A stretch of 35,219 nt of DNA from a virus. The notes under the pieces are model-generated. The model made no database searches, was not told where the DNA came from, and saw only the letters and a program-made list of their open reading frames with translations. Each line of letters begins with the position of its first letter. Position 1 is the stretch's first letter. The stretch covers positions 1 through 35,219 of IMG/VR virus record IMGVR_UViG_3300048587_000669. One strand, written 5' to 3'. This document shows, piece by piece, positions 1 through 35,219 of the stretch. Made by a program: the position numbers and the translations under genes.

Positions 1-54
1 CTGCCGGGAGCCCCGCCGGCGCTGCCGGTCGGGGCGGTGCGGGAGTGACCCGCG
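1..54. other. left edge, no gene seen
   Basis: This short GC-rich stretch lies downstream of the last minus-strand gene. I see no start, stop or hairpin in it that I can assign. It is the point where the minus-strand phage operon leaves the window. Confidence 0.4.
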
Positions 55-291
55 TCAGAGGGCGTATTCGCCGCGGCGGAAATGCTGGTCCGCGATGTCC
101 TTCAGCTTCGCCGTCGCATCCGAAAGCCAGGCCGCTTCGCCCCAGAGCACCGTCTCGGGGTCCGCGCCAAAATGGTCCGCGCTGGCCTGGGTGAGTTCGG
201 CGAGGAGGGCGTCGAACTCCACCTTCTTCGCGAGGAAGGCTGCCAGGCTGTTTTCCTGGTTGCGGGCGGCGCGGGCTTCGCGGTCGGTCAT
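55..291 (-). CDS. hypothetical 78-aa phage protein
   Basis: I do not recognise the family. The protein is charged and probably helical, with a basic N-terminus (MTDREARAARNQE) and an acidic middle. It has no Cys motif, signal peptide or membrane segment. The frame stays open upstream to 357, but I chose the ATG at 291 because GGAG sits 6 nt before it. The gene lies about 100 bp downstream of a DNA methylase and is probably the distal end of the same minus-strand unit. A small prophage accessory protein is the most that can be said. Confidence 0.5.
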   Translation of the reverse strand: MTDREARAARNQENSLAAFLAKKVEFDALLAELTQASADHFGADPETVLWGEAAWLSDATAKLKDIADQHFRRGEYAL

Positions 292-394
292 GATCGTCTC
301 CGTCGTGGTGCAGGGCATCCCCTGCGTGTGACGGACCATTCGCGCTGTGCCGCCCACGAGCCAAGCAAGATGCAGCGGCGCGGAATTGCTATGT

Positions 395-1657
395 TTAGGC
401 GGTCTGGATTACATCATGATCGACGACCCTGCGGGCTGCGGCGATATCAGCGAAGATGCGATCATCCCCCTCCAGCACGGCGGCTTCGCCGGTCGTCTCC
501 TGCCAGCGCCGGACGATGACATCGGCATAGGCAGGATCGATCTCCAGCAACACGGCACGCCGCCCCGTCCGCTCCGCCGCGATCATGGTGGTGCCCGACC
601 CGCCGAAGCAGTCCAGCACCGTGTCGCGCGGCTTGCTGCTGTTGCGGATCGCACGCTCGACCAGCGCCACCGGCTTCATGGTGGGATGGAGGTCGCTGCG
701 GGCCGGCTTGTCGAAGTGCCAGACGTTTCCCTGGTCACGCGCGCCGCACCAATAGTGCTGACTGCCCTGGCGCCAGCCGTAGAGCATCGCCTCGAACTGC
801 TGGTGGTAGTCGGCGCGGCCGAGGGCGAAGGTGTTCTTCGCCCAGATGATGGTGCTCGACCATTTGCCGCCTGCCTCCTGCCAGACGCGATGCAGCGTCG
901 GCCATTCGGAGGAAGACATGCAGACGTAGCAGGCGCCCTTGGTGACCGAGAGCAGGTTGGCCAGCGCGGGACGGAGGAAGTCGGGAAAGCCGCCGCCGAG
1001 CGCGTCATTGGCGATGGTCATCTTGGCCGCGGTGCCGCCCTCGTAGGCCACGTTGTAGGGTGGATCGACGAAGCCCATGTCGGCCAAGTGGCCGGCGCCA
1101 AGGGCGCGCTGCACGTCGGCCAGCTGCGTCGCGTCGCCGCAGAGCAGGCGGTGGTCGCCACAGCGCCAGAGATCCCCGGTGCGCGACACGGGCACCACGG
1201 GCGGGGGCGGCGCTTCGTCGGCGTCATCGCCGAGGCCGGCATCAGCCGCCGCCAGCAGCCGGTCCAGCTCCATGCCGGAGAAGCCGAGCACGTCCAGGTC
1301 GACCACCGCATCGTCGCGGATGCGCGCGATCTCGGCGGCGAGCAGCGCCTCGTCCCAACCAGAGTTCAGCGCGATCTGGTTGTCCGCGAGCCGCAGGGCA
1401 CGCGCCTGCGCCGGGGAAAGGTGGCCAAGCCGCAGCACCGGCACGGCGGCCAGCCCGAGCTGCTTCGCGGCCATGACGCGGCCGTGGCCGGCAATGAGCA
1501 CGCCCTCGGCGTCGATCAGCACCGGATTCACGAAGCCGAACTCGGCGATGGACGCCGCGATCTGCGCCACCTGCGACGGCGAATGCGTGCGCGCGTTCTC
1601 GGCATAGGGGACCAGCGCTGCCAGCGGCAGAGCGGAGATCACGAGGTCAGGCTGCAT
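395..1657 (-). CDS. ParB-fold/DNA methylase fusion (beta-type N4/N6 methyltransferase)
   Basis: 420 aa. An N-terminal ParB/Srx-like domain (about residues 10-75) contains the phosphate-binding-type box AGHGR. A SAM-dependent DNA methylase follows. Catalytic motif IV is DPPYN near residue 195, and the SAM-binding motif LDCFGGSGTT comes later, near residue 345. That order is typical of beta-class amino methyltransferases. ParB-methylase fusions are common in alphaproteobacterial prophages and are thought to methylate adenine or cytosine-N4 in phage or host DNA. The ATG at 1657 was chosen because GGAGG lies 9 nt upstream. It overlaps the stop of the preceding methylase by 11 nt, so the two are probably co-translated. 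The target sequence cannot be read from the protein. Confidence 0.88.
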   Translation of the reverse strand: MQPDLVISALPLAALVPYAENARTHSPSQVAQIAASIAEFGFVNPVLIDAEGVLIAGHGRVMAAKQLGLAAVPVLRLGHLSPAQARALRLADNQIALNSGWDEALLAAEIARIRDDAVVDLDVLGFSGMELDRLLAAADAGLGDDADEAPPPPVVPVSRTGDLWRCGDHRLLCGDATQLADVQRALGAGHLADMGFVDPPYNVAYEGGTAAKMTIANDALGGGFPDFLRPALANLLSVTKGACYVCMSSSEWPTLHRVWQEAGGKWSSTIIWAKNTFALGRADYHQQFEAMLYGWRQGSQHYWCGARDQGNVWHFDKPARSDLHPTMKPVALVERAIRNSSKPRDTVLDCFGGSGTTMIAAERTGRRAVLLEIDPAYADVIVRRWQETTGEAAVLEGDDRIFADIAAARRVVDHDVIQTA

Positions 1658-3116
1658 TCGCGGTGACCTCCATTCGCGCCGCGGCCACGGCGTCGTAATC
1701 GCGGCCATCGTCCGACAGCGTCACGGGCAAGTCGGGATGCAGCATCCGCCAGCGGGCGATCGCCAGATCCACATACGCGGGCGCCAGTTCGATGGCGCGC
1801 ACGCGGCGACCAATGCGCTGGCCCGCCAGGATGGTGGTGCCCGAGCCGCCAAAGGGCTCGAACACGACCTCGCCTTCGTCCGTGTAGGTCCGCATGAGAA
1901 AGTCCGGCAGCACCACCGGGAACACTGCGGGGTGTTCGGTCTCGATGCCGCGGCCCTTGTGGCGGGTCAGGCGCAGCACGTTGTCGGGGATGCGGAAGTC
2001 CTGCACCGGCAACCCGGCATGCTGATATTCCGAGATGGTCCCGTCGGCGGCGCGCAGCCCGCTGCCCTTGTTCGGCGTGCCGGCCCATTTGCAGGGGACG
2101 ATTTTGTTCGCCTGGCGGGCCTGGCGATTGAAGTGGAAGACGAACTCGAAGGCGGGTGCGAGGCGGCCGTTCCAATCGCCGGGCAGGCCGGGCCCCTGGT
2201 CCCAGGTGTAGAGGCCAAAGCGTCGCCAGCCGCGGGCGCGCATCCAGTCGAGCCATCCGGCCCAGTACGGGATCCATTCGCTGTCGCGGTGGATCAGCCC
2301 CAGGTTCACCAGCACCTGGCCATCCGGCCGCAAGGCGGCGTCGAGATGCTGGAACACGCCCTGCATCAGGGCATCCCAATCGGTGCCACCGCCGGTGGTG
2401 TAGTCGCGCTGGTTCCCATAGGGCGGCGACGTGAACAGCAGCGCGGCGCGGTCCTCACCCATCACCCGCGCCACGGTGGCGGCGTCGGTGCTGTCACCGC
2501 AGAGCAGGCGATGCTCGCCGAGCAGCCACAGCTCGCCGGGGCGGGTGACGGCCTGGCGCGGCGGCTCCGGATCGGCATCGGCGGGGTCGTCCGCCGGCTC
2601 CTCCCCGGCGCCCGCCGCGCCTGCCGCACCGCCCCCCTCGGCGGGATCCGCGGACAGAGCCTCGGGCGCGTCGCCGTCGGACACGGCATCTCCAGCCGCC
2701 GCGAGGATGTCCGCGAGCTCATCCGCCGAGAAGCCGAGCGCCGCGAGATCGATGTCCTGCGCCGCCTGCACCGCGGCGAGCGCGTCACGCAGCAGCGCCT
2801 GGTCCCAAGTCGCGTTCTCCGCGATGCGATTGTCCGCGAGCCGCAGCGCCTCCTTCTGCGCGGCGGAAAGGTGCCGCAGCACGATGACTGGCACCTTGGC
2901 GATGCCGAGTGCGGACGCCGCCTCGAGCCGCCCGTGCCCGGCGATCAGCACGCCGGCCTCGTCCACCAGCAGCGGATTGGTGAACCCGAAGGACAGCATG
3001 CTGGTTTTGATCTGCTCAAGCTGCGCGGCGCTGTGCACCCGGGCGTTGCCGGCGTGCGGGCGCAGCTCCGCCACCGGACGCAGCAGGATCTTCGCCGCCA
3101 TCCAGGGGAGCGTCAT
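1647..3116 (-). CDS. second ParB-fold/DNA methylase fusion
   Basis: 489 aa, with the same architecture as the next gene downstream, so the two are paralogues. A ParB-like N-terminus (about residues 10-80, AGHGR box) is followed by an Ala/Asp/Glu/Pro-rich linker (about 160-205). The methylase domain has motif IV as TSPPYG near residue 230 and motif I as FEPFGGSGTT near 418. SPPY rather than DPPY is more often seen in N4-cytosine methylases, so the two enzymes may modify different bases; that is inference. The start is uncertain. The ATG at 3116 is used, with another at 3101 and open frame to 3167, and no strong ribosome site. A GCAAACC repeat cluster lies directly upstream. Confidence 0.85.
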   Translation of the reverse strand: MTLPWMAAKILLRPVAELRPHAGNARVHSAAQLEQIKTSMLSFGFTNPLLVDEAGVLIAGHGRLEAASALGIAKVPVIVLRHLSAAQKEALRLADNRIAENATWDQALLRDALAAVQAAQDIDLAALGFSADELADILAAAGDAVSDGDAPEALSADPAEGGGAAGAAGAGEEPADDPADADPEPPRQAVTRPGELWLLGEHRLLCGDSTDAATVARVMGEDRAALLFTSPPYGNQRDYTTGGGTDWDALMQGVFQHLDAALRPDGQVLVNLGLIHRDSEWIPYWAGWLDWMRARGWRRFGLYTWDQGPGLPGDWNGRLAPAFEFVFHFNRQARQANKIVPCKWAGTPNKGSGLRAADGTISEYQHAGLPVQDFRIPDNVLRLTRHKGRGIETEHPAVFPVVLPDFLMRTYTDEGEVVFEPFGGSGTTILAGQRIGRRVRAIELAPAYVDLAIARWRMLHPDLPVTLSDDGRDYDAVAAARMEVTANAA

Positions 3117-3476
3117 GGAGCCATCCGAATCTGGGAGTGGGTGCAAACCATGCGGCCGCCAGTGCAAACCGTGCGCGGCATGGTTTGCGGTCTATCTGGC
3201 TGATCGCACGGGGAAAAGGCTGCAAACCGCAACCCTGTTTTTCGGCCTGGCGCTAGCGATGTTGCGCGCTTCCGCCCCCCGCATACAGCGGGGCCAGGAA
3301 GGACCCTGCTGCTCGAGAGCCACTGTCTCGATTGAGCCGCAGCGTGGCTGCTCAGCCGCGGCGCTCTCGCACCTTCTCTACGTGTCTTGCTTTTAGCCTT
3401 ATCGATTTCGGTGCCGCTACGGGGTGAATTGTAACAGCGTGACCGGGACGGAGCAGAGCGCCCCGGCCACGCTGCC
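3117..3476. promoter_or_regulatory. non-coding gap with GCAAACC repeat cluster
   Basis: No convincing gene lies in these 360 bp. The part next to the methylase start holds four copies of the heptamer GCAAACC: direct at 3143 and 3164, inverted (GGTTTGC) at 3182 and direct at 3222. Copies one and three extend into a perfect 11-bp inverted repeat, GCAAACCATGC (3143-3153) and GCATGGTTTGC (3178-3188). The position suggests an operator or promoter for the minus-strand methylase pair. The rest of the gap is AT-richer around 3390-3435 and carries a hairpin next to the upstream gene's stop codon. Confidence 0.55.
3436..3473 (-). terminator. possible terminator hairpin
   Basis: AGCGTGACCGGG (3436-3447) can pair with CCCGGCCACGCT (3462-3473), 11 of 12 positions, with a 14-nt loop. 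It begins 4 nt past the stop of the minus-strand gene 3477-4031. On the minus strand it is followed by TTACAATT, which is only weakly T-rich, so termination is uncertain. Confidence 0.4.
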
Positions 3477-4031
3477 TCACGCTGCGTTCGCCCGCGGCGT
3501 GAGGCCGAAGTGCATGGCCAGCGTGCCCAACGTGCCGACCAGGATGCCCTGCCCGACAGGGCCATGCACCGTCCGTCCCGCCCAGCCCTGGCGCATCGAC
3601 CACTCGCGGACTGAGAACTCCAGGCCAACGACGAACCATGCGCAGGAGCCGCAGGGGCTTTCGTGCCCACCGAGCAGATCCAGTGCCGCCGCAACACGGC
3701 GCCGGGCCTCGATCTGCATGGTGGAGAGCGTGTCGACGCGCGAGCCGGGGATGCGCAGGAGCTGCGACGTCGACATGCTGTCGAAGCAGGCGGCGCGGAA
3801 CAGCCCGCGGAAGATCTCACCCGCTTCGTGCATCTGCGCCGTTATGCTGCCGCTGGCGAGCATCATGCCCAGGGTGTCCACGGCGCGGCGATGCTGCACG
3901 GGCGTGCCGGTCTCGGGATCGGCAGTGCGTATCGGTCCCGAGAAGGCGCCATGCTGCAGCCGCCACTTCGACGGCTTCGCCAGATCGTCGTGCTTCGCCT
4001 TCGACGCTTTGGGCTTGCGCTTACCGGCCAT
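3477..4031 (-). CDS. hypothetical 184-aa prophage protein (DUF6456-like)
   Basis: A lysine-rich N-terminus (MAGKRKPKASKAKHDD) leads into a helical domain containing GSITAQMHEAGEIFRGLF and a C-terminal stretch with WFVVGLEFSVREWSMRQGW. The arrangement is reminiscent of DUF6456-type proteins of alphaproteobacteria, but that is from memory. The function is unknown, and DNA association is plausible from the basic N-terminus. The ATG at 4031 is preceded by GGAG at about 9 nt. The gene overlaps the one upstream by 11 nt, and a candidate terminator hairpin follows its stop. Confidence 0.7.
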   Translation of the reverse strand: MAGKRKPKASKAKHDDLAKPSKWRLQHGAFSGPIRTADPETGTPVQHRRAVDTLGMMLASGSITAQMHEAGEIFRGLFRAACFDSMSTSQLLRIPGSRVDTLSTMQIEARRRVAAALDLLGGHESPCGSCAWFVVGLEFSVREWSMRQGWAGRTVHGPVGQGILVGTLGTLAMHFGLTPRANAA

Positions 4032-4251
4032 GATGATTCTCCGCGTTACGACGCCCCCAGCGCCGGTTGGCTTCGTTGGTGATGGCCTGGCGCAGCCAGT
4101 CGTCGGTGATCTCGGCGATCGGCAAGGCGGCGACGCCATGCCGGTGCCACGCGGCTGCACGCATGGCGTTGACCTCGCTGTCGTTGGTCGGGCTGCGCGT
4201 GCCGCGGTCGAGGCAGGACCGAGGCGGTTGCGGTGCGCCGTGCATGCTCAT
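4021..4251 (-). CDS. hypothetical 76-aa protein
   Basis: A small basic protein with no family I recognise. Its C-terminal half (ALPIAEITDDWLRQAITNEANRRWGRR) looks like an amphipathic helix, so it may be an adaptor or DNA-binding peptide. The start at 4251 forms an ATGA overlap with the stop of the RuvC-like gene, and its own stop lies inside the start region of the next gene. That two-sided coupling is the main evidence that it is real. Confidence 0.55.
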   Translation of the reverse strand: MSMHGAPQPPRSCLDRGTRSPTNDSEVNAMRAAAWHRHGVAALPIAEITDDWLRQAITNEANRRWGRRNAENHHGR

Positions 4252-4793
4252 GCGCGGCCTCCAGTGGGGTCGGTGGCCCAGAGCAGCAGGGCGATGGCAT
4301 CGGCCTCATTGTCGTCGGCCGGCAGAAACCCGCGAGCGCGGATGGCCTCGATCATCGCAGCCTTGTCGGCATTGCCCTTGCCGGTGGCGTAGCGCTTGAT
4401 CGTGCCGACGGGGACGCCCTCGTAGGGCACCTCATGCTCCTCGCACCACGAGGTCAGCGTGGCGAGGAAGCCGCCGTAAACGTGGCTGGCGTCGGTTCCG
4501 GCGTGGCGGCGCACCTCCTCGAATACCACGCGCCGGAGGCCGTGCGCGTGCATGGCGATTTCGACGAGCCAGTCGGTGAAGCGGAGATAGCGCATGCCAC
4601 CGCCCTCGAAGCGGCCGGGCTTGAAGGTCATGGTGCCGGAGGTCGTTCCGCCGTCCCCGAAGCGCAGGGCCCAGCCGCTGGTGGTGCCAAGGTCGAGGGC
4701 CAGGATGCCCGGCTTGCGCGGCCGGTACAGATTGGGATCGGGCAGGACGGTGCTTGCGCCGGGGGCAGGCATGGTGAGAGTCGCGAAATCCAT
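4248..4793 (-). CDS. RuvC-like Holliday-junction nuclease
   Basis: 181 aa. The RNase H-fold signature ILALDLGTTSGWALR supplies the first catalytic Asp (D34). VVFEEVRRH gives the conserved Glu pair (E92/E93). The C-terminal DDNEADAIALL helix (160-169) carries the final acidic residues. This is the layout of RuvC-type crossover-junction endonucleases found in alphaproteobacterial phages, which resolve branched DNA during replication or packaging. The frame is open to 5222, but the upstream part is translated repeat array. I chose the ATG at 4793, with GGAG 9 nt before it. The gene is just downstream of the candidate origin. Confidence 0.82.
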   Translation of the reverse strand: MDFATLTMPAPGASTVLPDPNLYRPRKPGILALDLGTTSGWALRFGDGGTTSGTMTFKPGRFEGGGMRYLRFTDWLVEIAMHAHGLRRVVFEEVRRHAGTDASHVYGGFLATLTSWCEEHEVPYEGVPVGTIKRYATGKGNADKAAMIEAIRARGFLPADDNEADAIALLLWATDPTGGRA

Positions 4794-4934
4794 GGTGGTC
4801 TCCGAGAGGGGATTATCCTGGTGAGGGCGGCGACGGCGCGGTTCTTGGCGGAGCTCGCCGTCGCTGCCCGGCTTGGGTGGATTGACCCTGGTGGGTGGTG
4901 GTCCACGAACCCGAACCAGGCGCCCCCGGGTGTG

Positions 4935-4967
4935 GTGTGCGCGCGTCTTTTGGACGCGCACGCACAC
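4935..4967. repeat. strong GC hairpin
   Basis: GCGCGTC (4941-4947) and GACGCGC (4953-4959) form a perfect 7-bp stem around TTTTG. After a 2-nt bulge the stem extends with GTGTGC (4935-4940) and GCACAC (4962-4967). It lies between the 9-mer array and the RuvC-like gene. Confidence 0.65.
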
Positions 4968-4982
4968 CCCCCGTAGGGGGGT
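4966..4982. repeat. ACCCCCC/GGGGGGT hairpin
   Basis: A perfect 7-bp inverted repeat around GTA, directly next to the preceding hairpin and 9 nt before the first 9-mer of the array. It could be part of an origin or a transcript-end structure. There is no clear T-tract on either strand beyond TTTT at 4987-4990. Confidence 0.6.
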
Positions 4983-4990
4983 AGCATTTT

Positions 4991-5189
4991 GCGGAACTTG
5001 CGGAACTTGCCTAAGGCACTGATTTCGTGAGTTATTTTGAAGTTCCGCAAACAAGTTCCGCACGGCCTCGCTGCGGAACTTGCGGAACTTGGTCAACCCA
5101 CTGATATCGCTGGGCGATTCAAGTTCCGCAGGTAAGTTCCGCAGGCTTGCGGAACTTGCGGAACATGGAAGTTCCGCAGCAAGTTCCGC
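4991..5189. repeat. 12-copy 9-mer array GCGGAACTT in three FF-RR units
   Basis: Forward copies of GCGGAACTT start at 4991, 5000, 5073, 5082, 5149 and 5158 (the last has one mismatch). Inverted copies (AAGTTCCGC) start at 5040, 5053, 5121, 5134, 5169 and 5181. They form three units, each with two head-to-tail forward copies followed by two inverted copies. Forward copies are exactly 9 nt apart and inverted ones 12-13 nt apart. The first two units share a spacer core CACTGATWTCG; the third has almost no spacer. Each unit can fold into a hairpin or bind a dimeric protein. The array lies 30 bp past the primase/helicase stop. Confidence 0.9.
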
Positions 5190-5218
5190 ACAGTGCGGTA
5201 TCGTATCGAAGTGGCGTT

Positions 5219-7570
5219 TCATGCCTGGGCCTCCGGGTCGTTCAGCACCCAGATTTCTGGATTCTCGACGGGCAGAACTGCGTTGTTGGTCTCCGATTGG
5301 AAGTGCGTCGGCAGCAGCGGGACTAGGGTGCGCGTGATTTCGCCGGTCTCAGGATCGACCGTCTCGCCGTCCGTCCCGAAGAGCATGTCCTGCACCAGGA
5401 GGTAGCCCTTGGTGGATTTGCTGACGGGAATATCGAGCTCGGGCGCCTGGCGCAGGAACTTGATGTAGCCCTTGTTGGCGAGGACGTTGATGCGGCGGGC
5501 GATGGTGTCGTCACCGCCCAGCCCGTGCGTGTTCTCGAACTGTGCGGCGAAGGCGCTGCCGGTGAAGACCTTCCCCTCGCGAGCCTCGTTGGCGATGATT
5601 TGCAGGATGACGTCGTGGCGCCGGCTGCGCTCGGCATCGAGCTTGCCGCCGATGTCTTTCCGCACCAGGCGCTGGCCCGTACGATCGAGCTCCACCCAGG
5701 CGCCGCCACGCTTGTCGACTAGCATCGGCTCGAGGCCGGGCCCGTTGCGCAGCTCGACATGCAGTTCGCGCTCGGTCTGCTCCTCGTCGGGGCGGAACAA
5801 GATGGCGCCCGAGGTGTAGTAGCCGCGCAGCGCACTGGCGCCGGACAGCGCCATGAAGGGATCGTCCTTCACCTGCTGCTTGCTGAGCTTCTTCGTGTGA
5901 TGGGCGAGAATGATGCCGGCCTCGGGGGCAACCTGGTCGCGCAATGCTTCAACGCGGCTCTGCAGGAAGAACATCATCGCCCCGTTGTCGTTCTCGCCCT
6001 CGCCTGCGGGCCCGCCATCGAAGAGGTTCCGGATCGGATCGATGCAGATGATGTCGGGCGGCGCATCGGGGAACGCAGCGCGGATGGCGGCGGCGACGAG
6101 CGGCACGCCCGGGTCATCGAGCAGCATGCGCAGCTTCGGCGTGACGACCAGCGTGTCGCGGGCGCGCGCCACGACGCCGGGACTGAGGCGCAGCTGCTGC
6201 AGGCGCTCGCGCAGGTAGTGGTATTGGATCTCGGCCTGCAGATAGAACACCCGCAGCGGGCGCGGTGCGGTGAAGCGTAGGAAGGGTGCGCCGGCGGCGG
6301 CGTGCACCAGCAGGTTGATCAGGAAATCGGATTTGCCGACCTTCGGCGCGCCGCCCAGCACCAGCATCCCACCCGGGGTCAGCAGGCGCGGCCCGATCAG
6401 GTCGTCGGGCATCGGGGACGTGTCGTCGAGCAGAGTGCCCAGGGTGTGAGCCGGGACGGCGGCTGGCGGCGCGTCTCCCGCGCGAAGCAGCGCCGGCCCG
6501 TTGCGTTCGACATGCAGCGCCCAGAGGGCATCGGCTTCCGCCTTGAGGCGGTCCAGTGGCCAGGTGGGGCGCAGGCAGGCGGCGTTGTAACCGCAGATGG
6601 CCTCCCAGCCCTGGTCGGGCGTCAGGCGGCCATCATGCACCTGACGGATGAAGTGGCCGATGGCTGCGCTGGCGCCCTGGAAGCGGGTCCAGCTGTCCTG
6701 GCTCCCCTCGCGCACCGGCGTGGTGAGAACCGAATCCAGGCTGGGGCGGGTGGCGCCAGCGGCAGCGGTGGGCGGTTCCAGGCCCGGCATGGTGGGCATG
6801 GCCGCCACCGCCGCGGCAAAGTCGGGGAGCTCCACCTCGACCCTGGGGCGGTGCTCCCGGATCGTGACGCGCCGCTGCACGCCATGCTTTTGGTGGACCG
6901 TGCCGGGCACCCGGATCGGCTGGTGCGCGGAGCGGAAGTGAAGGTCGCCGCCAACCTTCTCCGCGACTTCGCCGCGCAGCGCGCAGACCCGCGCCAGATC
7001 CTCCCCCTCGGCCGGCTCGCTGAGCCGCCACCACGCATGGAGCTTGGCGGCCCCCTCGGCGGTGCGGCCGCCGCTTTCGACCAGGAGGGTGGGCGCGCCC
7101 AGGTGGTGGACCAGATGCGCCAGCTTGGCGGCGATGTCGCCGGCGTCGAGATCGACCACCACAGTCTGCATCTGCAGCACATGCTCGGCGCGGGCCTGGC
7201 CCTGCTCGGCGACGGTGCCGGGGATGACATAGACGGCGCTGCCCTCGCGCGCTGCCCAGGTGGCATAAGCGCTGAGGGATGCGGCGGCGTGCCGATCGGC
7301 CGGGACCCAGATGTTGTGGGGCTTGATGTTGAGCCCCTGGCCCTGATCGACGAAGCCGCGGACCGGGATCAGCCCGTCGCAGTAGCCGAACACCACGTCG
7401 AGGAAGCCGGCGATCTGCTCGATGTCCGGCGCCATGGGCGCAACGGCCGCAGGCATCGACTGCCCAGCGCCGGGAAGCCGATCCATCTCGATATTCCCAC
7501 TGGCGGGAATATCGGTCGCGCCATCATCCACCAGTGGCGCAGCGTCGTTGAAGTCGCCCCATGCGTTCAT
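5219..7570 (-). CDS. replication protein: primase-like domain plus RepA-type helicase/ATPase
   Basis: 783 aa. The N-terminal half (about residues 45-270) resembles the archaeo-eukaryotic primase fold of RepB/DUF-type primases: a VVVDLDAGD acidic strand, a VESGGRT...HAWWRL segment and an RSAHQPIRVPGT motif. The C-terminal half carries a RecA/AAA_25 ATPase. Its P-loop is LGGAPKVGKSD near residue 405, and the Walker B-type strand is IICIDPIRNLF near 508. An AHHTKK motif follows. The extreme C-terminus looks like a winged helix. It probably initiates element replication, with the adjacent 9-mer array as the natural target. The ATG at 7570 gives an ATGA overlap with the upstream nuclease gene; upstream open frame is ignored. 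Confidence 0.82.
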   Translation of the reverse strand: MNAWGDFNDAAPLVDDGATDIPASGNIEMDRLPGAGQSMPAAVAPMAPDIEQIAGFLDVVFGYCDGLIPVRGFVDQGQGLNIKPHNIWVPADRHAAASLSAYATWAAREGSAVYVIPGTVAEQGQARAEHVLQMQTVVVDLDAGDIAAKLAHLVHHLGAPTLLVESGGRTAEGAAKLHAWWRLSEPAEGEDLARVCALRGEVAEKVGGDLHFRSAHQPIRVPGTVHQKHGVQRRVTIREHRPRVEVELPDFAAAVAAMPTMPGLEPPTAAAGATRPSLDSVLTTPVREGSQDSWTRFQGASAAIGHFIRQVHDGRLTPDQGWEAICGYNAACLRPTWPLDRLKAEADALWALHVERNGPALLRAGDAPPAAVPAHTLGTLLDDTSPMPDDLIGPRLLTPGGMLVLGGAPKVGKSDFLINLLVHAAAGAPFLRFTAPRPLRVFYLQAEIQYHYLRERLQQLRLSPGVVARARDTLVVTPKLRMLLDDPGVPLVAAAIRAAFPDAPPDIICIDPIRNLFDGGPAGEGENDNGAMMFFLQSRVEALRDQVAPEAGIILAHHTKKLSKQQVKDDPFMALSGASALRGYYTSGAILFRPDEEQTERELHVELRNGPGLEPMLVDKRGGAWVELDRTGQRLVRKDIGGKLDAERSRRHDVILQIIANEAREGKVFTGSAFAAQFENTHGLGGDDTIARRINVLANKGYIKFLRQAPELDIPVSKSTKGYLLVQDMLFGTDGETVDPETGEITRTLVPLLPTHFQSETNNAVLPVENPEIWVLNDPEAQA

Positions 7571-8334
7571 GCAGGCAACGCCCAGCAGCGCTTGGCCCAG
7601 GGGCAGAAGCGACACTCGAAATGATCGGGCTGGGCGGCAATCCGCGGGAGGAGATCGCCCGCGTCGGTCGCGGCCAGGATGCGCACGCCGCGGTCCGACA
7701 TGCGCTGCGCCAGCTCCGCGTTGAACGGCACCAGCTCGTGATGCAGCTCCGCCGTGTCCTTATTGATGGCGGTGAACAGCGCCGGATTGTCCGCCACGCC
7801 TGGGACGCTGGCGTCCATGTAGGCCTGGTAGACCGCAATCTGCGCCGCGTAGATCGGCTTGCTGGCCGCCACGCCCTTGCTAGACGTCTCGCGCCAGGAC
7901 TTCGCGTTCATGGTCTTGCATTCCCACAGCGCGGGGAATGCCATGCCGGGGATCGCGGGGCCGCCAGCCAACACGCCATCCACGTGGCCGCGGATGCGAC
8001 CGCCCGCGACCGAGAAGCCGAACTGCTCGCCATGCTCGCCGCCGCCGCGGCGGGTGTAGAGATCGAAGCCAGCGGCACGCAGCCAGGCGACGGCGACATC
8101 CTCCAGCGCATGCCCGATCCCGAAGATGCGCAGCAGCCGGCCGTCGAAATCGGAACCCTCATCCTTCGGGGCCTTCACGAACTCAAATTGCAGCGCGCGT
8201 TCGCAGGCATGGCCGAGGCGGGAGCCGCCGAGATAGGTCCGCGGCGGCGTGGCCGCGTTGGTGGCGACCAGCACCGCGTCGATGGCAGCATTCACATGCA
8301 TCGAGGTCTGGCTGCGGCTGTTGAGGTCCAGCAT
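7567..8334 (-). CDS. Cas4/RecB-like PD-(D/E)XK exonuclease
   Basis: 255 aa. The nuclease core reads GHVDGV (D119) then LWECK (E138, K140), the PD-(D/E)XK active site, preceded by GIGHALE (H75). Cys44 in HACERA and a C-terminal ECRFCPWAKRC group (C241, C244, C250) would ligate a 4Fe-4S cluster, as in Cas4 and AddB-type nucleases. Phage proteins of this type resect DNA ends for recombination or replication restart. No cas genes or CRISPR array are present, so a CRISPR role is unlikely. Start and stop overlap neighbours (TGATG upstream, ATGA downstream), indicating co-translation with the primase/helicase. Confidence 0.85.
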   Translation of the reverse strand: MLDLNSRSQTSMHVNAAIDAVLVATNAATPPRTYLGGSRLGHACERALQFEFVKAPKDEGSDFDGRLLRIFGIGHALEDVAVAWLRAAGFDLYTRRGGGEHGEQFGFSVAGGRIRGHVDGVLAGGPAIPGMAFPALWECKTMNAKSWRETSSKGVAASKPIYAAQIAVYQAYMDASVPGVADNPALFTAINKDTAELHHELVPFNAELAQRMSDRGVRILAATDAGDLLPRIAAQPDHFECRFCPWAKRCWALPA

Positions 8335-8726
8335 CAGAAAGGAGCATCCGCGGCGCTGAGCGGGCGGTGGGGGGCATTTACCTGCCGGGCCGTGGCCTGC
8401 ATCGCATCCTGAAAGCCACCGACGGCCACCTCGATCAGCGTAAGCACCTGGGGCTCAGTCAGATCGATCAGCCGCGTCTGCCAGCCGATCTCCCCCAGGC
8501 ATTCGCCAAGGGGACGCATGGTGGCGCGGATGGCGGCCTGTTCCTGTTCAGTGAGGTCAACCACGGCAGGTGCGCTCCTTGCGGCAAGGGTGGTCCACAG
8601 CGCCTGGCAAGCCATGCTGCAGAAGGCGGTCGTGGGGCGTGGTGGTCGCCGCCGTGTCGGATCGAACCAGCCAAAGCCACGCGTGGAGCGGCGGCAGATG
8701 GCGCATGGTAGGACTGGGTTGTGCAT
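8334..8726 (-). CDS. zinc-finger-like protein (DUF6511-type)
   Basis: 130 aa. The N-terminus holds CAIC (C8, C11) and then FCSMAC (C36, C40), a likely treble-clef zinc site, with RGFGWFDP between. The C-terminal half is helical and has no motif I know. The pattern resembles the DUF6511 family of alphaproteobacterial phages (recalled, not checked). It may bind nucleic acid. The gene lies 6 nt after the helicase stop and overlaps the Cas4-like gene by a shared TGATG. Confidence 0.7.
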   Translation of the reverse strand: MHNPVLPCAICRRSTRGFGWFDPTRRRPPRPTTAFCSMACQALWTTLAARSAPAVVDLTEQEQAAIRATMRPLGECLGEIGWQTRLIDLTEPQVLTLIEVAVGGFQDAMQATARQVNAPHRPLSAADAPF

Positions 8727-8732
8727 GGCCAG

Positions 8733-10409
8733 TCATGCAGCCTGGCCCAGCGCGGCGGGCTGCGCGTTGCGCACCAGGCTGCGGATCGCCTGCTTGTTGA
8801 ACTTGAAGGTCAGCAGTGCGGATGCCTGATATCGGGTCATGCCGAGATCAGCGCGCGCCTCCGGTGGCAGGTGGATCAGCTGCCGCTCGGTCGGCGCCTC
8901 GCGCAGCCAGCGCCGACTCTTGTGGGCGCTCTCGTCCGTCTCGTAGGCGTTCAGCCAGTCATCCGCCGCGGCCAGCGCCACCAGCCGCTCCCCGATGGAG
9001 AGCAGGCGGGGCCGCTCCTCCTTCGCGCCGCCAACCGCGTGCCAGGCCCCGTTCAAGAAGAAGATACCCGCCCAGCCGTTGAACCCATTGGCCAGCAGTG
9101 CCGCGTCATCACCGAACAGGTCGCACCATTGGAACGCGGAGCGACGGAGCAGATCGATCTCCGTCATGATGAAGTCGGCCAGCGGCGCCGTCTCGCGCCC
9201 GCGGGGTTCGAAGGCGTGGCCGCAGATCGGGCACTCCATCACCGCGATCGGCACCTCGGCCTCGCAGGACGGGCAGGTCTTGGTCGGCGGCTCGCCCTCG
9301 CCGGGCTGGCTGTCGAGATCGACATCCTGCTCCAGGCAGCCGTGGATCTGCGAGGAGGTGCCGAAGTCGAGCACAATGCAGTCGCGCTTGACGATGCCGG
9401 GATGCTCCGTGGGATCGACGGTGCGCAGCCCGCGACCGACCATCTGGATCATCGTGCACTTGAAGGAGCTGGGCCGCAGCAGGATGACGCAGGAGGTCGG
9501 CGGGTGGTCCCAGCCCTCGGTCAACACCGCGACGTTGACCACGATGCGTGCCTCGCCGGACGCGTAGGCCGCCAGGACAGACCGGCGCTCAGCCTCGCGC
9601 ATGTCGCCGATGACCACCACGGTGGGCACGCCGGCGGCGTTGAAGGCGGTGGCGACATGTTCGGCGTGGGCGACGGTGGAGCAGAACACCACGGTCTGGC
9701 GGCCGTCGGCTTTCTCCTGCCAATGCTGCACCACCGCGTCGGTGACCGGCACCGTATCCATGACGCGGGCAACCTCGCCCATGTCGAAATCGTCGCCGCT
9801 GCGCCGCACTGCGCGGAGCTCATCCTGCACGCCGACATCGATGATGAAGGTGCGGGGTGGTACCAGGTGGCCGGAGGCGATCAGTTCGCCGAGGCGGATC
9901 TGGTCCGCGACGTTGGAGAAGACCTGGCGCAGTCCGATCTTGTCGCCGCGATTTGGCGTGGCCGTGAGACCGTAAATGCGGCAGTCGGGATTCCGCTGGC
10001 GTGCCTGGTAGATGATGCGCAGATAGCTGTCAGCGACGGCGTGATGCGCCTCGTCGATCACCAGCAGATCCAGCGCCGGCATCGCCTCGAGGTTCGCCTG
10101 TCGCGTCAGCGTCGGCACCATGGCAAAGGTGACCTGGCCTGCCCACGACTTTTGCCCGGCATCCACGACCGAGGTGGTGATGGCGGGATTCACGCGGCGG
10201 AACTTCGCCAGGTTCTGAGCCGTCAGCTCATCCCGATGCGCGAGGACCGCGGCCTTTCCCGAGCCGTTGCCGATATGCTCGCCCACCGCCGCTGACAACA
10301 TGATGGTCTTGCCGGCACCGGTCGGGGCGACGCCGAGGGTATTGCCGTGCTCGCCGAGCGCACGGAGGCTGCGCTCGACGAAGATCTTCTGGCGGGGGCG
10401 GAGCATCAT
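8733..10409 (-). CDS. superfamily 2 DEAH helicase
   Basis: 558 aa. The Walker A motif is APTGAGKT (28-35) and motif II is DEAH (119-122). Motif III is the LTATP segment, and helicase-C motifs VAVLTEGWD and QMVGRGLRT follow. A CPSC...CPIC zinc knuckle lies near residues 379-397, followed by a C-terminal domain of unknown fold. This is the SSL2/UvsW-like layout of phage and prophage helicases, which remodel branched DNA during replication or recombination. The frame is open to 10547, but I chose the tandem ATG at 10409, about 10 nt after GGGAGG. It is 16 bp downstream of the putative ssDNA-binding gene. Confidence 0.88.
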   Translation of the reverse strand: MMLRPRQKIFVERSLRALGEHGNTLGVAPTGAGKTIMLSAAVGEHIGNGSGKAAVLAHRDELTAQNLAKFRRVNPAITTSVVDAGQKSWAGQVTFAMVPTLTRQANLEAMPALDLLVIDEAHHAVADSYLRIIYQARQRNPDCRIYGLTATPNRGDKIGLRQVFSNVADQIRLGELIASGHLVPPRTFIIDVGVQDELRAVRRSGDDFDMGEVARVMDTVPVTDAVVQHWQEKADGRQTVVFCSTVAHAEHVATAFNAAGVPTVVVIGDMREAERRSVLAAYASGEARIVVNVAVLTEGWDHPPTSCVILLRPSSFKCTMIQMVGRGLRTVDPTEHPGIVKRDCIVLDFGTSSQIHGCLEQDVDLDSQPGEGEPPTKTCPSCEAEVPIAVMECPICGHAFEPRGRETAPLADFIMTEIDLLRRSAFQWCDLFGDDAALLANGFNGWAGIFFLNGAWHAVGGAKEERPRLLSIGERLVALAAADDWLNAYETDESAHKSRRWLREAPTERQLIHLPPEARADLGMTRYQASALLTFKFNKQAIRSLVRNAQPAALGQAA

Positions 10410-10425
10410 GCGGTGCGGCCCTCCC

Positions 10426-11082
10426 TCAGCGCGCCCAGGTGGGACGGGGATCGGCGCCGGGGGCGGGCTGCTGCGCAGGAGCCGGGAAGGCGCCCTGGTG
10501 CATGGCGGGCGCGGCCGGCGGTGCGTAAGCCGGCACCGGTGGGGCATAGGCAGGCTGCGGTGCCGCGTAACCAGCCGGTGCCGCCTGCCGTCCCATCGCC
10601 TTCGCGTAATCCCGATGGTCCGGGGTCACCGCCATGCGGATTTCGTTCTTGGCCTCGCCGCCGGCATCCGTGCCGTGGTCGATCTTTGCCAGGAACTCCA
10701 AGCCCTCGAGATCCGCAAAGCCGCCGATGCGGCGCGCAGCCTGTGCCTGCGGCGAGACATCCTTGTCGGAGATGCCGCGCGCGGAGTTCAGCATCCCGCG
10801 CAGGAAGCTGCGGCCCATACCCGCCCATTCCGGCCCCTTCGGGCTGTACAGCCCGATCAGCGTGAAGATTTTCCGCTTGGCGTAGGGCCCCTCCAGCACG
10901 GTGAACTCGCCATTGAGATAGACGGCACCGGCGCTGCTGCGCGTGGCATAACCACCCGTCCAGCCCTGGGTCGGGTCGTCGAAGCCGCCAGGGCGGATCG
11001 TCAGGCGCACCCGCACGATGGTGCCCTTGGGGATCAGGTTGGGGTTCGACTGGGCGTCGTTGTAATCGTTCCAGGAAGCCAT
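10426..11082 (-). CDS. putative phage single-stranded-DNA-binding protein
   Basis: 218 aa. The N-terminal 135 residues look like a compact beta-rich domain (IPKGTIVRVRLTIRPGG, EFTVLEGPYAKRKIFTLIGLY). The last 60 residues are a disordered Pro/Ala/Gln tail. That shape, plus a position between a RecA-like ATPase and a helicase, suggests an ssDNA-binding or recombination-mediator protein; there is no decisive motif. A strong GGAGGAG lies 8 nt before the ATG, the best ribosome site in this operon, which fits a protein needed in large amounts. Confidence 0.6.
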   Translation of the reverse strand: MASWNDYNDAQSNPNLIPKGTIVRVRLTIRPGGFDDPTQGWTGGYATRSSAGAVYLNGEFTVLEGPYAKRKIFTLIGLYSPKGPEWAGMGRSFLRGMLNSARGISDKDVSPQAQAARRIGGFADLEGLEFLAKIDHGTDAGGEAKNEIRMAVTPDHRDYAKAMGRQAAPAGYAAPQPAYAPPVPAYAPPAAPAMHQGAFPAPAQQPAPGADPRPTWAR

Positions 11083-11098
11083 GGTGCTTCTCCTCCGG

Positions 11099-11980
11099 TC
11101 AGGTGTTGGGAATGGTGGGTGGGGCGGGCAGCGCGAGCGACGGCGCGACGTGCGCCTCGATCGGCACCGACGGCGTGCGGATTTTCTGGAAGAGCTGCCC
11201 GAGATGTGGCGGCTCCAGCATGGCCAGACGGCCGGAGCGATCCTTGGCCGGATAGCCCCAGGGGTTCAGCGTCTGGCAGACGAGCCCCCGGAAGGACGGC
11301 ACCACGGGCTGACCCGGTGGGACGTCCGTCTTGATCTCCGCCAGCGTCATGACTTGATCGACGATGCCGGGCAGCTCGAGACCGGTCTTGCTGCCATCGA
11401 TCTGCGGCACGAAGACGCGGCGATTGAAGTCGTCCAGCTTCTCGTCGAGGATTCCGACGAAGATCACGTTGCGGCCACGCGCATGCTGCAGATGCGTGAG
11501 CCAGGCGATCATCTCGCGGCCATGCAGCCCGTAGGCGCCACGAAGGTCGGGCTTTCCTGTCTTCTCGGAATGCGCCTCGGGCTGGCCACGGCACCACTGA
11601 AAGCAAAGGCGCGCAGCGACCGTGATGCTGTCCACGAAGATGGTGACGAAGCCGTCCATGCGAGCCGGGTCGCCATAGGCCTGCACGACGCGGGCATATT
11701 GCGCGGTGGAATAGGGCTGGTCGTCGCGCAGCGCCGGATTGGGGCCGGCCAGGAACAGCGCGATGTCGCGGCATTCCTCCCAGGTGCGCGGGCGGATCGA
11801 TGTGCCGCGCCAGTGCTGTACGGCGAGATCGCCGGCCTCCAGGTCGATGAACAGCGTGGTGCCGTCATCGAGCGTCAGCAGCAGGTAGGTCTTGCCGATT
11901 CCGCTCTTGCCGAAGATCACGGCCTTGATGCCGCGCAATTCGGCCTGCCGCTCGTCGGCGGTGATGATGCGAAGGGTCAT
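11099..11980 (-). CDS. RecA-like phage ATPase (Sak4/AAA_24 type)
   Basis: 293 aa. The P-loop GKSGIGKT (24-31) lies close to the N-terminus. LFIDLEAGD and VTIFVDSITV give the strand and Walker B-type acidic residues. IIFVGILDE-like and GSKTGLELPGIVDQVMTL segments follow, as in the AAA_24/Sak4 single-strand annealing ATPases of phages. These act with an SSB in recombination-dependent replication, which matches the putative ssDNA-binding gene next to it. The start overlaps the stop of a truncated copy of its own N-terminus (TGATG). Confidence 0.8.
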   Translation of the reverse strand: MTLRIITADERQAELRGIKAVIFGKSGIGKTYLLLTLDDGTTLFIDLEAGDLAVQHWRGTSIRPRTWEECRDIALFLAGPNPALRDDQPYSTAQYARVVQAYGDPARMDGFVTIFVDSITVAARLCFQWCRGQPEAHSEKTGKPDLRGAYGLHGREMIAWLTHLQHARGRNVIFVGILDEKLDDFNRRVFVPQIDGSKTGLELPGIVDQVMTLAEIKTDVPPGQPVVPSFRGLVCQTLNPWGYPAKDRSGRLAMLEPPHLGQLFQKIRTPSVPIEAHVAPSLALPAPPTIPNT

Positions 11981-12150
11981 CAGGCTTCACGCCCCTGATC
12001 CGGCTTCCCACTGCTGAGAAACAGGTGGCTCGGCACCGAACACGCCAAGAGGATGCTGGTCTTGCCGATGCCGTTCTTGCCGAAGATCACGGCCTTGACG
12101 CCGCTCGCCTCGGTCTGTCGCTCGTCAGTGGTGATGATGCGGAGCGTCAT
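11889..12150. repeat. 92-bp direct duplication, 170 bp apart
   Basis: 11889-11980 and 12059-12150 are near-identical. Both run from the P-loop codons to the ATG of two minus-strand genes. The 78 bp between them is unrelated. This looks like a tandem duplication followed by loss of the rest of one copy. Confidence 0.85.
11980..12150 (-). pseudogene. truncated duplicate of the RecA-like ATPase N-terminus
   Basis: 56 codons. The first 31 or so residues (MTLRIITTDERQ... to the P-loop GKNGIGKT) match the start of the intact neighbour almost residue for residue. The frame then runs into unrelated sequence (SSGKPDQGREA) and stops. The nucleotide duplication is 92 bp (12059-12150 against 11889-11980). 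It retains an ATGA overlap upstream and TGATG downstream, so it is still translated in phase with the operon. It could be a decayed copy or a small peptide with a P-loop; decay is more likely. Confidence 0.7.
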
Positions 12151-12641
12151 TCGGAGACTCCCAGCACGTCGGCCAGCGTCATGCGCGGGTTGTCCGCCCA
12201 CTCCGGGAAGTCGGCGAGAACCTTGCGGGCGCGACGGGCGTATTCACGCATCTGCGCGGCCTTTTGCTCACGCAGTTCGATCATCTGGAGGAACTCGGGA
12301 TGGGTCATCCGCAGCACCCGCTTGCGGACCGCGTCACAGCCCTCGTCGAGCGCTGCGATATCAGTGACCCAGTGATCGAAGCCCTGCGTGACTTCGGCGA
12401 GATCGCGCTGGCCGACCATCACGTCCTCGGTCATACGCTTGGTCGCCTCACGCTCGGGGCGGAAGTTGGCGACCTCTTCGCGCGCGCCGCGGCGCGCGAG
12501 CCGTTCGACGAGGCCCGGGATATCGACGCGGCCTTCGCTGGCCTTGGCGTAGAGCAGGTTGGCAGCCTCGTTCGTGCGAAAGCCGCCACCATCAGTGTCG
12601 AGTTCCGAGACGATATCGCGCAGGAGATTACGCAGCGTCAT
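12147..12641 (-). CDS. hypothetical 164-aa phage protein
   Basis: I do not recognise a family. The protein is soluble, charged and probably mostly helical, with a central FRPEREATKRMTEDVMVGQ segment. It has no Cys cluster or membrane segment. The ATG at 12641 overlaps the stop of the ParB-like gene by 14 nt, and its stop overlaps the truncated ATPase start (ATGA). It therefore belongs to the same co-translated early operon. A role in phage replication or recombination follows only from the neighbours. Confidence 0.65.
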   Translation of the reverse strand: MTLRNLLRDIVSELDTDGGGFRTNEAANLLYAKASEGRVDIPGLVERLARRGAREEVANFRPEREATKRMTEDVMVGQRDLAEVTQGFDHWVTDIAALDEGCDAVRKRVLRMTHPEFLQMIELREQKAAQMREYARRARKVLADFPEWADNPRMTLADVLGVSE

Positions 12642-13452
12642 GTTCGGGTTCCAATTCGAGGTTGTTGAGAAGGCCCGATGCGCGCGCGATCAGCGCCTGC
12701 ACGCGGGGCATCGCCTTGTGCGGCACCCCGAATTTCTGTGCGGCATCGAGTGCATCGATGAGCTTTTCGAGGGCGTAGATCGCATCCGACCATGCGGTGA
12801 GCGACGGGCGATCGAGGGCGGCGACAGCCGGCGGGAGTGGCCGAGGTGATGGGGGAAGGTGTTGCATTTCGGCAGGCTTCCGATTTGCAACACGGCTCAC
12901 CGTCGCCGCATCGACCCCCTCTCGCGCAGCAATCTGGCGCATCGGCTCGCCAGCCTGGCGGGCTTCGATGATGCGGCCGTCTCGTGCGCGATCGAGTCCC
13001 TCACGCGCCTCGGCGGTGAGCTCACGCGCCCAGCGCTCGGAGCAGGCCAGCAGTTGGCGTACCGCCTCCACTTCATGCGCCTGACAGAGGCCGCAGCGGA
13101 CCGCGATGACGTAGCCCTTGCGATAATCGCCCGGCTCGCGGCGCTTGCCGTGATGCGCGTTGGCCGACAGCGCGTGGCGGACCGCGTCCAGCCGCGTGCC
13201 CTGGCGGATTTCGGCCGCCACCTCGGCGCTCGCCTCATCCCCGCGTTCGCGCGCGAGCCCCTTCCAGGCGGCGTAGCGATGAAAGCCGTCGGCCAGCCAG
13301 TATTCTGAGCCGTCGAAGAACACGGTGATGGGCGGGAAGGTCGCACCTTCCCGCATGCGAAAGGCGTATTCGGCGACGGTCTCCTCGTCGAGGCAGACGC
13401 GCGATTGGCAGTCCGCGTCAAACCGAACCTGCGCCAGCGGCAGAGCTGCCAT
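12628..13452 (-). CDS. ParB-like nuclease-domain/HTH protein
   Basis: 274 aa. The N-terminal third resembles the ParB/Srx fold: PPITVFFDGSEYWLADGFHRYAAW includes the GFHRYAA box equivalent to GxHR. A CGLCQAH segment follows. A helix-turn-helix is visible at MRQIAAREGVDAATVSRVAN, followed by a Pro-rich linker and a helical tail. It is probably a DNA-binding regulator or replication accessory; no ParA is present in the window, so partition is not supported. The frame is open to 13710, but the ATG at 13452 shares a TGATG with the upstream stop. Confidence 0.75.
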   Translation of the reverse strand: MAALPLAQVRFDADCQSRVCLDEETVAEYAFRMREGATFPPITVFFDGSEYWLADGFHRYAAWKGLARERGDEASAEVAAEIRQGTRLDAVRHALSANAHHGKRREPGDYRKGYVIAVRCGLCQAHEVEAVRQLLACSERWARELTAEAREGLDRARDGRIIEARQAGEPMRQIAAREGVDAATVSRVANRKPAEMQHLPPSPRPLPPAVAALDRPSLTAWSDAIYALEKLIDALDAAQKFGVPHKAMPRVQALIARASGLLNNLELEPEHDAA

Positions 13453-13994
13453 CAGCGACCTCCCCGCATCTGGATGATGCCGTCGGCATGCGGGCTGTCG
13501 CGCAGCGCCGTCTCGGACATGATGGCGAGGCGATAGGTGGCGCGCCCCGTCCGCACGGTGCGTGCTGGCTCGAAAGCAGCGCGAATGCGATCGGGCCAGG
13601 CGGTATAGGCCCGCTCCGAGACCTTGAAGCTGACCTCGACGTACTGGCCGGGATCCTCGCCGCCAGCGCGGATCTGTTCGGCGAGCGTGGCGAGCCGCGT
13701 CTGGTCCCAATCCACCCGCTTCGGCAGGTCGACCGCGATGTCGACAGCGCCGTCCTGGAAGCGGACCGTGCCAGTGTCCTTGCCGGCCGCGGCACGGGTG
13801 CCGACGGCGCGCTGCTCATAGCGGAGCGCGATCGCGGCCTCGATCCAGTCCTGCATGCGCTTGGCGGCGTCCAGCGCCTCACGCGCATCCGTCTGCAGCA
13901 GCGCCAGGTGCTCGGCGGGGAGCGCGATCACGTCGCTCACCGGCATGTGCCGAAGCGCGTCGAGGGTCGTGCGGTTGGTGCGGGGCGCCTCCAT
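13452..13994 (-). CDS. hypothetical 180-aa phage protein
   Basis: No family recognised. The N-terminal 60 residues are helical (ALPAEHLALLQTDAREALDAAKRMQDWIEAAI). The C-terminal part is mixed, with VEVSFKVSERAYTAWPDRIRAAF. The start at 13994 and stop at 13452 both sit in TGATG overlaps with neighbouring genes, which supports it strongly as a coding gene. The upstream open frame to 14189 is shadow. The function is unknown. Confidence 0.7.
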   Translation of the reverse strand: MEAPRTNRTTLDALRHMPVSDVIALPAEHLALLQTDAREALDAAKRMQDWIEAAIALRYEQRAVGTRAAAGKDTGTVRFQDGAVDIAVDLPKRVDWDQTRLATLAEQIRAGGEDPGQYVEVSFKVSERAYTAWPDRIRAAFEPARTVRTGRATYRLAIMSETALRDSPHADGIIQMRGGR

Positions 13995-14335
13995 CACGCG
14001 GCCTCCGAGAGCAGCAGCGGCAGGATGGACGACGCGTATCGGCGGGGACGGCGACGCGCCACGAGGATGTAGGCGTAGTCCTCGTAGCCATGCCGGCGCT
14101 GCACGATATCCGCGAGGCCGAGCTCGGCAAGCTTCCAGGCGCGGGCCGCCAGGCGCTGCAGCGCAGTGCGCTCCTGCTCGGGCAAGCACTGCAACTGCGG
14201 GCAGACCTGCCGGGCGAGCGCGCCGCGGTGATAGGTGATGCTGTCGCCGGGAGCCGCGGCGCCCAGCCAGGTGCAGAGCGACGCCTCGGTGAGAGGCTTC
14301 GACACTGCGCGGATGTCGGTGATGTTGGTGTCCAT
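13994..14335 (-). CDS. hypothetical 113-aa phage protein
   Basis: A small protein with a helical core (TALQRLAARAWKLAELGLADIVQRRHG) and a basic C-terminus (YILVARRRPRRYASS). The middle and C-terminal part could be a winged helix, but I see no firm signature. Its start codon lies at the end of a 17-bp segment, GGGTAGGGCTAAGTATG. The same segment ends in the start codon of the plus-strand gene at 16979. The stop overlaps the next gene (TGATG). Confidence 0.65.
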   Translation of the reverse strand: MDTNITDIRAVSKPLTEASLCTWLGAAAPGDSITYHRGALARQVCPQLQCLPEQERTALQRLAARAWKLAELGLADIVQRRHGYEDYAYILVARRRPRRYASSILPLLLSEAA

Positions 14336-14349
14336 ACTTAGCCCTACCC
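14333..14349 (-). promoter_or_regulatory. 17-bp start-region motif, copy 1
   Basis: On the minus strand this reads GGGTAGGGCTAAGTATG, ending in the start codon of the gene at 13994-14335. An identical copy, in opposite orientation, ends in the start codon at 16979. GGGTAGGG can act as the ribosome site; the identity beyond that may mean a shared regulator or a past duplication. Confidence 0.6.
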
Positions 14350-14368
14350 AGCCCCTCGCCGATCCGTC

Positions 14369-14944
14369 TCAGGCCGCCGCGGCGATGCCGCCGGCGAGCA
14401 ACCTCAGGCGCATTTCGCGGATGCGGCGGTAGAGGACCGACCGCGGCATCGGGCCCTGCTGGCCGAGCTCATGCGGCGTGCACTGCGTCAGGGCTGCGCA
14501 GATGCTGTGGTCGCGCTGGTCGAGGACGGCGCCAGCGCGATCCAGATCGAGGCGGCGTTCCAGGGCGGCCATCGCGTCTGTCTGCTGCCCGCACCACGCC
14601 GCATATCCCTCCGATTCGGGGATGATGTCGGCGAGCGTCAGCTCCTCCTCCTGGCCCGGCACTGCGTCATCCAGCGATGCCTCGTGACGTTCGCGCTTCT
14701 CGCGGCGAAGGCTGGTCGCGAGACGGGACGCGCGGTGCTGGAAGCAGACCGTGGCGAAGGCCGCCAACGTCCCGCGCGCCGGATCAAAGCCGTGCAGCCG
14801 GGTCAGGAGGTCGAGCAGCATGTCCTGCTCCATGTCCTCCCGCTCATGGCTGGGCCGCCCGAGGGTGCGGCAGAGGCGGCGCGCGTAGCGCGCGGCGAGC
14901 GGGTGAACGACGTCGAGATCGGCGAGGGAAAGCTGGGTGGGCAT
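14369..14944 (-). CDS. sigma-70-like protein (region 2/region 4 layout)
   Basis: 191 aa. Residues about 15-85 look like sigma-70 region 2: YARRLCRTLGR...DMEQDMLLDLLTRLHGFDP, then LAAFATVCFQHRASRLATSLRREKR. A C-terminal helix-turn-helix-like part (MPRSVLYRRIREMRLRLL) is in the place of region 4. An acidic linker joins them. It is the first gene of the minus-strand operon, so it could direct RNA polymerase to phage promoters. An alternative is a sigma-like DNA-binding protein without sigma activity. The ATG at 14944 was chosen because AGGAG lies 9 nt upstream; the frame is open to 14992. Confidence 0.65.
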   Translation of the reverse strand: MPTQLSLADLDVVHPLAARYARRLCRTLGRPSHEREDMEQDMLLDLLTRLHGFDPARGTLAAFATVCFQHRASRLATSLRREKRERHEASLDDAVPGQEEELTLADIIPESEGYAAWCGQQTDAMAALERRLDLDRAGAVLDQRDHSICAALTQCTPHELGQQGPMPRSVLYRRIREMRLRLLAGGIAAAA

Positions 14945-15242
14945 CGGGCGTGGCTCCTGCTGGTCGGCTATGACGTCCAGAAGCAACCACACGACCGGCT
15001 GGGGCGGAGAGGCGGAATGGGGCGGAATGGGGAATAAGGGGTAGCCTGGGACTAATTCCCCATCGCTAGATCAATGGCTTATGCGAGCTCTGGGCCGAAA
15101 TCAGGGGGATAAGGCGCCGATTTACGCCCCACCCACGCGGGAACTGCTCCCCCAGCCGGTCGCCTGTGGATATCGGGGACAAGCGAACAGGAAGGGAACA
15201 TTGCTGTTGACCGAACGCACAGCAGTTCGTCATGATCCTGGC
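14945..15242. promoter_or_regulatory. divergent lysogeny control region
   Basis: This 298-bp gap lies between the minus-strand early operon and the plus-strand immA-xre genes. It holds a 10-bp tandem repeat GGCGGAATGG (15011-15030) and a 7-bp inverted repeat GGGGAAT/ATTCCCC (15029-15035, 15055-15061). A further 8-bp inverted repeat is GAACTGCT/AGCAGTTC (15141-15148, 15221-15228), and TGCTGT/ACAGCA (15202-15207, 15219-15224) overlaps a promoter. This is the place where an XRE repressor would be expected to act. I could not place a convincing promoter for the minus-strand operon. Confidence 0.6.
15207..15236 (+). promoter_or_regulatory. predicted sigma-70 promoter of immA, leaderless
   Basis: TTGACC (15207-15212, five of six matches to consensus) and CATGAT (15231-15236, four of six) are separated by 18 nt. 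Transcription would begin near 15243, which is the A of the immA ATG, so the message would have no leader. There is no good ribosome site before that ATG, which agrees. Confidence 0.5.
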
Positions 15243-15977
15243 ATGTCCATCATTGTTGAGTACCCGCATCACGCCGCCTCGGGCGCGCCTCGGCCGTTGT
15301 CGGCCCAGACCCTCTGGGCGATCGCCGCGCAGGTGCGCCGCCAGGCCATGACCGAGCCTGGTGGATTCGCACTGCCGCTCGCCGCGCTGGTCGCCGCCAC
15401 GCGGACGGTGTCGGCGAATGGCCGGCCCATCATGGTCGCCTGGGAGCTTGACCACCCTGTGCACGATGGCTCCGGGGAGGCGGTGCTCGGCGTCTGCGAG
15501 ACGGACCCCGACATGCCCGGCACGGCGCTGGTCTCCGTGAATGCGCGCATGGTGGCCGGCCGGCCGGACCTGGCGGTGAGCACCGCGGCGCATGAACTGG
15601 GCCATGTGGTGTTCGACGTGCCCGTGGCACTCGGCACGCCGGCGCGGCGCTATCGCTCAGTCACGGCCGGCCCGAGCGCGCTGCTCGATCGGACCACAGC
15701 GGCCTCCGAGCGTCGGGCGAATGAATTTATGGGTGCGCTACTCGCTCCCCCGGTGCAGCTCCACCTCCGCATGCTGGTACACGCGCGATCGGAGCGGCTG
15801 CGCACGGTGCATGCTGCGCATCGGGGTCGGCAGGGCTGCCGCGTGTTGGCATCCGACAACCCGCCCGAGGTAATCGAGGGCGTGGTCGCCGCGCTGGCCG
15901 GCGATTTCGGTGTGTCGGAGCGCTTTATCGCCGTGCGGCTGAGCCGCTACGGCCTGGTGCAAGGAGAGCAACGGTGA
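15243..15977 (+). CDS. ImmA/IrrE-family metallopeptidase
   Basis: 244 aa. HELGH (H117, E118, H121) is the gluzincin zinc site, and ASERRANEF gives the downstream Glu ligand (E156). ImmA/IrrE proteases cleave XRE-type repressors and release prophage or ICE gene expression after DNA damage. The XRE gene immediately follows with a GTGA overlap. The protein order (protease first, repressor second) is the reverse of immR-immA in ICEBs1. The frame is open from 15081, but the first 54 codons cross the predicted promoter. I therefore start at the ATG at 15243. Confidence 0.82.
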   Translation: MSIIVEYPHHAASGAPRPLSAQTLWAIAAQVRRQAMTEPGGFALPLAALVAATRTVSANGRPIMVAWELDHPVHDGSGEAVLGVCETDPDMPGTALVSVNARMVAGRPDLAVSTAAHELGHVVFDVPVALGTPARRYRSVTAGPSALLDRTTAASERRANEFMGALLAPPVQLHLRMLVHARSERLRTVHAAHRGRQGCRVLASDNPPEVIEGVVAALAGDFGVSERFIAVRLSRYGLVQGEQR

Positions 15978-16255
15978 GCTTTGGATCGGTCATCCGCGAG
16001 CGACGGACTGCGCTCGGCATCGGGTTGAACGATTTCGCGGAGCGATTGGAAATCTCGGCGGCCTATTGGTCGCGCATCGAGCGCGACCAGGAGAATCCAC
16101 CCCGCGACGAACTGATCGAGCGTGCTGCTGCCATTCTCGGCGTGCGGATGGACGATCTGTTCGTCGAGGCGCAGCGACTGCCGCCCGACATGCGGAAGGA
16201 TATGGCCAAGGTTGTGCAAGCGTATCGGCGGTTGCGCTTTGTCGGGAAGGGATGA
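15974..16255 (+). CDS. XRE-family transcriptional regulator
   Basis: 93 aa. A classic Cro/CI-type helix-turn-helix runs from about residue 5 to 62: FGSVIRERRTALGIGLNDFAERLEISAAYWSRIERDQENPP then LIERAAAILGV. It is the likely repressor of the divergent operons and the substrate of the upstream ImmA-like protease; both are inferred from family and position. It starts with GTG at 15974, 7 nt after AAGGAG, inside the immA stop. Its own stop overlaps the next gene (ATGA). Confidence 0.88.
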   Translation: MSFGSVIRERRTALGIGLNDFAERLEISAAYWSRIERDQENPPRDELIERAAAILGVRMDDLFVEAQRLPPDMRKDMAKVVQAYRRLRFVGKG

Positions 16256-16941
16256 ATGTCGTGGGCGGCCGAGTTGTGAGGAAGCCGTGCTACGGGCTGG
16301 CCGAGGTCTGTGAACGTTGGGGCGTGAGCGAAAACGACATCGCCAACTTCGCCATCGCTGGCGAACTGACGCTATCGATCGTGGTGGCGCAGCTGCCGCT
16401 GGAAGATGGCAGCGTCGAGGAGGTGGATGACGGACATTTCGTCGACATGCCTGAGCGCCGCTTCCGGTTCAGCGGCACGCTGGACCTTTGGGCGCACGAC
16501 GCCTGGCACGTGATGATGACAGGGACGCACGGAGTGAGCGCATTTCGCGCGGAGCCCGGCACGTACCGTTGCCTCTGGGTACCATCCGACGGGGAGAACC
16601 TATTCGATGTCCCTCGGGAGCGGCTGGTTGTTCGGCATGCCGAGCGGGAGCGATTCGAGGCCGAGCAGGCCACGGCCGTAGTGTCTACGGCACCCGGGCC
16701 AGTCGTCGCCCGAGGTGGCAAGCGCGGGGCGCCGCCGAAATATGACTGGGACGAGTTTTACTGCGAGCTGGCAGTGTCGATGCAGATTGATGGCTTCCCG
16801 GAGAGCCAGGCCGCCATCATTCGGCGAATGATCGAATGGTTCGCGGATCGCAATCAGTATCCGGACCCCAGCACGGTCAAGAAGAAGGTCGCGCTGCTGT
16901 GGCGTCGCTACCACGAGGCCTTGGCGCGCATGCCTGCCTGA
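16252..16941 (+). CDS. hypothetical 229-aa protein with possible HTH
   Basis: No firm family. Near the N-terminus CYGLAEVCERWGVSENDIANFAIAGEL reads like a MerR/excisionase-type helix-turn-helix. The C-terminal part (RGAPPKYDWDEFYCELAVSMQIDGFPESQ...VKKKVALLWRRYHEALAR) resembles a DNA-binding domain seen at the end of alphaproteobacterial prophage proteins. It is co-translated with the XRE gene (ATGA), with GGGAAGGG before the start. It may be a second regulator of lysogeny. The frame open from 16066 overlaps the XRE gene and is ignored. Confidence 0.7.
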   Translation: MNVVGGRVVRKPCYGLAEVCERWGVSENDIANFAIAGELTLSIVVAQLPLEDGSVEEVDDGHFVDMPERRFRFSGTLDLWAHDAWHVMMTGTHGVSAFRAEPGTYRCLWVPSDGENLFDVPRERLVVRHAERERFEAEQATAVVSTAPGPVVARGGKRGAPPKYDWDEFYCELAVSMQIDGFPESQAAIIRRMIEWFADRNQYPDPSTVKKKVALLWRRYHEALARMPA

Positions 16942-16964
16942 TTGGGACGGATCGCGGCGGGGAC

Positions 16965-16981
16965 GGGTAGGGCTAAGTATG
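16965..16981 (+). promoter_or_regulatory. 17-bp start-region motif, copy 2
   Basis: GGGTAGGGCTAAGTATG, identical to the minus-strand copy at 14333-14349, and again ending in a start codon. The proteins that follow the two copies are not alike at their N-termini. Confidence 0.6.
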
Positions 16982-17185
16982 AAGCCATCACCCGTGGGAC
17001 TGAACGCCCACCTCCCGCCGCACCTCCGAGAGGTGTGCAGCATCCTGGCCGCGGGGCTGCTGCGGCTGCGCAGCCGCGCCGCCGAGGAAGCTGCGCGCGA
17101 GGCTGCTGACCGTGGAGAGCGTGGCCTACACTTCCCGGCCCCCCAGCGCCTGGATGCGAACCGGACCAACCGGAGACTCGCATGA
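16979..17185 (+). CDS. small protein before DUF2924
   Basis: 68 aa, unknown. HLPPHLREVCSILAAGLLRLRSRAAEEAAREAADRGE is probably one long helix, and the C-terminus is basic. Similar short genes often precede DUF2924 in alphaproteobacterial recombinase cassettes (recalled). The start has GGGTAGGG at a good distance and the stop overlaps the DUF2924 start (ATGA). A perfect 16-bp GC palindrome at 17062-17077 lies inside the gene and is probably a by-product of codon use. Confidence 0.6.
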   Translation: MKPSPVGLNAHLPPHLREVCSILAAGLLRLRSRAAEEAAREAADRGERGLHFPAPQRLDANRTNRRLA

Positions 17186-17688
17186 CACGCGCCACCAAAC
17201 CTAAAGCCGGCACCCCGCCGGCGCCGACCATCCCCGCCATTCCGCCGGCCGACGTGCTGGGCCGGCTGGCTGCCCTCAAGACCGCCGCCACATCCGACCT
17301 GAAGCAGCAGTGGCGTGAACTCTTCGCCGCCGAACCGCCGCCCTACAACCGGCGCTTCCTGGAGAGCCGCCTGGCTTATCGCGTGCAGGAAATCGCGTAC
17401 GGCGGCTTGAAGCCGGAGACCATCCAGCGCCTCGAGGCCCTGGGCGAGCAGTTGGACGGCGGCAATCCCGTCCTGCGGCGCATCCGCGGCGACGATAAGC
17501 CGATCACCGGCACGCGCCTCATCCGCGAGTACCAGGGCGTCGAGCACAGCGTGACGGTGCTACACGACGGGTACGAATATCAGGGCCGCCCCTACCAGTC
17601 GCTCTCCTCCATCGCCCGCGCCATCACCGGCACGCGCTGGAATGGCTGGCTGTTCTTTGGCCTCAAGAACCGGAGGGGCACCGCATGA
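17182..17688 (+). CDS. DUF2924 protein, recombinase partner
   Basis: 168 aa. A Pro-rich N-terminus is followed by the DUF2924 core: LKQQWRELFAAEPPPYNRRFLESRLAYRVQE, then TGTRLIREYQGVEHSVTVL and a C-terminal SLSSIARAITGTRWNGWLFFGL. DUF2924 genes nearly always sit directly before a serine recombinase in alphaproteobacterial prophages and islands; their exact role is not known to me. A DNA-binding accessory factor is a reasonable guess. It has ATGA overlaps on both sides. Confidence 0.88.
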   Translation: MTRATKPKAGTPPAPTIPAIPPADVLGRLAALKTAATSDLKQQWRELFAAEPPPYNRRFLESRLAYRVQEIAYGGLKPETIQRLEALGEQLDGGNPVLRRIRGDDKPITGTRLIREYQGVEHSVTVLHDGYEYQGRPYQSLSSIARAITGTRWNGWLFFGLKNRRGTA

Positions 17689-19034
17689 AGCGCAAGCCGA
17701 CCGCCGAAGCCGCGATGCCGGCCACGGTGCGGAAGATCCGAGCCGCCGTGTACACGCGCAAGTCGAGCGAGGAAGGGCTCGACATGGAGTTCAACTCGCT
17801 CGATGCGCAGCGCGAGGCCTGCGAGGCCTACATCACCAGCCAGCGGTCGGAGGGCTGGGTGCTGGTGCCGGACCGCTATGATGATGGCGGCGTATCTGGC
17901 GGCACTCTGGAGCGGCCAGCATTGCGCCGCATGCTGGCGGATATCGAGCGCGGCCGCCTCGATGTTATCGTCTGCTATAAACTGGACAGGCTGTCCCGCG
18001 CGCTGATGGATTTCGCCAAGCTGGTTGAAGTGTTCGATGCGAATAATGTAACTTTCGTTTCAATTACTCAATCTTTTAATACAACCACCAGCATGGGACG
18101 GCTGACGCTGAATATTCTGCTCAGCTTTGCACAGTTTGAGCGCGAATTAATTGGTGAGCGTATCCGCGACAAGGTCGCGGCGTCGCGTGCGCGCGGGATC
18201 TGGATGGGAGGCTTCGTGCCGCTCGGCTACGACGCGCGCGATCGCAAGCTGCTGGTGAATGAGGCCGAGGCGGCACTGGTGCGACGGATCTTCGAAGGCT
18301 TCATCGAGACGGAATCCGGCACGAAGCTGGTCACCATGCTCCGGGCGGAGGGCGCCACCACGAAGCGGGGCCGCGCATTTACGAAGAGCGACACCTATCG
18401 GGTGCTGAGCAACCGGACCTATCTCGGCGAGGCGATGCACAAAGGGAAGTCGCATCCCGGCGAGCATGCCGCCATCGTGCCGCAGGCGATGTGGGACGCG
18501 GCCCACGCCCTGCTGACGATCAGCCCGAGGACCCGCGCGAATCGCACGCGCTGCCAGACGCCCTCGCTGCTGCGCGGGCTGATCTTTGGTGAGGATGGCC
18601 GCGCTATGTCGCCGACCCACGCGCGGGGGCGCCGCGGCCAGCAGTACCGCTACTATGTCAGCCAGTCGGTGCTGAAGGGCAGCGCCGCGGACGGGCCGGC
18701 CATTGCGCGCATTTCGGCGGCAGAGATTGAGGGCGCGGTCATCGCGCAGGTCCGCGGGCTGCTGCGCCAGCCGGAGGTGGTGCTGGGCGCCTGGCGCGCC
18801 GCACGTGCCTCTGCGCCCGACATGACGGAGGACGAGGCGCGCCTTGCTCTGGAGCGCCTCGACCCGCTGTGGGAGGAGCTGTTCCCCGCGGAGCAGGCGC
18901 GGATTATCCGCCTCCTGGTCGACCGGGTGGACATAGGCGTCGGCGGCGCCGACGTGCGGCTCAAGCTCGAAGGGCTGGCCAGCCTTGCGCGGGACCTGGC
19001 CACGCCCGCTGAACCTACGAGGGCTGCGGCATGA
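17685..19034 (+). CDS. large serine recombinase (site-specific integrase)
   Basis: 449 aa. The resolvase domain begins at AAVYTRKSS, with S27 the likely nucleophile (Y-x-R-x-S), and continues through DRYDDGGVSGGTLERPALRRML and YKLDRLSRA. The recombinase domain follows (GFVPLGYDARDRKLLVNEAEA...VRRIFE). The zinc-ribbon region (LLRGLIFGEDGRAMSPTHARGRRG) has none of the usual cysteines, so it would not bind zinc in the standard way. The enzyme would integrate or excise this element; tRNA-Ser at the right edge is a candidate landmark. Codons about 112-160 are strikingly AT-rich compared with the rest. Confidence 0.9.
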   Translation: MKRKPTAEAAMPATVRKIRAAVYTRKSSEEGLDMEFNSLDAQREACEAYITSQRSEGWVLVPDRYDDGGVSGGTLERPALRRMLADIERGRLDVIVCYKLDRLSRALMDFAKLVEVFDANNVTFVSITQSFNTTTSMGRLTLNILLSFAQFERELIGERIRDKVAASRARGIWMGGFVPLGYDARDRKLLVNEAEAALVRRIFEGFIETESGTKLVTMLRAEGATTKRGRAFTKSDTYRVLSNRTYLGEAMHKGKSHPGEHAAIVPQAMWDAAHALLTISPRTRANRTRCQTPSLLRGLIFGEDGRAMSPTHARGRRGQQYRYYVSQSVLKGSAADGPAIARISAAEIEGAVIAQVRGLLRQPEVVLGAWRAARASAPDMTEDEARLALERLDPLWEELFPAEQARIIRLLVDRVDIGVGGADVRLKLEGLASLARDLATPAEPTRAAA

Positions 19035-19573
19035 CCGGCGCCGCGCAGATGCTGACCGTCCGGGTGCCGCTGGCGATCCGGAAGCCGCGGGGCGGGCGGA
19101 AGCTGATCCTCACGCCGAGCGGCACCACGAACCGGAGCCCCTCGGCTGCGGACACCACGTTGGTCAAGGCGCTCGCCAGGGCGTTCCGCTGGCGGCGGAT
19201 GATGGAGACGGGCCGCTACGGCACGATCGACGAACTGGCGGCCGCCGAGAAGATCAACTCGTCCTATGTGTCGCGGCTGCTCCGCCTCACGCTGCTGGCG
19301 CCCGACATCGTCGAGGCAATCCTGAACGGGCGGCAGTCGGAGGGTATCACGCTGCCGGGGCTGATGGAGCCGTTTCCGGTAGAGTGGACCCTGCAGCGAA
19401 GGGCATGTGCGCCAGGAAAGCGCGCGAACGCCACAGTTTGTGAAGACGGCGGCTCAGCTGCCTTGGTCCCAACATCCGAGATGTCGCTCAAAGCCCCAGG
19501 AAATCTGCAAAACGGGGCGACAAATCGCGGCACGGCGGGTAGGATTCGCTCCGCCCCGCTGGAACAACCGTAG
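19031..19573 (+). CDS. HTH protein after the recombinase, C-terminus probably altered
   Basis: 180 aa. Residues 1-120 look genuine: a beta start (MLTVRVPLAIRKPRGGRKLI), then KALARAFRWRRMMETG and a KorB/ParB-like helix-turn-helix (DELAAAEKINSSYVSRLLRLTLLAPDIVEAILNGRQ), ending in LPGLMEPFPVEW. The last 60 residues are low in structure and rich in Ala, Asn, Gly and Thr, unlike the normal end of these proteins, which I recall as 120-140 aa. The frame probably runs into foreign sequence at an old insertion boundary. The stop codon overlaps the ribosome site of the next gene. Confidence 0.7.
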   Translation: MTGAAQMLTVRVPLAIRKPRGGRKLILTPSGTTNRSPSAADTTLVKALARAFRWRRMMETGRYGTIDELAAAEKINSSYVSRLLRLTLLAPDIVEAILNGRQSEGITLPGLMEPFPVEWTLQRRACAPGKRANATVCEDGGSAALVPTSEMSLKAPGNLQNGATNRGTAGRIRSAPLEQP

Positions 19574-19585
19574 GGGGCATGGAAA

Positions 19586-20662
19586 GTGATGGCTCGCAGC
19601 GACCTCCTTGTTTCAATTGTTCGCGCAGCGGCTACCGGCGATCGGCAGACGCTGAAGTCGGCCGCGGAGGCGCTGGCCGCCGATGAGCGAGCCAAGAAGC
19701 ATCATATTTTGGCCGATAGGCTTCAGCGCGCGCTGTCCGCTGTGCCGGTCACGCCGCCCCCACTGACGACGTCGAGCAGCAGCGGACCGACTTCGGGACG
19801 GGAAGCGATCTTAGAGGTCCAGCCTAGGACTCGTCTCGACGACCTGCTTCTCCCGCTGCCGGTCCGTGAGCTTGGCCGCCAACTTGTAGAAGAGCATTCC
19901 AGGGCGGACGTGCTCAGGGCGCACGGCTACGAACCCAGACATCGCGTACTATTGTCGGGTCCGCCCGGTAATGGGAAGACGTCTTTTGCCGAAGCTATTG
20001 CTGAAGCTCTTTCGCTTCCTTTTTTTGTTGTTCGATACGACTCCCTTATTGGTAGCTATCTGGGAGAAACAAACGTCCGACTTCGGAATTTGTTCGATTA
20101 CATTCGAACACAACCCAGCATTTTATTCTTCGATGAGTTCGATGCGATAGGTAAAGAGCGGGGAGACACGCATGAAACCGGCGAGATCAAGCGGGTCGTC
20201 TCGTTTCTTTTGATGCAACTAGATCAACTTCCCAGTTATGTTATTGTTATAGCCGCCACCAATCATGCAGAACTACTTGATCGGGCTGTTTGGCGTCGAT
20301 TCCAGATGAGGTTGTCCTTTCCTGCTCCGGATAGAAAGCAAGTTGAGGTGTTCCTCGAACGCATCGTATCGGGCTGGCCATCTGCGCCGCGGCACTCGGC
20401 TCAAAGAATGGCGAGCCGACTTGGCCCCGTGAGCTATGCCGAAGCGCTTGATTTCTGTCACAATGTGCGGCGCCGTCAAATACTCGGTCTTGGAGAAGTG
20501 AAAATCGATGATGCGGTCGAGACTGAACTGGGGCTTTGGTCGTCGCGTGTCCGACCCGAGGCGCTGAATGGCGAGCGATCCGACCAAGCCGCTTCTAAAA
20601 CTGGCGCCTCAGCCGGCTCGCGACAGACCCGTAGGCAGGCAAAGGACGGTACCGAAGCCTAA
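19586..20662 (+). CDS. ietA: AAA+ ATPase, IetA-like
   Basis: 358 aa. An N-terminal helical region is followed by an AAA+ domain. Walker A is GPPGNGKT (G125-T132), the pore-loop-like segment is YDSLIGSYLGET, and Walker B is LFFDEF (D183, E184). Sensor 1 is AATNHAELLD, and arginines lie at AVWRRF. A basic, disordered tail ends the protein. FtsH/Cdc48-like ATPases paired with a subtilase are the IetA-IetS arrangement, first described on an Agrobacterium Ti plasmid as a stability/toxin-antitoxin pair and later listed among antiphage systems (recalled). The start is GTG at 19586 or ATG at 19589. AGGGGG at 19572-19577 favours the GTG. The gene is AT-richer than its neighbours, so it has a separate origin. 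Confidence 0.82.
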   Translation: MMARSDLLVSIVRAAATGDRQTLKSAAEALAADERAKKHHILADRLQRALSAVPVTPPPLTTSSSSGPTSGREAILEVQPRTRLDDLLLPLPVRELGRQLVEEHSRADVLRAHGYEPRHRVLLSGPPGNGKTSFAEAIAEALSLPFFVVRYDSLIGSYLGETNVRLRNLFDYIRTQPSILFFDEFDAIGKERGDTHETGEIKRVVSFLLMQLDQLPSYVIVIAATNHAELLDRAVWRRFQMRLSFPAPDRKQVEVFLERIVSGWPSAPRHSAQRMASRLGPVSYAEALDFCHNVRRRQILGLGEVKIDDAVETELGLWSSRVRPEALNGERSDQAASKTGASAGSRQTRRQAKDGTEA

Positions 20663-23090
20663 CGCCTTTCCACAAGGGCGCCAGACCGCTGCCTTTTCAC
20701 CGAAGTTCGATCGCCTAGCGCAGGTCCTAGAGCGCGACTCCACTGGCCTTGAACTGAGGGCAGACGCAACGGCCCTGGCTCCCGAGCGTCTGCTCGTGTT
20801 CGAGGTGCGAGGCAGCGTCGGGCAGTTCGCCGCGGCAGTGCGACGCGTGCCGGGCTTGGAACTCGTTGACGAAGAGGAATTGGAAGGGGACGGTCAGGAC
20901 GACGCTCCCGTTGCGTACTTGATGGTGCCCGATGTCAGGGCGCTTGGTGACTTACTTTCCTTATGGCGCCGGTGGACGGCTGATCAGCTTCGCCATGGGG
21001 AGACCCCGTGGAGAGATGTTTTTTCGCTCCTGCGAGATCTGCGACCGTGGGGCGCAGCCGATCGGGTTCAATCTCGTGAGTCAGACATTTTGACTGAAGA
21101 GATTGCCGGCCGTAGCCAAGATGATCGCGTGAAGCTTGAAATCGAGCTCGTCTACAGATCTGGCGATCAAGTCGGTATCGCCCGAGAAAATGAAGTTCTC
21201 ACTGCTGTTCTGGCTTGGGGCGGACGATTGATATCTAGATGCCGAATCGATTCTATCGCTTATCACGCAATTCTGGCTGAACTTCCAGTCCACGCTGTGC
21301 GTGCTATTATTGACCGCAATCCCACAAGCATTGTGTCATTGGATCCTGTGATGCATATCCGACCGCAAAGCATCGCGAGCTCCATTGATATTGCAGACGC
21401 CGATGACGCGGGAAGCACACCAGGTGCTCGAACTCTTGCAGAGCCAATTCTGGCCCTTCTCGACGGCGTGCCGATCGCGGCCCACCCACTGCTTGCAGAG
21501 CACCTGGTGGTTGATGATCAGTTTGGGTTGGAGCCCGAATCGCCTGTTGCGAACCGTGTCCATGGAACCGCGATGGCTTCGCTGATCGTACACGGAGATC
21601 GCAATCGGGCAGAGGCGCCACTACCGAGGCGGGTGCATGTAGTGCCGGTAATGGGCGCCCAGGACTGCTTTCCGGACGACCGGCTTATTGTGGACATCAT
21701 TTTCCGCGCGGTGGTAGCAATGCGCGAGGGCGCCAATGCAACAGCGCCGCATGTCCTCATCGTCAATTTGTCGCTCGGAAATGCGCGCCGACCGTTTCAC
21801 GGGCAAATATCGGCATGGGCGAGATTGATAGATCGTCTATCATATCAATACGGAATTTTGTTTATTGTCAGCGCTGGAAATTGCACAGATCCGTTTCCCA
21901 TTACCGCATACGCAAACAGTATTCAGTTTGAAGACGCACCATCTGCTCATCGGTCTGCGGAAACGCTGCGCGCAGTTGCTGCGCTCGTCGCGGACCGGCG
22001 CCTATTTTCACCAGCGGAGACCGTAAACGGTATTACTGTTGGCGCAGCCAATATCGACGCGGTTCCTGTAGCCGACCGCGTAGTAGCAAGATCGATCGTC
22101 AATCCGTATTTAGAGCAGCGCATGGCCAACCCGTCGAGCGCACTCGGACCCGGCTTTGCGCGTTCTGTAAAGCCCGACATCCTTATGCCCGGTGCGCGCG
22201 AACATCTTCGAATGGTCAGCAGCAACCCGCATATAGAGGTCAGGCCGTCTGGCCCCGCCCGTTCGGCCGGCCTGAAGGTTGCCGGACCACCGCAAGCAGG
22301 GCGCGAGAACGTCGAAAGTTACACAAACGGCACGAGTGGAGCAGCTGCACTCGCATCGCGGACCTGCCATCGCATTCATGATGCGCTTGAGGCAGCCTAC
22401 GGCGCTGACTTCGTTCGCCTACCCCACGTCCAGCGCGCGGTCCTGATCAAGGCGTTGCTCGCCCATCCGGCGAGTTGGCCCGACGAGGCCGCCACACTCA
22501 TTCGCACAACGATCGGTCCGCCCGAAGGCAAGTATCACACGCGACAAAAGGACAATATCCGGAGATTCCTCGGGTTCGGCATCGTCGATGCTGACGATGC
22601 GGTGGCTTGCGCCGCCGATCGAGCAACATTCTGGGCAACAGGGACGCTCGAAGCTAACAAAGTCTGCAATATCGACGTGCCGCTGCCGGTAGCGATGGGG
22701 GGAAGGGCATCGTCTCATTCGCTTTCAGCTACTTTGGCCTGGTTCACTCCCATCTCACCGGGCCGCAGGAGCTACAGGGCCGTCCGTCTGAAGCTTCTTG
22801 AGCCTGATGGCCTAGCCGACTTGAGCGTGAGTGCGCATTCCAATCAGCCGGACGGCAACCAGACAAATCGTGGCACCCTTTTCAACAGGTGCTGGACTGG
22901 GGATAGCGCTGCCGTGATTAGCCCGAGCATGTCGATCAAGTTGACTGTGCAACGTGATCCTGATCAGGGCGAGGCGATCGACGAGGCCATCCCCTTCGGC
23001 TTTGCGGTGACCCTGGCAATGCCAGGAGCCATCCAAATTTATGAGCAGGTCCGGCAGCGGCTCGCGATCGTCCCGCGCGCTCCAGCGTGA
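20568..23090 (+). CDS. ietS: subtilisin-like serine protease, IetS-like
   Basis: 840 aa. A basic N-terminus (KPLLKLAPQPARDRP) leads into a long N-domain. The peptidase S8 triad is D299 (ALLDGVP), H332 (VHGTAMASL) and S590 (NGTSGAAAL). N438 (VSAGN) is the oxyanion residue. The C-terminal 200 residues form a beta-rich domain. There is no signal peptide, so it acts in the cytoplasm. In IetAS the protease is the toxic arm and the AAA ATPase its control partner. The start lies 95 nt inside ietA, an unusually long out-of-frame overlap. It is kept because the N-terminal motif fits the family and no later start is good. Confidence 0.85.
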   Translation: MASDPTKPLLKLAPQPARDRPVGRQRTVPKPNAFPQGRQTAAFSPKFDRLAQVLERDSTGLELRADATALAPERLLVFEVRGSVGQFAAAVRRVPGLELVDEEELEGDGQDDAPVAYLMVPDVRALGDLLSLWRRWTADQLRHGETPWRDVFSLLRDLRPWGAADRVQSRESDILTEEIAGRSQDDRVKLEIELVYRSGDQVGIARENEVLTAVLAWGGRLISRCRIDSIAYHAILAELPVHAVRAIIDRNPTSIVSLDPVMHIRPQSIASSIDIADADDAGSTPGARTLAEPILALLDGVPIAAHPLLAEHLVVDDQFGLEPESPVANRVHGTAMASLIVHGDRNRAEAPLPRRVHVVPVMGAQDCFPDDRLIVDIIFRAVVAMREGANATAPHVLIVNLSLGNARRPFHGQISAWARLIDRLSYQYGILFIVSAGNCTDPFPITAYANSIQFEDAPSAHRSAETLRAVAALVADRRLFSPAETVNGITVGAANIDAVPVADRVVARSIVNPYLEQRMANPSSALGPGFARSVKPDILMPGAREHLRMVSSNPHIEVRPSGPARSAGLKVAGPPQAGRENVESYTNGTSGAAALASRTCHRIHDALEAAYGADFVRLPHVQRAVLIKALLAHPASWPDEAATLIRTTIGPPEGKYHTRQKDNIRRFLGFGIVDADDAVACAADRATFWATGTLEANKVCNIDVPLPVAMGGRASSHSLSATLAWFTPISPGRRSYRAVRLKLLEPDGLADLSVSAHSNQPDGNQTNRGTLFNRCWTGDSAAVISPSMSIKLTVQRDPDQGEAIDEAIPFGFAVTLAMPGAIQIYEQVRQRLAIVPRAPA

Positions 23091-23094
23091 TCTA

Positions 23095-23141
23095 CGCTTG
23101 CGGATGGCGTCCCGGGTCATCGTGCTGGGGATCTGCAAGCG
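23095..23141 (+). terminator. hairpin after ietS
   Basis: CGCTTGCGGAT (23095-23105) pairs with ATCTGCAAGCG (23131-23141) over 11 positions including one G-T pair, with a 25-nt loop. It begins 4 bp after the ietS stop. No T-run follows, so it may be an attenuating or protective stem rather than a classical terminator. The rest of the 216-bp gap to the next gene shows no clear promoter. Confidence 0.4.
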
Positions 23142-23306
23142 AAACCAGATCGCAGATATGCCAGGCCTTTATTTCGTTATCCGCGATCTCGACCGCTGAT
23201 AGCTGCCTCCGGTATGTTACTTATCGAGGGCGTGCGACGTAGGCCCAACGGGAAAGTGGCATCCCGGCGAACTAGTACTACAACCGGCACGGGGGATTTG
23301 AAGGTC

Positions 23307-26216
23307 ATGGGCGTCAAGGGGGGCAGCAAGCCGCGCGATGATGTTTTGCAGGGCGAGTTGGATGACGCCATCTTCGCAGCCAGCTTCGGCAAGCTGATCC
23401 GCAACGACGGCCCGCTAATTTATCGCGATCCGGATCAGTTCTTCAAAAATACTCACCCAACCGCTGCCTTGTCGAAACTCTGCCGCGACGTCTTCGGCCG
23501 ACTCGCGTCGACCACCGAGGCCGGGGCAATTCTGCGCCTGTCGACCGGGTTCGGGGGCGGCAAGACCCACGCACTCATGACGCTCTGGCACCTGGCGAAG
23601 GTGATGGGCGACCCGACCAAAGGTACTGACCTCCTTCCTCCCGCTGGCCGCCCTCCTTCCGTCCGCATCTGTGGCATCGACGCCGAAGGCGCAGGCTATC
23701 CGGTCTTCGCCCGGCATGGCGACCTTGAGGCAAAGAGCCTCGCGGCCGAGCTCGCCTTCCAGCTGGGCGGCCCGAGCGCCCTCAACGCCCTCGGCCCCAC
23801 CAACAGCGCCGCTGCCTCGCCAGACGAGCAGACAGTCGAATCCTGGCTCCCTAACGAGCCGACCCTGATCCTCCTCGACGAGCTCGTCCTGCACATGGAC
23901 AAGCTGACAGAGCAGGAAATCGGCAACCTGATCGGCTTCCTCCGCACGTTGATGACGGCCATCGCCACCCGGAAGCAGACCGTGCTGGTCATCACGGACC
24001 CCAAGGACCAGCCGGCCAACGCTCAGGGCGCAGCACGCCTGCAGCACCTCGCGCGCGTGCTGGAGCAGCAGACCGGCCGTCAGGCCACCGTGATCGAGCC
24101 GATCGGCAACGAGACCGCCCAGGTCATCATTAGGCGCCTGTTCGACACGGTGGACCCCGCCTTCGCAGCAAAGGCTTCGGCCGACCACCATGCCCTCTAC
24201 CAGCGCGTAGCTCAGGACCATCCAACCCTGGTGCCGGAGGAAGCGCGCTCGCCGAAATACGCCGAGCGCCTCCGCGCCTGCTATCCGCTGCATCCGCGCC
24301 TGATCAAGACGGCCGAAGAGCGTCTCCGCGTCCTGCCGGACTACAACCTCTCCCGCGGTACGCTCCGCCTGTTCGCCAGGATGGTCCGCGGCGTGTGGGA
24401 CGACCCCGCGCGCGATCCTGACATCATCACCGCCGGCGAGATCAACTGGTCCAGCCCGCTGATCCAGGACGACCTCCTCGAACGGCTGGGTCGCGAGAAA
24501 TTCCGTGCTGCCGTTGCCGCCGATGTCGAGGGGCACGCCGGTGACCTGGATAGCGGCAGCTGGGGACACCACCGCCGCGTCGCGTCAGCGCTGTTGCTAG
24601 AAAGCCTCCCACTGGAAGCCAATAGCGGCCTCGATCCTGCCGACCTGACCCTTGCCGTGCTGCGGCCGGAGGATGGCGGCGACGAACCATCCCACGCGCT
24701 CGATCGCCTCGCCGGAGCCTGCTGGCACCTGTACCCGATGAGCGGCAGCGCCAATGCCTGGCAGTTTCGCTACGAGCCCAACATCCTGAAGCAGATCGAG
24801 GAGCGGATGGGGCAGGTGCCGCGCCCCGACGCGCTCGACCGCCTGAAGACCGAGGTTCAGAAATCCTTCCAGGGTGCCTTCGCCAAGCTGCTCGCCTGGC
24901 CGCCCAACGCCAAGGCGGTGCCGGAGCGTCCCGAACTGCAGCTTGCGCTCTGCGAGAGCGAGGACATCGCAAAGCTGGTCGTCGCCTACACTGACGACAC
25001 GCCGGGCGCCGAGACCATGCGGACCTACCGCAACGCCATCCTGGCCGTGGCGCCGGATGCCAACGGACTGGAGAAGGCGATCCAACGCATCCAGCGCCTG
25101 ATGGCCGCGGAGGCCATCGAGGCGGAGCAGACCTCGAGCGAGGGCGGCAAGCTGGCGCGCGAGCAGCTCAAGAAGCAGATCCCCGAACTGCGTAAGGCGA
25201 CGCGGCTGGAAGCGGCGCGTGCGTTCAACCGCCTGGTCCTGGCGGATGGGGCCGGCCTCACCATCGATGAGCGCTTCATCGCACCGCCCGACACTCCGCC
25301 GATGCAGCTTCCCTCCGGTCAGGACGCCGTGAAAGCCTTCGTCGAAGACCGCAAGCTGATCTACGGCGACACCGACAGTCTGTTCCCTGATCGCTTCGTG
25401 GAACTCGTGTTCAGTGGCGCGGTGCCGTTGACGGATGAACCCGAAGCGCGCGCAGCATCCGCCCTGCAGAAGCGATTCCTCTCCGCCCAGGGCCTACGCC
25501 TGGTTCCGAATGCGAGCGTCATCCGCAGTTCCATCCTGCGGGCCGTCACGGATGGCAAGCTGGTCGTGCGGCAGGAGGACGGCACCGCCTTCGACGACAA
25601 GGGTGCGGTCTACACGACCAATGGCCATCGCCGGCGTGATGATGGGCGCAAGCTAACGACACTGCCGATGGATGATGCGACCAGGGTTGCCGAGGCCAGC
25701 AGCGCAACGGGCAAGGAATGGCTGAAGGTGTCCGGCGCGCAGGAAGCGATGCCGAAGCCCGGCAGCCTGCCGCTGCCACCGCCGCCGCCCAAGAACGCTG
25801 GCGCCACCTCAACCACCGACACCGAGGTAGCATCCACCTACGCTGACAAGCGCGCCCTGCTGAGCCTTCGCATCACCTGTCTCACCGCGGCGGATGCGCA
25901 GAAGGCGCTTGGTGCCGCCAGCCCGCTCGGCGCGGCCGAAATCACCATCGAGGCCGAGCTGACCGGCGACATGAAGGACGGTGGCAAACTGACCTTTAGC
26001 GTGGCGGAGACGAAGGTTGCTGCCGCCATTAAACCTCTGACTATGGCGCAGACCTTGGGCAATGCCTTGGCGCCTGGCAGTTCGATCCGCGTGACCGTGG
26101 TGCTGGGCTTCGGCAAAGACGGCAAGGCCGATTTGGGTGCATCACTGCGGAGCTTGTTCATGCAACTACCGGATACCGCCACCATCGAAGCGCGCTTCGC
26201 GCCGCTTTCGGCCTGA
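23307..26216 (+). CDS. DUF499 P-loop ATPase (BrxC/PglY-like)
   Basis: 969 aa. The Walker A motif GFGGGKTH lies at 81-88 after the DUF499-type lead-in (AILRLSTGFGGGKTHALMTLWHLAK). Walker B is LILLDE at 187-192, and VLVITDPKDQ follows. A Pro-rich linker (about 815-832) precedes a C-terminal domain with KRALLSLRI and FSVAETKV strands. DUF499 proteins include BrxC/PglY of BREX and occur in other antiphage islands; the ATPase is thought to drive a large complex. I chose the ATG at 23307, with AAGG and GGGGGA upstream. An in-frame ATG at 23214 would add 31 unconvincing residues. It is the first gene of the five-gene operon. Confidence 0.85.
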   Translation: MGVKGGSKPRDDVLQGELDDAIFAASFGKLIRNDGPLIYRDPDQFFKNTHPTAALSKLCRDVFGRLASTTEAGAILRLSTGFGGGKTHALMTLWHLAKVMGDPTKGTDLLPPAGRPPSVRICGIDAEGAGYPVFARHGDLEAKSLAAELAFQLGGPSALNALGPTNSAAASPDEQTVESWLPNEPTLILLDELVLHMDKLTEQEIGNLIGFLRTLMTAIATRKQTVLVITDPKDQPANAQGAARLQHLARVLEQQTGRQATVIEPIGNETAQVIIRRLFDTVDPAFAAKASADHHALYQRVAQDHPTLVPEEARSPKYAERLRACYPLHPRLIKTAEERLRVLPDYNLSRGTLRLFARMVRGVWDDPARDPDIITAGEINWSSPLIQDDLLERLGREKFRAAVAADVEGHAGDLDSGSWGHHRRVASALLLESLPLEANSGLDPADLTLAVLRPEDGGDEPSHALDRLAGACWHLYPMSGSANAWQFRYEPNILKQIEERMGQVPRPDALDRLKTEVQKSFQGAFAKLLAWPPNAKAVPERPELQLALCESEDIAKLVVAYTDDTPGAETMRTYRNAILAVAPDANGLEKAIQRIQRLMAAEAIEAEQTSSEGGKLAREQLKKQIPELRKATRLEAARAFNRLVLADGAGLTIDERFIAPPDTPPMQLPSGQDAVKAFVEDRKLIYGDTDSLFPDRFVELVFSGAVPLTDEPEARAASALQKRFLSAQGLRLVPNASVIRSSILRAVTDGKLVVRQEDGTAFDDKGAVYTTNGHRRRDDGRKLTTLPMDDATRVAEASSATGKEWLKVSGAQEAMPKPGSLPLPPPPPKNAGATSTTDTEVASTYADKRALLSLRITCLTAADAQKALGAASPLGAAEITIEAELTGDMKDGGKLTFSVAETKVAAAIKPLTMAQTLGNALAPGSSIRVTVVLGFGKDGKADLGASLRSLFMQLPDTATIEARFAPLSA

Positions 26217-26220
26217 ACGC

Positions 26221-26664
26221 GTGGCATCGGCACAGGTCCAGGCCACGCGCGCGGCGCCTTTCGCCTTGCGCGTGGTGCAGCGGCAGCAAGGGCTTGCGGC
26301 GATCATTTACCGCCGGCGCGTGAATGACAGGATGGAGGAACGCTTCGATCGTGTGGCGGCGCTTTCGCCGCTCGCGCTCACCGCGGCTTCGGGCCTTTTG
26401 CGTGCGGCGCTGAAGGCCGCGGGCGGCAAGTCGAAGCTGGAGCCAGGCCCGTATCAACCGCTCGACGAGGATTGGGGGGCACGCGTGGCGGGCTTCGCCA
26501 TAGTGGCGCGGGGCCTACGGGAAGCGCGGCGGCTGTCCAAGTCGGCCGAGCATTTCCGAGCGGCCGATGCGACCGAGGCAGCCTCCTGGTTCGGCCGCAT
26601 GCAGGACGGGCGGGCCCTGCGCTGGGTGCGCGCACTGAGAATCATCACTGAAGCTGTGAAGTAG
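26221..26664 (+). CDS. hypothetical 147-aa protein between DUF499 and DUF1156
   Basis: I do not recognise the family with confidence; short proteins such as DUF3780 or DUF7680 occupy this slot in related loci (recalled). The sequence is strongly basic and helical: RVVQRQQGLAAIIYRRRVNDRMEERFDRVAALSP, then RGLREARRLSKSAEHFRAA and WFGRMQDGRALRWVRAL. It has no catalytic motif. It starts with GTG at 26221, only 4 nt after the DUF499 stop; the ATG at 26137 would overlap that gene by 80 bp. It ends 17 bp before the methylase. A DNA-binding or assembly subunit is possible. Confidence 0.65.
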   Translation: MASAQVQATRAAPFALRVVQRQQGLAAIIYRRRVNDRMEERFDRVAALSPLALTAASGLLRAALKAAGGKSKLEPGPYQPLDEDWGARVAGFAIVARGLREARRLSKSAEHFRAADATEAASWFGRMQDGRALRWVRALRIITEAVK

Positions 26665-26681
26665 GGTCGGGGACGCAAAAC

Positions 26682-29681
26682 ATGCCGGATGGCACGAAGA
26701 CGGGGCGGCCTCGGCTGCTGATCGAGGACTGGCTGCCAGCGGCGGCGATTGGCGTGGAATGCATGCGGGAACGCGGCTCTGCAAGCGCCCTCGCTCCGAC
26801 TACGTATTTCCATGTGTGGTGGGCGCGGCGACCCTTGGCGGCAAGCCGCGCCGCGGTACTTGCGAGCGTGCTCCCAGCGGACTTTCCAAGAGAGACCTTT
26901 GAGCGGTTGATTGGCTTCGGGCGTTCGGGCCACGAACTTGTTGCTATTCGTGAACTAATGAACACTGGAGTTCAGGTCCCCGGCGGATTTGGTTCGCCTC
27001 GCGCATTCAAGGCACCTATTCGCACGAAAGACGTTCAAGCTGCCCATGCCGCGGCGACCCGAACTTGGGGGCACCTGCCAACCATAATGGACCCGATGTC
27101 CGGCGGCGGCTCAATCCCGCTGGAGAGCGCTCGGCTCGGCTTTCCGACCATAGCAAACGAGTACAACCCGGTTGCGTGCAGCGTGTTGGAGGCTACGCTC
27201 GACTATACGTTCCGTTTCGGACCGAAGCTCGCTGTTCGAGCACGCCATTGGGGTCGTGAGTGGGAAAAGCGTGTAGCAGCTCGGATTGGGCGCTTCTTTC
27301 CAAAGGAAACAGGCGCCAACGTCCAGGCCTATATCTTTGCCCGCACGGTCCCATGCCCGACAACAGGACACATGACACCGCTGGTGCCTGACTGGCATTT
27401 GCGAAAGCCGAAGGGCGGGATCCCCGTTGTAGCCGAGCCCATCGTCAACAAAGGATCTGGCACCTGGACGACCGCCATCCGCCCGGTAGGCATCGGCCAA
27501 GGCGCCATTGGTGCACCGCCGGTCCGCACCTATGCAAAGGGCAAAGGTATCAGCGTCTTTACCGGAGAGAGCATTCCGGCTGCATGGATTAAGGCTCAGG
27601 CCCAAGCGGGTCGCATGGGCAGTGCGCTCTACGCCGTCGCGCTGAAGACGCCGCAGGGTCTCAAATTTCGACCTCCGCAGCAAGCGGACCTCGATGCGTT
27701 GGAAGCGGCAGAGCAACAGCTCAATCAATGGCGTGGCGACTGGGAAGTAAGAAATCTGATTCCGACCGAGGAATATCCTCAGGTTACAACCGACCATCGG
27801 CCGCGCACCTACGGAATGCCGCGATGGGCCGATATGTTCAGCCCTCGCCAGCTTCTGGGTTTTGGCGTGTTGATGGAGGAATTGCAGGCTATCCGTAGCG
27901 AAATTATCTCGACTGACGGTGACGAGCTTGGAGAAGCAGTCGTACATCTTCTTGCTTTTGCCATCGACAAATTCGCGAACTGGAACGCGATTTTGTCATC
28001 CTGGAATGTCCGCGCCGAGACGGTCCGGAGCGTCTTCGATCGCCATGATTTCGCGTTCAAACTTACCTACTCAGAGATCGCCCCCGTCCAAGCGAGCGGT
28101 GGGCTAGCGTGGGTGATTGAAAACGTAGTTGACGCCTACGAGGCCATCGCGAAGCTGCCCCGTTTTGAGGGTGCCAAGGGTGTGGAGGCCACACAGGGGT
28201 CTGCCACCTCCCTTATCCATCTGGCCGACGCGTCACTTGAGGCTATCGTTGTCGACCCGCCGTATTCTGACAACGTTCAGTACAGCGAGCTCGCAGATTT
28301 CTTTTATGTCTGGCTCAAGCGGAGCCAGGGCCATCGACGCGCCGAATGGTTTTCCTCGCTACTCTGCGAGAACGGTGATGAAGCTGTAAAGAACGACGCC
28401 CGTTTCCGGATAGGGACCAAGAAGGCAAAGGATGCCGCAACTGCGGCACAGGCGCACTATCAGTCTCTGATGACTCAGGTTTTTGCCGAAGCGCGGCGAG
28501 TGCTTCGTCCAGATGGCGTCTTAACGGTGATGTTTACCCACAAGAAGCAGGAAGCCTGGGAAGCTCTTTTCGCTTCTCTGATTGATGCGGGCTTCACTAT
28601 CACTGCGACATGGCCCGTCAAGACGGAGGGAGAGCACAGCCTTCATCAAGCCAAGAAAAATGCTGCGCAATCCACCGTCATCCTTGTCGCGCGCGTTCGT
28701 GCAAATAGCGCAGGCACAGGATATTTTGATGGAGCGATGCAGCGCCGTATCCGTGATACCGCCGAAGCGGTTGCCGAGCGATTGTCTGCCGAGGGGCTGA
28801 ACCCAGTCGATCAACTCGTCGGAAGCTTCGGTCCAGCGATGGAAGTCTTCTCGGCTTACGATCAGGTGAGGACCGACACGGGCGAGCCCGTCGGCGTCGG
28901 CGCTGCGATCGACATCGCCGCCGATGCGGTCGCCGGGTGGCGTATCCGGCAATTGGCGCAAGGTGGATTGCAAGGGGTCGAGGGCGAGGCACAATTCGCT
29001 CTGCTTTGCTGGGCAACCCTCCGTGCTGCAGAATTCCGCTTTAACGAAGCGAAATTGCTCGGGCATGCGGTCGGCATGGACGTCTCGACGCTGCAGCAGG
29101 CCGGACTGATTGCCGTCAAGGCAGATAAGGTGAACATCCTTTCCGCTGCTGACCGACGGCGCGAGTCGCCACTGACCGAAGATGAAGCGCAGCAGCTTCT
29201 GTTTGGTTGGGAGCCGGGCAAAGGCAAGCGGCTGAAGAAGACCGAAGCGCTGAAGATCCATCCGCGTGACACGGTCTTCCGTACCCATCTCGACAAGGCC
29301 CAGGCCCTCGCCCTGACGTATGCCGATGCTGACGGCGGCGCAGCCGGTATCGGTGCCGCGCGATCCTTCGCCGCCCGTCACGGCATCAAGCTGGGCGATC
29401 CGACCGTCCGCCTGATCGAGGCGTTGCTGCGCGCCGCCCCGCCGGCTGTGCGTATCGAGAAGAATGCGGTGGCCCAGAAGTTTGCCGAGTTCCGCGCCTG
29501 GCACGCCATGCTCCTGCCGGTCTTCGGCCTAACCCCGCCGGACTGGACGGAGAAGAAGCCAGACCAAGCCGTTCTCGAACTGCTCGCCAAGACGGCCACG
29601 CCCAGCGCCGAAGACGCTGACGAGGTTGAGACCGAGGACGAGGAGGAAGATGACGAGGAGGAGGATGAGGAGGAAGAATGA
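26682..29681 (+). CDS. DUF1156 adenine-type DNA methyltransferase
   Basis: 999 aa. The N-terminus is the DUF1156 signature (LIEDWLPAAAIGVECMRERG...YFHVWWARRPLAASRAAVLASVLP). The SAM-binding motif DPMSGGGSIPLESARLGF is near residue 137. The catalytic VVDPPYSDNVQYSELADFFY is near 525, followed by EARRVLRPDGVLTVMFTHK. The C-terminal third has no clear motif and ends in an almost purely Asp/Glu tail (about 978-999). This is the COG1743/PglXI class of BREX type 3 and related islands, and would mark self DNA. The tail's GAG/GAA codons double as the ribosome site of the next gene. The middle of the gene is lower in GC than its 3' third. Confidence 0.9.
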   Translation: MPDGTKTGRPRLLIEDWLPAAAIGVECMRERGSASALAPTTYFHVWWARRPLAASRAAVLASVLPADFPRETFERLIGFGRSGHELVAIRELMNTGVQVPGGFGSPRAFKAPIRTKDVQAAHAAATRTWGHLPTIMDPMSGGGSIPLESARLGFPTIANEYNPVACSVLEATLDYTFRFGPKLAVRARHWGREWEKRVAARIGRFFPKETGANVQAYIFARTVPCPTTGHMTPLVPDWHLRKPKGGIPVVAEPIVNKGSGTWTTAIRPVGIGQGAIGAPPVRTYAKGKGISVFTGESIPAAWIKAQAQAGRMGSALYAVALKTPQGLKFRPPQQADLDALEAAEQQLNQWRGDWEVRNLIPTEEYPQVTTDHRPRTYGMPRWADMFSPRQLLGFGVLMEELQAIRSEIISTDGDELGEAVVHLLAFAIDKFANWNAILSSWNVRAETVRSVFDRHDFAFKLTYSEIAPVQASGGLAWVIENVVDAYEAIAKLPRFEGAKGVEATQGSATSLIHLADASLEAIVVDPPYSDNVQYSELADFFYVWLKRSQGHRRAEWFSSLLCENGDEAVKNDARFRIGTKKAKDAATAAQAHYQSLMTQVFAEARRVLRPDGVLTVMFTHKKQEAWEALFASLIDAGFTITATWPVKTEGEHSLHQAKKNAAQSTVILVARVRANSAGTGYFDGAMQRRIRDTAEAVAERLSAEGLNPVDQLVGSFGPAMEVFSAYDQVRTDTGEPVGVGAAIDIAADAVAGWRIRQLAQGGLQGVEGEAQFALLCWATLRAAEFRFNEAKLLGHAVGMDVSTLQQAGLIAVKADKVNILSAADRRRESPLTEDEAQQLLFGWEPGKGKRLKKTEALKIHPRDTVFRTHLDKAQALALTYADADGGAAGIGAARSFAARHGIKLGDPTVRLIEALLRAAPPAVRIEKNAVAQKFAEFRAWHAMLLPVFGLTPPDWTEKKPDQAVLELLAKTATPSAEDADEVETEDEEEDDEEEDEEEE

Positions 29682-32600
29682 CCGTCTCGCTCCGCGAGGT
29701 TGACTGGCCACGCTTCCTCCGCGCCCCGGACGGCCAGTTGGTCGCCCGGCTTTACGAGCCCGGGCTGCGTCGCGCGGTGCGCTACGATCGTTGCTGCGCC
29801 TACTTCTCCTCCTCCGTCCTCGCGGCCGCGGCCTCTGGCTTCGGCGCCTTCATCGAGCGCATTGTGGACGGAGCGATTACTCAGAAACCCGCGCTGCGCC
29901 TGCTGGTGAATGAGGAATTGGCTGAGCCCGATGTGCGGGCGCTGCTGGATGCCGGTGATGACGGGCCGCTGATCGGGGCCCTGCTCGCGCGGCTCGGCAC
30001 GCCCGAGACGGCCCTGCAGAAGGGGCGGCTCGAAATGTTGGCCTGGCTGGCCCGCGATGGCTGGCTGGAGATGAAGGTCGGCGTAATGCGATACGGCGAC
30101 GGCATTCTGCACGCCAAGTTCGGCTTGTTCGTGGATGCCGTCGGCGACGCTGTGATTTTCGACGGAAGTGGTAACGAGAGCAGCAGGGCGCTCCGTAGCA
30201 ACTACGAGATGCTGACGGTCGGCGGAAGTTGGGATGACACGAAGCGCCATCTGCATTTCCGCGACGAGTTCGACCTGCTCTGGTCCGGCGAAGATCCTGC
30301 TGTCGTCACAGTGTCGCTGCCAGACGCAGTGCGCGACGCGCTTATCAAACTCGCGCCGGAAGCACCGCCGCTGGCAGAACCCGAAGACAATCTGCGCCGC
30401 CAGCGGGCCGCGATGCTGTGGGGCTATGCCCTCGAAGCGCCCTACATGCCGGAGGGGGGCGCCGCGACCTGCGACGCGATGGCTCCCGTCACGCTCTGGC
30501 CGCATCAGCGGCATGTGGTGGCGGAGACGGCCGCCGCCTGGCCCGAGGGCCGCCTGCTCTGCGACGAGGTAGGTATGGGCAAGACGGTGGAGGCGATCCT
30601 TGCACTTCGCCGCTTGCTTGCGGGCCGGGGCGTGAAGCGCGCGCTGCTCCTGCCGCCTGCCAACCTGCTCCCGCAGTGGCAGGGGGAGCTGCGCGAGAAG
30701 GGCGGCCTGCGCGTGCCGCGGATGGAGGGGCCTAGGACGCTCGTCTGGCCCGATGAGACGAGGCAGACGGTCTCTGGGTTGGCCGAGGCCCTCGACCAGC
30801 CTCTGCTGCTGCTCAGTCGAGAGACGGCGCGGTCCGAAGGCAACTTGCCGGCGCTGCTGGCTGCGCCTCCATGGGACCTCGTACTGCTCGACGAGGGCCA
30901 CGCCGCCCGCCGTGCCAGCCAGGTCGAGGGCGAGTTCAACACGCCGACGCTGCTTCTCGGGCTGCTGAGACAGATGCAGATCAAGGATCAGGCGCGCAGC
31001 TTCATGATCCTGTCGGCCACGCCGATGCAGACGCATCCGTGGGAGCCGTGGGATCTGCTTCAGGTGTTGGGTGAGGGTGGGCTGTGGCTCTCCGGCTTCC
31101 ATGTCGTGCGGCGGTTCTATGAGGCGCTGGCGAGCCTGGAACGCGGGGCCCTTCCGCGGACCGAGGGCATCGCGTTGGCCCACATTCTGGTGGCGACGCC
31201 GCAATGTCCGCCGGCGCCGGCCAGCCTTGGATTGCCGCCTATCGATGATGCCGACGCCTTCGCAAAGGCGCTGCGGTTCCTGCCGCCGGCATCCCGCCAG
31301 GACGCTGTGCGCTGGCTGCGGACCTGCTCGCCACTCGCGAGGCGCATGCACCGCAACACGAGGCAAACGCTGCGCAAGTACTTCGACATGGGCCTGCTGG
31401 AACGGCCACCGCCGACCCGTGCCGTCACAGACGACCCCTTCGACTTCGAGACCGCTGAGGAGCGGGAGGTCTATGAGGCGGTAACGAGCTACATCGACCG
31501 CCGCTTCGACGAGTTGGAGAACCAGAAGCCTGGCAAGGGCTTCGTGATGACGATCTATCGTCGCCGTGCCGCGAGCTCGCCGGTGGCGCTACGGAAAAGC
31601 CTGGAACGGCGCGCGACCGGTCTGAAAGCCGTCATCGCCCAGCACGCACCGGATCCGAGCATTCTCGACCTGGAAGATGCCCAAGAACTCGAGGACCTGC
31701 TGAATGTGAAGCTGACCTCAGCGTTGCCGGAGACGCCGGAGGAAGCGCGCGCAGAACTTGGCGAAGTCGAAGACCTGCTGGAACGTATTGCGGCACTCGG
31801 CGCCTTGGATACCAAGCGCGACCGGCTGGTGGCACGAACCAAGCAGCTCACCGGCGATGGTCGCGCCGTGCTGATCTTCACGGGCTACTCCGACACGATG
31901 GCGTATCTGCGCGATGCCCTGGTCGGTGCCTTTGGCGCCTCGGTGGCGTCCTACTCCGGCGAGGGTGGTGCCCTGAGATCGGGGAACGGCTGGGTTTACG
32001 CCTCGAAGGAGGTGGTCACCAAGGCGCTCCGCGACGGCACGATCAAGGTTCTGGTTTGCACGGACGCGGCCAGCGAGGGGCTGAACCTCCAAGCCGCCGG
32101 TGCCTTGGTCAACTTCGACCTGCCGTGGAATCCGTCGAAAGTTGAACAGCGGATTGGGCGCATCGACCGCATTGGACAGGAGCTTCCTGTCCTACCCGTC
32201 ATCAATCTCTACCTGAAGCACAGTGTGGACGAGCGGGTTTACCGGGCGCTGGCGTCGCGCTGCGGCCTATTCGAGACCTTCGTGGGCCCGATGCAGCCGG
32301 TGCTTTCACAGGCGCTGCGGATGCTGATCGGCCGCGCCGAGGTTGATGAGGAAGCGCTGGCCCGAGCAGCAGACGAGATCCGGACCAATCCCACGCTGAT
32401 GCAGGCATTTCCCGAGGACGAGCCGGTTCCCATGGTTGCCGAGACTGGTCTCGTCTCAGCAAGTGACACCGAGGCACTCCTCGCGGCGTTGGACGGGACG
32501 GGTGTGCGTGTGACGGCGGAGAGCAACGCCCTTCACCGGATCGGGGACGGACCCCTCCGCTTGGTAACGCAACCGTCTGCGATCACTGCCAGCCCGGAGG

Positions 32601-33226
32601 CCGCCTGCGTCGATGGGCTGGACCAGCGTCAACACGCGATGTGCCGGCAGCTACAGCAGCCTGGTGAGCGGCTGCCACTGCTGCTGGTTTCGGCTGAGGC
32701 GGGCGCCTTTCGGGTCACGCTCTGCGCATGGTTGGGTGACGGGGGAATGCAGGAGGTCAGGTCCTTCGCCGACCTCAAGACTCTGGTGGCGTCCTGGAAT
32801 GGCAAGGAGGCCCCAACGGGAGCCTGGCAGGCCGCGAGAGCGGAGCTGCGCCTCGCTGCGCAGAGCAAAGTCGCAGATATGGCCGACCGATCCGCGACCG
32901 CGGCTGCATCGAAAGCCGCAGCTCAGAATGAAGCTGCACGGCTCCGGTTGGTCGACGAGCTCGGCCGGCTCCTTATCTGCTTTGAGCCGGATATCGATGA
33001 TCTGAATGGGAAATTTCATCGACTAGCGACCGACCAGACTCCCACCGCTCATCGGCTCCAGAATGTATTTGGGCGGCTTGGAGGCTACCCGGATTGGGAA
33101 GGACACCACATCGCCGACCTCCGCGAGTTTCGAGCGAACCTCGGTCCGAGTCAGGTGAAGACTCGGCTCACTGGCCGGGAGTTGGATGCAGCATTAGCAG
33201 ACCCGCGTTGGGGTAAGCCGCAGTGA
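29678..33226 (+). CDS. PLD-nuclease/SNF2-helicase fusion
   Basis: 1182 aa. The N-terminal 200 residues are a phospholipase-D-like domain with one HKD-type site: HAKFGLFVD (H145, K147), then GSGNES (about 163-168). The SNF2/superfamily 2 motor follows. Motif I is DEVGMGKT (about 296-303), motif II is DEGH (405-408) and motif III is SATPMQT. TDAASEGLNLQ and motif VI QRIGRIDRIGQ (824-834) complete it. The C-terminus is helical. DISARM DrmD and BREX type 3 helicases share the motor, and the fused PLD domain could be the DNA-cutting part; a single HKD site usually needs a dimer. The start overlaps the methylase stop (ATGA). Confidence 0.88.
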   Translation: MTVSLREVDWPRFLRAPDGQLVARLYEPGLRRAVRYDRCCAYFSSSVLAAAASGFGAFIERIVDGAITQKPALRLLVNEELAEPDVRALLDAGDDGPLIGALLARLGTPETALQKGRLEMLAWLARDGWLEMKVGVMRYGDGILHAKFGLFVDAVGDAVIFDGSGNESSRALRSNYEMLTVGGSWDDTKRHLHFRDEFDLLWSGEDPAVVTVSLPDAVRDALIKLAPEAPPLAEPEDNLRRQRAAMLWGYALEAPYMPEGGAATCDAMAPVTLWPHQRHVVAETAAAWPEGRLLCDEVGMGKTVEAILALRRLLAGRGVKRALLLPPANLLPQWQGELREKGGLRVPRMEGPRTLVWPDETRQTVSGLAEALDQPLLLLSRETARSEGNLPALLAAPPWDLVLLDEGHAARRASQVEGEFNTPTLLLGLLRQMQIKDQARSFMILSATPMQTHPWEPWDLLQVLGEGGLWLSGFHVVRRFYEALASLERGALPRTEGIALAHILVATPQCPPAPASLGLPPIDDADAFAKALRFLPPASRQDAVRWLRTCSPLARRMHRNTRQTLRKYFDMGLLERPPPTRAVTDDPFDFETAEEREVYEAVTSYIDRRFDELENQKPGKGFVMTIYRRRAASSPVALRKSLERRATGLKAVIAQHAPDPSILDLEDAQELEDLLNVKLTSALPETPEEARAELGEVEDLLERIAALGALDTKRDRLVARTKQLTGDGRAVLIFTGYSDTMAYLRDALVGAFGASVASYSGEGGALRSGNGWVYASKEVVTKALRDGTIKVLVCTDAASEGLNLQAAGALVNFDLPWNPSKVEQRIGRIDRIGQELPVLPVINLYLKHSVDERVYRALASRCGLFETFVGPMQPVLSQALRMLIGRAEVDEEALARAADEIRTNPTLMQAFPEDEPVPMVAETGLVSASDTEALLAALDGTGVRVTAESNALHRIGDGPLRLVTQPSAITASPEAACVDGLDQRQHAMCRQLQQPGERLPLLLVSAEAGAFRVTLCAWLGDGGMQEVRSFADLKTLVASWNGKEAPTGAWQAARAELRLAAQSKVADMADRSATAAASKAAAQNEAARLRLVDELGRLLICFEPDIDDLNGKFHRLATDQTPTAHRLQNVFGRLGGYPDWEGHHIADLREFRANLGPSQVKTRLTGRELDAALADPRWGKPQ

Positions 33227-34512
33227 CTGGTCCGATGTTTCTCTCGCTGGATTCGGCTGCGATGGCGGAGTGCATCGGCGGCGCCCAGGTCTCAGTCTGC
33301 TATGCGGCACCGGGGATCCAGCAAGAACCCGCAGAGGCCCTGGCCCGCCTGGCCAAGCACCTTGATCCGGTCCTGATCACAGTGATCCTGGACTTCGATG
33401 AACGCGTGATGCGCATGGGGTTCGGGGACCTCGCTGCTGTAGCGGTTCTCCGAGGCGCCGGGATCACCGTGCGCTCAACCCCAGGGCTACGCACCGGCCT
33501 CCTGGTGGTTGACGACGCGGGTTTCATCTTCACGCCCATCGCCCGGTACCTCGAGGCCGACCGGCGAGAGACCGAGGCTCCGAACGCCCTCCGCTTGTCT
33601 CCGGAGCAGGTGCGGGAAGCCCTCGCTCGGCTTTCCCCGGCTGCCAAGGCGATAGCCGTAGCGATGGCGAAGACGCCCGAGGAGCGGGAAAGGATCCAGG
33701 AGCAAGCCGTCGAGGTGCGCTCCGACGACATCCCGCCGGCCCAGTTCGCCAAGGTCGAGCAAAGCCTGCAGGACGCGCCACCGGTGAGGTTCGACGTCGC
33801 CCGCCAGGTCCGCGTCTTCGAGCCCTACCTGCAGTACGTGGAACTGAATCTCACCGGCGCGGCCATTCAGCGGCGCAAGCTGGCGATTCCCAAGGTCATC
33901 CAGAACCTCGGAGCGGCGGAGGGGGCGCAGTCGAGGTTCAACACGACCTTTGACCTGATCGAACGCGAAAGCGAGCTGTCCTCAAAGGATATTGAGGATG
34001 CGCTGAAGGGCATCCGGGACAATTTCACGCCCTCACTCGGGAAGGATCACGGCCGTGTGGTGTTGAAGGCGCAGAAGCCGTTGTTCGAGCAGCGGCTCGA
34101 AGAACTGCGCGCCAAGCTGGAGGAATTCCAAGCCAAGGTGAGAGAAAAGCTGCAAGGCAGCCTCAATGCGTCCCGCGACGAGATCGTCACCTATTATGTT
34201 CCAGCAGTGTTGGCGAACCCGCCTGACAAATTCCTCGGGCAATTGCTGTCGGCAAAGCCCACCGATGAGGGCGCCCGCCGCTGGCTGCGGCAGCAGCTGG
34301 AAGGTGTCATCCCAAAGGCGGACGAGCTGATCAAGAAGATGGAGCTCAAGCAGACGTACAAGGACGTGACATTCGAGACCCTGAACAAGCCAGATTTCCT
34401 CCAAAGCCTTCGGGATGCTTTCCCAGCTGTGGACTGGGACAAGGCGTACAAAGAATTTCAGGCAGCAGGCGAAGCAACCTCTCCGGTGGCCCCAGGCGGC
34501 GGGAGTGGCTGA
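33223..34512 (+). CDS. 429-aa protein, coiled coil with possible degenerate PLD fold
   Basis: No family recognised. Residues 1-110 alternate strands and helices (AQVSVCYAAPGI, VLITVILDFDERVMRMG, GITVRSTPGLRTGLLVVDDAGFIFTP). The last segment resembles the HxK strand region of PLD proteins but with Arg-Thr-Gly in place of His-x-Lys, so it would be inactive. Residues about 285-310 (QRLEELRAKLEEFQAKVREKLQ) are a strong coiled coil. The C-terminus is helical with a Gly-rich end. It starts with GTG overlapping the helicase stop (GTGA), so it is translationally coupled. It is probably a structural or sensing partner of the helicase. Confidence 0.75.
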   Translation: MTGPMFLSLDSAAMAECIGGAQVSVCYAAPGIQQEPAEALARLAKHLDPVLITVILDFDERVMRMGFGDLAAVAVLRGAGITVRSTPGLRTGLLVVDDAGFIFTPIARYLEADRRETEAPNALRLSPEQVREALARLSPAAKAIAVAMAKTPEERERIQEQAVEVRSDDIPPAQFAKVEQSLQDAPPVRFDVARQVRVFEPYLQYVELNLTGAAIQRRKLAIPKVIQNLGAAEGAQSRFNTTFDLIERESELSSKDIEDALKGIRDNFTPSLGKDHGRVVLKAQKPLFEQRLEELRAKLEEFQAKVREKLQGSLNASRDEIVTYYVPAVLANPPDKFLGQLLSAKPTDEGARRWLRQQLEGVIPKADELIKKMELKQTYKDVTFETLNKPDFLQSLRDAFPAVDWDKAYKEFQAAGEATSPVAPGGGSG

Positions 34513-34891
<379 letters not shown>

Positions 34892-35126
34892 GCTGTCGCC
34901 GGTCATTTCCGGCAGGGGTCCCTGGTCGAGGGGTCCCGCCGTATAATCGTCCTCTTCGTGCCATGCAACGCCCCCTGACCGTTGACGGCCGACCTCACCC
35001 GGCGCTATTACCCCGCTCCCACGGCGGCGCCTCGGTGCCGGCGACGCTCGTTTTTGGGCAGACACCCACCTCCACGGGTCGACGCTCCAAAACCACACGC
35101 AGTTTGAAAGAGTCCCGGGGCGACCC
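34892..35126. other. divergent spacer between tRNA-Ser and rplU
   Basis: It must contain the tRNA promoter (minus) and the rplU promoter (plus). For the tRNA, TTGCAT and TATACG 17 nt apart on the minus strand (about 34938-34966) are weak candidates. TATAAT at 34942-34947 on the plus strand has no matching -35. I see no gene. Confidence 0.45.
34982..35011 (+). promoter_or_regulatory. predicted rplU promoter
   Basis: TTGACG (34982-34987) and TATTAC (35006-35011) with an 18-nt spacer, about 115 bp before the rplU ATG. The resulting leader of roughly 110 nt would leave room for regulation, as is common for ribosomal protein operons. Confidence 0.5.
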
Positions 35127-35219
35127 ATGACCTATGCAGTGATCCGCACCGGCGGCAAGCAGTACCGCGTCACCCCTGACGCCGTCCTCACCGTCGAGAG
35201 GCTCGAAGCCGAACCCGGC
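35127..35219 (+). CDS. rplU: 50S ribosomal protein L21, 5' part only
   Basis: 31 codons, cut by the window end. The start [19 protein letters not shown] is the conserved L21 N-terminus (usually [14 protein letters not shown]; here an extra Thr after Met). L21 binds 23S rRNA in the large subunit. rplU is normally followed by rpmA and obg. It marks the return to core chromosome and so bounds the mobile region on the right. Confidence 0.95.

What the first reader, a model, noticed from the sequence alone, without database searches (positions are those of the whole stretch)
23307..34512. Five-gene defence operon: BrxC-like ATPase, small protein, DUF1156 methylase, PLD-SNF2, coiled-coil protein
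The set combines hallmarks of BREX type 3 (DUF499 ATPase, DUF1156 methylase, helicase) and DISARM (methylase, SNF2 helicase, PLD) without PglZ, BrxA, BrxL, DrmA or DrmB. Related DUF499/DUF1156/helicase sets are named as antiphage-associated in protein family databases (recalled). The five-gene content with a fused PLD nuclease and the 429-aa partner may be a distinct or little-described type. I cannot exclude that it has been described under another name.
Basis: partly seen in the sequence, partly recalled or inferred. Interest (0 to 1): 0.85.

Follow-up and report, generated by a model that had tools for sequence, protein, structure and literature searches.

The report
BREX-related restriction operon with portable accessory
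This mobile DNA element carries a restriction-modification-like phage-defence operon: four genes form a little-described branch of the already published "BREX-related" systems, and a fifth gene belongs to an unnamed family that also turns up inside quite different restriction systems.

Summary
The five genes are real, tightly coupled and under purifying selection. The first four (DUF499 ATPase, 147-aa protein, DUF1156 methylase, PLD/HKD-SNF2 helicase) are a conserved operon, also found in Alphaproteobacteria, Rhodococcus, Cyanobacteria and haloarchaea. It is a member of the DUF499-centred BREX-Related (BR) systems published in January 2026, whose Type 2 also carries an N-terminal HKD nuclease on the helicase. 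The Type-2 hallmark DUF3780 is absent. Its slot holds DUF7680 (PF24728), probably a remote DUF3780 homologue by position, profile alignment and predicted fold, and the methylase falls in a separate clade. No held paper mentions DUF7680. The fifth gene (429 aa) is not part of the core: none of about 44 DUF7680 plasmids carries it. It has no profile in four family libraries and a predicted catalytically dead PLD-fold N-terminus. Relatives sit next to BREX-1, Type I RM, DISARM-type, Type IIG, GmrSD and BR genes; a 91% identical copy lies beside a different methylase in Roseicella. It looks like a portable accessory of restriction systems. Defence activity and methylation are inferred, not shown. 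Verdict: new variant of a known kind; the accessory family is the most novel part.

The parts
23307..26216 (+). DUF499 (ORC/Cdc6-like AAA+) ATPase, 969 aa, Walker A GFGGGKTH, Walker B LILLDE
   Evidence: PF04465 E 3.4e-18; NCBIfam DUF499_antiphage E 1.1e-42, 146 bits against a cut-off of 1200; PADLOC HmaC 201 bits
26221..26664 (+). DUF7680 protein, 147 aa, in the slot that DUF3780 occupies in Type-2 BR systems
   Evidence: PF24728 E 5.7e-8; AlphaFold2 pLDDT 84.7, three long strands and one short strand plus helices; hhalign to DUF3780
26682..29681 (+). DUF1156 DNA methylase (predicted N6-adenine), DPPY at residue 525, diverging blocks at residues 81-120 and 401-520
   Evidence: PF06634 E 2.3e-14; PADLOC HmaB 287 bits; identity profile; tree
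29678..33226 (+). HKD (phospholipase-D-like) nuclease fused to SNF2 helicase, 1182 aa; HAK...GSGN at residue 145, DEGH, QRIGRIDRIGQ
   Evidence: NCBIfam phospholipD_antiphage E 7.9e-90; PADLOC PLD_Helicase 204 bits; motifs
33223..34512 (+). 429-aa accessory protein: predicted inactive PLD-fold N-terminus (~1-110), 50-residue helix 282-331, invariant KDVT near the C-terminus
   Evidence: no Pfam, NCBIfam, PADLOC or PHROG family at E 1e-3; AlphaFold2 pLDDT 82.6; Foldseek; alignment of 33 members
19586..20662 (+). IetA AAA ATPase (neighbouring, separate defence pair)
   Evidence: PADLOC IetA E 6.6e-143
20568..23090 (+). IetS subtilisin-like protease (neighbouring, separate defence pair), S8 motifs present
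   Evidence: PADLOC IetS E 5.6e-279; motifs
17182..17688 (+). DUF2924 protein preceding the recombinase
   Evidence: PF11149 E 1.4e-49
17685..19034 (+). large serine recombinase, probable integrase of the mobile element
   Evidence: PF00239 E 1.5e-39, PF07508
34802..34891 (-). tRNA-Ser (cga), followed by the start of rplU: chromosomal side of the insertion
   Evidence: ARAGORN; rplU read directly from the sequence after 35127

Best explanation
A restriction-modification-like BREX-Related (BR) defence system of a DUF7680-bearing lineage close to Type 2, carried as cargo of an integrating element, plus one portable accessory gene. Most likely working (inferred): the DUF1156 methylase marks host DNA at a site set by its variable region; the DUF499 ATPase with the DUF7680 protein assembles on DNA and checks the mark; on unmarked incoming DNA the SNF2 motor moves and the fused HKD domain cuts. 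The 429-aa protein is not needed for this core. It is an adaptor with a dead PLD fold that restriction systems of several kinds take up, probably binding DNA or a shared feature of the restriction complex to modulate cutting or to answer anti-restriction proteins. Shown here: gene content, motifs, operon coupling, purifying selection, conservation of the four-gene core, its relation to BR families, and the varied contexts of the 429-aa family. Not shown: defence, methylation, cutting, or any activity of the 429-aa protein.
For: Family hits and intact motifs. Same four-gene order in Rhodococcus, Sinorhizobium, Haloferax, Haloterrigena, viral contigs L006 and L120, and with insertions in Nostoc. 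By comparing accession lists, 37 of the 40 best helicase plasmid records also carry DUF7680. No DUF7680 plasmid is among the 20 DUF3780 plasmids, nor was DUF3780 found in 8 records behind these loci. DUF3780 has the same slot. hhalign DUF7680-DUF3780 score 26.0 over 146 colinear columns, 0 of 300 shuffles reach it (an earlier smaller profile gave 2 of 200). Predicted DUF7680 fold fits the published DUF3780 description (PMC12839542). 429-aa family beside Type I RM, BREX-1, DISARM-type, IIG, GmrSD and BR genes; its nearest kin lies in a different system.
Against: No experiment and no methylome. All NCBIfam scores lie far below the curated equivalog cut-offs. In the DUF499 tree the DUF7680 rows are not one clade (54/69 at the deepest fork). 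The 429-aa protein accompanies the BR genes in only two contigs (window, L004), and in L004 only the end of the methylase, and no ATPase or DUF7680 gene, is present in the DNA held. 15 of 40 family loci show no recognised restriction gene, several being contig ends or fragments. PLD-fold matches have E above 0.01 and no sequence-level support.
Confidence: 0.78

Rival explanations
1. A distinct, self-contained five-gene system in which the 429-aa protein is an obligate component.
For: 4-bp overlap with the helicase in the window and in L004, 89% identical; purifying selection.
Against: Homologous operons lack it: Roseomonas (L007, helicase followed by VapC), L120, Rhodococcus, Sinorhizobium, haloarchaea. 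No DUF7680 plasmid carries it. Most family members sit with other systems.
Confidence: 0.1
2. A Type-2 BR system in the strict published sense, with a DUF3780 so diverged that only DUF7680 models find it.
For: HKD-helicase architecture, gene order, DUF7680/DUF3780 profile alignment and fold.
Against: PF12635 not matched. DUF3780 methylases and ATPases are each a 100/100 clade that excludes all DUF7680 rows.
Confidence: 0.3
3. The 429-aa gene is a passive passenger of defence islands with no function in the neighbouring system.
For: Some loci are solitary or on contigs without restriction genes. The family is rare: 34 loci found by pattern search in 84,980 genomes.
Against: Embedded between pglX and pglZ with overlapping ends in Acinetobacter and overlapping pglX in Hydrogenophaga; overlapping ends in window, L014 and L048; low dN/dS.
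Confidence: 0.2
4. The 429-aa protein is an abortive-infection effector that fires when the main system is inhibited (PARIS-like guard).
For: It occurs with several systems that share DNA-mimic inhibitors (established knowledge for Type I RM and BREX); BR and BREX loci are known to recruit such back-ups (PMC12839542).
Against: No nuclease or NTPase domain recognised; PLD catalytic His and Lys replaced by Arg and Gly in the window protein.
Confidence: 0.2

Closest known systems
Type-2 BREX-Related (BR) system (DUF499-DUF3780-DUF1156-HKD/SNF2; NCBIfam 'anti-phage-associated' set)
   Same: Gene order, DUF499 ATPase, DUF1156 methylase, N-terminal HKD fused to SNF2 helicase, one small protein between ATPase and methylase.
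   Different: Small protein is DUF7680, not DUF3780; methylase in a separate clade; scores far below the NCBIfam cut-offs; optional 429-aa gene.
Hma / Type-1 BR system
   Same: DUF499 ATPase, DUF1156 methylase and SNF2 helicase are homologous (HmaC 201, HmaB 287, HmaA 159 bits).
   Different: Published Type 1 has a C-terminal PD-(D/E)XK nuclease and no small gene; here an N-terminal HKD and a DUF7680 gene; methylase in a different clade.
Type-3 BREX
   Same: ATPase, methylase and SNF2 helicase have homologues there.
   Different: No PglZ, BrxA or BrxB found; the ATPase matches DUF499, not DUF6079 (BrxC).
DISARM
   Same: DrmD-like SNF2 helicase (NCBIfam DrmD E 6e-58) and a PLD nuclease.
   Different: No DrmA/DrmB pair; PLD fused to the helicase; a DUF499 ATPase present.
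DUF499-COG1743-SNF2/PLD operon of archaea (PMC7641849)
   Same: Same three large proteins, including a PLD fusion in some.
   Different: The small protein and the 429-aa gene are not mentioned in the passages read; no EVE-domain gene was found in the ORFs annotated here.

Membership tests
BREX-Related (BR) systems in general | DUF499 ATPase | tested here: met
   PF04465 E 3.4e-18
BREX-Related (BR) systems in general | DUF1156 N6-methylase | tested here: met
   PF06634 E 2.3e-14, DPPY motif; base specificity not testable
BREX-Related (BR) systems in general | SNF2-family helicase in the same operon | tested here: met
   PF00176 and PF00271 with motifs
[quoted passage not shown]
   HAK...GSGN at residue 145, PLDc_2 83-202
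Type-2 BR | standalone DUF3780 gene | tested here: not met
   PF12635 not matched by the small protein at E 10 nor found in 8 records of related loci; remote relation of DUF7680 likely
Type-2 BR | core proteins inside the Type-2 clade | tested here: not met
   Methylase tree: DUF3780 clade 100/100, DUF7680 rows separate; DUF499 tree: DUF3780 rows 100/100 without DUF7680 rows. Small samples.
Type-2 BR | no N-terminal TUDOR domain on the helicase | tested here: inconclusive
   HKD occupies the N-terminus and no TUDOR hit in Pfam; no structure of the helicase was predicted
Type-1 BR / Hma | C-terminal PD-(D/E)XK nuclease on the helicase | tested here: inconclusive
   No such Pfam hit; the C-terminal ~280 residues are unassigned
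Type-3 BR and BREX | PglZ | tested here: not met
   No hit with a BREX-1 PglZ seed or PADLOC in the window
DISARM | DrmA and DrmB | tested here: not met
   No DrmB call; the only DrmA-model hit falls on the SNF2 core of the helicase
Any antiphage system | protection against phage | not testable with these tools
   needs plating assays
PLD superfamily (429-aa protein) | PLD fold | tested here: inconclusive
   Top Foldseek hits are mostly PLD-superfamily proteins at probability 0.9-1.0 but E above 0.01; no sequence-profile support
PLD superfamily (429-aa protein) | catalytic HxK motif | tested here: not met
   'GLRTGLLVVDD' at the equivalent strand; Arg90 invariant in 33 members

The most novel reading that the evidence does not exclude
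The 429-aa protein founds an unrecognised family of portable restriction co-factors: one dead-PLD protein that plugs into mechanistically different DNA-discriminating systems (Type I RM, BREX-1, DISARM-type, Type IIG, BR), which would imply a shared binding target, such as a common DNA intermediate or a common phage inhibitor.
Probability: 0.4. Interest if true: 0.72.

Novelty: new variant of a known kind. Interest (0 to 1): 0.52.

Why it matters
It adds a lineage to the newly defined BR systems, suggests that DUF7680 and DUF3780 are one fast-evolving component, and shows that the core operon spans bacteria and haloarchaea. The 429-aa family gives a concrete handle on what unrelated restriction systems have in common: if one accessory protein helps BREX, Type I RM and BR alike, its target should reveal a shared step or a shared phage counter-measure.

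Tried and rejected
Profile search for the 429-aa protein in Pfam, NCBIfam, PADLOC and PHROGs: nothing at E 1e-3. tblastn against phage records: no match. Blastn of its Acinetobacter homologue in E. coli genomes: no match. Sequence search in PDB: only coiled-coil matches, apolipoprotein and others. Homology between its N-terminus and the HKD domains of the helicases or the DrmC-like protein by hhalign: none. A first hhalign of DUF7680 against DUF3780 was borderline (2 of 200 shuffles) and became clear only with two more sequences and without the window-like members (0 of 300); column shuffles keep no order, so they are a lenient control. The 'single five-gene system' reading was rejected on gene content. 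DUF7680 was not found in ten genomes that carry the 429-aa gene. Foldseek against viral models gave only weak hits. A direct-repeat search for attachment sites gave no convincing pair.
Full report
What is there. Between 23307 and 34512 lie five co-directional genes: DUF499 ATPase, a 147-aa protein starting at GTG 26221, DUF1156 methylase, PLD-SNF2 helicase and a 429-aa protein. Gaps are 4 and 17 bp, then two 4-bp overlaps. Pfam and PADLOC name four of them. The small protein is DUF7680 (PF24728, E 5.7e-8); the 429-aa protein has no family at E 1e-3 in Pfam, NCBIfam, PADLOC or PHROGs. Motifs are intact, including HAK...GSGN of the nuclease, and dN/dS is 0.06-0.20 for all five.

Surroundings. 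Directly upstream is an IetAS pair (IetA E 7e-143, IetS E 6e-279), preceded by a large serine recombinase and a DUF2924 protein. Downstream are tRNA-Ser and the start of rplU. The left half carries methylases and AAA_25, DEAD and AAA_24 replication-type proteins. The record is from IMG/VR. No structural phage gene was seen among the ORFs scanned, though not every ORF was scanned, so the element may be a prophage, a satellite or an integrative element; the two defence sets lie between recombinase and tRNA. The host is probably a Roseomonas-like alphaproteobacterium (inference): nearest copies are in Roseomonas (helicase 88%) and Roseicella (429-aa protein 91-92%).

The conserved core is four genes. 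The same DUF499-DUF7680-DUF1156-HKD/SNF2 order is on plasmids of Rhodococcus, Sinorhizobium, Haloferax and Haloterrigena (DUF7680 confirmed by Pfam) and in IMG/VR contigs L006 and L120. Nostoc has it with insertions. Comparing accession lists, 37 of the 40 best helicase plasmid records also have a DUF7680 match. None of the roughly 44 DUF7680 plasmids is among the two plasmids with the 429-aa gene or the 20 with DUF3780. In sampled Pseudomonadota, DUF7680 was found in 3 of 398 genomes, DUF3780 in 1 of 398, DUF499 in 24 of 349. All three DUF7680 genomes also have DUF499 beside it.

Relation to known systems. Rakesh and Krishnan (PMC12839542) defined BR systems: DUF499 ATPase, DUF1156 N6-methylase and SNF2 helicase. 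Type 1 (= Hma) has a C-terminal PD-(D/E)XK, Type 2 an N-terminal HKD and DUF3780, Type 3 PglZ. The window has the Type-2 architecture without DUF3780. DUF3780 sits in the same slot in the loci fetched. A profile alignment of DUF7680 with DUF3780 scores 26.0 over 146 colinear columns (hhalign E 0.0046), and 0 of 300 column shuffles reach it, maximum 19.1. An earlier profile gave 22.3 with 2 of 200. The predicted DUF7680 fold, three long strands, one short strand and packed helices at pLDDT 84.7 (shallow alignment, five models uneven), fits the published wording for DUF3780, a four-stranded antiparallel sheet flanked by five helices. The methylase tree separates DUF7680 rows (94/95) from DUF3780 rows (100/100) and Hma-like rows. 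In the DUF499 tree DUF3780 rows are again 100/100, while DUF7680 rows are unresolved. I therefore file it as a BR system of a DUF7680 lineage, close to but not inside Type 2. No paper in the held library mentions DUF7680. An archaeal DUF499/COG1743/SNF2-PLD set was noted in 2020 (PMC7641849).

Variable parts. Compared with Roseomonas, the methylase drops from mostly 65-98% to 35% at residues 81-120 and to 50-58% at 401-520, just before DPPY, as expected for target-recognition change (inference). DUF7680 operons carry varied insertions: an MBL-fold gene between methylase and helicase (L007, L004), an OLD-type ATPase plus GmrSD there (L091, L097), and an HD-domain gene between DUF7680 and methylase (L107). 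This matches the auxiliary genes described for BR loci.

The 429-aa family. A pattern scan of 84,980 genomes gave 34 loci; with viral contigs and plasmids I examined 40. In 25 a restriction- or defence-type gene lies within about 6 kb: Type I RM same strand in 9 (L017, L021, L025, L026, L027, L033, L036, L040, L044) and opposite strand in 3 (L031, L032, L047); BREX-1 in 3 (L002 between pglX and pglZ with overlapping ends, L043, L045); DISARM-type DrmD in L022 (926 bits); IIG-type methylase in L028, L048, L049 (the last two near-identical); ISP-type methylase plus DrmC-like PLD in L014; DrmC-like remnant in L015; GmrSD in L019; OLD-type ATPase in L029; BR in window and L004. The remaining 15 are mostly contig ends, fragments or without recognised neighbours. 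No random-locus control was run; the enrichment is judged from the variety and the coupling. The tree places the window copy beside L014, in a different system, with L004 (BR) next, so the gene seems to move between systems on a short time scale. AlphaFold2 gives pLDDT 82.6 but pTM 0.49, so domain arrangement is uncertain. Residues 1-110 have the PLD half-domain order, and the top PDB matches are mostly PLD-superfamily proteins, at probability 0.9-1.0 but E above 0.01. The position of the catalytic HxK reads RTG, with Arg90 invariant in 33 members, so PLD-type catalysis is unlikely.

Mechanism. Inferred: methylase marks self; DUF499 with DUF7680 scans and assembles; HKD-SNF2 translocates and cuts unmarked DNA. 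The 429-aa protein most likely acts as an adaptor on a feature common to several restriction complexes, or as a response to anti-restriction proteins; a passenger role remains possible. None of these steps was tested here.

Verdict. Observation confirmed; interpretation partly supported; new variant of a known kind. The portable accessory family is the part worth a specialist's attention.

Noticed in passing
window 19586-23090: IetAS pair directly upstream of the BR operon. IetA/IetS homologues are also embedded between a DUF499-like ATPase and a methylase in two other genomes (L083, L085), suggesting a recurrent IetAS-DUF499 association.
   Followed up: partly
window 395-3167 (-): Two adjacent N6/N4 DNA methylases in the phage-like half of the record, with a shared 62-nt stretch at 71%.
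   Followed up: no
window 17182-19573: DUF2924 protein, large serine recombinase and a 180-aa protein matching PHROG 14161 'recombinase' in a row: integration module, with tRNA-Ser at the far end.
   Followed up: partly
window 4989-5167: Clustered short direct repeats TTGCGGAACTTGCGGAACTTG inside the 4248-5222 minus-strand ORF of no known family.
   Followed up: no
L007 10603-11928, L004 4910-6238: Metallo-beta-lactamase-fold gene inserted between methylase and helicase in the closest relatives of the operon, absent from the window.
   Followed up: partly
L014 1557-2864: DrmC-like PLD protein with intact HSK...GSHN next to a 429-aa homologue; a remnant lies next to the homologue in L015.
   Followed up: partly
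L021, L025, L026: RadC/JAB-domain gene between hsdR and the 429-aa homologue in three betaproteobacterial Type I loci.
   Followed up: no
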